Below, piece after piece: positions 1-64,000 of a stretch of DNA of 64,000 nt. A program made the position numbers and the translations under genes. Source of the stretch: Pseudoflavitalea sp. G-6-1-2. Its GTDB lineage: Bacteria; Bacteroidota; Bacteroidia; Chitinophagales; Chitinophagaceae. The notes beneath the pieces were generated by a model. It was not told the origin of the DNA. It saw nothing but the letters and a program-made list of their open reading frames with translations, and ran no database searches. The DNA lies in assembly GCF_012927185.1 (NCBI RefSeq), contig NZ_JABBGB010000002.1, positions 1,798,001 to 1,862,000 of the forward strand, written 5' to 3'. The first letter of the stretch is position 1. Every line of letters starts with the position of its first letter.

Positions 1-3000
1 GCCTACTCCGCCCGGCGACTTGATGAATGCAGCGATGGTGAAATACTGATTGGTATTGAAGTTAACCTTTGCAGCCCAGTGCTTTCTGCCATTCAGCATG
101 ATATCGTACAGCGGAATATAAGTATCGCTGTTATCGAAGCTGGCATCATTGCTTATTGCGAGATAAGACTGGCGTGGGTTTGGCAGCGCATCGAACGGAA
201 TGGCCACTTCCACCTCTCCTACCGTACCTGTTTCCTGCACTTTCCAGATCCGCGTCATGCGGTAGTTTACATTGGATACTCCTGTCATTGCAGTTTTGAA
301 ACTCACCGCGCCATTGTCATCACCCCAGATCAGATAAGACTTATCCGAAGTGAAGTTGTTTGCATTAGCGGTATTGGTTTCTGCAAGCGCAGACAGACCG
401 ATGGCTACACGCATACGCGTAGTATCGCTGTTGCGGCTTTGCTTTTGAGTAAGCCCTTCGAGATCATCACGGCCGATACCGGTGACGCTGTTCTTATAAA
501 TGGTGTTGGCAGTTGCGTCCCAGATGGAGGTACCATCGGTTGCGAGATAATCGGTAGCAACAGCCTGACTGAGTGAAACACCATATTTGATGGCCATATA
601 ACTTTCAACACGTTGTTGTTCCGTAGCGTTGAGCGCTCTGTCGTATACCACAATATCACCCATCGATCCGCTGTACCACCAGCTGGCTCCTCCATTCATG
701 GCATTGTCGCCGACAAAGGCAAGAGGCTGCGATGCCGTGTTGATGTTCTGGTTACCGACTGTGATCAGTGAGTTGGTGATACCTGCACCATTCAGCCTGA
801 TTTGTGTGGCTGCAGTAGTGGAAGCGGCGGCATTGGAGAACAGGGTAATGCCGGGAACAAGCGTATTGCTTCCAATATTTCCATAGCGGCTGTTGGATGC
901 TTCAACAGAACGTTGTGTTCCGCCGATCTCCATCGTATACCTGGTTCCGTTACCGGAGGCACTCTGATCTCCCCAGCTGATAACACTTCTGTTTGCAATG
1001 GCAGCATTGCGTGTTGCAGCGATCACGGTTCTGCCCGCGGTGCCCAGTGGCAGTTTGGTGCCATCGAGGGTCATTCGCTGGCTGGTGCCATTGAACGTGA
1101 GCACAGGGTTGAAGTTGATATTGGCAGCGAGGTTGTTTGCAAAGGCCGGTTGATTGGCAGCAGTTGGTTGCAAAGCAGTGTTGATGTCTGCGCCAAAGTC
1201 GTTCCATTCATTGACAGGTGTTCCATCCACCGCAGAAGAAGTGCCATAATCGGCACGCAGCCACAGTGTGTTTCCGGGTACGCCTCCGGGAAGCTTCAGA
1301 TCATTCGCGAATGTGAAGTACTGTCCATTGGCGAGATCGACAGTGGCAGCATAATGAACTTTGTTGTCGATGGTGGTGGGCGCCAGTTTTATCAGCACAT
1401 CCGTTCCATCAAAAACAGCATCATTGCTTACTACAATATAGGAAGCACCTGGGTTTGCGAGGGCGTTGGCAGGTATCGCCACGCGCACATCACCGATGGA
1501 TCCGGTCTCCTGCACTTTCCAAACCCTTGCCATTCGATAATTGGCGAGTGTTGTACCGGTAATGGCTGTTCGGAAATTAACGGCACCATTATCATCCCCC
1601 CATATGAGGTAAGATTTATCATTCGTGAAAGCATTGGCATTGGCAGTATTGGTTGAATCGATACTACCCAAACCGATAGCTACCTGCAGGCCTGCATTGA
1701 TGCTGCGTGATTGTTTTTGCCTGAGTATCTCTTCATCGTCACGACCGATTCCGGCGATATTGTTCTTATGCGTTGCATTGATTGCCGCATCCCAAACAGT
1801 AGAGCCATCGGTGGCGAGATAGTTTGTATTGCCGTTGTTGAGCGTGATGCCATACTTGACAGACAGATAGGTATTCACTCTCTGGCGTTCGTTTGCAGTT
1901 AACGCGGAAGTGTAAACGATCACCTCAGGATAGCGGCCATTGAAACCAAAGCCGACATTGAGCGGACTGTTGTTACCCGTGAAGGTTGAATTGTTATTCC
2001 CGGTTGCCACACTGGTACCGTTCTTAAGGATCTCCTGTTTATTGGCAGCCAGTGAAATGTCACTGAGACCAGTCCAGATATTTATCTGACCATTTACATT
2101 ACCTGCATTGTAGGTAAGTCTGTTGGCCGGAAATGCAGGATCCCAATACACCACATTGTCGCCCCATGTTGCATGTAAATTGAACCCGGAACCGGAAGGC
2201 AGTGCCAGCTCATTGAAAAGAACTGCATTGAGGGCAGTTTCCTGACTGTTTACGGCAAAGGCTGCTGCGCCGGTATAGGTTCCTGTATTCAGAATGGATT
2301 TACCGGTCATTACATAACCTGTACCACCAAACTTCATCACAGGGTTGAAATTGATATTGGCTGCAGTATTGTTAAGCCAGAGGGGCTGAACAGCAGTGTT
2401 GGTTTGTGAAAGAACATTGCTGTATGCGCTCATATCGTTCCAGTCGCGCACCAATGTATTGTTCACAGTGCTTGACGTTCCTACATCTGCACGCAGCCAG
2501 ACAGCATGGCCCGGCACGCCACCGGGTGATTTCAGCGGAGCACCAAAAGTGAAGTAAATGCCATCCGCCATCAGGGAAGAAGGCAGGGTAACAGTTCCAT
2601 CTGCCGCAACAGGCAGCTCCTGATTGATGGTAGCGAAGTTCGGATCTGTACTGATCAGAAGGTAATTGTCCACGCCGAGCGGTTTCACTTTGAGCGTGAT
2701 GTTCTGATCGTTCCAGTTCGTTTTCTGCACCTTCCAAACCCTTGCCATACGGCGGGTTACATTGGCGCTTCCACTAACCGTAACAGTGAAGTTGGATGCG
2801 CTCAATCCGTTATCTCCAAATACAAAGAACGACTTGTTGTTGGTGATAGTATTGGTATTGCTTTCATTGGTAACGGCAACGGAAGCACCCAGTGCCAGCG
2901 TTACAAAACCAGTGTCTACTGAAAGCGATTGTTTTGTATTCAGTGAAGTACTGTCGTCTCTACCGATACCGGTGATCCGTTTATTGTAAATGCCATTGGT

Positions 3001-6000
3001 GGTATGATTCCAGTACACAGTTCCGTTGCTGGCCAGATAACTGAGGCCCGGCGTCTGATACAGGGTGATACCATATTTAAGTGCAAGGTATGATTCTACC
3101 GACTGGCGTTCAGCATCACTCAGTACGCGATTGTACACGATCACTTCAGAGATATTGCCATACCAGTACAACCCTCTTGCAGCAATGGTTCGCGATCCGA
3201 TAGATACCAGATTGGCAGTAGCAGCAGCGCTTAACGACACAGTAGCCTGCGCATCGAACCTGTTATTCTGGAAGAGCTTCAGCCCATTGGCACTATTGTT
3301 TTGTGTTGCACTCCAGAGGTAAGGCCTGTTGTCGATTGCAGGGAGTACACCTGTTACCGAACCGATGCTTGCATTGTTTTCGAGATATTGAAGCAGGCCG
3401 GTGCTCACCATTCTGAATTCCATACCATAGGCCGAGCCTACTGCGCCACTGCTCACCAGATCGCGGCCTGTGCCATATCCTGATCCTGACCCTACTGCGA
3501 AGATGGTGGAGTTATCAGGATCAACACGGGTGGTGTTGATATCGAGGAAATCGTCGGTTCCATCGAATTTCAATCCATAGTTGAAGTTGATGGCTTTGGC
3601 GTCTACTGTTGGCTGTGAGGCGATCACAGGCTGCAATGCCTTATGATCATATCCTGCAAAATCTGTCCATGCTCCTCCGGATGTGTTGCCATCATCGGCA
3701 CGCATCCAGAAGTTGAGACCATCGTTCACGCCGTTTGGTCCCTTTATGTCTTTAGCAAATGTGAAATAAGCCCCATCAGCAAGCGCACTGGTGTTGAGTG
3801 TTACAGTGCTGTCTGCATTCAGCGCATACTTCGCATCTGCTCCGTCGAACACTGCATCGGTACTAACGATGAGGTAAGTACCGGCATTTCCATTATTGAG
3901 TCGGAGGGTGATATCCTGATCATTCCAGTTGCCGGTTTTGTCAACTTTGAAGATGCGGGTCATGCGTTTGGTAATGCCTGCCTGACCAGCAACCGGTGTG
4001 AGGTAATTGGCAGCCGCTCCGTCGTCACTGATCACGAAGAAAGATTTGTCGTTGGTGATCACGGCGGTATTGGCCGCATTGCTTGCTGCAACTTTATTAC
4101 CCAGTGCTATTGTCACAAGCCCTTTATCAACACTGAATGATTGCTTCTGATTGAGATCGGAGAGATCATCGCGCCCGATGCCGGTGATGCGTTTGTTGTA
4201 AACTCCGTTGCCGGCTGCATTCCAGTAGATCGAACCATCTGAAGCTGCATAACCTGTCACACCTGAGAGATTAAGGGTAACACCATATTTGAGGGCGAGA
4301 TAAGATTCGATGCGAAGCTTGTCTGCCGCAGGCATTCCCGCATTGGTGATGTCTTTATAGATGATGAGTTCGGGAATATTTCCGGTGAAATATTCCACAC
4401 CGTGGTATACACCGATGTTGGAAGAGTAGTTACCTCCATTGTTCACTCCATAATCCCTGTGGATATTATCGGTGACCAGCGTATTGCGGTCGCGTGAAAT
4501 GCTCATATTATCCAGGCTCTTCACAAAGCTCCACACATTAGGTGTGTTGAGCGTTCCGCCCCATGGTGCTGTTTGTCTCCAGCCATATGGCGCATCCCAG
4601 AAAGCATTGCCTCCATTATGGATGCTTGCAATTACCGGGTAAGCATTGGTGGTCATCTGATCGAACAGCGCTCCATTATTTGCAACAGCCATCGATGATA
4701 CGCCAAACACGGCGATATTATTCATATTGCCATTGCCCAATACAGATAAAGCAGGATCGATATTATTTCCGCCTCCAAAATATTGCGGCGGCGCAAACGT
4801 AGCTGTTGGGTTGAAGTTCATTCCCGTGCCGGCTACTCCCGGATTATGGCCCGGCAAGGGTGATGAAAGATTGATACCACGTCCACTATAATCTTCCCAC
4901 ATCTTTCTGGTAAGACCATAATCTCCGCGATACCACGCACCGATGCCATTCACTACCCCACCCGGTCCTTTGAGCGAATTGGCGAATGTGAAATAAGTAT
5001 TGTCTGCAAGCTGATTCGTATTAAGCGTAATGGTTCTTCCTGTAACAGGCAATGCAATATCACCTGCCCCGAAACTCGCATCTGTACTGATCAGCAGGTA
5101 ACGTGGAGTTGCATACGATGAATCTATGAACAAGGTAATATTCTGATCGGTCCAGTTGGTTTTCTGAACTTTCCAGATACGTCCCAGGGCCACATTCACA
5201 CCGGTAATGCCGGTTACGTTTACCGAATATTGCTTAGCACCGTTATTATCACCTGTAACGAAGAAAGAACGGTCAGTTGCAATAGTTGCAGAGTTGGCAG
5301 CATTGCTTGCCGCGATGGAATTGCCCAGTGCAATGGTGAGATACTTATCATCTGCACTCACTGATTGTTTTTGCAACAGTGTGCTTCCATTATCTCTACC
5401 GATGCCCGCAATATTCAGGTTATATCCATTGTTGCGGGTAGCATCCCAGAATTTGGTTGCGTCGCTGGCGAGGTAATCAACCGGAGTTGCAGGAGATAAG
5501 GTGAATCCATATTTCAATGCCAGATAAGATTCAATCTGCTGGCGTTGTGTATTGGAGGCAGTGGCTGAATTGTTGTAAACGATCAGCTCGGCAAATTTGC
5601 CATTGTAGAAACCTCCACCAGGCCAGGAGCCAATCAGGAAGGGACTGTTATTCCCGGGTATGGCATTCAGCGGACCGGCATAGCTCGCTACTGTAGTTCT
5701 GTTCCTGCTCCCATTCATGGAAGATGGGGTGCGAAGGAACGACCAGAGGTAAGGAGAGCCCACAGTTCCTCCCCACGCTCCCTGCACCCTGTAGGTATAA
5801 GGAGCATCGAAGTACATGATGCCATCACTCCATGGAGCATGCGCATTCACCGCTTGTCCGTTGCTCGTTGCTTCAGAAAAAAGGCTTGCCTGTTTTATTT
5901 CATCGTTAATGCTCACAACATAGATCTGGGCATTGTTTACGCCAGGTCCGGTGAATAAAGATGGACTGAACATATTGTCGTTGATGCCATCAAATTTCAA

Positions 6001-7310
6001 CACAGGGTTGAAGTTGATCACAGAAGGCAGTACCGAAGGCTGTTTGTCTGTAACCGATTGTACAGAACCTTTTCCGTTTCCGCTCACATCATTCCAGGCA
6101 GCGCCATTGGCTGTTCCGTCATCGGCTCGCAACCAGAGTGCGATCCCTGCATTCACATTGGCGGGCCCTTTGATGGTGCCGGCGATGGTGAAGTAAGCAC
6201 CGTTGGGCAACAGAGAAGAGTTGAGACTCACCTGACCATTTGCATCGAAAGGCAGTTCCTGCGTGATGGTGCCAAAGCCTGCATCCATACTAACTAGCAG
6301 GTAATTGCTGGCGCTCATGCCTTTCACTTTCAGCGTGATGTTCTGATTTGCCCATGCTGCTGACTTCTGCACTTTCCACACACGCGCCATCCGTTGATTC
6401 ACATTGGTGCCAGCAACGACAGTGGCCAGATTGGTGGATGCATTATTGTCTGCAAAGAAGAAGAATGTTTTATCAGCAGTTACCACGTTGGTGTTGGCAG
6501 TATTGGATAACATCACTGCATTACCCAATGCAAGCGTGATGATGCCGGTATCTGCACTCAGTGATTGTTTCTGATGCAGCATGGTGCAATCATCTTTACC
6601 GATACCTGTAATGTGATACTGATAGCCGGTATTGGCAGCAGCAGACCACATTATCGTAGTACCGTCGGAAGCGATATAATCTGTAAGGCCATTGTTCAGC
6701 GTAATGCCGTATTTCAATGCCATATAAGATTCCAGTCTTTGTATTTCAACCGGAGTAAGGTCTCTGTTGAATACGAATACTTCCGGAACAAACACTTTAC
6801 TGTTATCGTTGAAAACCGAACTACCCACATCGAGCCCCCATGCAGTGCCATTGGAAGCAGCTCCAGAGTTGAGCAGTACTCCATTGCCTTTGAATTCGTA
6901 AGGGCCGCTGCCGGTAACGGATCTTTTCAGTGAGTACAGTTTTGTATTGTTGGTGATGGCTGTAGGATTTTTCAGCCATCCTTCGATGTGCAGTCCATTT
7001 TCGCCATTGTTATACCAGCCGAAGAGTTTGTTGCCGGAATAGCTGCTGAATACGCGGCCGTTCTGGCTTCCTTCGAGTCTGGCGAGTCCCATCATGGTGT
7101 AATCAGTCGAAACTACAGCACCGGCAGGCACTCTGTGCCCATCGTTGCCATCGTAGTAGAATGCTTTATTGAAGTTCACGAGTGCGGTGGTATCATCGGG
7201 ATCTCCCACAATCGTCATATTATTTCCATTGCCGCTGATATCACCCCATGCCATTCCATTCACACCCATATCGGCGCGGTACCATCCAACGATGCCATTG
7301 GTGATGCAGG
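1..7310 (-). repeat. Tandem ~1.2 kb LamG-type protein modules
   Basis: Module starts, marked by the W[YL]RAD motif after a K-x-P-x-x-V linker, lie near 7300, 6155, 4955, 3715, 2515 and 1280, with the next linker at the window edge. This gives six full modules and the start of a seventh. The codons for the KYG motif recur near 6710, 5510, 4290, 3070, 1850 and 575, with the same period of about 1.2 kb. The copies are diverged at the DNA level, so this is an old protein-domain expansion rather than a recent DNA duplication. Confidence 0.8.
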
Positions 7311-9324
7311 CAGGCGCTTTTATACCGAGCGGTATGCTGTTGCTGAATTCTGAAGTGCCGCAGTTATTGGCGGGTATTCGCAATGTGGCTGTCCAGAAGC
7401 CAACTCCAGTTGCACCCGGACCAGCATTGTACGTGATGGTTTGCGTAGAAGTACCGGCAGAAAGTCCTGTGATACTGGTTACGAAGTATTGACCGCTGGT
7501 AGCTGAAGTACCTGCATCATTCGCATATATGTCAACGGTATATTGTGCGCCTGCAGCAATATTGGGAATGGTCAGTTGCAATTGGTATTGTCCGCCTCCG
7601 AGGCTGGTGGAAGATACCAGTACGGGCGTTTTACCTGCAGCATTAGTGTAGGTACAGTTTCCTGAAACCAGTCTGATGCCGGTTGCAGCATTATTGTAGA
7701 TGGAGTTATTGGAGATAAATACTTTACTGGTTGCATCATTGTTAATGCCCGCTCCTCCATTGTCGTGGATCACGTTACCGGTGATCTGTATATCCGAAAC
7801 ATTGGCTTCGCCATAGATCCATACTCCATGATTGGCATTGTTGATCACGGTATTGCCGGTAAGATCAATATCTGAAGTAGCATTCCCAGCCTGTACAACA
7901 ATACCAGACCTTGTACTTCCTTTGAAGGTAGAGTTTACAATATCAACATTGCTGCGTGGTGCATTCGAGTAAAATTCAATGCCATCGAGGTTATTGGTGA
8001 ATTTACAATTATTTACCTGAAAGTTGGTGCTGGCGGCGTTTACATTCACACCATCCTGATCAAATTCATTGAAAAGAACATTATCGAGTAAAATATCATT
8101 GGCAGCGCCAACGAATACAACCCCTGCTCCTGCCTCCTGTGTGGAACCCGTTCTGTCGCCATCCAATACGGAATTTTTGATGGTGATCTTGCTGGCCGTA
8201 TTTTCAAAACGCACAAAGTGGCCACCATAACCAACTCCCGGAGCCGGGTGAGTGATGCGGCATTGATCCATGGTAACATTGCTTGCCAGACCATTGAACC
8301 AGATGCTGTAGATATCGATGTCCTTTAATGTAAGATTTTCAAGGGTGATGCCATCGGCAGTATTCGCAAACCGGATGCCTGCATCGCCTTCATCACCTGA
8401 GGCCGGTACATCAAGATCAATGGTTGAATTTTTTATCCTCACATCGGTACTTACCAGGTTTGAATAAAAACCCATGGCAACACCACTGTAAGTAGAATCG
8501 ATGGTGATATTATTCAGCTCAATATTGTTGGCTGTTTCTACAACTCCGCCGGAATTGCTTAACACAACACCATTCTGAAACCCACGGATGGTACTGTTGG
8601 TGAAGTTCCATCCATTAACAGCTGCATCCCTGAACACCACTGCTTCACCCGCCCTTGCGTTGTTCTGGGACGACAAATGGATATTGTCCATCGTCAGTGC
8701 AGTATGCGTGCCTCCAACGAAATTAATAGCCCTACCGTTGTACGCATTGCCGGCCGGTTCTACATCAGAGCACCAGATATTGCGAAAGGTAAGCCCATTG
8801 GAGCTGCCTTCCACATACAAAAGCGCGTTAAGGTAATTACCCGTATTGCTGCTTGTACGGATATTTTCGATGAGTACACCGTTTGTATTGGCACGGATGA
8901 AGAAATCGATATCACCATTATTGGTGAGTTTAAAATTCCTGATCACCACATTGTCGGCCTTGATATCAAAGGGATTGATAATGCCGTTGGTACCACTCGA
9001 ATTGATGGTGATCTTATTGTCCCCATCGATGGTAACTGTTTGTGTGATCTGTGGAAGAGAAGTGAGGATGGTGATCTGACCATACACTGCAAATTTGATA
9101 GTGTGTGGCCCTGCACCAGCTGCATTTACATCTGTAATGGCCTGCCTGAGTGAACCGGGCCCTGATTCATTCGTATTGGTTACGAGAAAATCAGCAGCTC
9201 TGCCATAGCAAACACAAAACAGCAAAAGAAGTGAAAGAACTGTTGTTTTTGAGATGAAGGAATAGAATAATGGTTGCACCGGCCGGTCTTTGACCTGCCG
9301 GGATAAACTGGCTTTGGCTTTCAT
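1..9324 (-). CDS. Giant secreted beta-helix / LamG-module protein (3' end outside window)
   Basis: The reading frame is open from an ATG at 9324 to the window edge, at least 3108 residues, with the C-terminus missing. The N-terminus has a signal-like hydrophobic stretch (about residues 28-43, ending near YGRAAD). Next comes a GSLRQAI motif and a right-handed beta-helix rich in N-x-I/F rungs (about 45-560). A beta-sandwich linker follows (about 560-675). From about residue 675 the protein consists of repeats of roughly 380-420 residues. Each opens with W[YL]RAD and W-D-SGNG, contains NFNPVLKFDG (a LamG/concanavalin-like jelly roll), then ESYLALKYG and ASDGT motifs, and ends in LPNG-YFT. Family knowledge: such modules are typical of large Bacteroidota surface proteins, often T9SS cargo and probably adhesive or glycan binding. 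The sorting domain cannot be checked here. The module type resembles the DUF8202 family, but I cannot confirm this. Confidence 0.85.
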   Translation of the reverse strand, partial: MKAKASLSRQVKDRPVQPLFYSFISKTTVLSLLLLFCVCYGRAADFLVTNTNESGPGSLRQAITDVNAAGAGPHTIKFAVYGQITILTSLPQITQTVTIDGDNKITINSSGTNGIINPFDIKADNVVIRNFKLTNNGDIDFFIRANTNGVLIENIRTSSNTGNYLNALLYVEGSSNGLTFRNIWCSDVEPAGNAYNGRAINFVGGTHTALTMDNIHLSSQNNARAGEAVVFRDAAVNGWNFTNSTIRGFQNGVVLSNSGGVVETANNIELNNITIDSTYSGVAMGFYSNLVSTDVRIKNSTIDLDVPASGDEGDAGIRFANTADGITLENLTLKDIDIYSIWFNGLASNVTMDQCRITHPAPGVGYGGHFVRFENTASKITIKNSVLDGDRTGSTQEAGAGVVFVGAANDILLDNVLFNEFDQDGVNVNAASTNFQVNNCKFTNNLDGIEFYSNAPRSNVDIVNSTFKGSTRSGIVVQAGNATSDIDLTGNTVINNANHGVWIYGEANVSDIQITGNVIHDNGGAGINNDATSKVFISNNSIYNNAATGIRLVSGNCTYTNAAGKTPVLVSSTSLGGGQYQLQLTIPNIAAGAQYTVDIYANDAGTSATSGQYFVTSITGLSAGTSTQTITYNAGPGATGVGFWTATLRIPANNCGTSEFSNSIPLGIKAPACITNGIVGWYRADMGVNGMAWGDISGNGNNMTIVGDPDDTTALVNFNKAFYYDGNDGHRVPAGAVVSTDYTMMGLARLEGSQNGRVFSSYSGNKLFGWYNNGENGLHIEGWLKNPTAITNNTKLYSLKRSVTGSGPYEFKGNGVLLNSGAASNGTAWGLDVGSSVFNDNSKVFVPEVFVFNRDLTPVEIQRLESYMALKYGITLNNGLTDYIASDGTTIMWSAAANTGYQYHITGIGKDDCTMLHQKQSLSADTGIITLALGNAVMLSNTANTNVVTADKTFFFFADNNASTNLATVVAGTNVNQRMARVWKVQKSAAWANQNITLKVKGMSASNYLLVSMDAGFGTITQELPFDANGQVSLNSSLLPNGAYFTIAGTIKGPANVNAGIALWLRADDGTANGAAWNDVSGNGKGSVQSVTDKQPSVLPSVINFNPVLKFDGINDNMFSPSLFTGPGVNNAQIYVVSINDEIKQASLFSEATSNGQAVNAHAPWSDGIMYFDAPYTYRVQGAWGGTVGSPYLWSFLRTPSSMNGSRNRTTVASYAGPLNAIPGNNSPFLIGSWPGGGFYNGKFAELIVYNNSATASNTQRQQIESYLALKYGFTLSPATPVDYLASDATKFWDATRNNGYNLNIAGIGRDNGSTLLQKQSVSADDKYLTIALGNSIAASNAANSATIATDRSFFVTGDNNGAKQYSVNVTGITGVNVALGRIWKVQKTNWTDQNITLFIDSSYATPRYLLISTDASFGAGDIALPVTGRTITLNTNQLADNTYFTFANSLKGPGGVVNGIGAWYRGDYGLTRKMWEDYSGRGINLSSPLPGHNPGVAGTGMNFNPTATFAPPQYFGGGNNIDPALSVLGNGNMNNIAVFGVSSMAVANNGALFDQMTTNAYPVIASIHNGGNAFWDAPYGWRQTAPWGGTLNTPNVWSFVKSLDNMSISRDRNTLVTDNIHRDYGVNNGGNYSSNIGVYHGVEYFTGNIPELIIYKDITNAGMPAADKLRIESYLALKYGVTLNLSGVTGYAASDGSIYWNAAGNGVYNKRITGIGRDDLSDLNQKQSFSVDKGLVTIALGNKVAASNAANTAVITNDKSFFVISDDGAAANYLTPVAGQAGITKRMTRIFKVDKTGNWNDQDITLRLNNGNAGTYLIVSTDAVFDGADAKYALNADSTVTLNTSALADGAYFTFAKDIKGPNGVNDGLNFWMRADDGNTSGGAWTDFAGYDHKALQPVIASQPTVDAKAINFNYGLKFDGTDDFLDINTTRVDPDNSTIFAVGSGSGYGTGRDLVSSGAVGSAYGMEFRMVSTGLLQYLENNASIGSVTGVLPAIDNRPYLWSATQNNSANGLKLFQNNRFDAQATVSLSAAATANLVSIGSRTIAARGLYWYGNISEVIVYNRVLSDAERQSVESYLALKYGITLYQTPGLSYLASNGTVYWNHTTNGIYNKRITGIGRDDSTSLNTKQSLSVDTGFVTLALGASVAVTNESNTNTITNNKSFFVFGDNGLSASNFTVTVSGSANVTRRMARVWKVQKTNWNDQNITLKVKPLGVDNYLLISTDPNFATINQELPVAADGTVTLPSSLMADGIYFTFGAPLKSPGGVPGHAVWLRADVGTSSTVNNTLVRDWNDMSAYSNVLSQTNTAVQPLWLNNTAANINFNPVMKFGGTGYVMTGKSILNTGTYTGAAAFAVNSQETALNAVLFNELALPSGSGFNLHATWGDNVVYWDPAFPANRLTYNAGNVNGQINIWTGLSDISLAANKQEILKNGTSVATGNNNSTFTGNNSPLNVGFGFNGRYPEVIVYTSALTANERQRVNTYLSVKYGITLNNGNTNYLATDGSTVWDAAINATHKNNIAGIGRDDEEILRQKQSRSINAGLQVAIGLGSIDSTNTANANAFTNDKSYLIWGDDNGAVNFRTAITGTTLANYRMARVWKVQETGSIGDVRVAIPANALANPGASYIVVSNDAVFDGTDVLIKLAPTTIDNKVHYAATVDLANGQYFTFANDLKLPGGVPGNTLWLRADYGTSSAVDGTPVNEWNDFGADINTALQPTAANQPAFANNLAANINFNPVLTFNGTSQRMTLDGTKLPLGTAGRTVIAATRNAAIANRSVISWGDQSASGNGTRYTMEIGGTQRSVEASNSRYGNIGSNTLVPGITLFSNAAASTTAATQIRLNGAGITNSLITVGNQNINTASQPLAFVGDNAMNGGASWWYSGSMGDIVVYDRALNATEQQRVESYMAIKYGVSLSQAVATDYLATDGTSIWDATANTIYKNSVTGIGRDDLEGLTQKQSRNSDTTRMRVAIGLSALAETNTANANNFTSDKSYLIWGDDNGAVSFKTAMTGVSNVNYRMTRIWKVQETGTVGEVEVAIPFDALPNPRQSYLAISNDASFDNSDTYIPLYDIMLNGRKHWAAKVNFNTNQYFTIAAFIKSPGGVG

Positions 9325-9468
9325 ATGAACCTGATAGTTTTAGTGAGACGAGGTTGAATCAAGTCAACATATAAAACTATGAGTAATATAAAATTCCATT
9401 CATAGATGAAGTTCGATTCTATCGTAGTAGTTATTCTATACGATGTGGGAAATACTAAAGAGGCCATT

Positions 9469-10407
9469 TCAGGAAGGTTTCTTCTCTTCTTTTTTACCTA
9501 GTCCTGTAGCATGTGCGGCATCCGTTTTTACAGCAACTTCAGATGGTGGCACTTTCACGCCAGTATAGCTGCTCCATACGCGCGTGAATTCTGCACCGAA
9601 GAGCAATATCAATCCCGAGTAAGACACCCAGAGCATAATCAAAATCACACTTCCCGCAGCACCGTAGGTAGTGCCCGGCTGGCTTTTTCCGAAGTACAGA
9701 CCAAGGGTGAATTTTGCGATCTCAAAGAGGATGGAAGTGAGCAGTGCTCCCGGCAGCACGGTCTTCCAGTTGATTTTGATATCCGGAAGATACTTGAACA
9801 TCGCAGCAAAAAGAAAGGTGATGGTAGCTACCGACAACAGCAGGTCGAGCACTGTAGAAAACACAAGGAAAGTTTCCGACAAATGCTGCTCTATCCATCT
9901 GCTCAAAATATTCAGCAGCGTGGATAACAGTAAAGATACCAGCAGCAGAAAACCCAGTGCCAGTACCAGTCCGAAAGATAACAGACGGTCGCGGATCAGC
10001 TTAATGAACTTGCCTTTCGGCTTTGGTTTGATCTCCCAGATATTATTGAATATCTGTTGCACATTTACGAAAACTCCGGTGGCTCCGAAGAGCAGCGTAG
10101 CAATGCCAATAATCGATGATAATGTCGATCCCTTGCTCCTGCTGGCCATTGCAACAATATTCTGCGTGTATGCGGCTGCTTCATATCCGATCAATCCTCC
10201 GAGTTCAGTGGTCAGCTGATTGCTTACTGCTTCACGTCCAAGAAAATATCCGGCAATATTGATGATCACTACCAGCAAACCGGGAAGCGAAAAGATGGTG
10301 TAATACGCAATCACTGCACTGCTGGCAAATGGCATTCGGCTGTCCCAGCCTTTAAATGCGAGTTTCAGGCAACTGAGTATTTTCATTATCGAAGCTTTGA
10401 GTCCCAT
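9469..10407 (-). CDS. YihY/virulence factor BrkB family membrane protein
   Basis: This 312-residue polytopic inner-membrane protein has the family length and topology. After an amphipathic N-terminus there is a signature like FASSAVIAYYTIFSLPGLL, then about six hydrophobic segments, including the residues around GFLLLVSLLLSTLL and GSVILIMLWVSYSGLILLFG. The last of these, followed by AEFTRVW, is typical of the family's final transmembrane segment. YihY/BrkB proteins were once called ribonuclease BN but are now regarded as membrane proteins of unclear, possibly transporter-like function. A charged tail (KKEEKKPS) ends the protein. It sits in a minus-strand group with a START-domain protein and a lipid acyltransferase, which suggests an envelope role. 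An internal Met at residue 8 is an alternative start. Confidence 0.9.
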   Translation of the reverse strand: MGLKASIMKILSCLKLAFKGWDSRMPFASSAVIAYYTIFSLPGLLVVIINIAGYFLGREAVSNQLTTELGGLIGYEAAAYTQNIVAMASRSKGSTLSSIIGIATLLFGATGVFVNVQQIFNNIWEIKPKPKGKFIKLIRDRLLSFGLVLALGFLLLVSLLLSTLLNILSRWIEQHLSETFLVFSTVLDLLLSVATITFLFAAMFKYLPDIKINWKTVLPGALLTSILFEIAKFTLGLYFGKSQPGTTYGAAGSVILIMLWVSYSGLILLFGAEFTRVWSSYTGVKVPPSEVAVKTDAAHATGLGKKEEKKPS

Positions 10408-10503
10408 TGTATTGAGTGTGATCGATTATGCACAATGGGAATTCAAAAACGATACCGCCTGACTTAGTGGGGAATGAATTGCTCAAATTACGGACAGTGT
10501 CTG

Positions 10504-11142
10504 CTACTTTTGTTTTTCCAGCAATGTTCTGAAAGAGCTCATAGTAGTAAACAGATTATTCCTTACAATGGGGTCCGAGATCCAGCGGGGCACTTTCTTG
10601 CTGCGGTTGGTGGATACGAAATACGATACGCGCATCTGCCCGTTTCCCGCATCTTCCAGTTGCCATTTCCCTTTGGTACCGGTGATGCGCGTTACATCTT
10701 CCGTAACCGGAAACTGATTGTTCACTACGCTTTCAAAATGGATGCTGCCCGTGAGGGATTTGCTGAGGTCTTTTTGCACAGAATAAGACAGGCAGCAATC
10801 CTGGTCGCCCACTGGCCATGGGATGCTGTATCTTGTGTAAGTGATCCAGCTGGTGCGGCTGCCTGCATGCAGCACGTTGTATTTCCGGGCATTGATATTC
10901 CACTCTTTTCCTTTTGTCTGATCGGTGAGCAAACTGATCACTGCATCTACATCTGCACGCACTGTAAAAACGGCTTTGATCTCGCGCACCTGTTCACCCT
11001 GTCCGTCTGGTATCCATCTTTCATACAGAGAAATCACTTCATCTTTCTTAACCAGTTTATACTCTCCTTCTCCTGCAACACCTGCATAAAGCGACTGTAC
11101 CAGCAACACCAGAAGACAGCCAAGTACCTGTAAGTTCTTCAT
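10504..11142 (-). CDS. Exported START-domain lipid-binding protein
   Basis: The 212-residue product has a short signal peptide (about residues 1-20, LLVLLVQSLYAGVAG). A single START/SRPBCC-type helix-grip domain follows, covering nearly the whole mature protein. Recognisable family features are ISLYERW, the AVFTVRADVDAVISLLTD segment, W-x-Y-TRYSIPWPVGDQDC in the middle, and a C-terminal helix beginning near ISDPIVRNNLFTTM. START domains hold a lipid or other hydrophobic ligand in a cavity. Bacterial exported members are mostly uncharacterised, and no ligand can be read from sequence. It lies 96 bp upstream of the YihY gene and downstream of a lipid acyltransferase, so a role in envelope lipid handling is a reasonable guess. 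A stem-loop lies about 40 nt before its start. Confidence 0.85.
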   Translation of the reverse strand: MKNLQVLGCLLVLLVQSLYAGVAGEGEYKLVKKDEVISLYERWIPDGQGEQVREIKAVFTVRADVDAVISLLTDQTKGKEWNINARKYNVLHAGSRTSWITYTRYSIPWPVGDQDCCLSYSVQKDLSKSLTGSIHFESVVNNQFPVTEDVTRITGTKGKWQLEDAGNGQMRVSYFVSTNRSKKVPRWISDPIVRNNLFTTMSSFRTLLEKQK

Positions 11143-11179
11143 GTCTTTTCGTTTAATTATTAAACAATTTTAAGCGGCT

Positions 11180-11201
11180 TATCCCCTATTGCCGGGGGAT
11201 A
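11180..11201 (-). other. Stem-loop in leader of START-domain gene
   Basis: The inverted repeat TATCCCC / GGGGATA has 7 bp arms and an 8 nt loop, and lies 38-58 nt upstream of the START-domain start codon. There is no T-run on either strand, so it is not a normal intrinsic terminator. It may be a 5' UTR structure or mark the end of the acyltransferase transcript. Confidence 0.4.
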
Positions 11202-11297
11202 AATCCCAAACCATCAGGGTACAAAAATGTATAATGAGTTGCGCCGGGCATGGGAATTTCTGGTGACCTGTTGAATTATGCCGATGAATTGTAAGCC

Positions 11298-12167
11298 TTA
11301 TCTTTTCCAACGCTTATGTGTCCATAACCAGCCATAGGGCGCTTCCTTGATATTCTCAGTCAGCAGATCCACATATTGTTTTGTTATGGCTGTTTCTTTT
11401 GCCAACTCCGCAGCCTCGCAAACAGGCACGCATCTAACTGTGTAATGTCCTTTTGAAGGCTGCGTTATATGCAGATATACAACTGCCGAATGGCTGGCCC
11501 GCGCCAGTTTTTCCATGCCCGAAAACACATAGGTTTGCTGATTCAGCAATTCGAATTTGAATTTATCTTCTGTTATCCGCGGGCATTGATCGGCCAGAAA
11601 AAGATAGACGGAAGGAGATGATTTTTGCGTGATCATATGCCGGATCACCGATCTGTCGGGGATCAGCTTCATGCCAAAACGCCCGCGCAGCTTGATCATC
11701 AGCCTGTTCATCATCCCGAAACGCAGCGGTTTGTATACTGCATACATTGGATGATCAAGTTTGTACGGCATAAAATTCAGCATCTCCCAATTGCCGCAAT
11801 GGCCCAGGCAGGCAATCACATTCCGTCCTTCATTCACATGCCTGTCGATGAGTTCAAGGTTCTCGAATACGATTCTCTTTTCGAGTATTTCAACCGGTAC
11901 GGACACACTTTTGATAATTTCTGCAAAATAGTCGGCAAAAGAAACGTAGAACTTTTTAACGATGCCACAGATCTCATTGTACCGCATTTCGGGAAATGAC
12001 CGCGCAATGTTCTGAATTACGATTGCCTTTCTGTATCCGATCACCTTATACACAAGGGAATACGCAAAAGAGGCCATGGAATACAGCGCAGACATAGGTA
12101 TCATACTCGCCACATAAATAAGGCCATACACACTTCTATATCCAAATACCTGCAGAGTTTGTTTCAT
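11298..12167 (-). CDS. Lysophospholipid / lipid A acyltransferase (LpxL/HtrB superfamily)
   Basis: The 289-residue protein has an N-terminal membrane helix (GLIYVASMIPMSALYSMASF) and the catalytic H-x4-E motif in LGHCGNWEML (about residues 117-126). It also has a conserved basic VYKPLRF-x-MMNRLMIKLRGRFG segment and LFLADQCPR, all typical of late acyltransferases that transfer an acyl chain to lipid A precursors or to ornithine/serine lipids. Family length is about 290 residues, so I place the start at the Met at 12167 (MKQTLQV). An in-frame ATG 13 codons upstream, at 12206, is possible, but the extension would be encoded by a small inverted repeat (ACCGGTTTT/CAAACCGG) and matches nothing in the family. 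Substrate is inferred only from the superfamily. The gene diverges from the S74-domain gene. Confidence 0.85.
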   Translation of the reverse strand: MKQTLQVFGYRSVYGLIYVASMIPMSALYSMASFAYSLVYKVIGYRKAIVIQNIARSFPEMRYNEICGIVKKFYVSFADYFAEIIKSVSVPVEILEKRIVFENLELIDRHVNEGRNVIACLGHCGNWEMLNFMPYKLDHPMYAVYKPLRFGMMNRLMIKLRGRFGMKLIPDRSVIRHMITQKSSPSVYLFLADQCPRITEDKFKFELLNQQTYVFSGMEKLARASHSAVVYLHITQPSKGHYTVRCVPVCEAAELAKETAITKQYVDLLTENIKEAPYGWLWTHKRWKR

Positions 12168-12473
12168 TTTCAGAGCTTGAATGCCGGTTTGAAAACCGGT
12201 ATACATATGAGACTACCTGAAGACAGTATACCCTAAATCCGGGGACAGTTTTTTTATGCATTATGCCTCCACTCAGTCTTTTTTTATAACTTTATAGCAC
12301 TTCCTTAACGAATTCATTTCCCTGTCCTTTTACACGTTTTCACAAGATTGTCCCTGCACAATCGGTAAGTCCTGTTTTCTTTCTCTGAAGTCTGAAGTAG
12401 CGATACGTATTGTTGTCCGGTCACCGGGCAATGGTTATTCCGTAAAAAAAACCGATTCAAAAACAAACAATTG

Positions 12474-13691
12474 ATGCTTATGTGCAACACTCTACGCTTT
12501 GATGGCGGCCAATTCCGCAAAGCCCTTTCAGCAAAACCTAACAGAAACGCTTACTTCAGACAATATCGCAGCCTGGCTGGCACTTTAGCGATGGCGATGC
12601 TTTTGATTCCTGCATTGCTTCGTGCGCAGGTACCGGATACTTTAGCGGCATTCCGCGATGCCTCACTCAATACCCGCATGAGCTTGCACGTAAATGGCGG
12701 GCTGTTCGTTGGCGGAGACTTCGATGGAAATCCCGGAAAAATTCTGGCAGAAGGTGCGGGTACGCGAATGCTTTGGTATCCTGAAAAAGCGGCATTCCGT
12801 GCAGGACAAACCACAGGCACTTTCTGGGATGATGCCAATATTGGATCATGGTCTCTGGCAATTGGAGAAGATACCAGAGCATCTGCAGATAACGCCGTTG
12901 CTTTTGGTAAAAGATGTGTGGCAGCGCAGGTCTCCAGCTTCGCTGTAGGTGAACAAAACACGGCCAGTGGCGCGGCTTCCGTGGCGATGGGCTATCATGC
13001 ACATACCAATGCAAGGCAGGGAAGTTTTGTATTTGCCGATCGCTCAACTGTAGACACACTCAGAGCAGGAGTTAACCATAGCGCTAACTGGCGTGTATCT
13101 GGTGGCTTCCGCATATTCACTGCATCCAACCTCAGTACAGGCGTTACCCTTCAGTCGGGTGCCAGTGTCAGCAACTGGGGCCAGTCGAATGCAGTGATCT
13201 CCACCTCCACCGGAGCTTATCTCTCTACAAGTGGCGTATGGACCAATACTTCCGATGTGCATCGCAAACGCAATTTTCAGGATATTTCAGACAATGATAT
13301 ACTGGCCAGGATCTGCAGACTGCCGATCAAAAGCTGGAACTACAAAACTGAAAATGATCAGATCAGACATATCGGCCCTACTGCTCAGGACTTCTATGCT
13401 GCATTCGGATTGGGAACCGATGAAAAAGCCATCGGCACAGTGGATGCGGATGGAGTTGCACTCGCAGGCATTCAGGCCCTCGATGCCAGAACGAACCTGC
13501 ATACACAACACATGAAGACATTGGCTTCGGAAAATGAATTACTGCAGCAACGATTGACTGCACTTGAAAAAATTGTTGCATCGGGCAAAAACGAACAGGC
13601 AGGATTGTCCATTCCGTTGTTCCTGCTGATTGCAGGAGTTGGGATCGGATTGATGCTGGGCAGAAAGCGCCGTTCCGCATCTGCCAGATAG
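12474..13691 (+). CDS. Tail-fibre-like surface protein with S74 intramolecular chaperone
   Basis: The roughly 405-residue protein has a long basic N-terminus leading into a signal-like segment (GTLAMAMLLIPALLRAQ). A region of short glycine-rich head repeats like those of YadA follows (ADNAVAFGKRC, SSFAVGEQN, GAASVAMGYHAHT, about residues 140-190). A peptidase S74 chaperone domain begins at TSDVHRKRNF near residue 260 and includes RHIGPTAQDFYAAFGLG and VDADGVALAGIQAL. Family knowledge: S74 domains trimerise beta-structured fibres and often cleave themselves at the serine of the SD motif, which is present. After it come a predicted coiled coil (ENELLQQRLTALEKIV) and a hydrophobic segment with a basic end (LFLLIAGVGIGLMLGRKRR). 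The start is ATG at 12474 or 12480; a TTG at 12471 is less likely. Confidence 0.85.
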   Translation: MLMCNTLRFDGGQFRKALSAKPNRNAYFRQYRSLAGTLAMAMLLIPALLRAQVPDTLAAFRDASLNTRMSLHVNGGLFVGGDFDGNPGKILAEGAGTRMLWYPEKAAFRAGQTTGTFWDDANIGSWSLAIGEDTRASADNAVAFGKRCVAAQVSSFAVGEQNTASGAASVAMGYHAHTNARQGSFVFADRSTVDTLRAGVNHSANWRVSGGFRIFTASNLSTGVTLQSGASVSNWGQSNAVISTSTGAYLSTSGVWTNTSDVHRKRNFQDISDNDILARICRLPIKSWNYKTENDQIRHIGPTAQDFYAAFGLGTDEKAIGTVDADGVALAGIQALDARTNLHTQHMKTLASENELLQQRLTALEKIVASGKNEQAGLSIPLFLLIAGVGIGLMLGRKRRSASAR

Positions 13692-13734
13692 AGCACCCTG
13701 ATCGCAACACCATTCATGTGTAAAAAAAATCAAC

Positions 13735-14718
13735 ATGCGAATTATTCAAATAATGCTTGCATTGCTTTCAACCGGTTATGCATCCGTTGCACAGCAAATA
13801 GTGGTCGGGAACGGACAACTGGTGATCAATGCGGGAACTCAGTTTTCATTTAACGGGTTATTGTTCAATCCTACATCACCTGTAACGCTAACAAATACAT
13901 CAGCCAACAGAAATGCTACGGTGACCAACACATTTACAGATCCGTATGTGAGCAGGGTTTTTCTGATAGCGCCATCACCATTTCTTTTTAGTGGAAACAT
14001 CCGGTTTCCATATGCGGACAGCGAGCTGAATGGGCTGGCCGAATCAACCCTGAAAGTGGTTTCCTGGAATGGCAGTGCCTGGCAACTGGCAGGAACAAGT
14101 ACACCCGATGCCACCAATAATTTCGTGGATGCAACGGGCTTAACCAATCTGCCGGTGAACGAGCTGATACTTGCCGCATCAGCTGCACTCCCATTGCAAT
14201 GGGTATCGGTATCTGCATCGCGCAAAGAAGATGCAGTGAACATACAATGGATCACCGAACAGGAATATCAGGTGAGTCATTTCGATGTAGAACGAAGCAC
14301 CAATGCGCAGCAGTGGACTGTAGCTGCCGCCCGCATACCTGCCACCAATCAATCGAACAGAAGTACGTATCAGCACACCGATCGTCCCGGATATGCCGGA
14401 ACATTGTACTACCGTATACGGCAAACCGATCTGGACGGCAGACAAACGATTTCCAAAATAGTGCTTGTTGCTCCCGGAAGATTGAGCAATCAGATGACCA
14501 TCTTACCAAACCCGGCAAAATCGTATTTCAGCATTGCAGGTGTAGCTTCCGGTAATGTTGTTCAGGTTTCTGTATTTACTTCGGGAGGCATGATGGTTAA
14601 AACATGGAAAGGATATCAGGAACAATATCATCTGACTTCAGTTCCTGCGGGAACTTACCTGGTGAGGATCAAAACAGCAGACGGCAAAGAGACATCCAGT
14701 CAATTGCTGATCAGATAG
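13735..14718 (+). CDS. T9SS type A sorting domain-containing secreted protein
   Basis: The 327-residue protein has a signal peptide (residues 1-19, ending SVAQQ) and a beta-rich N-terminal half, including a stretch like NGSAWQLAGTSTPDATNNF. A fibronectin-III-like segment follows (about 155-245, LPLQWVSVSASRKEDAVNI and YYRIRQTDLDGRQTIS). The last 80 residues form a type IX secretion C-terminal domain with the usual hallmarks: MTILPNPAKSYFSI, a GG/M-x-V strand, VPAGTYLVRIKT and a terminal SQLLIR. The protein should therefore cross the outer membrane through the type IX system and be anchored or released at the surface. It lies 43 bp after the S74 protein gene, is followed by a clean intrinsic terminator, and is probably co-transcribed with that gene. 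Its ligand is unknown. Confidence 0.9.
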   Translation: MRIIQIMLALLSTGYASVAQQIVVGNGQLVINAGTQFSFNGLLFNPTSPVTLTNTSANRNATVTNTFTDPYVSRVFLIAPSPFLFSGNIRFPYADSELNGLAESTLKVVSWNGSAWQLAGTSTPDATNNFVDATGLTNLPVNELILAASAALPLQWVSVSASRKEDAVNIQWITEQEYQVSHFDVERSTNAQQWTVAAARIPATNQSNRSTYQHTDRPGYAGTLYYRIRQTDLDGRQTISKIVLVAPGRLSNQMTILPNPAKSYFSIAGVASGNVVQVSVFTSGGMMVKTWKGYQEQYHLTSVPAGTYLVRIKTADGKETSSQLLIR

Positions 14719-14767
14719 GAGAACATCATAGCAGACCATGATAATTTCTACATAATCTTTCTTGCCG

Positions 14768-14803
14768 AAGGCGGTGCGATACTAAAATTGCACCGCCTTT
14801 TTC
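14768..14803 (+). terminator. Intrinsic terminator after T9SS cargo gene
   Basis: A perfect 10 bp stem (AAGGCGGTGC / GCACCGCCTT) with a 12 nt loop runs into TTTTC, 50 bp after the stop codon of the upstream plus-strand gene. Confidence 0.85.
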
Positions 14804-15514
14804 TAAGGGTAGCACTTACGGCCTCTGCCTGAAAAAGTGCAAAATAGCAACCAATAAAGTTATCCTGTAAAATCACTTCCGGAACGCCTAAACATCCATC
14901 CTTCTATAGACAGGAAACGGCGTTTCATCGATCAGGTTCCTGGCCATTAATATTTGTGTATCTGCAAATTTCGTCTCCTATCCTTCAGCAATTATTCATC
15001 AATCAATCTCCATCAACGCCAGAACTGACAAGGCTTTCAAAAGACTTCAAATATCCACTGCATCATTATCCCCTTCATTTTACACATGCTACGTATCATA
15101 GAAAAAAGGCAACCCATAGTAAAAAAAAGCATAACACTATGTGCCGGAATTATTTTTTACCTATCCTTGTTTTTACCAAATAATCTGTACATTAGAGTTA
15201 CAATCTTATCATGTACCCTAGATCTGAGAAGGCCTCTGCAGCCTGCTCAACAAACTGCTTTCCTGTTTCAGAGATAAGCAGAAGATCGTTGATATTTCTT
15301 CTAAGCTGCGCACGCAGTATGCCATGATTACCAAAGTTTTTTAGCCAATATCATTGGTGAGCACTGTTCTGTGAACCGGCTTTTGCTGGAATGGCTGTTC
15401 CATGCAGGTGATATTCCTATTTCATATTCGTAAGGCCCATTTACATTTTTTCCATATTTCCCTGAATGCTGCGAAGCATTTCACGACTGTTATTCAATTA
15501 AAACAAAACTGACA
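14804..15514. other. Long intergenic region upstream of susC
   Basis: About 710 bp without a convincing intact gene. It is AT-rich, with several A-runs. The only coding-like signal is a frame-disrupted short minus-strand ORF at 15198-15403 (separate entry). The last 50 bp hold a small hairpin (AATGC/GCATT near 15465-15480) and an AT-rich leader before the susC ATG. No clear TAnnTTTG promoter element was found. Confidence 0.5.
15198..15403 (-). pseudogene. Possible frameshifted small ORF of unknown function
   Basis: On the minus strand an ATG at 15403 opens a 20-codon frame ending ...RTVLTNDIG and a stop. One nucleotide back, the next frame continues as LKNFGNHGILRAQLRRNIN and runs through an amphipathic, helix-like sequence (ISETGKQFVEQAAEAFSDLG) to a stop at 15198. 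The total, 206 bp, is one base short of a whole number of codons, as expected for a single deletion near the TAAAAAAC run. I do not recognise the protein. It could be chance, as the frame is short. Confidence 0.22.
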
Positions 15515-18500
15515 ATGAGAAAAAATTTCAGATTACTTCACTGTGTGCTGGTGTTTCTGGCGTTGCTGTTTGCCGGAAATATTTACGCACAAACAAAAAC
15601 AGTTACCGGAAAGGTAACTGATGCATTGGGAAACCCCATTGGAGGCGCTTCCATTATCATCAAAGGAAAACAAACCGGTACAACCTCCGATGCAGATGGC
15701 AAATTTTCCATTGCTGTGAATCCGGGAGATGTGTTGTCTGTTTCCGGTGTGAGTTATGAAACAAAGGACATAAAAATAAATCAGAACACTACGTATACCG
15801 TAAGCCTGAAATCGAATGAATCTGTGTTAGGGGAGATCATTGTAACAGGCGTTGCCGGCGCTACTTCCAGAGCAAAAATGACGGTTTCGGTAACCAAGAT
15901 CACATCAGACAAACTCAATGCCGTTCCACCCAACTCACTGTCCTCTGCATTAACCGGTAAAGTAGCAGGTCTCAAAGCCACTTCATTCGGAGGGATGCCT
16001 GGAGAATCACTGGACATACAATTGAGAGCCGATAACAACCTGAACGTAGGCTCATCACCATTGATTCTGATCGACGGAGTTATTATGACCGGATCTCTCG
16101 CAGACGTAAACTCAGACGACGTTGAATCCATTGAAGTAGTAAAAGGCGCCGCCGCATCTGCATTGTATGGATCGAGAGCAGGCAATGGCGTTATTTCCAT
16201 CATTACCAAACGCGGAAAATTCATAGCGGCCAACAAGCCGGCCATCACTGTTAGAAATGAATATGGCATTCAGCAACTGGCAAGCGAACTGAAAGTTGCC
16301 AATGCACATCCTTATAAACTGGCCAGCGACTGGGAAAGCGCCAAAGGAAGATATACCAAATATGATGGTGTTACCTATCCCGGAGATTACATGGGAGCCG
16401 GGTTCAATCTGGGCATCAAAGGAGATAGAAAGATAGATGATGATCATTACTTAGACAATCCCTACGGTGTTTTCAGAAACCAGCAGAAGGAGTTCTTCGT
16501 TCGTGGCTACAACTACACCAACTTCGTTTCGGTTGCCAACAGAACAGAGAGGAACAATATTTACGCCTCATTCGAAAACAATGCGCAACGCGGTGTAATC
16601 GCTTTAACCAATGGCTATAAAAGACAGAACATCAGATTCAATCTCGATCAGGAAATCACTCCCTGGCTGAAGTTCAGCATGTCTAATCTGTACATTCTCC
16701 GCAGCGTTCAATACCCCGGCACAAACAATAGCGGTGATGGACTTTCACCAGCCAATGCAGGTGGCATCTTCTACGCTATCGCACGCCAGGAGCGCGATGT
16801 AGACCTCGGCGGTCTCAACCCCGATGGCCAGCCATATTATTTGCGCTCCAATCAGTTTATTCAGGAAGCTACCAATCCATTATACGATCTCTACAAAAGA
16901 AAGAGAAATGAGAAAACCAATCGCTGGCTCGGAAACTTTGCCATGAATCTCAGGCTCACCAAGTGGGCGAATGTAGATGTTTCCCATTCGATTGAAATGG
17001 AGAACTACAAATACACCATCATCACTCCCAAAGATTTCTGGACTCAATCCGGCGGAACAGATGCCAACAATAAAATGTCGTACACAGACGGAGGCATGTC
17101 CGTAGCGAATTCCAAAACCAATAATCAGAATACGCAGGTAACAGTAAATCTAAGCGGCGATTTCGGAGATTTCTCCCTGAAAGGAAAACTCTCCTATTTG
17201 TATGAAAGCCGGAAGTACAGTTACGATTATATGTCGGGCAGCAAGTTCAAGATCTCCGGGATAGAAAACTTCAAAAACTTCGACCAGAAAAACATCAGCA
17301 CCAACTCTTATGAAGAAACCGAGAAGGCACAAAACTATTTTGCCATCCTCGGTGTGGATTACAAAGGGAAACTCCTGCTCGATGGAATGTTCCGCTACGA
17401 CGGATCTTCTTTGTTCGGCAGTGATGCCCGCTGGAATCCCTACTACAGAATATCAGCTGCCTACCGCATCAGTCAGGATCTCCATATCGACGGAATTGAT
17501 GAATTGAAGATCCGTGCAGCACGCGGTATCTCCGGTATCAGACCTGGCTTCGACTGGCATTATGAAACTTACTCTCTTGCCAATGGCAAAGCAGAACCCA
17601 GACAAAAGGGGAACACCAATCTGAAACCATCGAAGACCACAGAAAATGAAGTAGGATTGAACGTTGGATTCCTCAACAAATTCAATCTCGAACTGATCTA
17701 CGCCAGTTCAGTTACGGAAGATCAGTTCCTCAACATTCCGTTGATCACATTCCTGAACGATGGCTTTTCTTCACAATATCAAAATGCAGGTACCGTAAAG
17801 TCGAATACCATTGAAGCAACTTTCGGTGCCAACTGGATAAAAACAAAGGACTTCTCCTGGAACTCCAACATCGTTTTCTCACGTACCAGACAAAAGATCA
17901 CTTCATTGCCAAGAGCGCCTTATCTGCTGGGCTCCGCCTCATTGGGCGATCAGCAAATGATCTGGATCAAAGAAGGAGAAACATACGGAGCCATGTATGG
18001 CTATCAGTTTGTACGCACGCTCGATCAGATGGCCCAGCAACTTCCTTCCGGCAAAGGCATCGGCGATTATGAAGTGAACTCCGATGGTTATGTAGTGCCC
18101 AAAGGATCTCAGGGAACTCCCAATGAATTGCCGGTTCGCCTGAAAGAAAACGGTGCCGACTGGTATGGCAAGATCGGTGATGGCAATCCAAAATTCATGA
18201 TGGGTATTTCAAATACACTCAACTACAAAAACTTTACGCTGTATTTTCTGCTCGACTGGAAAAATGGCGGAGACATCTACAATGGTAAGGAGCAAAGGCT
18301 CGCATTCAACTATGTTAGCCAGAGAATGGACATGACCAATGTAGCTCCGGATAAAAAGAAAGCATACGACTACTGGGCAACCGGCCTGTACGATAAGAAC
18401 GATGCCAACAAATACTGGGTAGAAGATGGAAGCTATCTGAAACTGAGGGAGCTGGCCATTGGTTACTCGATCCCACGCAAGGCGTTGAATCATTTGTTCA

Positions 18501-18676
18501 ATGGAAAAAATATTTTCAAAGGTGCAAATTTCAGAGCGATAGGAAGAAACCTGCTGACGTTTACCAATTACTCAGGGTATGATCCTGAGATCGGTTCTAT
18601 CAGAATTCCATATGATGGCATCTATGCGAACCCCAACTATCGCAACTATTCATTCTCATTAACGCTGGAATTCTAA
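15515..18676 (+). CDS. SusC/RagA family TonB-linked outer membrane protein
   Basis: The 1053-residue protein has a signal peptide (1-25, ending NIYAQ) and a carboxypeptidase-D-like regulatory domain (about 28-108, VTGKVTDALGNPIGGASI). A TonB-box-like GEIIVTG follows at about 107-113. The plug (about 115-240) has LILIDGVIMTG, DVESIEVVKGAAASALYG and NGVISIITKRG, and a long beta-barrel ends in an aromatic residue (SLTLEF). SusC proteins import a substrate held by the SusD lipoprotein, with energy from TonB. There is no N-terminal STN domain, so this copy is probably not part of a sigma/anti-sigma signalling circuit, and no such genes adjoin it. The susD gene follows after 20 bp. The substrate cannot be told, as there is no glycoside hydrolase, lyase or peptidase nearby. 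Confidence 0.95.
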   Translation: MRKNFRLLHCVLVFLALLFAGNIYAQTKTVTGKVTDALGNPIGGASIIIKGKQTGTTSDADGKFSIAVNPGDVLSVSGVSYETKDIKINQNTTYTVSLKSNESVLGEIIVTGVAGATSRAKMTVSVTKITSDKLNAVPPNSLSSALTGKVAGLKATSFGGMPGESLDIQLRADNNLNVGSSPLILIDGVIMTGSLADVNSDDVESIEVVKGAAASALYGSRAGNGVISIITKRGKFIAANKPAITVRNEYGIQQLASELKVANAHPYKLASDWESAKGRYTKYDGVTYPGDYMGAGFNLGIKGDRKIDDDHYLDNPYGVFRNQQKEFFVRGYNYTNFVSVANRTERNNIYASFENNAQRGVIALTNGYKRQNIRFNLDQEITPWLKFSMSNLYILRSVQYPGTNNSGDGLSPANAGGIFYAIARQERDVDLGGLNPDGQPYYLRSNQFIQEATNPLYDLYKRKRNEKTNRWLGNFAMNLRLTKWANVDVSHSIEMENYKYTIITPKDFWTQSGGTDANNKMSYTDGGMSVANSKTNNQNTQVTVNLSGDFGDFSLKGKLSYLYESRKYSYDYMSGSKFKISGIENFKNFDQKNISTNSYEETEKAQNYFAILGVDYKGKLLLDGMFRYDGSSLFGSDARWNPYYRISAAYRISQDLHIDGIDELKIRAARGISGIRPGFDWHYETYSLANGKAEPRQKGNTNLKPSKTTENEVGLNVGFLNKFNLELIYASSVTEDQFLNIPLITFLNDGFSSQYQNAGTVKSNTIEATFGANWIKTKDFSWNSNIVFSRTRQKITSLPRAPYLLGSASLGDQQMIWIKEGETYGAMYGYQFVRTLDQMAQQLPSGKGIGDYEVNSDGYVVPKGSQGTPNELPVRLKENGADWYGKIGDGNPKFMMGISNTLNYKNFTLYFLLDWKNGGDIYNGKEQRLAFNYVSQRMDMTNVAPDKKKAYDYWATGLYDKNDANKYWVEDGSYLKLRELAIGYSIPRKALNHLFNGKNIFKGANFRAIGRNLLTFTNYSGYDPEIGSIRIPYDGIYANPNYRNYSFSLTLEF

Positions 18677-18696
18677 CACCTGCAAACTTAACAACG

Positions 18697-20184
18697 ATGA
18701 AACAGATAAATATAATATTGCTGACGTGCTTCATTGCTTTGGCCGCAGGCTGCTCTAAGAGCGAACTGGACGTAGCCAACCCCAATCAACCTGATTATAA
18801 AAAGGTATACAAAACCGGTGCGGATCTGGAGAATCTGTCGAGCGGCCTTTACACCATCGTATATGATGGAGAGAATGCTGCTGCCGGCATGAAGAATATG
18901 CTGGCTACTGCTGCGGATAATGTAACCTGCTCCTGGGGAAACTATGGCTTGCGCGATATGTCGTTCGAACCAAGAGACAATAGCTGGGATAACTCACCTA
19001 CCTATTCGAATGCAGGCCTTACAGAATACACTTTCAATAAAATGTATGCAGCAATCACCACAGCATCACTGATCTACTTTGCTGTGGATAGCGGCGTAAA
19101 CGTTGAAGGAGCAGGCGGCAATGAAAAAGTGCGCGCTTTTACAAAGTTCATTCAGGGTGTTGCTTATGGCAATCTGTCCCTGCTGTTCGACAAAGCATTT
19201 CTGGTAGATGAGAAAAAAACAGTGGAGCCTTCAGTTACCAAGGCTGTAGGTTATCTGGAGGTATCGAAAGCCGCTGTTGCTTATCTCGATACTGCCATTA
19301 AATATTGCGCTACCGAATTTACAATTCCCGCTGCATGGCTGGGCACTGCTGACGATTACAGCAATGATGACCTTAAAAAACTATGCAACACCCTGGCAGC
19401 AAGGATTCTTTCTTATGTGCCAAGAAACAAAACTGACCTGGCCGCTGTCGACTGGACCAAAGTGCAGGCATATGCAGCTGCTGGTATCACCAGTGATTTT
19501 ACAATAATAATGGACGGTGCAGTAAACTGGTATGATGAAGCAGGCGATTACCTCACTTCAAATGGATGGGGCATGACGGATATGTATACCGTAAATATGA
19601 TGGACCCCGTAACACAGCCCGCACACTGGGACAACAGCGCTTCGTTTCCACGCCCACCTGAATCTACCAACCCAATAGACAAGCGTTTGAAATCAGACTT
19701 TGAGTTTGTGCCTTCCAACTGGTTCAATGCCGGTCGCGGTTATTATCATTTCTCTACCTACAGATCAAAAAGATATGATGATGTTTATGTAAACGCCATT
19801 GGCCCCAAACCAGTAATACTTGCTGCGGAGAACGTACTGCTGAAAGCCGAAGCCGCTGCATATAAAGGAGCATTGAACGATGCGGCAACGCTTATCAATA
19901 CAGGCACGCGTGTTACCAGAGGACAAATGCCTGTTGTTGCGCCCGACCTCGCAAAACTGGTGGAAGCCATTCACCACGAAAGATTCGTGGAATTGTACAC
20001 CACCGGAATTGGCTTGCAGTACTTTGAAATGCGCAAACTCGATTTACTCCAGAAAGGAACACCATTGCATCTTCCGCTGCCTGCCAAAGTGTTGCAGACC
20101 TTCGGTGAAAAACCACCCTACTATACTTTTGGTACTGTAGCAAAAGCAGATGGCAAGAATACCTCCAATGGAGGATGGAGATAA
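18697..20184 (+). CDS. RagB/SusD family nutrient-uptake lipoprotein
   Basis: The 495-residue lipoprotein has a type II signal peptide with lipobox LAAGC (lipidated Cys19). Family features include YKKVYKTGADLENLSSGLY early, a TPR-like helical scaffold, and the conserved C-terminal stretch around AIHHERFVELYTTGIGLQYFEMRKLD. SusD-like proteins lie on the cell surface and form the lid over the SusC barrel, binding the substrate. It is translated in tandem with the SusC gene 20 bp upstream and ends the operon at a strong terminator. Divergence among SusD proteins prevents any ligand prediction. Confidence 0.95.
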   Translation: MKQINIILLTCFIALAAGCSKSELDVANPNQPDYKKVYKTGADLENLSSGLYTIVYDGENAAAGMKNMLATAADNVTCSWGNYGLRDMSFEPRDNSWDNSPTYSNAGLTEYTFNKMYAAITTASLIYFAVDSGVNVEGAGGNEKVRAFTKFIQGVAYGNLSLLFDKAFLVDEKKTVEPSVTKAVGYLEVSKAAVAYLDTAIKYCATEFTIPAAWLGTADDYSNDDLKKLCNTLAARILSYVPRNKTDLAAVDWTKVQAYAAAGITSDFTIIMDGAVNWYDEAGDYLTSNGWGMTDMYTVNMMDPVTQPAHWDNSASFPRPPESTNPIDKRLKSDFEFVPSNWFNAGRGYYHFSTYRSKRYDDVYVNAIGPKPVILAAENVLLKAEAAAYKGALNDAATLINTGTRVTRGQMPVVAPDLAKLVEAIHHERFVELYTTGIGLQYFEMRKLDLLQKGTPLHLPLPAKVLQTFGEKPPYYTFGTVAKADGKNTSNGGWR

Positions 20185-20222
20185 GATAACACCCTCTGAT
20201 ATATTTTTCTCGTGTAGACTAG

Positions 20223-20254
20223 GCCGCCACGCATCTGCGGGCGGCTCTTTTTTT
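20223..20254 (+). terminator. Intrinsic terminator of the first susCD operon
   Basis: The GC-rich stem GCCGCC / GGCGGC, with inner ACGC/GCG pairing, is followed by TCTTTTTTTT. It lies 38 bp after the susD stop, between convergent genes. Confidence 0.85.
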
Positions 20255-20277
20255 GTCTGTATTTTTTTAGCCGGCAC

Positions 20278-21477
20278 TTAATTCTTAGCCGGCTCTGCCA
20301 GATGCTCTTTGATCAATTGTTCCAGCGCATCCTGTTTAGTGGTGGTATTGCCAACAAGCCTTCTGATAATGCGGCCATCACGGCCAATCAGCAGTTTGGT
20401 AGGAAAAGCGGTTACATCGTATAGCTTCGTTACATCATCCGGATGCGTTCCGTCGTTGTTCATCAGATTCACCCAATGAAGGCCGTCTTCCTGAATGGCT
20501 TTCTTCCATTTCAGTTGCTGTTGTTGCAGCGATCCACCTCGTTCATGAGATACCGCCACTATTTCAAATCCCTGCTCTTTGTATTCGGCATACAATTGTT
20601 TCAGATGCGGATTACTCATGCGGCAGGGCCAGCACCAGCTGCCCCAGAAATCGAGCAATACCAGTTTTCCTTTGTACTGAGAAAAGCGGATGGCTTGTCC
20701 GGTTGAATCGTTCAGCACAAAATCAGGCGCATCGGCACCCACTCCGGTAAGCTTCGCTTTTTCAATGCGTTTTGCAAATGCCTTGCCTTCGGCGGAAGCC
20801 TGTAATGCAGGCTGCATGCGGCTGAACAAAGGAGCTACTTTTGCAGGATCGAGGAAAGAACGGGTTTCATCTATCAACAAATCGAGCGTAATGCCGGATG
20901 TTGCGTGTGTTTCCATGAAGCGCCAACGAATGGAGTCTTTCTCATCCTCTGCCTGATACAATTTTTTGAGATAGGCTGCAATTCCGAGAGAATCTTTTTT
21001 ATCGTAAGCGGCCTTACCCTCTACCCGATAGATGCTGTCCATTCTGCGGGAAGGTACTTGCAGCAGTTGTTCCAGCAGGTCCGCATCCACTTGTGATGCA
21101 GATCCTTTTATAGTTGAAGCGCGCAGTGTATTGGCAGTTTCAATCTGCAATTTACCTGCATCCAGGTAAAAATTATACTCGTATGGTTTGAGCAAACGGG
21201 TACGATCATAATACGTTTTAGTGGTATCAGGTACCGCAACATAAAGCACAGCCTTTGTGGGGTAAGCAATCCTGCCTTTGAAAGAATACTTCCCGTTTTT
21301 TATCACAGCGCTGTCGAGTTGCTGTACTCCGTTTTGCTTGAACTGCAGATAGATGAAAGAATTCAACGTTCCTGCTTGTTGTATGCTGCCATCGAGGGTG
21401 AACGTTGCTGCAGATTGTTTTTTCTGTGCAACAGCAAATACAGGCAGGCACAGGCTTATGAGAAAAAGATATTTCAT
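20278..21477 (-). CDS. TlpA-like thioredoxin-fold protein with N-terminal DUF4369-type domain
   Basis: The 399-residue exported protein has a signal peptide (1-18, LPVFAVAQ). An N-terminal DUF4369-like beta domain follows (about 25-130, FTLDGSIQQAGTLNSFIYLQ), then a helical linker, and a C-terminal AhpC/TSA-thioredoxin domain (about 245-395). The active site is WCWPC near residue 280, inside LLDFWGSWCWPCRM. The cis-proline region is present (DVTAFPTKLLIG). Proteins of this type act in the periplasm as thiol-disulfide reductases. The architecture is common beside SusCD genes in Bacteroidota, though the substrate is rarely known. The CWPC dipeptide differs from the usual CGPC and could shift redox potential. 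It converges on the sigma-less SusCD pair. Confidence 0.9.
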   Translation of the reverse strand: MKYLFLISLCLPVFAVAQKKQSAATFTLDGSIQQAGTLNSFIYLQFKQNGVQQLDSAVIKNGKYSFKGRIAYPTKAVLYVAVPDTTKTYYDRTRLLKPYEYNFYLDAGKLQIETANTLRASTIKGSASQVDADLLEQLLQVPSRRMDSIYRVEGKAAYDKKDSLGIAAYLKKLYQAEDEKDSIRWRFMETHATSGITLDLLIDETRSFLDPAKVAPLFSRMQPALQASAEGKAFAKRIEKAKLTGVGADAPDFVLNDSTGQAIRFSQYKGKLVLLDFWGSWCWPCRMSNPHLKQLYAEYKEQGFEIVAVSHERGGSLQQQQLKWKKAIQEDGLHWVNLMNNDGTHPDDVTKLYDVTAFPTKLLIGRDGRIIRRLVGNTTTKQDALEQLIKEHLAEPAKN

Positions 21478-21501
21478 AATACACCGGTTGGTTTTGGTTT
21501 T

Positions 21502-21528
21502 TTTCAGGCGATGAAACTTCGCCTGAAA
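21502..21528 (-). other. Stem-loop in leader of TlpA-like gene
   Basis: A perfect 10 bp stem (TTTCAGGCGA / TCGCCTGAAA) with a 7 nt loop ends 24 nt before the start codon and is followed by an A-run in the gene sense. The T-run is on the wrong side for a terminator on either strand, so I read it as a 5' UTR structure that may affect translation or stability. Confidence 0.4.
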
Positions 21529-21568
21529 TAAAGAGTGGTGCGGAATAACCGACGGGGCAATGGACCAT

Positions 21569-21600
21569 AAAAAAAGCCTCCCATAGAGCTGGAAGGCTTT
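21569..21600 (-). terminator. Intrinsic terminator of the ATP-grasp gene
   Basis: On the minus strand the stem AAGCCTTCC / GGGAGGCTT is followed by TTTTTT, 24 bp past the ATP-grasp stop codon. The 16-nt sequence AAAGCCTTCCAGCTCT recurs in the hairpin at 47344. Confidence 0.85.
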
Positions 21601-21623
21601 CTATTATTAGCATAAGTTTTTAT

Positions 21624-22493
21624 CTATGCTGTTAATGCGATCAGTGCGCTGTAGTATCGTTCCAGTCTTTCGTTGTCTCCATCGAAATACAGGTATGGTT
21701 CAATCATTTCAAGTTCCATCAGTTGAAACACACCATCTTTGATAACACCATCCACGCGCGCATACAGTGTTTGAGCCGGTGCTGCCGCAACATATTCAGC
21801 TGCCTGAGTGATGTAATCCTGTTGCGGTGCAGGGTAGCTGATGCTTCCACCATGATAGTGCTGCACTCTGAAATCTCCCTGTTTCGGTGTTTTCAAAACG
21901 CTGTGGCTGTATGCACCATTGAAGAACAGAAACGACCACTCCCCTTCTTTTATTTCTTTGATGAATGGCTGCACCAGAAAATCTTCTTCTGCGATAAGGG
22001 CATCAATTTCGTTTGTCCTCTCAGCCAAATCTGCCTTATCGATAATCAGCGTATTTTTTGCGCCGGCACTCACACAAGGCTTAATTACCAGCTTATCTGT
22101 ATTGAACTGATCGAAGTAGCGGCCGTCGAAAGTAGAACCTTTTTCGAGATAACCAGACGGGATCACTTTAAGCCCTTTGTCGGCAATCTCCAGCAGGTAG
22201 CGCTTGTTGCTGTTCCATTTCACCACCTCAACAGGGTTCAGCACTTTGATATGGAGCCCTTCGAGCATATCGAGCCATTCGATGAATTCGGTTAAGTTTT
22301 CATGATAATCCCAGGGTGATTTGATGATCACCACATTGTATTCTTTCCACTGAACAGTTGAATCGTTCCAAACCACTGCAGTAACATCGAGTCCTTTGCC
22401 TGCGAGAAACGTAAGCAGGTCGCGGCTTTCATCATTGGTAACTCCAACTGAGTACCTTGCCTGTTCCTGATAACCAACAAGTGCAACTTTCAT
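21624..22493 (-). CDS. ATP-grasp domain protein (RimK/glutathione-synthase-like)
   Basis: The 289-residue cytoplasmic protein has an N-terminal Rossmann-like pre-ATP-grasp domain (MKVALVGYQ to about residue 100). An ATP-grasp fold follows, with KLVIKPCVSAGAKNTLII (nucleotide-binding strand, about 125-145), LVQPFIKEIKEGEWSFLFF and, near the end, MELEMIEPYLYF, which supplies acidic metal ligands. Family knowledge: such enzymes join a carboxylate, activated as acyl phosphate, to an amine. Relatives include RimK-like ligases and DcsG of cycloserine synthesis. The real substrate cannot be read here. I chose the Met at 22493 because MKVALVGY is the usual start of the fold; the in-frame start 13 codons upstream adds a lysine-rich stretch without family support. 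It diverges from the hydrolase gene. Confidence 0.85.
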   Translation of the reverse strand: MKVALVGYQEQARYSVGVTNDESRDLLTFLAGKGLDVTAVVWNDSTVQWKEYNVVIIKSPWDYHENLTEFIEWLDMLEGLHIKVLNPVEVVKWNSNKRYLLEIADKGLKVIPSGYLEKGSTFDGRYFDQFNTDKLVIKPCVSAGAKNTLIIDKADLAERTNEIDALIAEEDFLVQPFIKEIKEGEWSFLFFNGAYSHSVLKTPKQGDFRVQHYHGGSISYPAPQQDYITQAAEYVAAAPAQTLYARVDGVIKDGVFQLMELEMIEPYLYFDGDNERLERYYSALIALTA

Positions 22494-22671
22494 ATAAATC
22501 CGGTTTTTTAGATGCTTTTTTAGATCTGTCAATATTAAAAAATAAATCCTGTCCTGCGTAGCTGCATGGAACAGATTTCTTCAACAGAGGGCATTATCAA
22601 TTTGTTCATCGTTTTGCAGGCCAGCTCTGTTGTTTAACTTATCTTTCCACTGTATTGAAAAGTTAACAATC

Positions 22672-23334
22672 ATGCCTACGAAATCGATCAGCATATCCGT
22701 ATCACCTGAAATAGGTAAAGTCTCGGCCATTCTCGTGGCTCCGTCGAAACCAACCTGCATCCTAACGCTTGCCCATGGCGCAGGTGCGGGAATGCAGCAT
22801 GTGTTCATGGAAAATTTATCGGCTGCACTGGCAGCGGCCGGCATTGCCACACTCCGCTTCAATTTTCCTTTTGCAGAGCAACAAAAGAAGAGACCGGATT
22901 CTCCGGCTGTTGCCCATAAGACCATCGAAGCCGCCATCGATAAAGCCATTGCCCTGTATCCGGAGCTTCCTGTATTTGCAGCAGGCAAATCATTTGGAGG
23001 AAGGATGTCGTCCCAATACCTCTCTGCCAACCCGCGCAAGGATGTAAAAGGAATTATCTTCTTCGGCTTTCCGCTGCACCAACCGGGCAAACCGGGCATC
23101 GACAGAGCAGAACATCTGCAACAGGTAAAAGTACCGATGCTTTTTCTGCAGGGCACACGCGATACCCTCGCCAATATCGATATGATGGAGGAAGTATGTG
23201 ATGGACTGAAAAAAGCCACGCTGGTGAAATTCGAAGGAGCAGACCATTCTTTCAAAGCCGGCAAAAAGGAAATGATTCCCCTGCTGGTGGAAGCCACTCA
23301 GAAATGGCTGGCGAAAAAAACAAAAAACCTCTAA
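22672..23334 (+). CDS. Alpha/beta hydrolase (dienelactone-hydrolase / TEX30-like)
   Basis: The 220-residue protein has a full alpha/beta-hydrolase fold. The oxyanion region is LAHGAGAGMQH, the nucleophile elbow is GKSFGGR with Ser107, the acid is in QGTRDTLAN (about Asp164), and the histidine is in GADHSF (His192). The size and the HGAGAGM motif place it with the KANL3/TEX30-like branch of small hydrolases, whose natural substrates are mostly unknown. I start at ATG 22672; a TTG 14 codons upstream gives an unconvincing extension. The stop codon lies only 10 bp before the sigma factor start, so readthrough into the following sigma operon is possible. Confidence 0.85.
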   Translation: MPTKSISISVSPEIGKVSAILVAPSKPTCILTLAHGAGAGMQHVFMENLSAALAAAGIATLRFNFPFAEQQKKRPDSPAVAHKTIEAAIDKAIALYPELPVFAAGKSFGGRMSSQYLSANPRKDVKGIIFFGFPLHQPGKPGIDRAEHLQQVKVPMLFLQGTRDTLANIDMMEEVCDGLKKATLVKFEGADHSFKAGKKEMIPLLVEATQKWLAKKTKNL

Positions 23335-23344
23335 TTTCGGGTAC

Positions 23345-23944
23345 TTGGATCTAACCCCACCATACAATGAACCGCTGCTGCTTCAACAGGTTGCCGAAGG
23401 AAATTCACTGGCCTTCCGACAACTGTTCGATCAGTATCAGCGCCGGGTTTACTCCTACTCATTTAAAATAACCAACTCACACGAAGTAACGGAGGACATA
23501 GTGCAGGATGTATTTCTCGAAATCTGGAATATCCGCCACCGCCTCCATGAAATTGAAAATTTCAATGCCTACCTCCACCGGATTGCACATAGCAAAGTCT
23601 ATCGCAGCCTGCAAAGAGTGGCCAGGGAAGAACTGGTGCTTCAACACCTGAAACAGCAGGGCACACCGGTGGATGAAGCCGGCAAACCCTTGCTGAGCAA
23701 AGAGATCACTCATTTTATCCAATCGTTGGTTGAACAGCTCACTCCCCGCCAACGGGAAGTATTTCTGCTGAGCCGCGAAGAAGGACTCAAATATGAAGAG
23801 ATTGCCCAGCGCATGGGCATTGGCTTCGAAACGGTGAAGTCTCATCTCGCCAATGCACTTAAATTTCTGCGTTCCGAAATCGGCAAACAATATGGTTCAC
23901 AGGCAATCGCCATTCTCATTATCTGGGAATTGACTGCTCTGTAG
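23345..23944 (+). CDS. ECF-type RNA polymerase sigma factor
   Basis: The 199-residue sigma-70 family protein has region 2 at about residues 20-90 (FRQLFDQYQRRVYSYSFKI, DIVQDVFLEIW) and region 4 at about 130-185 (LTPRQREVFLLSREEGLKYE, then EIAQRMGIGFETVKSHL). It follows the Bacteroidota FecI-like pattern and is followed by its FecR partner. The only usable start in frame is TTG; the nearest ATG is out of frame. The short hydrophobic C-terminus (AIAILIIWELTAL) is common in this subfamily. It should be held inactive by the FecR protein next door and, when released, transcribe the adjoining SusCD operon. Confidence 0.92.
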   Translation: MDLTPPYNEPLLLQQVAEGNSLAFRQLFDQYQRRVYSYSFKITNSHEVTEDIVQDVFLEIWNIRHRLHEIENFNAYLHRIAHSKVYRSLQRVAREELVLQHLKQQGTPVDEAGKPLLSKEITHFIQSLVEQLTPRQREVFLLSREEGLKYEEIAQRMGIGFETVKSHLANALKFLRSEIGKQYGSQAIAILIIWELTAL

Positions 23945-24048
23945 AAAAATTTATTTTTTTCTCCCCCATTCGATTTTGTGCAGACTCTTATAGTTACTGA
24001 ACGTCTGCTGTTACCATTTTACTTTTCCTATTCTGAATTGATCAAAGC

Positions 24049-25206
24049 ATGAAAGAACGATTACAAGAATTGTTCGCGAAGCATTTATCCAGACAACTGA
24101 ATGCTCGGGAGCGAACTGAACTGATGGGCCTGCTGCTGGAGCCTGCTCTGCAGGATGAGGTGATGCTATTGTTACAACCCGTCTGGGAAAACAGTGGCGG
24201 AGAACATGAATTTCCGGAAGCGAAGAAAGAGCTCTTTTTCCAAAATCTGTTTGAATCAGCCGAAGATGCGCCGGTTGTTCCTATCCGCCGGAAAGGCCGT
24301 CTGCGCTGGATTGCAGCAGCATCTGTTTTATTGGTATTGATGGCGGCGCTCTACTTCACCCTGTTCAACAGACAGCAGCCACCTATTGAAATTGTACAAA
24401 CTAAGATCGACGTACCTGCTCCCAATTCCACCAACGCGCATATTCAGCTGGCTGATGGTTCTATTGTATTGCTCGACAGCCTTACTGCATTACAGCAAGG
24501 TAGCGTAGCTATTACAAAAGACAAGAATGGCCATGTAGTGTATAATGGTGAAGCAACTGAGCAGCGATACAACACATTGGTAAATCCCCGCGGCAGTAAA
24601 GTAGTGAATATCGAATTGGCAGACGGTACCAGAATCTGGCTCAACTCTGCATCTTCTGTAAAATATTTTACCAGCAACTCAGGCACATCGAGAGATGTGG
24701 AAGTTACCGGCGAAGCCTACTTCGAAGTGGCGAAGAATCCAAAACAACCATTCATCGTAAAGAAGGGTAATACCAACATCACGGTGTTAGGAACTCATTT
24801 CAACGTCAATGCCTATGACGATGAATCGGACATGAAGGTAACTCTGCTCGAAGGCAGTGTGAAAGTCGAAAATGTATTGCTGAAGCCATCAGAACAGATT
24901 GCCGTGAAAAACAGTGGTGATGCATCTTCCAGACTGTCAAAACCAACAACGGTGCAAACCGATGCAGTGGTTGCCTGGAAGAACGGATGGTTCTCTTTCA
25001 GGGATGCAAATGTAAAAACGGTGATGCGTCAGTTATCGCGCTGGTACGATATAGAAGTGGACTATTCAGGTACAATGCCTGCTAAAACTTTCACCGGAGA
25101 TATCGGTCGTTCATTAACACTCACACAAGTGTTAAAAGGAATCGCCGGCACTACCGGCATAAAATATACATTCATCAACAACAGAAAAATACTGATACAA
25201 CCATAA
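24049..25206 (+). CDS. FecR-family anti-sigma / sigma regulator
   Basis: The 385-residue inner-membrane protein has a cytoplasmic N-terminal anti-sigma segment (1-86, with RTELMGLLLEP) and one transmembrane helix at about 87-106 (WIAAASVLLVLMAALYFTLF). The periplasmic FecR domain (about 170-275) has ELADGTRIWLNSASSVKYF, EVTGEAYFEVAKN and VLGTHFNVNAY. The C-terminal DUF4974-like domain (about 315-385) has LSRWYDIEVDYSG. This C-terminal domain is expected to touch the STN domain of the SusC encoded next, passing the signal to the sigma factor. It is separated from the sigma gene by 104 bp and from susC by 125 bp, a gap that contains the antisense-facing hairpin. Confidence 0.92.
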   Translation: MKERLQELFAKHLSRQLNARERTELMGLLLEPALQDEVMLLLQPVWENSGGEHEFPEAKKELFFQNLFESAEDAPVVPIRRKGRLRWIAAASVLLVLMAALYFTLFNRQQPPIEIVQTKIDVPAPNSTNAHIQLADGSIVLLDSLTALQQGSVAITKDKNGHVVYNGEATEQRYNTLVNPRGSKVVNIELADGTRIWLNSASSVKYFTSNSGTSRDVEVTGEAYFEVAKNPKQPFIVKKGNTNITVLGTHFNVNAYDDESDMKVTLLEGSVKVENVLLKPSEQIAVKNSGDASSRLSKPTTVQTDAVVAWKNGWFSFRDANVKTVMRQLSRWYDIEVDYSGTMPAKTFTGDIGRSLTLTQVLKGIAGTTGIKYTFINNRKILIQP

Positions 25207-25226
25207 TCACAGACTGCAGGTAACAT

Positions 25227-25266
25227 AAAAAAACCGGGAGCAAAGATTGGCGTCCTGTCCCCGGTT
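25227..25266 (-). terminator. Antisense-facing intrinsic terminator in the fecR-susC gap
   Basis: Read on the minus strand, the stem AACCGGG / CCCGGTT is followed by TTTTTTT. No minus-strand gene ends here, so the T-tract would stop a transcript running antisense to the susC leader. The loop holds GGACGCCAATC; a matching hairpin with GGACGCAAATC lies in the same place in the second sigma/FecR/SusC locus. Confidence 0.6.
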
Positions 25267-25331
25267 CGATTAATGTTAACGCAAAGAGTATTTCGCAACT
25301 GCTTATTGTTAAACTTAAACCAAGTAAAGGT

Positions 25332-28300
25332 ATGCAACCAAAGCATTTCCTCCAACCCCTGCTTTTTCAAAACCATTTAAAGAGAAGGGGTCCCACCAAA
25401 ACGCTGTTAGTTATGAAATTGACCGCCATCTTTTTACTGGCATCTGTACTGCAACTCAGTGCAAAGTCAAATGCACAAACGGTTACATGGTCCGGCCACC
25501 GCGTGCCGATTGCCAAAGTACTGGAAGCCATAAAGGCACAAACCGGATATGGTTTCTTTTACAGCAACGAAGATCTTGCAATGACATCTCCGGTAACGGT
25601 TGCATTCAGAAATACGCCTGTGCGGGCCGCGCTGGAAATTACGCTTAAAGGCCAGGCGCTTGATTTTGAAATTCAGGGAACTACTGTATTCATCAGCAGA
25701 AAACCCGTTGAAGTTGCTGTTGCAGTTCCATTGAATGAGCCGGCAGCCGTGGAAATTCCCATTCCCGCTGATGAAATCAAAGGCATTGTGAGAGACCAGA
25801 AGAACGCTCCGATAGCCGGCATAACTGTTTTTGCCAAAAGAAGCGGCGCTTTGACTGTTACCGATAGTCATGGTTATTTTCTGCTGCACAATACACGCAA
25901 TGGTGATACGCTGATTTTCTCCAGCGTAAACTACGAAACCGTTACCGTGGCTGCCAGAATGGACACCTACATGAACATCATCATGAAACAAAAGGTAGAA
26001 AAACTGGAGGCCATCGTTGTATACAATACCGGCTATCAGGAATTGCGGAAAGAAAGAGCCACCGGCTCATTCGGCAAACCCGATATGGAAGTATTCACCA
26101 AACGCATCGGCACGATGGACATCATTGCCCGTCTCGAAGGACAGGTAAGCGGATTACAGGTGCAGTCGGGTGTTGGCTCCGAATCTTACAACGGAAATGG
26201 CAACGGAATCGCAACGAGAAAAAGCATCGTTCGCGGCAGCAGCAGCATTCAGCTTACTTCAGATCCGCTGTATGTTGTGAATGGTGTACCTGTTGCCGAA
26301 TACAGCGCAGTAAACCCTGATGATATCGAAAGTATCACTGTATTGAAAGATGCTACTGCAGCATCCATCTGGGGTGCAAGAGCCGCCAATGGCGTAATTG
26401 TGATCACCACCAAAAACGGCAATAAGAATCAGAAGTTATCCGTCAACTATAACGGGTTCTTCAATTTCGCCGGCAGGCCGGATTTCGGTGCAGTACGTTA
26501 TCTGAACAGCAAAGAATATATACAGACTGCCCGCGAAACCTTCGACCCGGTGGCCGTTCCATGGGAAAGCCTTACCTACAGCACTATCGCTCCTCACGAT
26601 CAGATCCTCTACGATATGCATCGCGGCATTCTATCCGATGCAGAAGGCAATCGCAAACTGGATAGTCTCGCTTCGATCGACAATTTTCCTCAGATAAGAG
26701 ACAGATTCTACCGCAACGCACTCACCACCAACCATACCCTTTCTGTTTCTGCCGGCAATCAGAACTATTCGTTTTACGGATCTTTCGGTTATACCGGTAT
26801 TCAAAGCAATCGCCCCGGTGAACGAAACGATGCATATAAACTGAACCTTAATCAGTCGATGAATTTCGGCAGCAGAGTAAAACTGCAGGTGAGCACATCA
26901 CTGGTAAATCAGATCAGCAGTGCAAAGAACGCAATAACCGTGGGTAGCGATTTCATCCCTTATCAGTTATTCACAGATGGTGATGGCAACGGACTTCCGA
27001 TGAGCTACCTCAGCGGATGGTCCGATTCGCTGAGAAACGATTACGCTTCGCGCAGCCGCATCAACCTCGATTATTATCCTGCAGAAGAAGAGAAGCTGCA
27101 AAGCTCTTACAACAATAATCTCAGCATCAATGTTACCGCCAACATCAACGTTAAACTTATCGAAGGGCTGAGTTTCAACGGAACATATGGTTATCAGAAA
27201 TCTCCCGGTACGGTGAGATATTATTCAGACAACAAATTATTCAATCAACGCAAACAACTGGTAGGACTCACCATTGCTCCTACTGTTGATGATATTCCGG
27301 AATACCTGGTGCCAACTACAGGAGGCAGATTAACATCCGGCAGCAATGACCAGCGTAACTGGACAGTGAGAAACCAGCTTATCTACGATATTGGTCTCAG
27401 AGCCGGCAGAGACCGCCTCACTTTGCAGGCCGGACAGGAAGCGAACGAAGGTCTTCAAACCCGCACCACAACTGCTGTATTCGGGTATGATGAAGTGCTG
27501 AACACAGCGCCGCAGCTCGATCTGAAGAAACTGGCAGCCGGCATTCCGGGAACAGTAACCGGTTGGGGTTCCCTCTGGATTACGCCCTATGAATTGAACG
27601 AAGCACGCACCAGATTCATTTCTTATTTCGGTCTCGCCAGTTACACCTTCAATCAGAAATACAGCATCGATGCAAGCTGGAGACAGGATATGAGCAACCA
27701 GTTTGCCAACGATATCTCCATGCAAAACAAACCGTCTTACAGCTTCGGTGCAAAATGGCAAATCGGAAGAGAATCCTTTATGGAACCCATAAGATGGATC
27801 GATGATCTCGGCCTCAGAGCAACCTACGGCATTACAGGCAATTCCCCCACTGTAGGAGCAGCCACACTGCGCGATGTAATCAGCTCTATCAGTCAAGGGC
27901 ATTTCGATGGCAGTTTCATCGGAGGAGAGGCTTTCGCCATCGACAGAATTGCCAACAAAAATCTTTCATGGGAAAGAACAGGCACCCTTAATATTGGCGC
28001 AGACTTCTCCGTCTTCGACAGAAGACTCAGCGGCTCCATAAACTATTACCACAAGAGAACCGTAGACCTGCTGGGACGTGTTCCCTTGAATCGTTTCACC
28101 GGTTTCAGTGGCACATCCGGCAACATCGGTTCATTGAGAAATCAGGGTTTCGAGTTCAATCTTCGTTCGGAGAATATCCGCCGAAAAAATTTCAGCTGGA
28201 CAACAAGTGTAACGTTTAGTCACAACCGAAACAAATTGATCGACTATGCAATCCCCGGATCCTGGGCAAATTCTGCCGAGGCAAGAATTAACGCCAGAGA

Positions 28301-28985
28301 AGTGATCGGCTACAGCCTCAATGCCCTCTGGGCCTACAAGAATGCAGGGCTCAACAATCAGGGCGACCCGCAGATTGTTCTATCAGACAAAAGCATTTCC
28401 TCAGATCCCGAAATTGCAAAACTGGAAGACGTGTATTACATGGGCGTTACCTTACCTCCTGTGTATGGCGGTATCAGCAACACATTCTCCAGCAGAGGAA
28501 TTTCACTGGCAGTAAATCTTGTCTACAATTTCGGAGCAGTGATGAGAAAAGATGTAAGCCGTTTCTATACAGACAGAATGGTAACATCCACTTCGTTCAG
28601 CGGTGCAAACTACACTACCATCTTATTGGACAGATGGAAGAAACCCGGAGACGAAGCCCACACCATCATCCCTGCCCATATCACAGATCAGGGTATTGCG
28701 TGGAGCAGAAGAAAAACCGATTACTATGAGAAATCAGATGTAAATATTGCAAAGGCAGATTATATCAAGATCAGAGATATCACTCTCTCGTATGAGCTGC
28801 CTTCAAAACTGCTTTCAACACTGAAGATCCAGCGGGCAAGCGTGTATGTGCAATCAACCAATTTTATGATCTGGAAAGCAAACAAGGAAGGTGTTGATCC
28901 TGAATTCGTAAGCTTTACCGGTGGATACAGAAGCATACCACCATCCAAACACAACTACAGCGTTGGCCTGAACCTGACATTCTGA
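25332..28985 (+). CDS. SusC/RagA TonB-linked transducer with N-terminal STN domain
   Basis: The 1217-residue protein has an unusually long n-region (about 32 residues) before the signal peptide core (MKLTAIFLLASVLQLSA). An STN (secretin/TonB short N-terminal) domain follows (about 58-118, IAKVLEAIKAQTGYGFFYSN). After a linker come a carboxypeptidase-D-like domain (about 155-225), the plug (about 240-370, LYVVNGVPVAEY, DIESITVLKDATAASIWG) and a beta-barrel ending LNLTF. The STN domain marks it as a FecA-like signal transducer that reports ligand capture to FecR. The ATG at 25332 is supported by a leader sequence also found before the other STN-SusC gene. susD follows after 24 bp. The substrate is unknown. 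Confidence 0.95.
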   Translation: MQPKHFLQPLLFQNHLKRRGPTKTLLVMKLTAIFLLASVLQLSAKSNAQTVTWSGHRVPIAKVLEAIKAQTGYGFFYSNEDLAMTSPVTVAFRNTPVRAALEITLKGQALDFEIQGTTVFISRKPVEVAVAVPLNEPAAVEIPIPADEIKGIVRDQKNAPIAGITVFAKRSGALTVTDSHGYFLLHNTRNGDTLIFSSVNYETVTVAARMDTYMNIIMKQKVEKLEAIVVYNTGYQELRKERATGSFGKPDMEVFTKRIGTMDIIARLEGQVSGLQVQSGVGSESYNGNGNGIATRKSIVRGSSSIQLTSDPLYVVNGVPVAEYSAVNPDDIESITVLKDATAASIWGARAANGVIVITTKNGNKNQKLSVNYNGFFNFAGRPDFGAVRYLNSKEYIQTARETFDPVAVPWESLTYSTIAPHDQILYDMHRGILSDAEGNRKLDSLASIDNFPQIRDRFYRNALTTNHTLSVSAGNQNYSFYGSFGYTGIQSNRPGERNDAYKLNLNQSMNFGSRVKLQVSTSLVNQISSAKNAITVGSDFIPYQLFTDGDGNGLPMSYLSGWSDSLRNDYASRSRINLDYYPAEEEKLQSSYNNNLSINVTANINVKLIEGLSFNGTYGYQKSPGTVRYYSDNKLFNQRKQLVGLTIAPTVDDIPEYLVPTTGGRLTSGSNDQRNWTVRNQLIYDIGLRAGRDRLTLQAGQEANEGLQTRTTTAVFGYDEVLNTAPQLDLKKLAAGIPGTVTGWGSLWITPYELNEARTRFISYFGLASYTFNQKYSIDASWRQDMSNQFANDISMQNKPSYSFGAKWQIGRESFMEPIRWIDDLGLRATYGITGNSPTVGAATLRDVISSISQGHFDGSFIGGEAFAIDRIANKNLSWERTGTLNIGADFSVFDRRLSGSINYYHKRTVDLLGRVPLNRFTGFSGTSGNIGSLRNQGFEFNLRSENIRRKNFSWTTSVTFSHNRNKLIDYAIPGSWANSAEARINAREVIGYSLNALWAYKNAGLNNQGDPQIVLSDKSISSDPEIAKLEDVYYMGVTLPPVYGGISNTFSSRGISLAVNLVYNFGAVMRKDVSRFYTDRMVTSTSFSGANYTTILLDRWKKPGDEAHTIIPAHITDQGIAWSRRKTDYYEKSDVNIAKADYIKIRDITLSYELPSKLLSTLKIQRASVYVQSTNFMIWKANKEGVDPEFVSFTGGYRSIPPSKHNYSVGLNLTF

Positions 28986-29009
28986 TTCATCTTTTCAAAA
29001 CTCTACACC

Positions 29010-30464
29010 ATGAGGTACATCATATTATTACTGGCAACAGCAGCATTAACCAGCTCCTGCAAAAAAAGCTGGCTCGAAATTGTTCCGTTGGGCGATCGTG
29101 TTGCGAAGACAACCGACGACTACGACAAGCTCATGAACAATAATGCATACTACTATACTTCAACCGGCGGCTGGAGCGAAGCGCAGCTAATGGGTGATGA
29201 AGTGGCTGCAGAGACTCCATTCTTTATCAACTTTGGCATTATCAGAGACCGGCTCTTTCAATGGAAGGATTCCATTTACACTTTGCCTCAGCAAAGTCCG
29301 TTTACACTTTCTGCCCACCTCGAACAAATGTATACCTGGAACAAAGTGATCAATGAAGTGATGAGTTCCACTGACGGAAGCGAGGCCAATAAAAAAAGAG
29401 TTCGTGCAGAAGCACGCGCCACAAGGGCATGGAGCAACTTCAATATGGCCAATTATTACTGCAAACCCTACAATGCAGTGTCAGCAAGCACAGATCCGGG
29501 CTTCCCAATTATCACGGAACCGAATGTAAACACAAAAACTTTTCCAAGAGGTACCGTGCAAGAGTTCTATGACTTCATCATAAAAGACCTCAAGGAAGCG
29601 CTGCCGGATCTTGCTGCAAAACCGAATATCGTAACACGCATGTCTAAACCTGCAGCAGAAGGCCTGCTTGGAAAAGTATATGTGTTCATGGGAAAATTCA
29701 ACGAAGCGCTGCCCTACCTGAACGATGCAGTGAGCCATGTTACAGCAAATGGACAAACCAGCTTCTACGATTACAACCAAACGTTCCTGCCTAATGGAGC
29801 ATTTATGCCCATCAACAATACGAGTGGCCCCAATTCACCCGGACAGATCAGAGATGATGTCCGCGAGGCGGTACTCTCCAAAGTCTGGTACAGCGGATCT
29901 TACGTAGGAAACGTTACCGGCAACAATGGACTGGTGCTCACGCCCGAAGCACAGGCGCTGTTTACACCGGGCGATTTCCGATTGTTGTTTTATACCGATC
30001 GCAATCCCAACAATGCCACCAATGCAGCAGGGCGCATCAGAAAATACGGCGTATCGTATTCCCGCTGGGGGCTGCAGCTGGCTGAGCTCTACCTGCTCAG
30101 AGCAGAATGCAAAGCAAGACTGAATGACCTTGGTGGCGCAGTAGCCGACCTCGAAATGCTTCGGAAAAACAGAATGACGCCCGCCACTTATGCCGTTCCG
30201 GGCACGGTTGCAGGCAATCAACAAGCTCTGATCAGATTCGTGATCGACGAGCGAACCAGAGAATTTGCAGGTGAGGGTTACCGTTGGTTCGATATGCGGA
30301 GGCTCAGTCAGGATCCCCTCTTTGCGCCCATTACATTCACCCATACGATGTACAATTCAGATGGAACCACATCTACCTATACATTGAAACAACCAAACAG
30401 GCTGGTGATGAAATTCCCAAGATTCATCATCGACACCAATCCTGAAATGGCAGACAATCCATAA
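29010..30464 (+). CDS. RagB/SusD family lipoprotein
   Basis: The 484-residue lipoprotein has lipobox LTSSC (Cys17). It shows the SusD N-terminal helical region (DDYDKLMNNNAYY), the conserved ARATRAWSNFNMANYYCKPYN, and a C-terminal FVIDERTREFAGEGYRWFDM, which is the usual R-x-x-E-F-x-x-E-G-x-R-W-F-D signature. It is the surface lid and substrate-binding partner of the STN-type SusC directly upstream. The next gene, an ABC ATPase, starts 91 bp downstream with no terminator visible between them, so the SusCD transcript may extend into the transporter genes. Confidence 0.95.
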   Translation: MRYIILLLATAALTSSCKKSWLEIVPLGDRVAKTTDDYDKLMNNNAYYYTSTGGWSEAQLMGDEVAAETPFFINFGIIRDRLFQWKDSIYTLPQQSPFTLSAHLEQMYTWNKVINEVMSSTDGSEANKKRVRAEARATRAWSNFNMANYYCKPYNAVSASTDPGFPIITEPNVNTKTFPRGTVQEFYDFIIKDLKEALPDLAAKPNIVTRMSKPAAEGLLGKVYVFMGKFNEALPYLNDAVSHVTANGQTSFYDYNQTFLPNGAFMPINNTSGPNSPGQIRDDVREAVLSKVWYSGSYVGNVTGNNGLVLTPEAQALFTPGDFRLLFYTDRNPNNATNAAGRIRKYGVSYSRWGLQLAELYLLRAECKARLNDLGGAVADLEMLRKNRMTPATYAVPGTVAGNQQALIRFVIDERTREFAGEGYRWFDMRRLSQDPLFAPITFTHTMYNSDGTTSTYTLKQPNRLVMKFPRFIIDTNPEMADNP

Positions 30465-30555
30465 GTAATCACCATACAAAATCCGGAGCAGAAACAGCCA
30501 TGCACAAGGGGCTGCAGGGCATGCCATTGCCATGCCTCTTCAAAAAAAACCAATT

Positions 30556-31482
30556 ATGAACAGTATCGTTAAACTGGAAAACTTATCTCACAGATATACC
30601 AGCGCCTGGGCTATCCGTGATATCAACCTGGAGATCGGACCAACCGGCATTACCGGGCTTCTCGGATCCAACGGCGCAGGAAAAAGCACCACCATGAATA
30701 TCCTTTGTGGCGCCCTGAACCAAACTGAAGGAAATGTTTTTATCAATGGTATCGATATGCGTAAACAACCCGATCTCGCCAAACGCGAGATCGGATTTCT
30801 TCCGCAAAATCCGCCGCTATACATGGATTTTACAGTAGTTGAATACCTCCGCTATTGCGCCGGCCTTCGGTTAATGACGAAAGCAACCATGGAACCCGCC
30901 ATCAAAGAAGCCATGGAACGCTGTGGCATAGCACATTTCAGCAGCCGGCTGATCAGAAATCTTTCAGGTGGTTATCGTCAGCGTGTAGGTATTGCACAAG
31001 CCATCGTACACAAACCCAAACTGGTGGTGCTCGACGAACCAACCAATGGACTCGATCCCAATCAGATCATAGAAGTTCGTTCGCTCATCAAGGAGATCGC
31101 ACGCGATCGTGCAGTGATCTTCTCCTCGCATATCTTGACCGAAGTGCAGGTACTCTGCAAAGAGATCAGGATGATCGATCGCGGACGCATTGTTTTTTCC
31201 GACAGTATGGATGCATTCAACAACTACGTAGAACCGCACAGTGTGCTGCTCCATCTGGAGAATCCGCCATCCACCGAAGAACTACTGGCAATCCCCGGCA
31301 TCACCAAAGCAGATTTTCTGAAAGAAAGACAGGTGAGGCTATACTTCACCGGCGATCAGGACATCACCGAAAAGATAGTGGAGACCAGCGTCCGCAACGG
31401 CTGGCGCCTGCGCGAGATCGGACTCGACAAAACCTCCCTCGACGAAGTATTCAAACAATTATCCAATCAATCAACCCAATAA
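30556..31482 (+). CDS. ABC transporter ATP-binding protein (GldA-like)
   Basis: The 308-residue ATPase has Walker A GSNGAGKST (about 37-45), Q-loop LPQNPPLY, signature LSGGYRQR (about 136-143), Walker B VVLDEP and a switch histidine in IFSSHIL. The C-terminal extension of about 80 residues is typical of ABC-2 type ATPases such as GldA. I start at ATG 30556 (MNSIVKLENL), since the fold begins there; an ATG 8 codons upstream is also possible. It lies 9 bp before the permease-GldG fusion gene, its obvious partner. In Flavobacterium, GldA/F/G form an ABC complex needed for gliding. Many non-gliding Bacteroidota carry relatives, so motility is not implied. Confidence 0.93.
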   Translation: MNSIVKLENLSHRYTSAWAIRDINLEIGPTGITGLLGSNGAGKSTTMNILCGALNQTEGNVFINGIDMRKQPDLAKREIGFLPQNPPLYMDFTVVEYLRYCAGLRLMTKATMEPAIKEAMERCGIAHFSSRLIRNLSGGYRQRVGIAQAIVHKPKLVVLDEPTNGLDPNQIIEVRSLIKEIARDRAVIFSSHILTEVQVLCKEIRMIDRGRIVFSDSMDAFNNYVEPHSVLLHLENPPSTEELLAIPGITKADFLKERQVRLYFTGDQDITEKIVETSVRNGWRLREIGLDKTSLDEVFKQLSNQSTQ

Positions 31483-31491
31483 TTCTTCTCC

Positions 31492-33906
31492 ATGAAAACT
31501 ATTTTCAGAGTTGCGGGTGCAGAATTGCGAACACTCTTCTACTCCCCTATTGCCTGGTTTCTGATGATCGTATTTCTGATTCAGTGCGGCATTGTTTATC
31601 TCAGTTCCATGGAAGACCTTGCCATGCAACAGGAGATCGGAGGCAGGGCGCTCGACTACATGGCCAATCTTACAGACAGAATATTTCTCGGCTCCGGTGG
31701 TTTGTTCAATAATGTGATGCAGAATCTGTACCTGTACATCCCATTGCTTACGATGAGCCTTATCAGCCGTGAAACCAGCAGTGGCACTATCAAATTACTG
31801 TATTCATCTCCCATCAAAGTAAGACATATCATTCTCGGCAAATACTTGTCGATGGTGCTTTACAGCCTGCTGATGGTTGGCATCGTTTTCATCTTTCTGT
31901 TGTCGGGCATGTTCCAGATACAGTCTCCGGAAACAGGCATGTTAATGACAGCCATGTTAGGTTTCTTTTTGCTGTTGTGTGCTTACTCGGCAATCGGACT
32001 CTTCATGTCGTGCCTCACAACCTATCAGATCGTTGCAGCTATCTGCACATTCGTAATGATCGGCATTCTCAGTTATATCGGCACGTTGTGGCAGAAAATA
32101 GAATTTGTTCGCAACATCACTTACTTCTTATCGATGAGTGGGCGAACCAGCAAGATGCTGGCAGGTTTGATCACCACCAAAGATGTGATCTACTTTCTGC
32201 TGATCATTGCCATGTTCGTAGGATTCAGCATTCTGAAACTGAAAGGAGGCATGGAGTCGAAACCTTTATCAGTAAGGATCCTGAGATACGTATCTATCGT
32301 TGCTTCTGTTCTCTTCATCGGTTATCTCAGCACCATACCCGGTTTCATTGGTTATTACGATGCTACGAGCACTCAAAAAAGAACACTGAGCCCTAATGTG
32401 CAAAAGATCATCGCCGAAATGAAAGGCGAGCCGTTGGAAATAACTGCTTACAACAACCTGCTCGGAAATCACTGGTACCTGGGAGCGCCGGAATCTTACA
32501 ATCAGGTGCTGCAGAACTGGGAGCCATACATGCGTTTCAAATCTGATATTCATTTAAAAACGATACCATACTACGACAGTGCATACGACAATCCATGGTT
32601 GCTGAAAGGCTATCCCGGAAAGAGTTTGAAAGAAATAGCAGAACAGTATGCCAAAACCAACGGAGTTGAACTGAGTGAGATCAAATCACCCGGCGAAATC
32701 AGAAAAGAGATCGATCTCAAACCAGAGATGAACCGTTATGTAATGCAACTCAAATGGAAAAATAAGACAACCTGGCTGCGCGTTTTCGATGATTCAAGAG
32801 TATGGCCGTCGGAAACCGAAGTGGCTGCTGCATTCAAGCGTCTGCTCGATACGAAGTTTCCGAAAGTTGCCTTTGCGACAGGGCATCTTGAAAGAAGCAT
32901 CGGAAAGATGGGCGACAGGCAATACAGAACGCTGACCAATCTGAAAACCTTCCGCTATTCTCTGATCAATCAGGGTTTTGATGCAGATACCATTTCTCTT
33001 TCAACACGTGATATTCCCAACGATATTTCTGCATTGGTAATTGCAGATCCCAAGTTACCACTCAGTGATGCAGCGCTAAGCAGAATACAGCAATACATCG
33101 CCAGAGGCGGAAACCTGCTGATAGCCGGCGAACCCGGAAGACAATCCATACTCAACCCGCTTCTGCAGCCATTGGGAGTTCAAATGCTGGAAGGCCAGAT
33201 AGTACAGCAGAGCAAAGATTTTTCTCCTGATCTGATCACTACTGCACCTACACCATTTGCCAACACTTTCACCAAACAACTTGCATTGAAAGCGGCTGAT
33301 AGTCTTCCCATTACCATGCCGGGAGTAGCTGCATTGACATACACCGAAGTGCCGGGCTGGACAACAAAACCACTGCTTTTCAGCGACAGCCTGCAAAGCT
33401 GGAACAGAAAGCAAAAGCTCGATCTCGAAATTGTGGAAAGCGCAGAACCAACTGCTGACGGGCCCGGAGCCGTAGCCATGGCTATTCCGGCAATGGCTGC
33501 CGGAGGAGGGCCAGACGGAGAGAACGCATCGAAGAAAACCACCGTTTCCTATTCGCCTGCCGATGGAGATACCAGGGGCGCATTGCCAACTGCATTGAGT
33601 CTTAGCAGAAAACTGAATGGACTGGAACAACATATCATCATCACCGGAGATGCAGATTTCATGAGCAATGCAGAATTGTCGCGCTACAACATCCGCACGG
33701 CCAATTTCGCTTTCAACACAGCTTTATTCAGCTGGCTAAGTAATGGCGAATTCCCGATCGATGCTTCACGGCCTGAAGGAAAAGACAAGCGCATCAACCT
33801 GACACTGAAACAGGTGGCACTGTGCCGCATCCTGTACATCTGGGTACTGCCTGCATTGCTGCTTATCGGCGGAAGCGTATTCCTCATCAGGAGAAAAAGG
33901 AAATAA
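31492..33906 (+). CDS. ABC-2 permease fused to GldG-type auxiliary protein
   Basis: This 804-residue membrane protein combines two usually separate subunits. Residues 1-250 form an ABC-2/GldF-like permease with about six transmembrane helices (WFLMIVFLIQCGIVYL, LLMVGIVFIFLLSGMF, MLGFFLLLCAYSAIGLFMS). Residues from about 260 match GldG. A membrane helix (VSIVASVLFIGYLSTI) is followed by a large soluble domain beginning with RTLSPNVQKIIAEMKGEPLE, which contains DISALVIADPKLPLSDAAL and IQQYIARGGNLLIAGEPG. The C-terminal helix (LYIWVLPALLLIGGSVFLI) ends in RRKRK. It pairs with the ATPase upstream. The cargo is unknown. The next gene, a MutS-like ATPase, starts only 7 bp downstream. Confidence 0.9.
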   Translation: MKTIFRVAGAELRTLFYSPIAWFLMIVFLIQCGIVYLSSMEDLAMQQEIGGRALDYMANLTDRIFLGSGGLFNNVMQNLYLYIPLLTMSLISRETSSGTIKLLYSSPIKVRHIILGKYLSMVLYSLLMVGIVFIFLLSGMFQIQSPETGMLMTAMLGFFLLLCAYSAIGLFMSCLTTYQIVAAICTFVMIGILSYIGTLWQKIEFVRNITYFLSMSGRTSKMLAGLITTKDVIYFLLIIAMFVGFSILKLKGGMESKPLSVRILRYVSIVASVLFIGYLSTIPGFIGYYDATSTQKRTLSPNVQKIIAEMKGEPLEITAYNNLLGNHWYLGAPESYNQVLQNWEPYMRFKSDIHLKTIPYYDSAYDNPWLLKGYPGKSLKEIAEQYAKTNGVELSEIKSPGEIRKEIDLKPEMNRYVMQLKWKNKTTWLRVFDDSRVWPSETEVAAAFKRLLDTKFPKVAFATGHLERSIGKMGDRQYRTLTNLKTFRYSLINQGFDADTISLSTRDIPNDISALVIADPKLPLSDAALSRIQQYIARGGNLLIAGEPGRQSILNPLLQPLGVQMLEGQIVQQSKDFSPDLITTAPTPFANTFTKQLALKAADSLPITMPGVAALTYTEVPGWTTKPLLFSDSLQSWNRKQKLDLEIVESAEPTADGPGAVAMAIPAMAAGGGPDGENASKKTTVSYSPADGDTRGALPTALSLSRKLNGLEQHIIITGDADFMSNAELSRYNIRTANFAFNTALFSWLSNGEFPIDASRPEGKDKRINLTLKQVALCRILYIWVLPALLLIGGSVFLIRRKRK

Positions 33907-33913
33907 TTGTACG

Positions 33914-35257
33914 ATGGTATTCACAACAGATAAACAAACGTTGGAAGATCTGCGCATATTCAGCAGGCAATCCGACAACTCGATATACGATAATTTCAAT
34001 CGCTGCGTCACCAGAGGTGGCGCAGCGGTATTGGAAGAGATGTTCCGGTACCCCATGTCGGACCATGAAGCGATAAACCGCCGTATAGCCATCTTCCAAT
34101 ATTTTGGTGCATCGGGAATTGCTTTTCCTTTTCAATCTGTGCTCTTCGATTCGGCAGAACCTTATCTCGACAACAACGACGAAAGAACAAGATTGTCTGC
34201 CGAGAAATTATCCATCACACAAAAGTTCACTGATCTCGTTGCACGTGAGAATGCCATAACCATGCTGCACAAAGGGATTCAGGCGTTGATCGAAATTCTG
34301 CAGGGACTCCGGAAATTTATTCAGACAATTCCGGAGAAAGGCTCAGCAGATTACTTTTCAGAGAAAGAAGCCATCACAAAACTACTGGACGAACCGGATC
34401 TCGCGGGCATTCTGAATGCATCAGGAAAAAAACCTTCGCCGCACGAAATGGCGATGTATGATGAACTGTTAAGATTCCGGCATCGTGATACCATGCAAAA
34501 ATGCCTTCGGTTTGTTTATCAGCTCGACGTGTACATCAGCATCGGCATTATTGCAAAAGAGAAAGGTTATGCATTTCCAAAGGCGCTACCACGCGATCAG
34601 CATACGTTGACAATCGAAGGGCTGTATCATCCTCAGGTTGAACATGCAGTGCCCAACAACATCAGCATTACGCCCGAAGGGAATGTGATCTTTCTCACCG
34701 GAGCAAATATGGCGGGTAAATCTACCTTCATGAAATCGTTAAGCATTGCGATATTCCTTGCGCATATGGGTTTTCCGGTGCCAGCGAAATCGATGGAATT
34801 CTCCGTGCTCGACGGCATCTACACTACCATTAATCTGCCGGATAATCTCGGCATGGGCGCCAGTCATTTTTACGCAGAAGTACTGCGTGTAAAAAAGATG
34901 GCCAGCGAACTGAGCAGCAACAAAAACCTCTTCATCGTTTTTGATGAATTGTTCAGAGGCACCAATGTGAAGGATGCATACGAAGCCACCATCGAGATCA
35001 CGGCAGCATTTGCAGGAAAGAAGAACAGTCTTTTTGTGATCAGCACCCATATTGTGGAAGCAGCGGATGTATTGAAGCAGCAATGCAGCAACGTGCGGTT
35101 CATTTACCTGCCGACGCGCATGCGTGGCAATCAGCCTGAATACACGTATCAGCTTGAAGCAGGCATCACCAACGACAGGCATGGCATGATCATTATTCAA
35201 AACGAAGGCATCATAGATATTCTCAACGCCGGGATCAAAAAACAACCTACTGTATGA
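33914..35257 (+). CDS. Short MutS-family ATPase, copy 1 (no mismatch-recognition domain)
   Basis: The 447-residue protein starts directly at what is domain III in MutS (SIYDNFNRCVTRGGAAVLEE, with PMSDHEAINRR). It has a shortened lever/clamp helical region (about 70-200) and a full C-terminal MutS ATPase. Its Walker A is GANMAGKST (about 263), it has an LGMGASHFYAE loop, Walker B/D-loop FDELFRGTN (about 344), and VISTHIVE. MutS domains I and II, which recognise mismatches, are absent, so classic mismatch repair is unlikely. Such short MutS-like proteins are known in Bacteroidota but are poorly studied. It overlaps copy 2 by ATGA, so the two are translationally coupled and probably act as a heterodimer, as MutS ATPase sites work in pairs. 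Confidence 0.88.
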   Translation: MVFTTDKQTLEDLRIFSRQSDNSIYDNFNRCVTRGGAAVLEEMFRYPMSDHEAINRRIAIFQYFGASGIAFPFQSVLFDSAEPYLDNNDERTRLSAEKLSITQKFTDLVARENAITMLHKGIQALIEILQGLRKFIQTIPEKGSADYFSEKEAITKLLDEPDLAGILNASGKKPSPHEMAMYDELLRFRHRDTMQKCLRFVYQLDVYISIGIIAKEKGYAFPKALPRDQHTLTIEGLYHPQVEHAVPNNISITPEGNVIFLTGANMAGKSTFMKSLSIAIFLAHMGFPVPAKSMEFSVLDGIYTTINLPDNLGMGASHFYAEVLRVKKMASELSSNKNLFIVFDELFRGTNVKDAYEATIEITAAFAGKKNSLFVISTHIVEAADVLKQQCSNVRFIYLPTRMRGNQPEYTYQLEAGITNDRHGMIIIQNEGIIDILNAGIKKQPTV

Positions 35258-36552
35258 GCTTTATCAGCGACAAGCAAACGCAGGACGACCTGAATCTGTT
35301 TGGCAAGTTCAGGCCTCACTCCATCTATAGTCTGTTCAATAAAGTTCACACAGCCGGAGGCGAACGCCTGCTCGATGAGTTTTTCCATAAACCCTTAACC
35401 GATCCCGGTTCCATTAATCAGCGCAGCCAGCTGTTCAGGTATTTCCATGAAAAGCAGCTTCAATTTCCTTTCCGGCATACCCCGTTCAGCGTTGTTGAGA
35501 ATTATCTTAACAGCGCTGTTGCCGGAAATTCCGTTACAGCAACTATAGGCCTGCTCCGTAAGAAATGGATGGGATCGTTTCTGCGCGATGAGCAGTTTGA
35601 ACAGATCCAAACTGGGTTATCAGGCACTGTCGAAATGCTCAATACCCTTCGCGAACTGATACGGAATATCGATTTGCCATTGGTGGAGCCCGCCAGAAAG
35701 ATCCTCGAAGATCCGCGCCTCAGCTGGATTTCAAAAGAGCAGGATGCTGGCTCTTTTTCTGTATTGGAATTGTCTGGTTACGATCTTCTGTTGAGAAAGA
35801 CAATGCAACGGGAGATGGAGATCATTCTGAACTGCGTGTATCAGCTCGATGTATTCATTCATGTAAGTGCAGTTGCACGTGAAAGAGGATTACAATATGC
35901 AACAGCATTACCCGCAACAGATAACAGATTTGCAACTGCTGCGCTCTGGCACCCGGCTATTGCTCAGGCAGTTGCCAATCCCTTGTCTCTCCACAGCAAT
36001 AACAATGTGTTGTTTCTTACCGGCGCGAACATGGCAGGAAAATCTACCTTCATGAAATCATTCGGCATTGCTGTATACCTTGCCCATATTGGGTTTCCGG
36101 TGGCAGCTGCTGATCTGGAATTTTCTGTGCGGGATGGATTGTTCTCTTCGATCAATGTTTCGGATAACCTCAATATGGGGTACAGTCATTTTTATGCAGA
36201 AGTGCTTCGCGTAAAAAATGTAGCCACCGAAGTAAGCAACGGGCATAACCTGATAGTAATTTTCGATGAGCTGTTCAAAGGCACCAATGTAAAAGATGCC
36301 TATGATGCTACATTAGCAGTTACTACGGCATTTGCACAGTACAGGAATTGTTTCTTCATCATCTCCACCCATATAATCGAAGTGGGAGAAGCATTGAAAC
36401 AAAACCATTCGAATCTGCAGTTCGCCTATCTGCCAACAAAAATGGAAGGGACGGTTCCGAGGTATACCTACCAGCTCACTGAAGGAATTACCAGCGACCG
36501 GCATGGCATGATCATCATTCGGAACGAAAAGATACTGGACATGATACGCTGA
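35254..36552 (+). CDS. Short MutS-family ATPase, copy 2 (no mismatch-recognition domain)
   Basis: The 432-residue paralogue is collinear with the preceding protein over its whole length. The shared opening is [14 protein letters not shown] and [20 protein letters not shown]. The helical middle is diverged, Walker A is GANMAGKST (about 257), the loop is [11 protein letters not shown], Walker B is FDELFKGTN (about 338), and the end has IISTHIIE and [15 protein letters not shown]. Both copies keep their ATPase residues, so neither looks degenerate. The start codon overlaps the stop of copy 1 (ATGA). It is the last gene of the tightly packed run that begins with susC; the next gene lies 109 bp on. 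Confidence 0.88.
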
Positions 36553-36661
36553 TTGGCAAATATTCTCCTGTAAATGCAGCGTTCTGGCAGTTATCCTGCT
36601 AAACTGTCCAGTTTCAACCAATGGCACGAATGATGCTTCTAATTATGCAAATACATCAAAT

Positions 36662-37165
36662 ATGGCAAACCAAACTGCGATACTGGCCGGAGGTTGCTTC
36701 TGGGGAGTGGAAGAGCTGATCAGAGCATTTCCCGGAGTTACAGAAACACGCGTAGGTTATACCGGTGGCGATGTTCCCAATGCAACTTATCGCAACCACG
36801 GTACACATGCAGAGGCAATTAAGATTGGATTCGATGCAGACAAAGTATCGTATCGAAAATTACTGGAGTTCTTCTTTCAGCTTCATGACCCTACCACCCG
36901 TAACAGGCAGGGGAACGATATCGGCACTTCTTACCGTTCGGCTATCTTCTATCTGAATGAGGAACAGCAAAAAACAGCTACAGACCTCATAGAAGAACTG
37001 AACGCAGCAAAGATCTACCCACGCCCGATTGTAACGGAAGTTACTGCAGCGTCGGATTTCTGGGATGCAGAAGAAGAGCATCAGAATTATCTGCAAAAGC
37101 ATCCTTTTGGATATACCTGCCATTATGTTCGCCCCGAATGGCAACTGACGGCTGAAAAGAAATAA
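36662..37165 (+). CDS. msrA: Peptide-methionine (S)-S-oxide reductase MsrA
   Basis: The 167-residue single-domain enzyme has the catalytic [10 protein letters not shown] motif (Cys near residue 12), the family signatures [13 protein letters not shown] and FFQLHDPTT, the [14 protein letters not shown] strand, and a late [20 protein letters not shown] segment whose Cys could act as resolving residue. It repairs the S-epimer of methionine sulfoxide in oxidised proteins. It lacks a signal peptide, so it should act in the cytoplasm. No MsrB domain or gene is present nearby. It ends at a strong terminator and is probably a single-gene unit, 109 bp after the MutS-like pair. Confidence 0.95.
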
Positions 37166-37190
37166 CATAACATATCAGCAGATCATTGTT

Positions 37191-37236
37191 TTGCTGTAAG
37201 CTGTGCCGCAAGGATATAGCTTACAGCAATTTTTTT
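37191..37236 (+). terminator. Intrinsic terminator of msrA
   Basis: A perfect 12 bp stem (TTGCTGTAAGCT / AGCTTACAGCAA) is followed by a run of seven T, 25 bp after the msrA stop codon. Confidence 0.9.
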
Positions 37237-37273
37237 GGGTAGAAATGAATACGGCAACGAATCAGGATTTAGT

Positions 37274-37281
37274 TAGATTTG
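37274..37281 (+). promoter_or_regulatory. Bacteroidota -7 promoter element before DoxX-family gene
   Basis: TAGATTTG matches the Bacteroidota -7 consensus TAnnTTTG exactly, 19 bp before the start codon. No good -33 TTTG is seen at the proper distance, so the call rests on the -7 box alone. Confidence 0.4.
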
Positions 37282-37300
37282 ATCTATAAATCATTTATCC

Positions 37301-37741
37301 ATGACAAATGCATCGGGTATACCTCAACTATTTCTGCGAATAGCGCTTGGTGTAGGGTTTCTGTTTCCTGTAATGGATCGCTTAGGACTTTTCGGTGAGC
37401 CCGGAGCACCAAACGTTGCCTGGGGCGACTGGGATCATTTCACCATTTACACCAATAGCATATTGCCGTTCCTCAGCCGACCGCTGGCGAGTATCATGGG
37501 CGGCATTGCCACTGCTGCTGAAGCTGTTTTCGGCATTTGCCTCATACTCGGTTTCAAAACCAAATCGATGGCGATGGGCAGTGCACTGCTGACACTGACA
37601 TTCGGTATCTGCATGATGATCTTTCTGGGCATCTACGCTCCTTTTCAATATCCCGTTTTCGTATTCACAGGCGCCGCACTTGTATTGAGTAAAGTAAGCT
37701 ATTACAAATGGAGTGTGGATGCGGCTTTGCTTCCAGGATAA
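37301..37741 (+). CDS. DoxX-family membrane protein
   Basis: The 146-residue protein has four predicted transmembrane helices: LFLRIALGVGFLFPVMDRLG, a second around LASIMGGIATAAEAVFGICL, a third around ALLTLTFGICMMIFLG, and a fourth around YPVFVFTGAALVLS. The RIALGVGFLFP opening and the AEAVFGICLILGFKT motif are DoxX-like. DoxX proteins are small integral membrane proteins, some tied to quinone redox chemistry or oxidative-stress complexes; the role of this member is not known. It follows msrA but is separated from it by a terminator and has its own -7 box. Confidence 0.82.
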   Translation: MTNASGIPQLFLRIALGVGFLFPVMDRLGLFGEPGAPNVAWGDWDHFTIYTNSILPFLSRPLASIMGGIATAAEAVFGICLILGFKTKSMAMGSALLTLTFGICMMIFLGIYAPFQYPVFVFTGAALVLSKVSYYKWSVDAALLPG

Positions 37742-37756
37742 TTTAATCTGGGTAAT

Positions 37757-37799
37757 AAAAAGAGAAGGCCTTACATTTTTGGTGTAGGGCCTTCTTTTT
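37757..37799. terminator. Bidirectional terminator between convergent genes
   Basis: The inverted repeat AGAAGGCC / GGCCTTCT, with further TACA/TGTA pairing, has an A-run on its left and TTTTT on its right, so it works on both strands. It serves the DoxX gene (plus) and the giant adhesin gene (minus). Confidence 0.85.
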
Positions 37800-37819
37800 G
37801 GTAAGATCAGTGGAGGAAA

Positions 37820-40800
37820 TTATTTCTTCATAAACCTGATCGCCTTCAGTTCACCATTTCTGTTCACAATACTGATTGTATAAGTTCCGGTGATTAATCT
37901 TGTTGCACTGATATCCTGCAAAGCTTTTGTTATTCTGCCCTGCATCACAAGCCTTCCTGCATTGTCGTAAATATTGTACAGATCACCTGCATGTACATTT
38001 TCGAGGTACAGTATTTCTCTTACAGGATTTGGATAGAGCCTGATCGGCTGATCACTGCAACCTGCCGGAGCATTGAGTCTGATGATCTTGCTGTATGTTA
38101 TGGTACCATCTCTGTCCACCATTTTCAACCGGTAGAAATTCAGCGCTGCATTGATATTGATCTGCAATTCATATTTATTTTCTCCGATGATATTTCTTGC
38201 AGGGATAATTGAAGCAGGTGCCCATGAAGTGCCATCAGTACTTTGTTCCAGTTCAAAATGAGATACACCGGATTCTTCAGCAGTTGTCCAGTAAATATGA
38301 GCAATACATTTCTCTGCTTTTGCAGTAAAGCTGATGAGCTTCAATGGCAGTGGCGATTTGGGTTCAGTGAATACGTAGAATTTACTGAAGCCGGTAATAT
38401 CGAATCCAACTTCCCATCGTTCGGCAAATGCGTTCCAGAAAGCAAACTGAGGAGTGATGGTGGTTTCAGCGCCGCCTGAAACTTTTCGTATCCTGATATT
38501 GGCATTATTGGCACTCATATCCGGATCATCTGTATCAGGAAGCGGATGCCTGATATTGGCATTCACGGTATTGTATTCTTTGAATTCAGCTTGTTTGAAA
38601 TACAGTACCATCGAAGCAGTTGCAGTGCTGCCGTTATTCTCCGGAACGATCTCATAGGAACGTTTTACATATCGGGGAAGATTAGCAGCCAGCAGCTCAA
38701 CAGCAGCAGTGGTATGGCCACCGACGGGATTGGCGCCTCTTCCGGTTATGGAAGCGATGAGGGTCTGGCAATCTGTTCCGTACCAAGTAGTGCCATCATT
38801 CAGCTGCCATGCTTTTGTGGTAGTGGTCACCATTGGCAGTGTAGCTTTATTATAATCCACTATCGCGTTGGCTTCACTGGCGCCGATATCGATTCTGCCT
38901 AATTGCACGCGGGGCGTTCCGCCGATAATTGTAAGCGGAAGATTCAATCCGGTTGTATCTGTTGTTCCGGTATTAATAGCAGGACTGCAGGCACTGAGAT
39001 TGTAATCACCATGTGTAAATGGTCTGTTGTTATTGCTCCAGCCAGGTGCAACAAATTTCACATCAAGATTGGAAGCAAGATTACCTGTTCCGCCACCACT
39101 CCAGTAAGACACAGTACTATAATTCACAGCAACAGTGGAGTTGCTGGACTTTATTCCAGTGCCATCGCCGGTAACGATGCTGTTGGTTATTTTGAGATCG
39201 CTGTCAAAATTATGAATGGTAGCAGATCCGAATTCAATGTTACCATACAAGGTGCAATTGCTAAGCTGCACAATGGAATGATTTAAATTCTGCATTGCAC
39301 CACCATAAAATTGAACAGCAATATTTCCGATAAAGAAGGAGTTGAGGATATTGACAGTTGAATTATCGTTGTACATGCCGCCGCCACCCTCACCACTGCC
39401 TGCGTTTCCGGCGATATAACAATTGATGATGGCAGGTTTTGAATTAAAATTGGAGATGGCACCACCTGCTGATGCTAAATTGCTCAGGAACCTGCAGTCG
39501 ATGATCCTGGCATTGGCATTCTGTGTATTGTGAACCGCACCACCAGCATAAACCACTTCATTCTGTTCAAACTCGCAGCGGGAAATGATGGGAGAGGATT
39601 CATTGTAGTTGGCAATAGCGCCGCCGCTCAGCCAGGCTACGCTCTGAGAGAACCTGCAATTGCTTATTTCAGGTGATGACTGATCATTGTGAATGGATCC
39701 ACCCTCATTGGAGCATGACACATCTGTAAAGTTGTTATTTCTGAGTGCGATCTTGCCGGCAAGATGATTTGTATTGTGCAGATAGATGGCGCCGGCATTG
39801 TACTGTGCGAGTGTCACACCGTTGTATACGTAGCTGTTGTTGCCGGTTGCAAATCCCTGGGTAAAAGTAAATCCATCCACTACAATACTGTCAGCGGCTG
39901 CTGAAATACCGGCGATCACCATTACGTGGTATACATTGCCCATATATCCCGCGGGACCAATATCTCCACTCAATATGGTTTTGTTCGATGTAATATTTCT
40001 CGCACCGCCACCCGAGGGATAGCCGCCGAATAATTTCAGTCCGCCATTTGATCTGATCACAAATGCGCTGTTCCTGTCGAGGCTTCCTGAAGAACCTACC
40101 GGTGTATACGTCCCTTTTGCAACCAGAATGCTGTCAATTCCGGTGCAGACTGTTGCGATACTCATGGCATCGCTCAATTCTTTTATTGCCTGCGACCAGC
40201 TGCTGCCATCACCTGATGTGCTCACAGAATTGTCTACAAAAATTTTGTTGCCACTGAAACTTTGATTGGAAATATTTACAGAAGTATTCACGGTACAACT
40301 ATTCGCATCTGTTATCAGGCAGGAATAGGTACCGGCAGACAGACCGCTGACAGAAGCTGCATTGCTTCCGTTTGACCACATGTATGAATAAGGAGCAGTG
40401 CCACCATTACCTTGTAATATCACTGATCCTGCAGTACCAGATCCGCAATAGTCATTTGTTTTTCTAATTGTCTGTACACTCAACGTAGCAGGCTCAGTAA
40501 TGGTGAATGATCTGCCGGTTGTGCATCCATTAGCATCTGTTACCTGAATATTGTAGCTGCCTGCTGTAAGTGAACTAACCGATGATCCCGAAGCAGCAGT
40601 GTTCCAACTGTAACTATATGGTGCAGTGCCGCCACTTACTGTAATAGTTGCAGCACCTGTATTGTTTCCATTGCACAAAACATTGGTCTGATCAAATGTG
40701 TGCGTCAGCGCAGCTGCTGGCTGAGTGATGACAAAGTTGATCGTAACCGAGCATCCGACCACATCTTTCACAACACAGGAGTAAGCACCTGCATGCAGAT

Positions 40801-43800
40801 CATCGATGCGGTAACTTATTTTCCCGTTGTTCCATGTGTAGCTATATGGCGCAACGCCCCCGCTCACAACAACCATTGCTGATCCTGTATTCATATTGAA
40901 ACAGTTCACGTTGATTTGATCACTGGTAGCACTCAGTGCAGATGCAGGTTGACCAACCGCCACATTCACTGTAGCTGTACAGCTATTGGCATCGGTAACT
41001 GTGCAGGAATAAGTTCCGGCAGATAAATTATTAATGGTTTGTGCCGTACTGCCATTGTTCCAGCTATAGGAATAAGGCGCTTCACCACCGCTCGCGGTTG
41101 CTGTTGCCGAACCGGTATTTCCGGCAAAGCAAATATTGTCTGTATGGGAAACTGTTGCACTCAATGCAGAGGATGGTTGAGTAATTGTAATGACTTTTAC
41201 TGAAGTACAACCCAATGCATCTGTAACGGTGCAGGTGTACACGCCTGCTGTCAGGTTTATAATGCGACGCCCTGTTGCACCATTAGACCATGCATACTGA
41301 TATGGAGCAAGGCCTCCACTCACAGCCACTTCAGCGGCGCCGGTGTTGCCATTGAAGCAACCAACAACAGTTTTGGCGGCAAGAACAGTGATGGCAGAAG
41401 CAGGTTGATTTATAATGATTGTTTTATCCGCAGTACATCCGGCAGCATCGGTAACTCTGCAGGTGTAAGTACCGGCTTTCACGTTGTTGATGGTACTACT
41501 CACAGCACCATTCGACCATAGATAATTGTATGGAGCAACGCCACCGCTTACAGTCAGCTCTGCATTTCCGGTATTGGCATTGAAGCAAATTACATTCGTA
41601 TGCGTTTCATCAACTACAAGCGCTGATGCAGGTTGAACAATGGTTACTGTTGTTGATGCCGTACATCCATTGGCATCAGTGAGGGTACAGTTGTATGTTC
41701 CGGCAGGGAGAGTATTGATGGTTTGGGTTGAACCTCCGTTACTCCAGTTATAAATGTAAGGAGCCACACCTCCATTCATAGTGGCTGTTGCAATACCGGT
41801 ATTGCCATTGTAGCAGGCGATGTTGGTATGAGTTTCTGAAGCAGTAAGTGCTGCAGCAGGTTGGGTGATCGTAATAGTTTTTACAAGCGTACATCCTGCA
41901 GCATCGGTGATGTTGCAGGTGTAAATTCCCGCGGTCAGTGATGATACTGAGGGCGCGGTGGCCCCATTGGACCAGGAATAAGAATAAGGGGCTGTTCCAT
42001 CTGCTGCGACAACCGTAGCAATACCGGTACTTCCATTATAGCACAACACATCTGTTTGGGAGGTAGCAGCAGAAAGCGCCGCTGCGGGTTGAGTAATGGT
42101 GAGGCTTTTCGTAATCACACAACCTGCGGCATCTTTAATAGTACAGGTATAGGTTCCGGCGGATAACCCGGTCAACTCTGTTGCAGTACTGCCATTGGAC
42201 CAGCTATAAACATATGGCGCTGTACCACCTGATGCAATTACTTTGGCTGTACCAGTACTCCCTCCATAACATTTGATATTGCTTTGTTCAGTAGTTGCAT
42301 CGAGAGCAGATGCCGGTTCAGTAATAGTCACTGTATTATCAACAGCACATCCATTGGCATCGATAACCATGCAGGAGTAATTTCCTGCCGGCAAATCACT
42401 GATTGTTGGAGTCTTCGCTCCATTGCTCCAGTTGTATTTGAATGGAGCCGTTCCTTTAACTACAGTAGCCATTGCACTCCCTTTATCTCCAAAACATTTG
42501 ATATTGATTGGGGTAACAGTTGCCTCAAACATGAGACAGTTAACGAAGGGACTTTCATAAGCTCCCATATCTACCGCCCCCTGTTGAAAACGGCTGGCTC
42601 CTGCAAGATCAGTACCAATGCCGGAAGGCAATAAAGCATTGTTTCCTCCGTCAATAAGCTGACTGGAATTCAGCAAATTGTAATTGCCCGCAGTATTAGG
42701 CGTATTGCCATTTGTGGGATCGTTCCTGTTGATGAATTTCGGTTCAAAAAACAGGTTGTTTCCATGATCATTGCCTGAAGCATTTTCCCATGTTCCGGTT
42801 GCAGATTCCAGCATAGAGTAGCTGAAACTGGCCGTACCACCGGAATTATTGTATATATTGGAAGGAGCAGCTGCTGCGTCCCTGTTACCATAGACAATGG
42901 AATTACGGAAGATCACATTCACTCCATTTCCACGATTAAAGGAACCGCCTGCATTCACCGCATAGTTATCTGCAATAGTTGAATTGATGAACACCGGGCT
43001 GCTGTTATCATTGAATACCCCACCACCAAACATGGCCTGGTTACCACTGATCAATACATTGATGAGCGTGGGAACGGAGCCAAAATAATTGCTCATGCCT
43101 GCGCCATTATCAGTGGATACATTTCCCTGCAATTTGCAATTGATTATATATGGTGATGATGCCAGCACAAATATCCCCGCTCCCTGTCTGGCCCTGTTGC
43201 CATGGAACCAGCAGTTTCTGATCATTATCTTTGAATGGCTGTTTGAGTTTGCTACCAGCAAACCTGCTCCGATATCACGGCTATAGGCAAGGCCATTATA
43301 CGTAGTGTTTCCTGATCCATTCCCATTGGCATTGTTGAAAACCAGGCCATCGACAACCACACTATCTGCAGCTGCATTGATACTTGCAATCACCATAATG
43401 TGATAGCTGTTATCTGTATTGCCACCGCCGCCAATATTCCCACTCAGTATGGTGGGATAATTTTCAATATCACGGGTACCGCCACCGGAAGAATACCCTC
43501 CGTATATTTTCAGATTTCCTTTTGACGGGATGATGAACGCTGCTTCTCTGTCAAGCCCTGCAGTTGGATAATAGGTTCCCTGCGCTATCATAATGGTATT
43601 GATGGCTGGGCAGGTATTCACTGCAAGAAATGCTTCGGCCAACGTTTTGACCGCTTTATTCCAGGAGCTTCCATTTCCTGATTGCGCTACGGAAGCATCC
43701 ACATAGATCACATTGGAAGTTTCACCACATGCAATGAATGTACTTTCGTATGCACCCATATCTGTTCTGCCAGCCATTACACGGGATTGACCGGATAGAT

Positions 43801-46402
43801 CAAATATGCTTAACGGAAGACTGATGATATCAGGCATGCCTGCATTAATAGCCGGACTTCCCACCTTCAATGTAAACCCGTCATCAGCAGTACCCCAGTT
43901 TCCATCACCTCCTGCCGGGTTACCTGCATTGCTGAACATTGGATCTGCATTGATATTTCCTGTACCTGCATACACGCCGCTTGCCTGCTGAACATTACTG
44001 TAGCTGATGTTCAGGGTAGCACTATTCTGTATATTATTGGCGCCATTATTCCAAAGTATCGATCCCAGTATATTTAAGTTGGAAGATCCGGAGTTGTTGA
44101 TGCCTGATACGTTTGCAGCAATGGTACAGTTCACTACTGTAACTGTTGCTTCAAGAGAAAAGATAGCCGACCCGTTTACAGCACTGTTACCGGTAATCAA
44201 AGAGCCCGATAAACGAAGATCATTTGTTTTGTAGGCAAATAAGCCGCCACCATTATTGACATCAGAATTATTTGCAATCACGCAATTGCTGATCAGTGCA
44301 GAAGACTCCATGCAGTACACGCCTGCTCCCCACTCTTTGGCACTGTTGCCGGTGATTGTACAATTACGAAGCGCCAGCTTTGTTCCGATATTGTTATTCT
44401 GCCGGAACAATACTGCACCACCTTCATTCTGATGCGTATTGATGCTGTTGTAATAAAACACATGGCCTCCATTCGCATTAGCCTTTGTGATGGTGAATCC
44501 ATCGATCACCACACTATCTGCACCGGAAGAAGTACCCGTCATTACAATGATATGATGGCTGTTGTCGCTGTTATTTCCGGAAGCACCAATGTCACCACTA
44601 AGGATCGTTGGGTTCTGCTGATAGTTTCTTGCTCCTCCTCCATTCGGGTAACCTCCATAAATTTTTATTCCACCACGTTGCGGAATGAGGAAGCTCATAT
44701 CTCTGTCTGTACCACTCTGATCACCTGTAGGAAAGTATGTACCTCTCGCTACGAGGATGGTATTTATGTTAGGGCAGGTTCTTGCACGATCCAGTGCTTC
44801 GCCGAGCGTTCTGAATGCTGTGCTCCAGCTGCCGCCCTCGCCTGATGCAGGTTTCGAGCCATCAACATACAGGGTGGTGCTTCCGCAGAAAACAGTATGC
44901 ACACTTTCATAAGCACCGATATCCACCACATTGCCTTGTATGCGTTGCGCCCCTGTTATATCTGAAGTGAGATCAGCAGGCACTTCGGCATTGCTTCCCA
45001 TGTTAATGGCAGGACTTATAGCCTGCAGTCTCAATCCATCATCCGAATTTCCTATGATATTATCCGCACCATCAGCATCGGAGGGATTTATGAATTGCGG
45101 ATCAAGCGTCATATCCACATTATTGGAAAATGTGAATTTGACAATACTGCCTGAATTGGGGGTCATGCTCTGTATCAGACTGTTTATCACTTTCCCCCAG
45201 TTATTGTATAGATCCAGTCCGCTGCTGTTACCTGCAATGATAGAGTTGCGGATAACCAGATTATCCGGAACATTGGGCGGAATGAGCTCCGAGCTTTCAA
45301 TAGCACCACCTCTGATGGTTGCTGTATTGCTGGTAATGGTGCAGTTGAGTATACCATAAGCAGAACGCAGGCCTCTCAATGCACCTCCGTACTCTGCACT
45401 ATTTCCATAGAAAAGACAGTTGATCAGATCAGCGCCTGAACTTTCACTGTTGATAGCTCCGCCCTGTGCTGTACTGTTGCCATCAAAAATGCAGTATTTG
45501 AATGAGGGTATCCCATTGGTGTAATTATGAACAGCTCCACCGGAAAATGAGGCAGTATTTCCTGAAAACCTGGTATTGATAAATTGAGGATTGGAAGCAT
45601 TGTTATAAACAGCCCCTCCCACATAGGCATTATTGCCATTGAACCTGCAATTGGTGAGTACAGGAGTGGAGCGATTATTGAACATTCCTCCTCCTCCGGA
45701 AAACTGATTTCCATGCCCAACCCTGTTATTATTGAATTCACAGTTGGTGATAACAGCAGTGGAAAACACACCGCCAATACCACCTCCGTTACCTATATTT
45801 TCAGCGCCGGCAAGGTTATTGGAGAAAATACAATCGATGATCGCAGGGCTGGATATATGGTTGTACATCCCTCCTCCATCTGAATCTGCTTTATTGCCTG
45901 TAAAAATACAGTTGCGAACAGTGGGTGATGCATTTTCATTATACATACCACCACCATTGCCGCTGGTGTATCCGTTATAGAGAGTAAACCCATCGAGTAC
46001 AGCAGCAGCAGTTAAACCATTATTGATATTCTGAAATACTCTGTTGAACATGGGACCGCCCATGATGCGGGTGTTACCGATGAGACGGCTCGTATTGGCA
46101 GTATAATTTCTGGCCGCCATGCCGGGATTGCCGGTGTTGGGAAATCCGCCATAAAGCTTCACTCCCTCTTTCATTACCAACGGCACATTACTGGCTGTTT
46201 GATAATCACCCGCAGCCACCCACACTTCATCACCGGCATTACTGGCATTGATCATTGCCTGAAAATTGCCGGAGGCGTTTGCCCAGCTGCTTCCATCTCC
46301 TGCAGCTCCTGATTTTATATAACGGATTGTTTGTGACTGAAGGGTTACAGTCAGTCCAACAAGCAGTGCAGTAATGAGTAGTCTGTGGAATATCTTTTCC
46401 AT
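37820..46402 (-). CDS. Giant T9SS adhesin: four beta-helix modules, ten SprB repeats
   Basis: The 2860-residue secreted protein has a signal peptide at 1-24. Three beta-helix modules follow (about 26-500, 500-888, 890-1285), each opening with a GSSW-x-x-A motif and A-x-GTY/DYQ, built of repeated N-C-I/GN rungs and closing with GAYES (choice-of-anchor-Q type). Ten SprB repeats span 1299-2051, and a fourth beta-helix (about 2055-2510) closes with GASEA. The tail has an Ig-like region, FHELEQSTDG-like FN3 features and a type A sorting domain (from about 2785, PIRLYPNPVREILY). Family knowledge: SprB repeats occur in the mobile gliding adhesin SprB, and the beta-helix modules are common in surface proteins. 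A surface adhesin exported by the type IX system is therefore likely. A Crp/Fnr gene lies just upstream. Confidence 0.93.
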   Translation of the reverse strand: MEKIFHRLLITALLVGLTVTLQSQTIRYIKSGAAGDGSSWANASGNFQAMINASNAGDEVWVAAGDYQTASNVPLVMKEGVKLYGGFPNTGNPGMAARNYTANTSRLIGNTRIMGGPMFNRVFQNINNGLTAAAVLDGFTLYNGYTSGNGGGMYNENASPTVRNCIFTGNKADSDGGGMYNHISSPAIIDCIFSNNLAGAENIGNGGGIGGVFSTAVITNCEFNNNRVGHGNQFSGGGGMFNNRSTPVLTNCRFNGNNAYVGGAVYNNASNPQFINTRFSGNTASFSGGAVHNYTNGIPSFKYCIFDGNSTAQGGAINSESSGADLINCLFYGNSAEYGGALRGLRSAYGILNCTITSNTATIRGGAIESSELIPPNVPDNLVIRNSIIAGNSSGLDLYNNWGKVINSLIQSMTPNSGSIVKFTFSNNVDMTLDPQFINPSDADGADNIIGNSDDGLRLQAISPAINMGSNAEVPADLTSDITGAQRIQGNVVDIGAYESVHTVFCGSTTLYVDGSKPASGEGGSWSTAFRTLGEALDRARTCPNINTILVARGTYFPTGDQSGTDRDMSFLIPQRGGIKIYGGYPNGGGARNYQQNPTILSGDIGASGNNSDNSHHIIVMTGTSSGADSVVIDGFTITKANANGGHVFYYNSINTHQNEGGAVLFRQNNNIGTKLALRNCTITGNSAKEWGAGVYCMESSALISNCVIANNSDVNNGGGLFAYKTNDLRLSGSLITGNSAVNGSAIFSLEATVTVVNCTIAANVSGINNSGSSNLNILGSILWNNGANNIQNSATLNISYSNVQQASGVYAGTGNINADPMFSNAGNPAGGDGNWGTADDGFTLKVGSPAINAGMPDIISLPLSIFDLSGQSRVMAGRTDMGAYESTFIACGETSNVIYVDASVAQSGNGSSWNKAVKTLAEAFLAVNTCPAINTIMIAQGTYYPTAGLDREAAFIIPSKGNLKIYGGYSSGGGTRDIENYPTILSGNIGGGGNTDNSYHIMVIASINAAADSVVVDGLVFNNANGNGSGNTTYNGLAYSRDIGAGLLVANSNSHSKIMIRNCWFHGNRARQGAGIFVLASSPYIINCKLQGNVSTDNGAGMSNYFGSVPTLINVLISGNQAMFGGGVFNDNSSPVFINSTIADNYAVNAGGSFNRGNGVNVIFRNSIVYGNRDAAAAPSNIYNNSGGTASFSYSMLESATGTWENASGNDHGNNLFFEPKFINRNDPTNGNTPNTAGNYNLLNSSQLIDGGNNALLPSGIGTDLAGASRFQQGAVDMGAYESPFVNCLMFEATVTPINIKCFGDKGSAMATVVKGTAPFKYNWSNGAKTPTISDLPAGNYSCMVIDANGCAVDNTVTITEPASALDATTEQSNIKCYGGSTGTAKVIASGGTAPYVYSWSNGSTATELTGLSAGTYTCTIKDAAGCVITKSLTITQPAAALSAATSQTDVLCYNGSTGIATVVAADGTAPYSYSWSNGATAPSVSSLTAGIYTCNITDAAGCTLVKTITITQPAAALTASETHTNIACYNGNTGIATATMNGGVAPYIYNWSNGGSTQTINTLPAGTYNCTLTDANGCTASTTVTIVQPASALVVDETHTNVICFNANTGNAELTVSGGVAPYNYLWSNGAVSSTINNVKAGTYTCRVTDAAGCTADKTIIINQPASAITVLAAKTVVGCFNGNTGAAEVAVSGGLAPYQYAWSNGATGRRIINLTAGVYTCTVTDALGCTSVKVITITQPSSALSATVSHTDNICFAGNTGSATATASGGEAPYSYSWNNGSTAQTINNLSAGTYSCTVTDANSCTATVNVAVGQPASALSATSDQINVNCFNMNTGSAMVVVSGGVAPYSYTWNNGKISYRIDDLHAGAYSCVVKDVVGCSVTINFVITQPAAALTHTFDQTNVLCNGNNTGAATITVSGGTAPYSYSWNTAASGSSVSSLTAGSYNIQVTDANGCTTGRSFTITEPATLSVQTIRKTNDYCGSGTAGSVILQGNGGTAPYSYMWSNGSNAASVSGLSAGTYSCLITDANSCTVNTSVNISNQSFSGNKIFVDNSVSTSGDGSSWSQAIKELSDAMSIATVCTGIDSILVAKGTYTPVGSSGSLDRNSAFVIRSNGGLKLFGGYPSGGGARNITSNKTILSGDIGPAGYMGNVYHVMVIAGISAAADSIVVDGFTFTQGFATGNNSYVYNGVTLAQYNAGAIYLHNTNHLAGKIALRNNNFTDVSCSNEGGSIHNDQSSPEISNCRFSQSVAWLSGGAIANYNESSPIISRCEFEQNEVVYAGGAVHNTQNANARIIDCRFLSNLASAGGAISNFNSKPAIINCYIAGNAGSGEGGGGMYNDNSTVNILNSFFIGNIAVQFYGGAMQNLNHSIVQLSNCTLYGNIEFGSATIHNFDSDLKITNSIVTGDGTGIKSSNSTVAVNYSTVSYWSGGGTGNLASNLDVKFVAPGWSNNNRPFTHGDYNLSACSPAINTGTTDTTGLNLPLTIIGGTPRVQLGRIDIGASEANAIVDYNKATLPMVTTTTKAWQLNDGTTWYGTDCQTLIASITGRGANPVGGHTTAAVELLAANLPRYVKRSYEIVPENNGSTATASMVLYFKQAEFKEYNTVNANIRHPLPDTDDPDMSANNANIRIRKVSGGAETTITPQFAFWNAFAERWEVGFDITGFSKFYVFTEPKSPLPLKLISFTAKAEKCIAHIYWTTAEESGVSHFELEQSTDGTSWAPASIIPARNIIGENKYELQININAALNFYRLKMVDRDGTITYSKIIRLNAPAGCSDQPIRLYPNPVREILYLENVHAGDLYNIYDNAGRLVMQGRITKALQDISATRLITGTYTISIVNRNGELKAIRFMKK
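40250..42508 (-). repeat. Array of ten SprB protein repeats
   Basis: Ten consecutive units of about 76 residues (228 bp) follow the pattern C[FY]-x-x-x-TG-A, GG-APY-Y-WSNG, L-AGTYTC-V-DA-GC, TITQPA. Each has a pair of cysteines that could form a disulfide. Units 9 and 10 are the most diverged: unit 9 lacks the second tyrosine-cysteine, and unit 10 has an altered start. Confidence 0.9.
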
Positions 46403-46436
46403 TTTTCCAATAGGGTTCCAGGGGTTAAAAGGGGAT

Positions 46437-46471
46437 GCATTATTGATTTACATAATGCAAAAGGTTACGTA
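46437..46471. promoter_or_regulatory. Operator-like palindromes before the giant adhesin gene
   Basis: GCATTAT-N8-ATAATGC (22 bp dyad, 46437-46458) is followed by the perfect palindrome TTACGTAA (46464-46471), 35-70 bp before the adhesin start. Dyads of this size suit a dimeric regulator such as the adjacent Crp/Fnr-like protein. The link is inference. Confidence 0.4.
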
Positions 46472-46669
46472 AAGAAAAGCGATGTAATATGATATTGAAA
46501 TGGAGTGGCGGATGCCTGAAGGGCTTCCCGAAAAAAGGTGTTTTTCCGGTAGGTCTCTGAAACCGATGCCAGTAAAGGATTGCAGAGCAATACTCATTCA
46601 TCCGGAAAAGGCTGGCATGCCCCTCTTTTTTGATTCAGATCAAAATAATAAATGGAAGGGAAGAACGGT

Positions 46670-47278
46670 TTATTTCTTTCCGGATGCTCTTGACCTTACC
46701 CGGCTAAGTGTTTCGATGGTAATGCCCAGAAAGGAAGCGATATATTTCAATGGAATACGATTCAGAAAATGGGAGTAAAGCTCCATGCAGATCTCATACT
46801 TCTTTTCAGCATCATGCAGGCGCGTGATATAAGCTCTCTGTTCTGCATACACGTAATAGAGCTCCGTGATCTTTCTTCCCACAATATTGAAAGAGGGATA
46901 TTTCAGGTATAGCCGGTTCAGGTCTTCAAACCGGATGCCCAGCAATTCACAATCTTCGATGGCCTGAATATTTTCCATCGTTGGTTTACGGAGTAAGAAG
47001 CCGGTGATGGTAGCAACTACCTCATTCTCTACCGTGAGCCAGGTGGTGACTTCTTTTCCGTCTTCTTCGATAAAGCCACGCAATACACCTTTTTTGATAA
47101 AATAGATGCTGTCACAGATCTCCCCGCTTTTCACCAGCAGCTCTCCTTTCTTCACGGAGTTGCAATAAAGATTTTTCTGCAGGTAAACCTCCACTCTCCT
47201 GCCAATAGGATGCAGAGAATTGAACAGGTCTAGCAAAGGTTGCAGTTCTTCAGAGGATGGGCGTAGAACAGGGCTCAT
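46670..47278 (-). CDS. Crp/Fnr family transcriptional regulator
   Basis: The 202-residue protein has an N-terminal cyclic-nucleotide-binding-type beta-roll (about 25-120, VKKGELLVKSGEICDSIYFI, KKGVLRGFIEEDGKEVTTW). A dimerisation helix follows, then a short C-terminal helix-turn-helix (about 170-200, IPLKYIASFLGITIETLSR). The phosphate-binding-cassette residues that mark true cAMP binders are not evident, as is usual for Bacteroidota members, so the effector is unknown. It is encoded 267 bp upstream of the giant adhesin on the same strand, with palindromes between them, so it may control that gene. A promoter of Bacteroidota type sits almost on its start codon. Confidence 0.9.
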   Translation of the reverse strand: MSPVLRPSSEELQPLLDLFNSLHPIGRRVEVYLQKNLYCNSVKKGELLVKSGEICDSIYFIKKGVLRGFIEEDGKEVTTWLTVENEVVATITGFLLRKPTMENIQAIEDCELLGIRFEDLNRLYLKYPSFNIVGRKITELYYVYAEQRAYITRLHDAEKKYEICMELYSHFLNRIPLKYIASFLGITIETLSRVRSRASGKK

Positions 47279-47282
47279 AGAC

Positions 47283-47315
47283 CGAAAGTAACATACTATC
47301 CTCGATCAAACAAAA
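47283..47315 (-). promoter_or_regulatory. Bacteroidota-type promoter of the Crp/Fnr gene
   Basis: On the minus strand TTTTG, a 20 bp spacer and TACTTTCG fit the -33 TTTG / -7 TAnnTTTG consensus with one mismatch. The expected transcription start falls within a few bases of the ATG at 47278, so the mRNA would be leaderless or nearly so. Confidence 0.45.
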
Positions 47316-47343
47316 TCAATCGGACCGGGACCGGGCAATACAA

Positions 47344-47379
47344 CAAAGCCTTCCAGCTCTTTCGAACCGGAAGGCTTTG
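47344..47379 (-). terminator. Hairpin downstream of the exported-protein pair
   Basis: The 11 bp stem CAAAGCCTTCC / GGAAGGCTTTG lies 15 bp past the stop of the minus-strand gene at 47394. The following sequence has only a weak T-tract. The left arm and loop share 16 nt with the terminator at 21569. Confidence 0.6.
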
Positions 47380-47393
47380 ATTTGCCTGTATAT

Positions 47394-48038
47394 TTATAAT
47401 GGTTTTACTTTTCTGGATTTCGCGAGCTGCACTGCTACCTTCTTTTTATCGATCATTTCTTTCTTCAGGTACAGGTTATTCTGGATTTCGAGCAATTGAT
47501 CATCAAGCAATAGTCTTTTCTTCTGCAATTCGGCCTGGTTATCCAATAATTGCTGAAAGAATTTTTCTTCTTTACTGATGTCATCCATCATACCCGAAAT
47601 ATCCGTATCTGTAGACCGATCGTTTAAATCGGCGAGAAAGGATTGCAGAAATAATTTCACATGTTTTGTGAGGCTACTATCGTATCCACCAGGTGAAAAG
47701 TTGTTGTATTTCCTGGCAACGGCCATGTACACAACGCTGGTATTGTAGGGGCCAGCTTCCACTTTTGTATACATATCGATCCTATCGGAACTGATGTCCC
47801 GCAACATTACACCTTTGTATATCGAAACATTGCCTGATAATTTTTCTTTCAAACCTGAACGTTCCAGACGCAACCGCAATGCTTCTCTTATTTCCTTATC
47901 AGGCTGATTTATCGTCAGCATTACTGCATTCCTTTTTTCATTATTGATTATGAAAGAAGTTTCGCTGACCTGCGCCATAACTGACAGGGAGGATAAGCAG
48001 GTTGCTGCAAACAGCAGCGCTAACTGTACTTGTTTCAT
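47394..48038 (-). CDS. Exported protein of unknown function with C-terminal coiled coil
   Basis: The 214-residue protein has a signal peptide (1-22, ending SVMAQ). A mixed alpha/beta N-terminal domain follows (about 25-135, with NEKRNAVMLTINQPDKEIRE and a strand run around YNTSVVYMAVARKY). A long, charged helical region (about 150-205, SKEEKFFQQLLDNQAELQKK) is a likely coiled coil. I do not recognise a named family; the beginning loosely recalls DUF4468-type exported proteins. It lies 26 bp after the small exported protein gene on the same strand, so the two probably form an operon. A periplasmic or outer-membrane-associated role is inferred from the signal peptide alone. Confidence 0.8.
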   Translation of the reverse strand: MKQVQLALLFAATCLSSLSVMAQVSETSFIINNEKRNAVMLTINQPDKEIREALRLRLERSGLKEKLSGNVSIYKGVMLRDISSDRIDMYTKVEAGPYNTSVVYMAVARKYNNFSPGGYDSSLTKHVKLFLQSFLADLNDRSTDTDISGMMDDISKEEKFFQQLLDNQAELQKKRLLLDDQLLEIQNNLYLKKEMIDKKKVAVQLAKSRKVKPL

Positions 48039-48064
48039 TTAATGATTAAGTTTATGATACCGGG

Positions 48065-48367
48065 TTAATCCTGTTTAGGTTTCAGTTTACTTTTTGCGAT
48101 GTATACATTATGCCCTCTTTTATCTACCCAATAATATTTGGAGTGTCTGTCGATGTAGATGGTTTGTCCTTTGGGTCCTACCTTATCTTTATATACTTTA
48201 TCAACAATGGTTGCTTTTCCTTTAACAGCAATTTCTGCTGTTTTATTCGCAACGCGTTCAACAACGTTCTTGCCTCCTGAGGTATCTTTCTTAGCCTTGT
48301 TTTGTGCATTTGCCGAACCAAATGCCGCAATGATCAACAACAGGGAAATGCCCAATACTTTTTTCAT
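48065..48367 (-). CDS. Small exported basic protein, PBCV-basic-adaptor-like
   Basis: The 100-residue protein has a clear signal peptide (1-21, IAAFGSANAQ). The lysine-rich mature part contains VERVANKTAEIAVKGKA and a C-terminal GPKGQTIYIDRHSKYYWVD motif followed by GHNVYI. The spacing of glycine, tyrosine and valine in that tail resembles the PBCV-specific basic adaptor motif found in many small Bacteroidota exported proteins, but the match is by eye and its function is unknown. It is the first gene of a two-gene unit with the coiled-coil exported protein. Confidence 0.75.
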   Translation of the reverse strand: MKKVLGISLLLIIAAFGSANAQNKAKKDTSGGKNVVERVANKTAEIAVKGKATIVDKVYKDKVGPKGQTIYIDRHSKYYWVDKRGHNVYIAKSKLKPKQD

Positions 48368-48656
48368 ACATGATTTTTACTTGCATCAAAGGTCTGCTCT
48401 ATTTCTTGCTCCCCTATTATACAATCATCTTAAAATGTAGTGATATTCACACTTTCCGGGTAAAACGCTCCAGAATGAGCAATGTGGCAATTATATAAAA
48501 GCAAATAAGGATTCGATAACAAACATCAGTATTCAACAGACTACCTTTAGTCAGGTTTTTCATAGGATATTGGATCATAAACGGGGCTGGATATTTATCC
48601 TGGCCCTTTTATTATTCTGTAGTTACTGCAGCATAGGAAGAGATAAAATAAACATT

Positions 48657-49022
48657 ATGAATAGTTCAACAGAAGATAAAATGCCCGGAAATGACGAGCT
48701 GGAAAGGTCTACAGCGCATATCATTGTAGAGATCATTGAATATGTTCCCAATTCAGTGGTAATAAAAACCATCATAAAAAAGTCAACAGGGAATGTTAGT
48801 ATGATGTCATTTGATTATGGAGAAGGATTGACGGAAAAATCAAGTCCTTTCGAAACCTTTGTTCAGATTGTTGAAGGAGAGGCAGAAATCGTGATCGACG
48901 CAAAAGCCAGTCAACTGAAAACCGGTCAGGGTATTATCATTCCTTCGCATTCACTTCATTATATCAAGCCGAATGGGCGATTCAAGATGATCTCAACTAC
49001 CATTAAAAGCGGATACGAGTAG
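48657..49022 (+). CDS. Small cupin-domain protein
   Basis: The 121-residue product is a single cupin. The core reads FETFVQIVEGEAEIVIDAKA, LKTGQGIIIPSHSLHYIKP and then a final strand (RFKMISTTIKSGYE). The first conserved cupin motif lacks its usual histidines, so metal binding is doubtful. ATG 48657 is preceded by AGGAAG at a fair distance. An in-frame TTG at 48570 would add 29 residues with a signal-like hydrophobic run (WIFILALLLFCSYCS), so an exported form cannot be ruled out. Gene neighbours give no pathway. Confidence 0.75.
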   Translation: MNSSTEDKMPGNDELERSTAHIIVEIIEYVPNSVVIKTIIKKSTGNVSMMSFDYGEGLTEKSSPFETFVQIVEGEAEIVIDAKASQLKTGQGIIIPSHSLHYIKPNGRFKMISTTIKSGYE

Positions 49023-49054
49023 ATAACAACCAGGCAGGTTTCACATCAGGAGGT

Positions 49055-50122
49055 TTAAGGACGTCCAAGTTGCTTCATGAGGCGCACATGCGAACATATA
49101 GCCTGCCTCATAGTTGGATAGTAATTGTAAGGAAGCCCAAACAATTCACATTGCTGCCGCACTATCTTACTCAATGCAGGATAATGGATATGGCTGATCT
49201 GAGGGAAAAGGTGATGTTCAATCTGAAAATTCAAACCTCCGACCAACCAGCTGATCACCTTATTGTCAGGAGCAAAATCTGAAGTGGTTTTTATTTCATG
49301 TACTGCCCATTCCGATGCAATAATTTTGGGTTTTTCAGCAACATACTCGAATGCTGTTTTCTCTACAACATGCGCCAACTGAAAAACGAATGATAAGGCA
49401 ACTCCCATTACTACATGAATAATCAAAAATCCTGTGAGCCAGGGCTGCCATCCGATAAAGTAAACGGGTATCGCCACATAAAAGAACAGATACAACAATT
49501 TGCTGGTCCAGAATATTACATGCTGCTGGAGAGGGAATTTATTGATCGGTGTACGATATATTTTTTTCGAGAAATACTTGACAAAGTCTGTACCCCACAT
49601 CCAGGCTAATGTGCTGATGGCATACAGCAGATACATATAGATGAACTGAAACCTGTGCATCGGTTTCCATTTCTGTGTGTTGCACATCCTGATCAGTACG
49701 CTGTTGGCGAGATCATCATCGATGCCATCAATATTGGTATATGTATGATGTATTACATTGTGCTTGATCTTCCATATAAAAGCATTACTTCCTAATGCAT
49801 TCATGCTTAGTCCCATGAATTCGTTCACCCATTTCTTGCTGGAATAACTGCCGTGGCAGGCATCATGCATAATATTGAATGCAATGCAAACCAGCGCCAG
49901 TCCCAGCAATGCAGAGAGTAAGACACCGGTGATCCAATGGTAGCTTCCCCATAACAGAAAAAGATATAACCCCAGAGAAAGCGGTATCAGAATGATCGCT
50001 TTCATATACAGTTTCATATTCCCTGTTTTTCTGAGACGATTATTTTCAAAATAATCTTCCACCGGTTTCCTGATGGCCTGATAAAATAACCGGTTTCGGT
50101 TGTTAAATGTTACTTTAGGCAT
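49055..50122 (-). CDS. Membrane fatty acid desaturase (front-end, linoleoyl-CoA desaturase type)
   Basis: The 355-residue integral membrane di-iron enzyme has the three histidine boxes in order: HDACH (about residue 90), HNVIHH (about 125) and QIEHH (about 300). The Q-x-x-HH form is typical of front-end (delta-5/delta-6) desaturases. Hydrophobic segments around [20 protein letters not shown] and LLYLFFYVAIPVYFIGWQP place the active site at the cytoplasmic face. There is no cytochrome b5 domain. ATG 50122 follows a strong AAGGAG six bases upstream, rare in this window, so I prefer it to the GTG one codon earlier. The neighbouring AraC gene may regulate it. Substrate chain and position are not determinable. 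Confidence 0.9.
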   Translation of the reverse strand: MPKVTFNNRNRLFYQAIRKPVEDYFENNRLRKTGNMKLYMKAIILIPLSLGLYLFLLWGSYHWITGVLLSALLGLALVCIAFNIMHDACHGSYSSKKWVNEFMGLSMNALGSNAFIWKIKHNVIHHTYTNIDGIDDDLANSVLIRMCNTQKWKPMHRFQFIYMYLLYAISTLAWMWGTDFVKYFSKKIYRTPINKFPLQQHVIFWTSKLLYLFFYVAIPVYFIGWQPWLTGFLIIHVVMGVALSFVFQLAHVVEKTAFEYVAEKPKIIASEWAVHEIKTTSDFAPDNKVISWLVGGLNFQIEHHLFPQISHIHYPALSKIVRQQCELFGLPYNYYPTMRQAICSHVRLMKQLGRP

Positions 50123-50246
50123 CACACGCTCCTTTTGTACTTTGAATTAAGATGACAATACCTGCTAAAGTTGACACAATTAATTTAGCCGGAGGTTATA
50201 TGATTCCAGCAATAATTCACATGATTCACACTTTTGCAGGCAACCA

Positions 50247-50813
50247 TTACAGCTCATCCAGCATATTTCGTCGTTGGGTTTTGATCTGCTTGAAATGGGA
50301 AGGTGTAAGGCCCGTAACCTTTTTGAATTGGGCGGAGAGGTGAGACACACTGCTATAGTGCATCAGAAAGGCGATTTCGGAAAGCGTCAACTGATCATAA
50401 ACCAGCAATTCTTTTACCCGTTCAATCTTATGGGCAATGATAAATTGCTCGATGGTTGTACCCTGCACTTCCGAAAAAATATTGGCCATGTAGGTGTAAT
50501 CGTAGTTGAGCTTCTGGCTCAGGTATTCAGAAAACTTAACCCGCAAGGGTTCTTCGGAGTAGTGAACCAGTTCTATAATAACCTGCTTGATCTTCTGAAT
50601 AAGCATGCTCTTCTTATCGTCCATGAGCTCAAGGCCCGATCGCAACAATACAACCTTTATCTGTTCACGCTGTTGCGGAGAAATAGTTTCAACGATCTCT
50701 ATTTCACCCAGTTCTACTACAACACAATGCAATCCAAGTTTTGTAAACTCGTCTCTCACTACCATTTTGCAGCGAATACACACCATATTTTTGATGAAAA
50801 GCTTCACATGCAT
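50247..50813 (-). CDS. AraC-family regulator with HMA-like N-terminal domain
   Basis: The 188-residue protein has an N-terminal small alpha/beta domain (1-65) opening KLFIKNMVCIRCKMVV, with a C-x2-C pair and the beta-alpha-beta pattern of heavy-metal-associated domains. A C-terminal AraC/XylS double helix-turn-helix follows (about 90-180, FIIAHKIERVKELLVYDQLT, LSEIAFLMHYSSVSHLSAQF). This arrangement is widespread in Bacteroidota but not well studied; a role in metal or redox sensing is only suggested by the CxxC. I start at the ATG at 50813, where the domain begins; upstream in-frame codons lack support. It sits between the desaturase and a divergent bestrophin gene. Confidence 0.87.
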   Translation of the reverse strand: MHVKLFIKNMVCIRCKMVVRDEFTKLGLHCVVVELGEIEIVETISPQQREQIKVVLLRSGLELMDDKKSMLIQKIKQVIIELVHYSEEPLRVKFSEYLSQKLNYDYTYMANIFSEVQGTTIEQFIIAHKIERVKELLVYDQLTLSEIAFLMHYSSVSHLSAQFKKVTGLTPSHFKQIKTQRRNMLDEL

Positions 50814-50938
50814 CCGTGTTATTGAAAATAGGGCAGTTAATAAAGTTAGGTCATTTTTCACCAAATGCAGGCACCTGTAATCAATAGTGAAATAATAAAT
50901 AACACAGGTACGCTGCAATTAAAACTACCTTACATACT

Positions 50939-51832
50939 ATGTTGTTAGAATCAAGGATCCCTCTCAGATATTCATTCGGCATTATCACTTATGAGTTGTT
51001 AGTTGTACTTTTTGTTGGATTGGCAACCCGCTTGGGCGCCAGTGAATTAACGAATATATTACCAGTGATGCCACTTGCTATTCCGGCATTTTTAGGTACG
51101 GCTATATCAGTTCTACTATCCTTTAAGATGAACCAGTCCTATGAAAGATGGTGGGAGGCAAGAAGAATATGGGGAACAATTCTGAATGACTCGAGAAGTC
51201 TGATCATTCAGGTGCAATCTTTTATGGGTACGGAACATAGCAAGGAAATAAAACAAATCGCCTACCGTCAGATAGCCTGGGGATATGTACTGGGAAGATC
51301 ATTGCGCAAACTCGATACGCTGAAAAATATCGCCCACCTGATTTCCGATGACGAACTCGCAGCAGCAGCCAAACAAAACAATCAGCCGCTTTTCTTATTG
51401 CAAACTACATCCAACAACCTGAAGGATTTGCGTCTTCGAAAAATACTCGACGTACATGCCCATATACACTTGCAGGAAACAATTATACGTCTCACCGATT
51501 CGATGGGAAGCGCAGAAAGAATCAGCAGTACCGTCTTTCCATCTACCTATCGGTTGGTACTCCATTCCATCATTTACCTCTTTGTTGTTACGCTGGCCAT
51601 TTCCCTGAAAGATGTTGACAACCGATTGGTTGTACCACTGTTGTTACTGATCTCTGCCGGTTTCTTTCTCATTGAAAAAGTTGCCTATCATCTGCAGGAT
51701 CCTTTCAAAAACAGGCCAAGTGATGTTCCTATTACAGAGATCGCAAGAACTGCTGAAAAAAATATCAGGCAATTGCTGGGAGAACAAACACCCACTGAAG
51801 AACCTGACACAAGAACTTTCTACATTATGTAG
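50939..51832 (+). CDS. Bestrophin-family anion channel
   Basis: The 297-residue protein has four membrane segments (ITYELLVVLFVGLATRLG, MPLAIPAFLGTAISVLLSF, a central hydrophobic stretch around VLHSIIYLFVVTLAISL and LVVPLLLLISAGFFLIEKV). It carries the bestrophin/RFP-TM signature FKMNQSYERWWEARRIWG at about residues 62-79, and the late QDPFKNRPSDVPITEIAR motif. Bacterial homologues such as KpBest form pentameric ion channels, mostly sodium-selective in the characterised case. Selectivity here is unknown. The start lies 125 bp from the divergent AraC start; it ends at a bidirectional terminator. Confidence 0.92.
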   Translation: MLLESRIPLRYSFGIITYELLVVLFVGLATRLGASELTNILPVMPLAIPAFLGTAISVLLSFKMNQSYERWWEARRIWGTILNDSRSLIIQVQSFMGTEHSKEIKQIAYRQIAWGYVLGRSLRKLDTLKNIAHLISDDELAAAAKQNNQPLFLLQTTSNNLKDLRLRKILDVHAHIHLQETIIRLTDSMGSAERISSTVFPSTYRLVLHSIIYLFVVTLAISLKDVDNRLVVPLLLLISAGFFLIEKVAYHLQDPFKNRPSDVPITEIARTAEKNIRQLLGEQTPTEEPDTRTFYIM

Positions 51833-51840
51833 ATATCCGT

Positions 51841-51892
51841 AAAACTCAAACGGCCTGACCACGATAAAACGCGGTGCAGGCCGATTGAGTTT
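51841..51892. terminator. Bidirectional terminator between bestrophin and TlpA-like genes
   Basis: A long stem pairs AAACTCAA and CGGCCTG with CAGGCCG and TTGAGTTT, with short T/A tracts on either side. It lies just after the bestrophin stop and downstream of the convergent SusCD-TlpA operon; a second small hairpin (CTAACC/GGTTAG) follows at 51893. Confidence 0.75.
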
Positions 51893-51952
51893 CTAACCCT
51901 TTCAGGTTAGCAACAGGGGGGATTAATGGTACAGGAGAATATCAGATCTATA

Positions 51953-53077
51953 TTAGTTTTTCAGAACTTCTTCCAGTTTATCTTCCAGTTCTTTCCCTCT
52001 CAGATTTCTGGCGATGATCACTCCATTGGGATCAATCAGAAAACTCTGAGGAACAGCCCTGATATCATATTGCTTCGCAACATCGTTTGGTGTGTCTTTG
52101 ATGTTTCGCACGTGGAGCCACTTCAATCCATCTTCATTGATCGCTGTGATCCAGGGCGCAGGTTGCTTATCGAGTGTAATGCCGAGAATCTGGAAATTAT
52201 GCGGTTTGTATTTAGCATATGCTTTCACGAGATTGGGATTTTCCTGACGGCAGGGGCCGCACCAGCTTGCCCAGAAATCGATCAACACATATTGACCTTT
52301 CAGTGATGAAAGTGAAACCGGCGTACCTGTGGTATCGTTCAATGTGAAGTCCGGCGCTTTTTGTCCGATGGCAAGCTTTTTCACAACGACTAATCTGGCT
52401 GCGATTGCTTTAGCTCCATCGGTATTTCTGAGACGTTCGCTCAATGAATTGAACAGGGGCTCAAACTTCACCGGATCGATGATGGCGCTTTTATCTTTTA
52501 CAATTGAAAGACTCAGATACGAATCAGGATATTCAGCAACAAATGCAGCTCTGATGCTGTCCATCTCATCGTACAATGGCTGACTCACCACTCTGAATTT
52601 GCTGGCGGTTGTTTCATCTTCGCTGATTCTTTTGGTCATGCTATCGACCAGCGCCTGCATGCGGGCATTCACCGGTTTGAGTCGCCTCTGCAACTCTGCC
52701 AGCTCTTTCTGACCAGTGCCACCTTTTACGGTGGCAGTGCTCAACAATCCGTCGGACGACTTCATCGTAGTCTTTCTCGGTTCGAGAAAAATCTCCGTGT
52801 AATCATTGTTCTGCGTATTTGTTTCTCCGGGCTTAACGGCCGGGATCAGTCTTACAAAAGCCTTCACCGGTTCTTTCATATCACCGGTGATGAGGAACTT
52901 CCCATTTTTTACTTTCGCAGAATCCGTCTGGTATCCGTTTCCTTTCAAATAGTTGATGGTTACAGTGGCGCCTTCGGCTTTCTTTCCCAATGAACCTTCG
53001 AGCCTGAACTGCTGTGCAGCTGCACTGCCTGCTATGCCCACTATCAAAATCTGCGTTAACAATATTCCCTTCTTCAT
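51953..53077 (-). CDS. TlpA-like thioredoxin-fold protein with DUF4369-type N-terminus
   Basis: The 374-residue exported protein has a signal peptide (1-21, ending AAAQQ). An N-terminal DUF4369-like beta domain follows (about 22-115, FRLEGSLGKKAEGATVTIN), then a helical linker, and a C-terminal redoxin (about 235-370) with active site WCGPC near residue 272 (LIDFWASWCGPCRQENPNL) and RAVPQSFLIDPNG carrying the cis-proline. It should reduce or rearrange disulfides in the periplasm. It starts 18 bp after susD and is the last gene of the sigma/FecR/SusCD locus, so it is probably induced with it. It is a diverged paralogue of the TlpA-like protein near 20.3-21.5 kb. Confidence 0.92.
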   Translation of the reverse strand: MKKGILLTQILIVGIAGSAAAQQFRLEGSLGKKAEGATVTINYLKGNGYQTDSAKVKNGKFLITGDMKEPVKAFVRLIPAVKPGETNTQNNDYTEIFLEPRKTTMKSSDGLLSTATVKGGTGQKELAELQRRLKPVNARMQALVDSMTKRISEDETTASKFRVVSQPLYDEMDSIRAAFVAEYPDSYLSLSIVKDKSAIIDPVKFEPLFNSLSERLRNTDGAKAIAARLVVVKKLAIGQKAPDFTLNDTTGTPVSLSSLKGQYVLIDFWASWCGPCRQENPNLVKAYAKYKPHNFQILGITLDKQPAPWITAINEDGLKWLHVRNIKDTPNDVAKQYDIRAVPQSFLIDPNGVIIARNLRGKELEDKLEEVLKN

Positions 53078-53095
53078 AACTTTCTATTTGCTGCT

Positions 53096-54496
53096 TTAAA
53101 AATCGTATCCTGGGTTCTGCTTCAGATTGGGGTTTCTGGCGATTTCGGCTGCGGGGAGCGGCATCAGCAGTCTTTTTTCATCCTGCCCTTTCGATGCGAG
53201 AAAAGGAATGGCTTTGCCGAAACGTTTCATATCCTGCCAACGCAGACTTTCGCCGACAAACTCTCTTCTGCGTTCCCACTCGATCTCTTCGAGGAAAGCA
53301 GCGGCGCCAGCGAAATCACTGTTATTCTTTGCAGCCAGATTACGTTTTTGTCTGAGCTGATTGTAGCGTGTTACATCTACCACTCCATTGCGTGCATCCA
53401 CTTCGGCTGAGATGAGATAGGCTTCACTCAGTCTGATCATCGGATAGGTAACAACCGGATTGGTTGTTTGCAGTGTATCTGCAGAGTGTTTCATCAGAAA
53501 GGTTACCACTTTACCGGCGGCGCTGGCAAACTGCTCTTTCAGCATACCTGCGCGTACATCACCTGGTTCGTAAGCAGCCACCAGAGCAGTATTCAGCCAT
53601 GTTTGCCCATACCCTGTTGCTCCGTTTGGCCTGCGATATGGTAAACCCGGACTATACTGAAGGAACATAGATGCCTTGTCATAACTATATGTCAAAGGCC
53701 CTTCGTGCAAACGGAAAAGCAATTCTTTGTTCCCTGCATTGTCGTATCTGAAGTTGCTGGTAAAATTGGAAGTGAGCGCTACTGCTGCAGAACCGATCAC
53801 CAATTCTGCGTATTTTTTAGCTTCTGTTTTTTCACCTCTGTTCAAATGAATTCTTGCACGCAGCAACTGCAACGCTTCTTTAGACATTGCATGAGAAGTG
53901 GTGAAAGAAGGCAGCAGGATTTCTGCATCCGTCAGATCAGTAAAAATGCGCTGATACACTTCTGCTTCAGTATTCTTTACACGTTTGAGATCAGCCGGAT
54001 CTTTATCGCCTCCGAGCGTAATGATCACACCGCCGAATGCATCCACCAGGCGGTAGTAAGAAAACGCGCGGATGGCCAATGCTTCTCCCAACTCCTTATT
54101 CAAACTGGTGAGACCTCTTGATCTGATAAAGTTGATAATGAAATTGGCATTACCGATGGCAGTGTAAGCAGAGTTGTAGTAAGATCCTATACCGAAGCCA
54201 TCACTCGGAAGCACACTACATGCTTCATAGTTTTGCGGATTGAAACGGGTAGCGGTTCCACCCTGAATAGAAATCACATCATCCGCATAGATATCGAACA
54301 TTGGATAGATGTAGTATGGATTGCCCTGCATCTTGGAGTAAACTCCATTTACCAGCAATGGAATATCTGACGGCCTGATCTCGTTCTCGCTGATGCTGGT
54401 ATCGGGCGAGAATCCATCCAGCTTTTTACTGCAGGAAGAAAAAATGCAGCTGATGAATATGCATATATTTATTGGAAGGAAATATTTCCGGATCAT
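53096..54496 (-). CDS. RagB/SusD family lipoprotein
   Basis: The 466-residue lipoprotein has a longer signal with lipobox IFSSC (Cys22). The N-terminal family region reads SDIPLLVNGVYSKMQGNPYY. The helical scaffold includes ALAIRAFSYYRLVDAFGGVI, and the C-terminal signature is EIEWERRREFVGESLRWQDM with a final MPLPAAEIARNPNLKQNPGY, the classic SusD ending. It is the surface partner of the SusC encoded 18 bp upstream. No carbohydrate-active enzyme or peptidase lies in the operon, so the substrate is open. Confidence 0.95.
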   Translation of the reverse strand: MIRKYFLPINICIFISCIFSSCSKKLDGFSPDTSISENEIRPSDIPLLVNGVYSKMQGNPYYIYPMFDIYADDVISIQGGTATRFNPQNYEACSVLPSDGFGIGSYYNSAYTAIGNANFIINFIRSRGLTSLNKELGEALAIRAFSYYRLVDAFGGVIITLGGDKDPADLKRVKNTEAEVYQRIFTDLTDAEILLPSFTTSHAMSKEALQLLRARIHLNRGEKTEAKKYAELVIGSAAVALTSNFTSNFRYDNAGNKELLFRLHEGPLTYSYDKASMFLQYSPGLPYRRPNGATGYGQTWLNTALVAAYEPGDVRAGMLKEQFASAAGKVVTFLMKHSADTLQTTNPVVTYPMIRLSEAYLISAEVDARNGVVDVTRYNQLRQKRNLAAKNNSDFAGAAAFLEEIEWERRREFVGESLRWQDMKRFGKAIPFLASKGQDEKRLLMPLPAAEIARNPNLKQNPGYDF

Positions 54497-54514
54497 ATCA
54501 AAATTTTTATCTGA

Positions 54515-57500
54515 TTATAAAGTGACATCAATTCCGAACGCAATAACTCTTGGAATAGGAACAGTAGAATTCTGAACCCCACTCTCGATACCGAGTTCTG
54601 GGTCGGCAACTTTCAGCGATTTGTTCTTGATCATAAAGAGATTCTGGAATGATGTATAGATGCGAACAGCAGGGATACCGGCTCTCTTCAGCAATTTCTC
54701 ATCGAACTGATATGCAACGGTGAGGTTTCTGAGACGCACATAAGATGCATCGAACAGATAATGAGTAGATGGTCTGCTGTTCCAGTCGGATGCCTGACCT
54801 TGCCCATGCGGTCCAACAATGGCGCGGGGATAATAGCTCTTATCGCCCGGCGCTCTCCATCTGTCGTTTGCATATTGAGGCTTGTTGGACATCACACCTG
54901 AAAAATCATCGATTCCAAAAATCCGGCTGTACTGATCTTCCAGATTATACACTTTGTTGCCTGCACTGAAAGTGAAGTTGGCAGAAAGAGAGAAGCCTTT
55001 CCAGTTTGCTCCGAGATTGAAACCACCAGCCAGTTTGGGTTGCGCTACTTGTACATACTCCTGATCTGCTGTGGTAATTTGTCCGTCTTTATTTTTATCC
55101 TCATATATCAGATCGCCAGTATTGGGATCAACACCGAGTGATCTGTACAACAACAATGAACCTACAGAATGCCCGGTTTTGGTATATCCCATCGGGCCAC
55201 CAGGCCAGTACATTCCATATCCCATTACCGAGTCTCTCAGATAAAGGATTTTGTTTTTGTTGATGTTCAGTGCCACGCCTGCATTCCAGGTGAAGTTGCC
55301 GGAACCGGAAGGTTTGCTGCGATAATTCAATTCGAGATCGATACCTCTGTTGCGCACCGTTCCGAGGTTACCTTTTTGAGATGCAAAGCCACCGGAAGAT
55401 GTGGGGATGCGCAATGTTGTAAGAAGATCGTCGGTTCTTTTTTCGTAGAACTCCAGTGTCATAGAGACTCTGTTGTTGAAGAATCTCGCTTCAATGCCCG
55501 CATCGAACTGTTTGGTTCTTTCCCAATTCAGATCACGGTTACCACGCACGTTGTTCAGCACCAGTGTTGGCCTTCCCAGATAACTGCCGGTGTTCACCAG
55601 ATCTGCGTAATCGAAATATCCGAGCGTTCTGATATTTCCCGTGAGACCGATACCCGATTTAAGTTTGAGGAAAGAAATGATATTGTTCTTAGTGAAGAAG
55701 GCTTCATCAGAAACAATCCATCCGGCCGACAATGCAGGGAACCATGAGTACCTGTTTTTGGAAACCAGTTTGGAAGTTCCATCGCGACGAATGCTGGCGC
55801 TCAGCAGATATTTATTATCCCAGCTCAAGTTCGAACGGAAGAAATAAGATTCACCTGCTTCGCCGTAAGTGCGGTTGTTGAACTGTTCAGCATTGAAAGG
55901 TTGTGAACCATTACCTGGATTCCAAAGTCCTTCGCTGGAAGGGAAACCGATGATGGAAAATCCGGTATTGGTGAGTTTGTTCTCGTAGTATTCCTGTCCC
56001 AGCAACAGATCGCCACGCAGGCCGCTTACTGCAAGCTGATAGGTAAGGGTATTGTTGAAAGTGTATTGAATGCCACTTCCTCCCCTGTTGTTATACTGCC
56101 CTTTATTGTACTGCCCCCATGAAGAGAAGGGACTGTAGAACAATGTGCTGCTGCTCTGGCTGTTCACACCTGCCAGTGTAGATTTGAAAGTAAGCCCTGG
56201 CATGATGGTGATTTCACCGAAGGCATTGCCGAGGTAATTCCAGTTCTTCGATCTTCCGTAGGTCTGGTATTCGCTTGCGAGCGGATGTGTATCCATTTCG
56301 ATCCAGTATCCGAGGGTTCCATCTGCATTGAATGGAATGGAATCCGGCATATCCGGACGTGCATTGAGAGCGTTGGTCAGCGGAGAAGTGAGGTCTTTGG
56401 TTTCAGTGAGTGATACACTGATATCACCGCCGATCCTGAACCATTTGTTCACACGCTGTGTAAGCGCCAGTTTTGCTGAGTATCTGTTGAAGAATCCGCG
56501 GCCAATAGAATTCTCTTCGGAGAATTTTCCGAATGAGAAGTAATAAGTATTGCTGGCATTACCACCAGAAACACTGGCCTGAATATTTTTTGTAGCCGCG
56601 TTTTTATTGGTTACTTTTTTCACCCAGTCCTGATCGAATACACCAAGTGATGTACCCAGTTTGAATGCGCCGATCTCATACTCCAGCTGATCTTTTTCTT
56701 CAACAAGCATATCGATCCTATCCTGAGGCAGACCAGGTGTAGCAAGGAGTTTATCGATATCTGCTACTCTGTTGTTACGGGCTTCCTTGAAGGTGCTCTC
56801 ATACTGCTGGTTGTTCATGGACCTGTAACCGAGGGTTGAGTTGGTGAGGCCGTAATAAGTGCTCAGGTTTACAACAGGTCTGGTGTTGGCCTTTCCTTTT
56901 TTTGTTGTGATGAGAATTACGCCCTGAGCGCCTCTTGCTCCATACATGGCAGAGGAGGAAGCGTCTTTCAGTACTTCAATAGATTCAATGTCCTGCGGAT
57001 TGATATTGCTGAATCTAAAGTTAGGAGCGTTCGATCCGCCTACACCAGAACCAGCGTCTACGATCAGTCCATCGATCACAATCAGCGGATTGATATTTCC
57101 ACTGCTGAGGGTTTGAACACCGCGGATGCTGAAGCTGGGCTCAGAACCCGGCGATCCGTCGAAGCCACGAACCTGCAGACCAGCTACGCGGCCCTGCAGT
57201 GCATTGAATACATTTCCGGTGATATTTTCTTCGGCTTTCAGTTCGCCTACTTTGGCAATGGAGCCGGTTACATTTCTTTTGCTTTGTGTTCCGTATCCCA
57301 CCACTACTGTCTGATCGAGATTGGCAACAGCAACTTTGAGGTAAACGGGATAGTTGGTGGCAGCGCTTACTTTCACTTCCTGTGAAATATATCCCACGGA
57401 GCTGATCACGAGGGTTTGTCCGGCATCGGCCGCGATTACGAAATTACCCTGCGCATCGGTGGTGGTGCCTTGCGTGGTTCCTTTCACTGCAACATTTACG

Positions 57501-57982
57501 CCTTCGAGCGGCAGCTTCTTTTCTTCGGAAAACACGCGGCCTGTTATCAGTGCAGCCTCTGCAAAAACGGGCAGACTGATGGCAGGTTTTCTGGTAACCG
57601 CAATTACATTGTCGATGAATGAATAACGAAGGTTCTGTCCCCGGAAACAGATGTCCAGCGCCTGTTTCAGCGGCAGATTCCTGATGTCCACTGTAACGGC
57701 AGACGCTTCTTCGATGAGATTCTTTTCCCAGATGAATTCAATTCCGGTTTGGATACGGATCTTTTCAAAGACCTGTTTCATCGGAATGTCTTTACCGGAG
57801 AGCGTTACGGACTGGGCTTTGCCGCTTCCGTATGCGTGCGTTAAAGAGATAATAAGCAGTGCGCAAATCATTTTCATGATCAAAATCGTTTTGGTGAGCC
57901 TGTGTTTCCATGGATTGCTCCACTTCACACTTCCCCCGATGCACCTTTCGGGCATAGGGGATCCCATAAGCATAAAATGCAT
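54515..57982 (-). CDS. SusC/RagA TonB-linked transducer with N-terminal STN domain
   Basis: The 1155-residue protein has a long basic n-region (about 35 residues) before the signal core (MKMICALLIISLTHAYGSG). An STN domain (about 65-130, MKQVFEKIRIQTGIEFIWEK) and a carboxypeptidase-D-like domain (about 140-220) follow. A TonB-box-like TVVVGYG, the plug (about 225-355, LIVIDGLIVDAG, DIESIEVLKDASSSAMYG) and a beta-barrel complete it. With FecR and sigma genes directly upstream it should act as a FecA-like signal transducer. The ATG at 57982 is supported by the leader shared with the other STN-SusC gene. It precedes susD by 18 bp. Confidence 0.95.
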   Translation of the reverse strand: MHFMLMGSPMPERCIGGSVKWSNPWKHRLTKTILIMKMICALLIISLTHAYGSGKAQSVTLSGKDIPMKQVFEKIRIQTGIEFIWEKNLIEEASAVTVDIRNLPLKQALDICFRGQNLRYSFIDNVIAVTRKPAISLPVFAEAALITGRVFSEEKKLPLEGVNVAVKGTTQGTTTDAQGNFVIAADAGQTLVISSVGYISQEVKVSAATNYPVYLKVAVANLDQTVVVGYGTQSKRNVTGSIAKVGELKAEENITGNVFNALQGRVAGLQVRGFDGSPGSEPSFSIRGVQTLSSGNINPLIVIDGLIVDAGSGVGGSNAPNFRFSNINPQDIESIEVLKDASSSAMYGARGAQGVILITTKKGKANTRPVVNLSTYYGLTNSTLGYRSMNNQQYESTFKEARNNRVADIDKLLATPGLPQDRIDMLVEEKDQLEYEIGAFKLGTSLGVFDQDWVKKVTNKNAATKNIQASVSGGNASNTYYFSFGKFSEENSIGRGFFNRYSAKLALTQRVNKWFRIGGDISVSLTETKDLTSPLTNALNARPDMPDSIPFNADGTLGYWIEMDTHPLASEYQTYGRSKNWNYLGNAFGEITIMPGLTFKSTLAGVNSQSSSTLFYSPFSSWGQYNKGQYNNRGGSGIQYTFNNTLTYQLAVSGLRGDLLLGQEYYENKLTNTGFSIIGFPSSEGLWNPGNGSQPFNAEQFNNRTYGEAGESYFFRSNLSWDNKYLLSASIRRDGTSKLVSKNRYSWFPALSAGWIVSDEAFFTKNNIISFLKLKSGIGLTGNIRTLGYFDYADLVNTGSYLGRPTLVLNNVRGNRDLNWERTKQFDAGIEARFFNNRVSMTLEFYEKRTDDLLTTLRIPTSSGGFASQKGNLGTVRNRGIDLELNYRSKPSGSGNFTWNAGVALNINKNKILYLRDSVMGYGMYWPGGPMGYTKTGHSVGSLLLYRSLGVDPNTGDLIYEDKNKDGQITTADQEYVQVAQPKLAGGFNLGANWKGFSLSANFTFSAGNKVYNLEDQYSRIFGIDDFSGVMSNKPQYANDRWRAPGDKSYYPRAIVGPHGQGQASDWNSRPSTHYLFDASYVRLRNLTVAYQFDEKLLKRAGIPAVRIYTSFQNLFMIKNKSLKVADPELGIESGVQNSTVPIPRVIAFGIDVTL

Positions 57983-58002
57983 AACTTTATTTGCGTTTAG
58001 GT

Positions 58003-58046
58003 TAATAAAAACTATACGGTCCGGCTCTCAATTCGTTCCGTACAGT
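58003..58046 (-). terminator. Sense-strand terminator-like hairpin in the susC leader
   Basis: In the gene sense, the stem ACTGTACGG / CCGTATAGT (one G-U pair) with an 18 nt loop is followed by TTTTTATT, ending about 20 nt before the susC start codon. It could limit readthrough from the sigma/FecR genes or act as an attenuator. Confidence 0.5.
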
Positions 58047-58072
58047 GGGTGACAAACTCATTAGCCTTGCAG

Positions 58073-58105
58073 AACCGCCCGGACGCAAATCCGGTGCGGT
58101 TTTTT
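58073..58105 (+). terminator. Antisense-facing intrinsic terminator in the fecR-susC gap (second locus)
   Basis: On the plus strand the stem AACCGC-CCGGA / TCCGG-GCGGTT (small bulge) is followed by TTTTT. All neighbouring genes are on the minus strand, so it would end an antisense transcript. The GGACGCAAATC sequence in its loop matches the hairpin at 25227 with one difference. Confidence 0.65.
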
Positions 58106-58114
58106 CATGGCCAG

Positions 58115-59317
58115 CTATTTCGATGCTCTGATGGTGAGCAGTTTTCCTTTCAGTTCAAATTTTACATCAGCTACGCTTTCGAGAATCTCCAATACTTTTT
58201 GCAGTTCCTTATCGCGCGGAAAACCGCCTTCCAGTTCTTTATCGGATATATCTCCTTCGTACTTCAGTTCTACATCGTACCATCTTGCCAGTTCCTTCAT
58301 GATGCTTCTGATATTGCCATTGAAAGAGAAGCGTTTTTCTTTCCAGGCAAGAACATGCTGCATATCTGCAGATCTGCTGATGTTGAATGTTCCTCCCTTC
58401 TTATTGTAAATCCATTGTTCTCCGGGTTTAAGCAGCACGCTGTTACTGCCGGTTGTGCTCAACTTCACAGAACCCTCTACCAGCGTGGCTTTCACCAATC
58501 CATTATCTGCATAGGAATTGATATTGAAACCGGTTCCCAGCACCTGAATTACAAAATCAGTTCCATTCACCGTAAATGGTGCGGCTGCATTTTTCTTTAC
58601 TTCGATATAGACCTCTCCGGTTACTTCTACTTTTCTCTCGGTGGCAGCGAATGCTACCGGAAAGCGGATCGATGATTCGGCATTCAGCCATACCTTACTG
58701 CCATCGGGCAATGTCATCTGAAACTGCCGTTTTCTTGGTGTGGACATGGTGTTGTACACGAGCGATTGGTTTGCCTGCTCTTTCGGATCGTAGAGCAGCC
58801 TGCCATTCTCCAATTTTATATCGCTTCCATCCTGATGAGCCACGAGGCCATTCTTCAGACTGTCCAGCGAAACCTGCCTGCCATCGGATAAGGTAAGAAT
58901 GGCCCCTTCCCCACCTGGCGGCAAATCTTCTTTTACAACCACTGGTGCAGTACCCGGATTATTTTTTACGGTTCTGCTATTCCATAGATATGTTCCGGCA
59001 ACGGCCAGCACAATTACCGAAGCTGCAGCCCAGAACCAGCGCCTGTTGGGCATTCTGCGGATAGCAGTGGCACTGCTGTTCTCATTCAGTCTTTGCATCA
59101 GACTGCTTACCACATCATCAACATTATGATCAGCTGTTTCAATATAGCGGGGATCAGTGAATGCCTGCTGCAACAGATCATCAAACGCTGCACGATGCTG
59201 AGGCTGGCTGAAAAGGGTACTCAGCTGCTCCATTTCGGCAGGTGTGGCGGTGCCCTGCATGTACTTTTCCCAAAGTTCTTTAACCGAATTCCCGGTCATG
59301 ATATAAGGTTTATACAT
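58115..59317 (-). CDS. FecR-family anti-sigma / sigma regulator
   Basis: The 400-residue inner-membrane protein has a cytoplasmic N-terminal segment with KYMQGTATPAEMEQLSTLF, one transmembrane helix at about 93-111 (RWFWAAASVIVLAVAGTYLW) and a periplasmic FecR domain (about 180-285, TLPDGSKVWLNAESSIRFP, EVTGEVYIEVKKN, VLGTGFNINSY). The C-terminal DUF4974-like domain (about 325-400) has LARWYDVELKYEG and LEGGFPRDKEL. It should bind the sigma factor encoded 36 bp upstream and sense the STN domain of the SusC downstream. A Met at residue 7 is an alternative start. A 132 bp gap with two hairpins separates it from susC. Confidence 0.92.
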   Translation of the reverse strand: MYKPYIMTGNSVKELWEKYMQGTATPAEMEQLSTLFSQPQHRAAFDDLLQQAFTDPRYIETADHNVDDVVSSLMQRLNENSSATAIRRMPNRRWFWAAASVIVLAVAGTYLWNSRTVKNNPGTAPVVVKEDLPPGGEGAILTLSDGRQVSLDSLKNGLVAHQDGSDIKLENGRLLYDPKEQANQSLVYNTMSTPRKRQFQMTLPDGSKVWLNAESSIRFPVAFAATERKVEVTGEVYIEVKKNAAAPFTVNGTDFVIQVLGTGFNINSYADNGLVKATLVEGSVKLSTTGSNSVLLKPGEQWIYNKKGGTFNISRSADMQHVLAWKEKRFSFNGNIRSIMKELARWYDVELKYEGDISDKELEGGFPRDKELQKVLEILESVADVKFELKGKLLTIRASK

Positions 59318-59353
59318 ACAGGACGGAAAACTAACGAGGGGTAAGACAGTAGA

Positions 59354-59956
59354 TCAGAAAAATTTTCCGAGCAGGAAAACCAGCAGCAGCGGATTGTCGC
59401 CGGCATGTTTGGAGAGATACACCCGAATGTCTCTAAGTGCCCGTACAATATAGGTTTTAGAGCTTACTTCGGAGATATCGAGCAGGGCGGCAATTTCTTT
59501 ATGGCTTTTTCCGGCGAAGCGATGCAGCTCAAAAACCCGTCTGGTTTTTTCGGGAAGCGCCTGAATGGCGGCAGAAACAGTCTGTTCAAGCTCTTTGAAT
59601 TCGAGACTGGTGAGTGGATGTTCGGCGGAATTATCGGTGAGATAGTCTGTGAGGTTTTGAATATTGGAAGGATGGAACACTTTCTTTTCCATAAAATCCA
59701 TCACCAGATTTCGCGCCGCAACATAGATGTAGGTATTGATATTTTCCACCTCAGGCAGCCTGTGCCGGCTGTTCCAGAGCTTCATGAACATTTCCTGTGC
59801 GAGGTCTTTGGCCTGTTCGGGAGATTTGGTGAGGCGGAGTGCAGTGCCGTATACCTGGGGCCAGTGGTGTTTGGTGAGTATGCCGAAACTCATTGCATCC
59901 CCTTCCGCTATTTGCAATAGCAGCGCTCTCTCATCGTATGTACGGTTAGGCGGCAA
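59354..59956 (-). CDS. ECF-type RNA polymerase sigma factor
   Basis: The 200-residue FecI-like sigma factor has region 2 at about 20-90 (FGILTKHHWPQVYGTALRL, AKDLAQEMFMKLW) and region 4 at about 130-185 (ALPEKTRRVFELHRFAGKSH, then KEIAALLDISEVSSKTYIV). It ends in a hydrophobic tail (LLLVFLLGKFF), as does the other sigma factor in this window. The start is TTG; the nearest ATG is out of frame. It heads the minus-strand locus sigma, FecR, SusC, SusD, TlpA. Confidence 0.92.
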   Translation of the reverse strand: MPPNRTYDERALLLQIAEGDAMSFGILTKHHWPQVYGTALRLTKSPEQAKDLAQEMFMKLWNSRHRLPEVENINTYIYVAARNLVMDFMEKKVFHPSNIQNLTDYLTDNSAEHPLTSLEFKELEQTVSAAIQALPEKTRRVFELHRFAGKSHKEIAALLDISEVSSKTYIVRALRDIRVYLSKHAGDNPLLLVFLLGKFF

Positions 59957-60118
59957 GGGGTGCGGATTATAGTTGCAAACTACGGTAAAATTCGCAATGG
60001 CAGGGATTTCCGTTAGAATATACCGGCAGTTCAGAGCGGCTTCCAGGCAAGCCCGTCTGTGCTACGATTGTTACACCAGTCTGTTTTCATAGGTTTAGCA
60101 TTCTCAAAAAGATGCAGC

Positions 60119-62326
60119 ATGAAAATAATGATCGCACTAGTGTTTGCATTGTTTCTATCTGGAGCAGTGAACGCGCAGGAGAAGGGCAAACCACTTACAG
60201 CCACTGAATTGCAGGCATTGATGGAGGAGGCGCTCAAGAACCTCCCGCCCGATCAGCGGGAGAAAATGAGAAAGCAAATGGAAGGGAACATTGACAAATT
60301 GCTGGCAGCTTCCCAGCAATCTGCATCACAAAAATTCTCGCTTTTTTTCCCGGAAAGAGATGCTGCAATACTAGCTACCATTCCGAAAGAAACGCTTAGC
60401 CTGCCTGCTCTGCAAACTTTTATTCAGAAAATTTCCACTGCTGTAACGTCCACTCTGCCTGCTTCTCAATTGCAGGAGATCGCAAAATTATCTGTCAACA
60501 GAAAGCCTGCTGAGCTAACCCTGCTTGCGGTGACTGGCTGGTTTTACAAAAGCAATCCATTTACCGCACTGGCATTGGCAACCAAAGCCTGTACTGCACC
60601 ACAGACCGGTGCTCTTGATTTCAATAATCTGGCGGCTATGCTGCAGCTCTCCGGATGGCCGCAGAAGTCGATTCCTATTCTGCAATACCTTGTTGAAAAA
60701 CACCCTCAGAGTGCTGTGGCCAATAACAATATTGGTCAGGCCTACGCACTTCTGGGAGAAAAGGAAAAAACAAAACAATACCTGATGGCCTGCATTAAGC
60801 TGGCGCCGCTTCATCCTGAAGCCAACAACACCATGGCGCATCTCGAAGCAGCAGCAGGCAATATGGCTCAGGCATCAAAGCATATTGCAGCTTCGCTGCA
60901 GGGAGGTTATACCAATGCTGCCGCAAATTTTGAAAGCAAGATGCCAGCGAAAGACCAGCTGCCGGCGCATTTTCCGGAAATCAATATGCCGGACGCCTTC
61001 AATGAATTCAGGGTTAATCTGCCTGCTCCATTGCAGAGTGTGTACGATATTCCTCTCCACAATGCTACTCTCGAAGCATGGGAACAAAAATTCCATGCAG
61101 AAGAGAAACTTGTAATGAACCTCAAAAACAAATTCAGCAAAGAAGAAGAAGCAAAAACTCAACAACAGGTAGACTATTTCACCGAGCAAAGGATCAAAAA
61201 TCCAACCGTGAGGCTTCCACCACCTGGCAGAACATTTACCTACATGGCGGCCAAACAACTGGACCGAATGAGAAAAGTATATCGCAGTCCACTTCCGGGG
61301 TTTAAGGCAGATTATGTATCGGCAATACAGGAAATCAAAAACAACTATGATAAGAAAGCCGGCTCAATCACTGCGCAATACAAGGCACTTATGAAAGGAT
61401 TGATTTGCCCCGGAAAAGATCCCAGAAATGACGATTGTGATAAGCTGCTAAAGTTGCAGAAAGAGCTTTGCAGCAAAATCCTGGTTGTTTACAACGAATT
61501 TCTGAAAGACAAAGCCAGTGCACTTTCCACTTACAGAAGAAGAATGCAGGTTGAAGCGCTGAGAGAATTTTATATGCTTTCTTACTGGCGTTTTCTATCT
61601 GGCATAAACCTACCACAAGCTCAATATTTCTATTACTATGAAGCCGATCAATACCTGAAGATCGTAGATCGGTGGAGAGAAGATAAAGAACCCAAGAGCG
61701 ATGTAGCCAGTTGGAGCACCTGCCCTCCACCATACAACTATGGAAAAAAAGATATCGATCTTAAAATGAACTGGGAATTCAAATGCCCGGTTGATATGGA
61801 GATACCATTCTTTGTTGGAAAACTAAAAACCAATTGTGAAGAAGCTTCTTTCAGCCTCGGTGAAGGAGCTAGTTTCAACTTCAGTCAGAATTTCAAAACA
61901 CATCAGTATACATTCACAGCAGGCATTGGCACCAGCATCAGCAAAGCTGTAAAAATTCCGGGTGTGGAGGGCAAAGTAGAAGCAAGCATCAATCAAAGCA
62001 TTTACATCACCTACGATGGAGATAAGAAAATGACAGATATCGGCATGAAGTTCGGCGCGGGCGTATCAGCCGGACACGGTTTCTCAGGATCCATTCCCGG
62101 TGGCGCCGGATTGGATGAAGATGGCGTACTCACACCAATTGGCGGGCCCGGCTGGAGCAAAGATGATGATGGCAATAAGATTGAAGGCAAAATAGGTTAC
62201 ACCATTGCTATCAATTCAGGTTTCGAACCCAGCATTCAATTCGATGAAGGTCCACTCACGAAATTATTCCCAGGTGAGAAACAGGTAAATCCTCGTGTTA
62301 GGATCTTCGTTCCGGTGAAAAAGTAA
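60119..62326 (+). CDS. Large exported TPR-containing protein of unknown function
   Basis: The 735-residue protein has a signal peptide (1-20, FALFLSGAVNAQ). A helical region bears DQREKMRKQMEGNIDKLL, then a tetratricopeptide array of three or four units follows (about 150-260, AVANNNIGQAYALLGEKEKT is the clearest). A long charged helical segment (about 310-470) comes next, then a cysteine-bearing region (CPGKDPRNDDC, LCSK, STCPPPYNYG). The C-terminal 170 residues are glycine-rich and beta-strand-like (FSLGEGASFNFSQNF, GTSISKAVKIPGVEGKVEAS). I do not recognise a family. The start is ATG 60119, where the signal peptide begins; a start 20 codons upstream adds nothing typical. It is a single gene, divergent from the sigma operon. 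Confidence 0.82.
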   Translation: MKIMIALVFALFLSGAVNAQEKGKPLTATELQALMEEALKNLPPDQREKMRKQMEGNIDKLLAASQQSASQKFSLFFPERDAAILATIPKETLSLPALQTFIQKISTAVTSTLPASQLQEIAKLSVNRKPAELTLLAVTGWFYKSNPFTALALATKACTAPQTGALDFNNLAAMLQLSGWPQKSIPILQYLVEKHPQSAVANNNIGQAYALLGEKEKTKQYLMACIKLAPLHPEANNTMAHLEAAAGNMAQASKHIAASLQGGYTNAAANFESKMPAKDQLPAHFPEINMPDAFNEFRVNLPAPLQSVYDIPLHNATLEAWEQKFHAEEKLVMNLKNKFSKEEEAKTQQQVDYFTEQRIKNPTVRLPPPGRTFTYMAAKQLDRMRKVYRSPLPGFKADYVSAIQEIKNNYDKKAGSITAQYKALMKGLICPGKDPRNDDCDKLLKLQKELCSKILVVYNEFLKDKASALSTYRRRMQVEALREFYMLSYWRFLSGINLPQAQYFYYYEADQYLKIVDRWREDKEPKSDVASWSTCPPPYNYGKKDIDLKMNWEFKCPVDMEIPFFVGKLKTNCEEASFSLGEGASFNFSQNFKTHQYTFTAGIGTSISKAVKIPGVEGKVEASINQSIYITYDGDKKMTDIGMKFGAGVSAGHGFSGSIPGGAGLDEDGVLTPIGGPGWSKDDDGNKIEGKIGYTIAINSGFEPSIQFDEGPLTKLFPGEKQVNPRVRIFVPVKK

Positions 62327-62455
62327 GCTTAGATAATATTTTAAAATTCCTTTAAATCCCTGTCTCCATGGGAGACACCGGTGTTTTGCAATGAAAATTT
62401 TCGCTACAATCAATACCACTGAAAGAACAATCAGAATCTGCAATAAGTAATTCAT
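62264..62455 (-). CDS. Possible small membrane protein
   Basis: A 63-codon minus-strand frame encodes one strong hydrophobic helix (LLQILIVLSVVLIVAKIFIA) followed by a basic region. It overlaps the end of the convergent TPR gene by about 60 bp. GGAAG lies very close to its ATG. There is no family match by eye. It could be a real small protein or chance. Confidence 0.25.
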   Translation of the reverse strand: MNYLLQILIVLSVVLIVAKIFIAKHRCLPWRQGFKGILKYYLSLLFHRNEDPNTRIYLFLTWE

Positions 62456-62615
62456 GCTTCCGGTTTATCGGGTTAAAGGATTGACCATAATGATACTCAT
62501 TACGACTGAAAATTCACAACATTTTCATCTATCACTATTCTGATACTTATCTACTATTTATGCTATTTCATCTATAGAAACGCAATGCTGAATTTTACAT
62601 CCTCAATTAAAATTC

Positions 62616-63740
62616 ATGGCTATGTTATTCGAACCTTATAAACTTGAACAGTTACAACTGAACAATAGAATAGTAATGCCACCGATGACCAGAGCGAGGT
62701 CCGCAGTGGGTGAAGTGGCAACAGAACTGATGGCTGAGTATTACGCACAGCGCGCTTCAGCGGGACTCATCATCTCAGAAGGCACGCAGATCAGCCGCCA
62801 GGGTCAGGGTTATGCCTGGACGCCCGGCATCTACACACCCGAACAGATCAAAGGCTGGAAAACAGTAACCGACGCCGTTCACAAAGCAGGCGGAAAAATG
62901 TTTGCTCAGCTCTGGCATGTAGGCAGAATCTCACACACATCACTTCAGGAAAACGGAGAAGCGCCGGTTGCTCCATCCGCCATTCTCGCCAAAGGCGTGA
63001 AAGTATATGTGCCCAAACAAAACGCAGATGCCCAATCCGGACAAGGAGAAATGGTGCAGCACTCCATGCCCCGCGAATTGACCATTCCCGAAATACAGCA
63101 GATCATTCAGACCTATGCACAAGCCGCGAAGAATGCCATTGCTGCGGGCTTCGATGGTGTTGAACTGCATGCCGCCAATGGCTATCTGCTGGAACAGTTC
63201 ACAGATTCACAGACCAATCTTCGTACAGATGAGTATGGAGGAACTTTGGAAAAACGCCTTCGCTTTCTGAAAGAAGTAACCACTGCCGTGTCCGAAGCCA
63301 TCGGAAGCCACAGAGTAGGTGTACGGCAGGCTCCGCTGACCACGCAGATGGGCGCAGTGGACGATAACCCCGAAGAAACCTATATCGCAGCGGCCCGCAT
63401 GCTGAATGAAATTGGTGTTGCATACATCCACATCGCAGAAGCAGATTGGGAAGATGCGCCTGTAATGGCTCCTGCATTCAAAGAAGCTTATCGCGAAGCA
63501 TTCAAGGGAACGCTCATTTATTCAGGGAAGTATTCGCGCGAACGTGCACACGAAGCGCTGAAGAACGGATGGGCCGACCTCATCGGATTTGGACGGCCAT
63601 TCATTGCAAACCCCGATCTGCCCTACCGCCTGGAGAATGGGCTGCCATTGAATGCCCCCATCATTGAAAAATTTTTCGGTGCCGGCCCGGAAGGATATAC
63701 AGATTATCCCACCTACCACGGCAGCAAGATGGCCGTATAA
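62616..63740 (+). CDS. Old Yellow Enzyme family alkene reductase (NemA-like)
   Basis: The 374-residue flavoenzyme has the usual full length. It opens LFEPYKLEQLQLNNRIVMPP with MTRARS at the FMN site, and has LWHVGRISH (about 107), GFDGVELHAANGYLLEQF (about 180-198, carrying the substrate-binding His and Asn and the proton-donor Tyr), TNLRTDEYGG, and GFGRPFIANPDLPYRL near the C-terminus for the FMN phosphate. Family members use NAD(P)H to reduce activated C=C bonds, nitrate esters or nitro compounds, and their physiological role is often detoxification. It lacks a signal peptide and is probably a single-gene unit ended by a terminator. Confidence 0.95.
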   Translation: MAMLFEPYKLEQLQLNNRIVMPPMTRARSAVGEVATELMAEYYAQRASAGLIISEGTQISRQGQGYAWTPGIYTPEQIKGWKTVTDAVHKAGGKMFAQLWHVGRISHTSLQENGEAPVAPSAILAKGVKVYVPKQNADAQSGQGEMVQHSMPRELTIPEIQQIIQTYAQAAKNAIAAGFDGVELHAANGYLLEQFTDSQTNLRTDEYGGTLEKRLRFLKEVTTAVSEAIGSHRVGVRQAPLTTQMGAVDDNPEETYIAAARMLNEIGVAYIHIAEADWEDAPVMAPAFKEAYREAFKGTLIYSGKYSRERAHEALKNGWADLIGFGRPFIANPDLPYRLENGLPLNAPIIEKFFGAGPEGYTDYPTYHGSKMAV

Positions 63741-63781
63741 ACTTACTGCTGTGAAATCAGCAGGTGTGCATTCATAACTCG

Positions 63782-63820
63782 TGCCGGAGGGATTCGATAC
63801 TCTCCGGCATTATTTTTTTG
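63782..63820 (+). terminator. Intrinsic terminator of the Old Yellow Enzyme gene
   Basis: The 8 bp stem TGCCGGAG / CTCCGGCA is followed by TTATTTTTTTG, 41 bp after the stop codon. Confidence 0.85.
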
Positions 63821-63933
63821 TATATCTTTATTGCCAAGGAAATGGTGTCTTCCTATTTAACCGTTCTTCCCGGAACTGATGGCGCCTACAAATACTACAT
63901 GGCGTTTACAGCCATCACTAAAACATTTGTAGG

Positions 63934-64000
63934 ATGATCAAACAACTGAAACAACAATTCGAACAGATTGCCATCGCTCAGCGCCTCTTAAAATGGACAA
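63934..64000 (+). CDS. Start of a gene cut by the window edge
   Basis: ATG 63934 opens a frame of 22 codons to the edge (MIKQLKQQFEQIAIAQRLLK, then WT), an amphipathic, charged N-terminus ahead of what may be a membrane segment. Such starts occur in chloride-channel-like and other membrane proteins, but too little is visible to name it. An inverted repeat (CTACAAAT/ATTTGTAG, about 63888-63932) lies directly before it. Confidence 0.45.
   Translation, partial: MIKQLKQQFEQIAIAQRLLKWT

Follow-up and report, generated by a model that had tools for sequence, protein, structure and literature searches.

Two loci of Pseudoflavitalea sp. G-6-1-2, each coding for an ECF sigma factor, a FecR-type anti-sigma protein and a TonB-dependent receptor, carry in the gap between fecR and susC an inverted repeat directly preceded by a run of A in the gene sense. 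This raises the question of whether the repeat terminates a transcript running against the receptor gene, and, if so, what that transcript might do. The two loci, here A and B, lie in a stretch of 64,000 nucleotides (the window), whose numbering is used throughout. Pfam searches bear out the flanking gene calls of the earlier note on this DNA, with ECF sigma, FecR, Plug-domain receptor and SusD present at both loci:

23345-23944, plus strand: ECF sigma factor gene of locus A (Pfam Sigma70_r2 and r4_2)
24049-25206, plus strand: fecR (anti-sigma) of locus A (Pfam FecR and FecR_C)
25332-28985, plus strand: susC of locus A, a Plug-domain TonB-dependent receptor (Pfam)
54515-57982, minus strand: susC of locus B (Pfam Plug domain)
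58115-59317, minus strand: fecR of locus B (Pfam FecR)
59354-59956, minus strand: ECF sigma factor gene of locus B (Sigma70_r2 and r4_2 above the Pfam cut-off)

The STN domain scores above the Pfam cut-off in B, at 39.5 bits, and narrowly below it in A (28.0 against 28.4), and the two receptors share only 27% identity. Elsewhere the window holds a fluoride riboswitch (63829-63895, plus strand; Rfam RF01734, E 2.6e-10) and a single open frame of 2860 residues (37820-46402, minus strand).

In both fecR-susC gaps the hairpin and its adjoining A-run have the sequences and positions that had been claimed for them:

25232-25266, minus strand: terminator hairpin of the putative antisense RNA of locus A (sequence; own-genome gap scan; match to covariance model R1, E 0.018)
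25232-25238 and 25260-25266: stem of locus A, AACCGGG paired with CCCGGTT
25227-25233, minus strand: T-tract of the antisense terminator of locus A, an A-run in the gene sense (sequence)
25245-25255, minus strand: conserved loop region of locus A, GATTGGCGTCC in the gene sense (sequence)
58073-58101, plus strand: terminator hairpin of the putative antisense RNA of locus B (sequence; own-genome gap scan)
58100-58105, plus strand: T-tract of the antisense terminator of locus B (sequence)

The loop of locus B, whose genes lie on the minus strand, reads GATTTGCGTCC in the gene sense. Among the window's co-directional gaps measuring 40-600 nt, 13 in all, the two fecR-susC gaps are the only ones with an antisense hairpin and T-tract. 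No protein gene end is visible on the hairpin strand of either, and a transcript stopping there should therefore be non-coding. Locus B additionally has a second, weaker hairpin followed by a T-run in the sense direction (58011-58046, minus-strand sense, -11.6 kcal/mol), which lies in the stretch separating the antisense terminator from the start of susC.

The same arrangement recurs throughout the genome. All 70 loci with FecR matches were taken in, and an antisense hairpin of -11 kcal/mol or better and less than 40 nt, together with a T-tract, is present in 29 of the 41 fecR-to-receptor gaps of 80-220 nt (three loci without an adjacent receptor, L025, L055 and L064, being excluded), as against 3 of 41 on the sense strand. 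Dinucleotide shuffles of these gaps, over 20 rounds, gave 0-2 antisense and 0-1 sense cases. Loci A and B are members of an own-genome set of about thirty. The cut-off of -11 kcal/mol was also used for the window gaps, the relatives' regions, the box association and the RNA lengths given below, while -8 kcal/mol was used in the scan that shows the hairpins of locus B and -9 kcal/mol for the 28 class-level loci and the four-genome gap count.

Cleaner evidence for conservation than rows matched by a covariance model comes from related genomes, in which 75 regions preceding homologues of the locus A receptor were picked by receptor similarity alone (own-genome L071, L086 and L098 and contig-end L075 and L100 being left out): an antisense hairpin is present in 48 and a sense one in 4. 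At the strict cut the hairpin is absent from 12 of the 41 own gaps and 27 of the 75 relatives' regions. Four genomes of three other families of the class (G204, G244, G211 and G236), picked for their many FecR genes, show it in 20 of 29 gaps of at least 60 nt, with 2 of 29 on the sense strand, at the looser cut and with no shuffle control; of the 40 loci taken, nine have gaps shorter than 60 nt and two are without a downstream ORF. Among 28 further class-level loci, representing the best FecR matches of many genomes (own-genome L176 and L203 left out), many gaps are very short and any antisense hairpin is seen in only seven, three of these (L180, L189 and L199) outside any clear gap. An A-run with a hairpin is discernible by eye in loci of Pedobacter sp. 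BMA, Flavobacterium sp. ENC and Chitinophaga costaii. Some class-level fecR-receptor loci (L205, L210, L216, L217, L235, L239 and L243) also share a short recurrent motif, GCCTATG(NNN)TAA/TAG, which lies on the upstream side of the antisense hairpin and in some cases amounts to a start codon with a stop codon right behind it. The original observation of antisense hairpins is confirmed and reaches far beyond the two loci: the feature is genuine, selected, widespread and of a known kind.

We propose, with a probability of roughly 0.7, that these hairpins are the terminators of antisense RNAs resembling DonS of polysaccharide utilisation loci (PULs), widespread in Bacteroidia. Each would be the intrinsic terminator of a short antisense RNA of about 70-150 nt, whose production we infer from the DNA.

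The stems vary in sequence in a compensated way. The covariance model R1 was made from 22 own-genome hairpins; alignment A1 has 28 rows (hairpins L040, L019, L016, L034 and L007 being excluded), and alignment A2 has 22, six rows of A1, including locus B (L045), having been dropped as misaligned. Locus A scores only E 0.018 despite being a training row, and locus B has no R1 match at E up to 1. The own genome yields 29 matches at E up to 0.2; as 19 of them belong to the training rows, specificity within this genome rests on 10 matches only. The best three of these are in fecR-receptor gaps (L252, E 1.3e-6; L262, 1.8e-4; L268, 0.0044) and the next seven (E 0.008-0.2) are not; six of the seven lie 13-32 nt past the stop of a same-strand ORF, i.e. 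at ordinary gene ends, and are placed as terminators should be.

Across the family, R1 has a match at E up to 0.001 in 43 of 147 genomes, own genome counted. The best match was examined in 20 of the 42 others: 19 precede a receptor, and 18 have FecR upstream, at about 0.6 kb in L169, about 1.5 kb in L164 and less than 300 nt in the other 16. One match (L168 in G123, E 6e-5) has neither FecR nor a receptor beside it. At E up to 0.05 the model detects the Chitinophaga costaii locus and not those of Pedobacter sp. BMA and Flavobacterium sp. ENC. R1 offers a way to look for such loci where a genome has no RNA-seq, and misses divergent members such as locus B.

The earlier note had suggested a covariance-model check on homologous fecR-susC gaps, and this yields compensated stem changes: among the 47 rows that R1 matches and that had no part in its training, pairing holds in 94.7% of cells as against 66.9% in shuffles, and two-sided changes affect 9 of 10 stem pairs as against 6.2 in shuffles, with the qualification that these rows were selected by R1, which favours pairing. 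They were drawn from 88 sources, 10 of which are class-level loci included for showing hairpins, and two rows are not antisense members (L145, a sense-strand terminator, and one strand of L131). A previous count was circular, its rows having been chosen as hairpins. These changes bear on whether a regulator might use the inverted repeat as a DNA operator, something which its palindromic form and its position just upstream of the presumed susC promoter might indicate: the arms of an operator should be kept, whereas these change with compensation, and the strand-biased A-run would play no part in it. We regard an operator as very improbable.

An antisense RNA of the DonS type would be expected to have a promoter of its own on the antisense strand. 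TAnnTTTG is given as the housekeeping -7 box of Bacteroidetes in the available text of the sources (PMC7366714, PMC9723704), and in many hairpin loci the receptor start reads CAAAnnTATG, which is this box on the antisense strand. The window loci have candidates with one mismatch, in both cases TTTA for TTTG, from which, together with the terminators, the following are predicted:

25325-25332, minus strand: candidate antisense -7 box TACCTTTA of locus A, one mismatch to TAnnTTTG, overlapping the susC ATG
57982-57989, plus strand: candidate antisense -7 box TAACTTTA of locus B, one mismatch to TAnnTTTG, overlapping the susC ATG
25227-25320, minus strand: predicted antisense RNA of locus A, about 94 nt (ends estimated from box and terminator positions)
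57994-58105, plus strand: predicted antisense RNA of locus B, about 112 nt (ends estimated likewise)

The box and the hairpin co-occur. Among the 136 of 140 loci with a usable start, the exact CAAAnnTATG is at the first start codon in 27 of 85 with a hairpin as against 2 of 51 without one. An in-frame box with at most one mismatch accompanies 26 of 40 own loci with a hairpin as against 1 of 25 without (Fisher p 4e-7), and 31 of 48 as against 5 of 27 in the relatives (p 2e-4), p-values inflated by the common ancestry of receptor subfamilies; hairpin and box may co-travel by common descent of one such subfamily. The own-genome comparison covers 65 loci, L041 and L070 being dropped besides the three without an adjacent receptor, and its search extended 330 nt into the receptor frames, so that its 40 positives include some chance hairpins. 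Since the surroundings of the translation start that the box overlaps are also conserved, part of the signal may reflect selection on translation. Inspection by eye brings out no -33 element.

That CAAAnnTATG is merely a sense promoter rather than a start codon was rejected, all 36 sites being in frame with the receptor; of the TATGCA sites 30-130 nt past the hairpin, 47 of 50 are likewise in frame. Many hairpin-bearing receptors, including that of locus A (25332-25400), have an N-terminal extension, often of some 15-50 residues, which precedes an inner start-like M(K/R)LT signal peptide.

With the RNA start placed 5 nt beyond the box, the predicted RNAs have a median length of 96 nt, and those of 50 of 57 loci fall within 78-128 nt. 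Compared with 200 shuffles each, the predicted RNA of locus A has an only slightly more stable fold (z -1.78, matched in stability by 14), that of locus B a far more stable one (z -4.09, matched by none). The earlier note had placed the RNA over the susC ribosome-binding region, a placement that the box does not bear out and that calls for correction: since the best antisense box overlaps the start codon itself, the predicted 5' end falls some 12 nt before the ATG. The RNA start probably lies immediately upstream of that region, not over it.

A simpler account would have the hairpin act only as an insulator, blocking stray antisense transcription that comes from the susC coding region before it enters fecR and the sigma gene, with no discrete regulatory RNA. 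Two points suit this account: the terminator by itself is the best-shown feature, and an in-frame box is absent, even when one mismatch is allowed, from 14 of the 40 hairpin loci in the own genome and from 17 of the 48 in relatives. The fairly fixed distance between box and hairpin where both occur (median 65 nt, 60 pairs) argues against it, as do loops longer than those of other terminators, which mere termination does not need; we consider it rather unlikely.

On the preferred reading of discrete antisense RNAs, the region that they would cross is itself patterned. Between hairpin and start codon, inspection by eye of 57 loci finds two semi-conserved words, GTTCGGGTTAACCC and, about 16 nt later, GTCnCGnnAAGACTGCTTATT, and hexamers such as GTTCGG with one mismatch are enriched (27 of 57 regions as against 8.1 in shuffles). 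We infer that the two words are the ECF-dependent susC promoter and the transcript start, which would make them a candidate promoter of this family for ECF sigma factors linked to FecR. The corresponding part of locus A (25268-25320) fits the pattern poorly.

These parts suggest a mechanism. From its promoter at the susC start codon, TAnnTTTG read antisense and overlapping the ATG, the antisense RNA would be made in the direction leading away from susC. It would traverse the leader together with the presumed susC promoter, which would depend on the ECF sigma factor, and stop just short of the fecR end. The susC gene would thereby be held down while the cognate ECF sigma factor is inactive, both by polymerase traffic over its promoter and by pairing of the antisense RNA with the susC mRNA along the approximately 30 nt of leader that the two transcripts have in common, and the terminator would keep antisense transcription from entering fecR and the sigma gene. 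As the RNA would cross the whole sense promoter and overlap the leader by only about 30 nt, transcriptional interference with leader pairing is favoured over cover of the ribosome-binding site. The anatomy thus offers a testable mechanism: a start-codon promoter box, a transcript across the sense promoter and a stop before fecR.

The loop had drawn particular attention for its 11 bases, 10 of which agree between A and B. The agreement holds, although the outer GA/TC bases pair, leaving an unpaired loop of 6 nt in both (CGCCAA and CGCAAA in the antisense reading of A and B, respectively). It is not due to chance: GATT(G/T)GCGTCC with a flanking stem occurs at four places in 147 family genomes (A, B, G005 and G132), and a scrambled 11-base loop in a hairpin context at none. 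The exact loop is also present in G003 (L080) and, twice within one gap, in Chitinophaga costaii. Its four family matches rule it out as a general feature, and it is the mark of a small subfamily. Given the 27% identity of the two receptors, the loop has either outlasted much receptor divergence or been swapped between loci.

The broader claim of a conserved loop on a changing stem survives in that the stems are compensated and the loop is unusual, and is narrowed in that the exact 11-base form is limited to this subfamily. Loops of 6-7 nt are found in 63 of 88 gap hairpins; for other terminators in this genome the figure is 7 of 41, the latter taken at a stricter energy (-13 rather than -11 kcal/mol). 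A [C/G]CA[A/G] core is present in 27 of 88 as against 4 of 41, which is weaker evidence than loop length because longer loops hold any four-base word more often and the controls are of stricter energy. YUNR is a U-turn loop motif, and it is found in 17 of 57 sense-strand loops, a bare count with no control set.

One might speculate that the loop is a recognition element common to all, with a single RNA-binding protein or RNA partner reading some thirty antisense RNAs and keeping 6-7 nt loops with the recurrent core on diverging stems. We hold this to be doubtful; if true, the RNAs would form a coordinated class across Bacteroidia, ranking nutrient receptors.

Pairing of the loop with the susC leader was tried and rejected, the mean best match over 57 loci being no higher than permutation gives (88 of 500 permutations reach or exceed it); locus B has an 8-base complement between the two. 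In L153 (Chitinophaga costaii) and L246 (G132) the gap holds a second hairpin copy with the same GCAAAGATTGGCGTCCT loop and no A-run. In L246 this copy lies about 180 nt downstream, and the first copy has behind it a leader of its own with an ORF of 12 codons, which gives the look of a duplication of the entire leader unit.

The failure of loop-leader pairing also weighs against a role of the hairpin in sense RNA, whether it protects or processes the sigma-fecR mRNA at its 3' end or belongs to the leader of an mRNA that reads through from fecR into susC. Such a role could draw on the ability of the hairpin to form on either strand, on the second copies in L153 and L246, which keep stem and loop without the A-run, and on the further sense hairpin with T-run of locus B. 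Yet the A-run is on the side that gives an antisense T-tract, and sense terminators are rare (3 of 41 own gaps), making this role improbable. With an antisense RNA remaining our preferred reading, the interpretation of the earlier note is, as a whole, partly supported: the terminator sequence and the antisense position between fecR and susC bear out its antisense terminator in a DonS-like setting.

Antisense RNAs of the DonS type repress some receptor genes of this sort in gut Bacteroides. They typically end in an intrinsic terminator, and such a terminator is present at the predicted RNA end in both A and B. DonS of B. fragilis is one of a family of cis-antisense RNAs of 78-128 nt, divergent to susC homologues (PMC7366714), and PUL-associated antisense RNAs in B. 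thetaiotaomicron numbered 10 and later 32, some anti-correlating with their susC (PMC10994844); the mechanism of repression by DonS is stated to be unknown (PMC11697453; available text of all three). The likeness lies in an antisense element between a regulator and a susC homologue and divergent to the latter, as in A and B, and in the predicted lengths (94 in A, 112 in B, median 96 nt) compared with the published 78-128 nt. It is one of layout and predicted length, the elements described here being predicted from sequence. The DonS family belongs to Bacteroides, whereas these elements are found in the family of the window and other families of the class; their shared covarying terminator and start-codon promoter are not mentioned for the DonS family in the available text. 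The candidate boxes are like the Bacteroidetes -7 box in their frequent antisense match at the receptor start and differ in overlapping the start codon.

The FopS/GibS family of Bacteroides, described as multicopy RNAs with a 5' single-stranded part and an intrinsic terminator, 4 of 14 members being antisense (PMC11697453, available text), resembles the present elements in copy number, terminator and the antisense position of some members. Ten loci, including B, give no match to the Rfam model of FopS at E up to 1, nor does the window at its gathering score, and no Rfam family matches the 10 loci save a chance miRNA at E 0.34. In the parts of the open-access literature covered by our searches, no description was found of the breadth, the covarying terminator or the start-codon box. 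The DonS-type layout is here a many-copy feature of ECF/FecR receptor loci, both in the family of the window and in other families.
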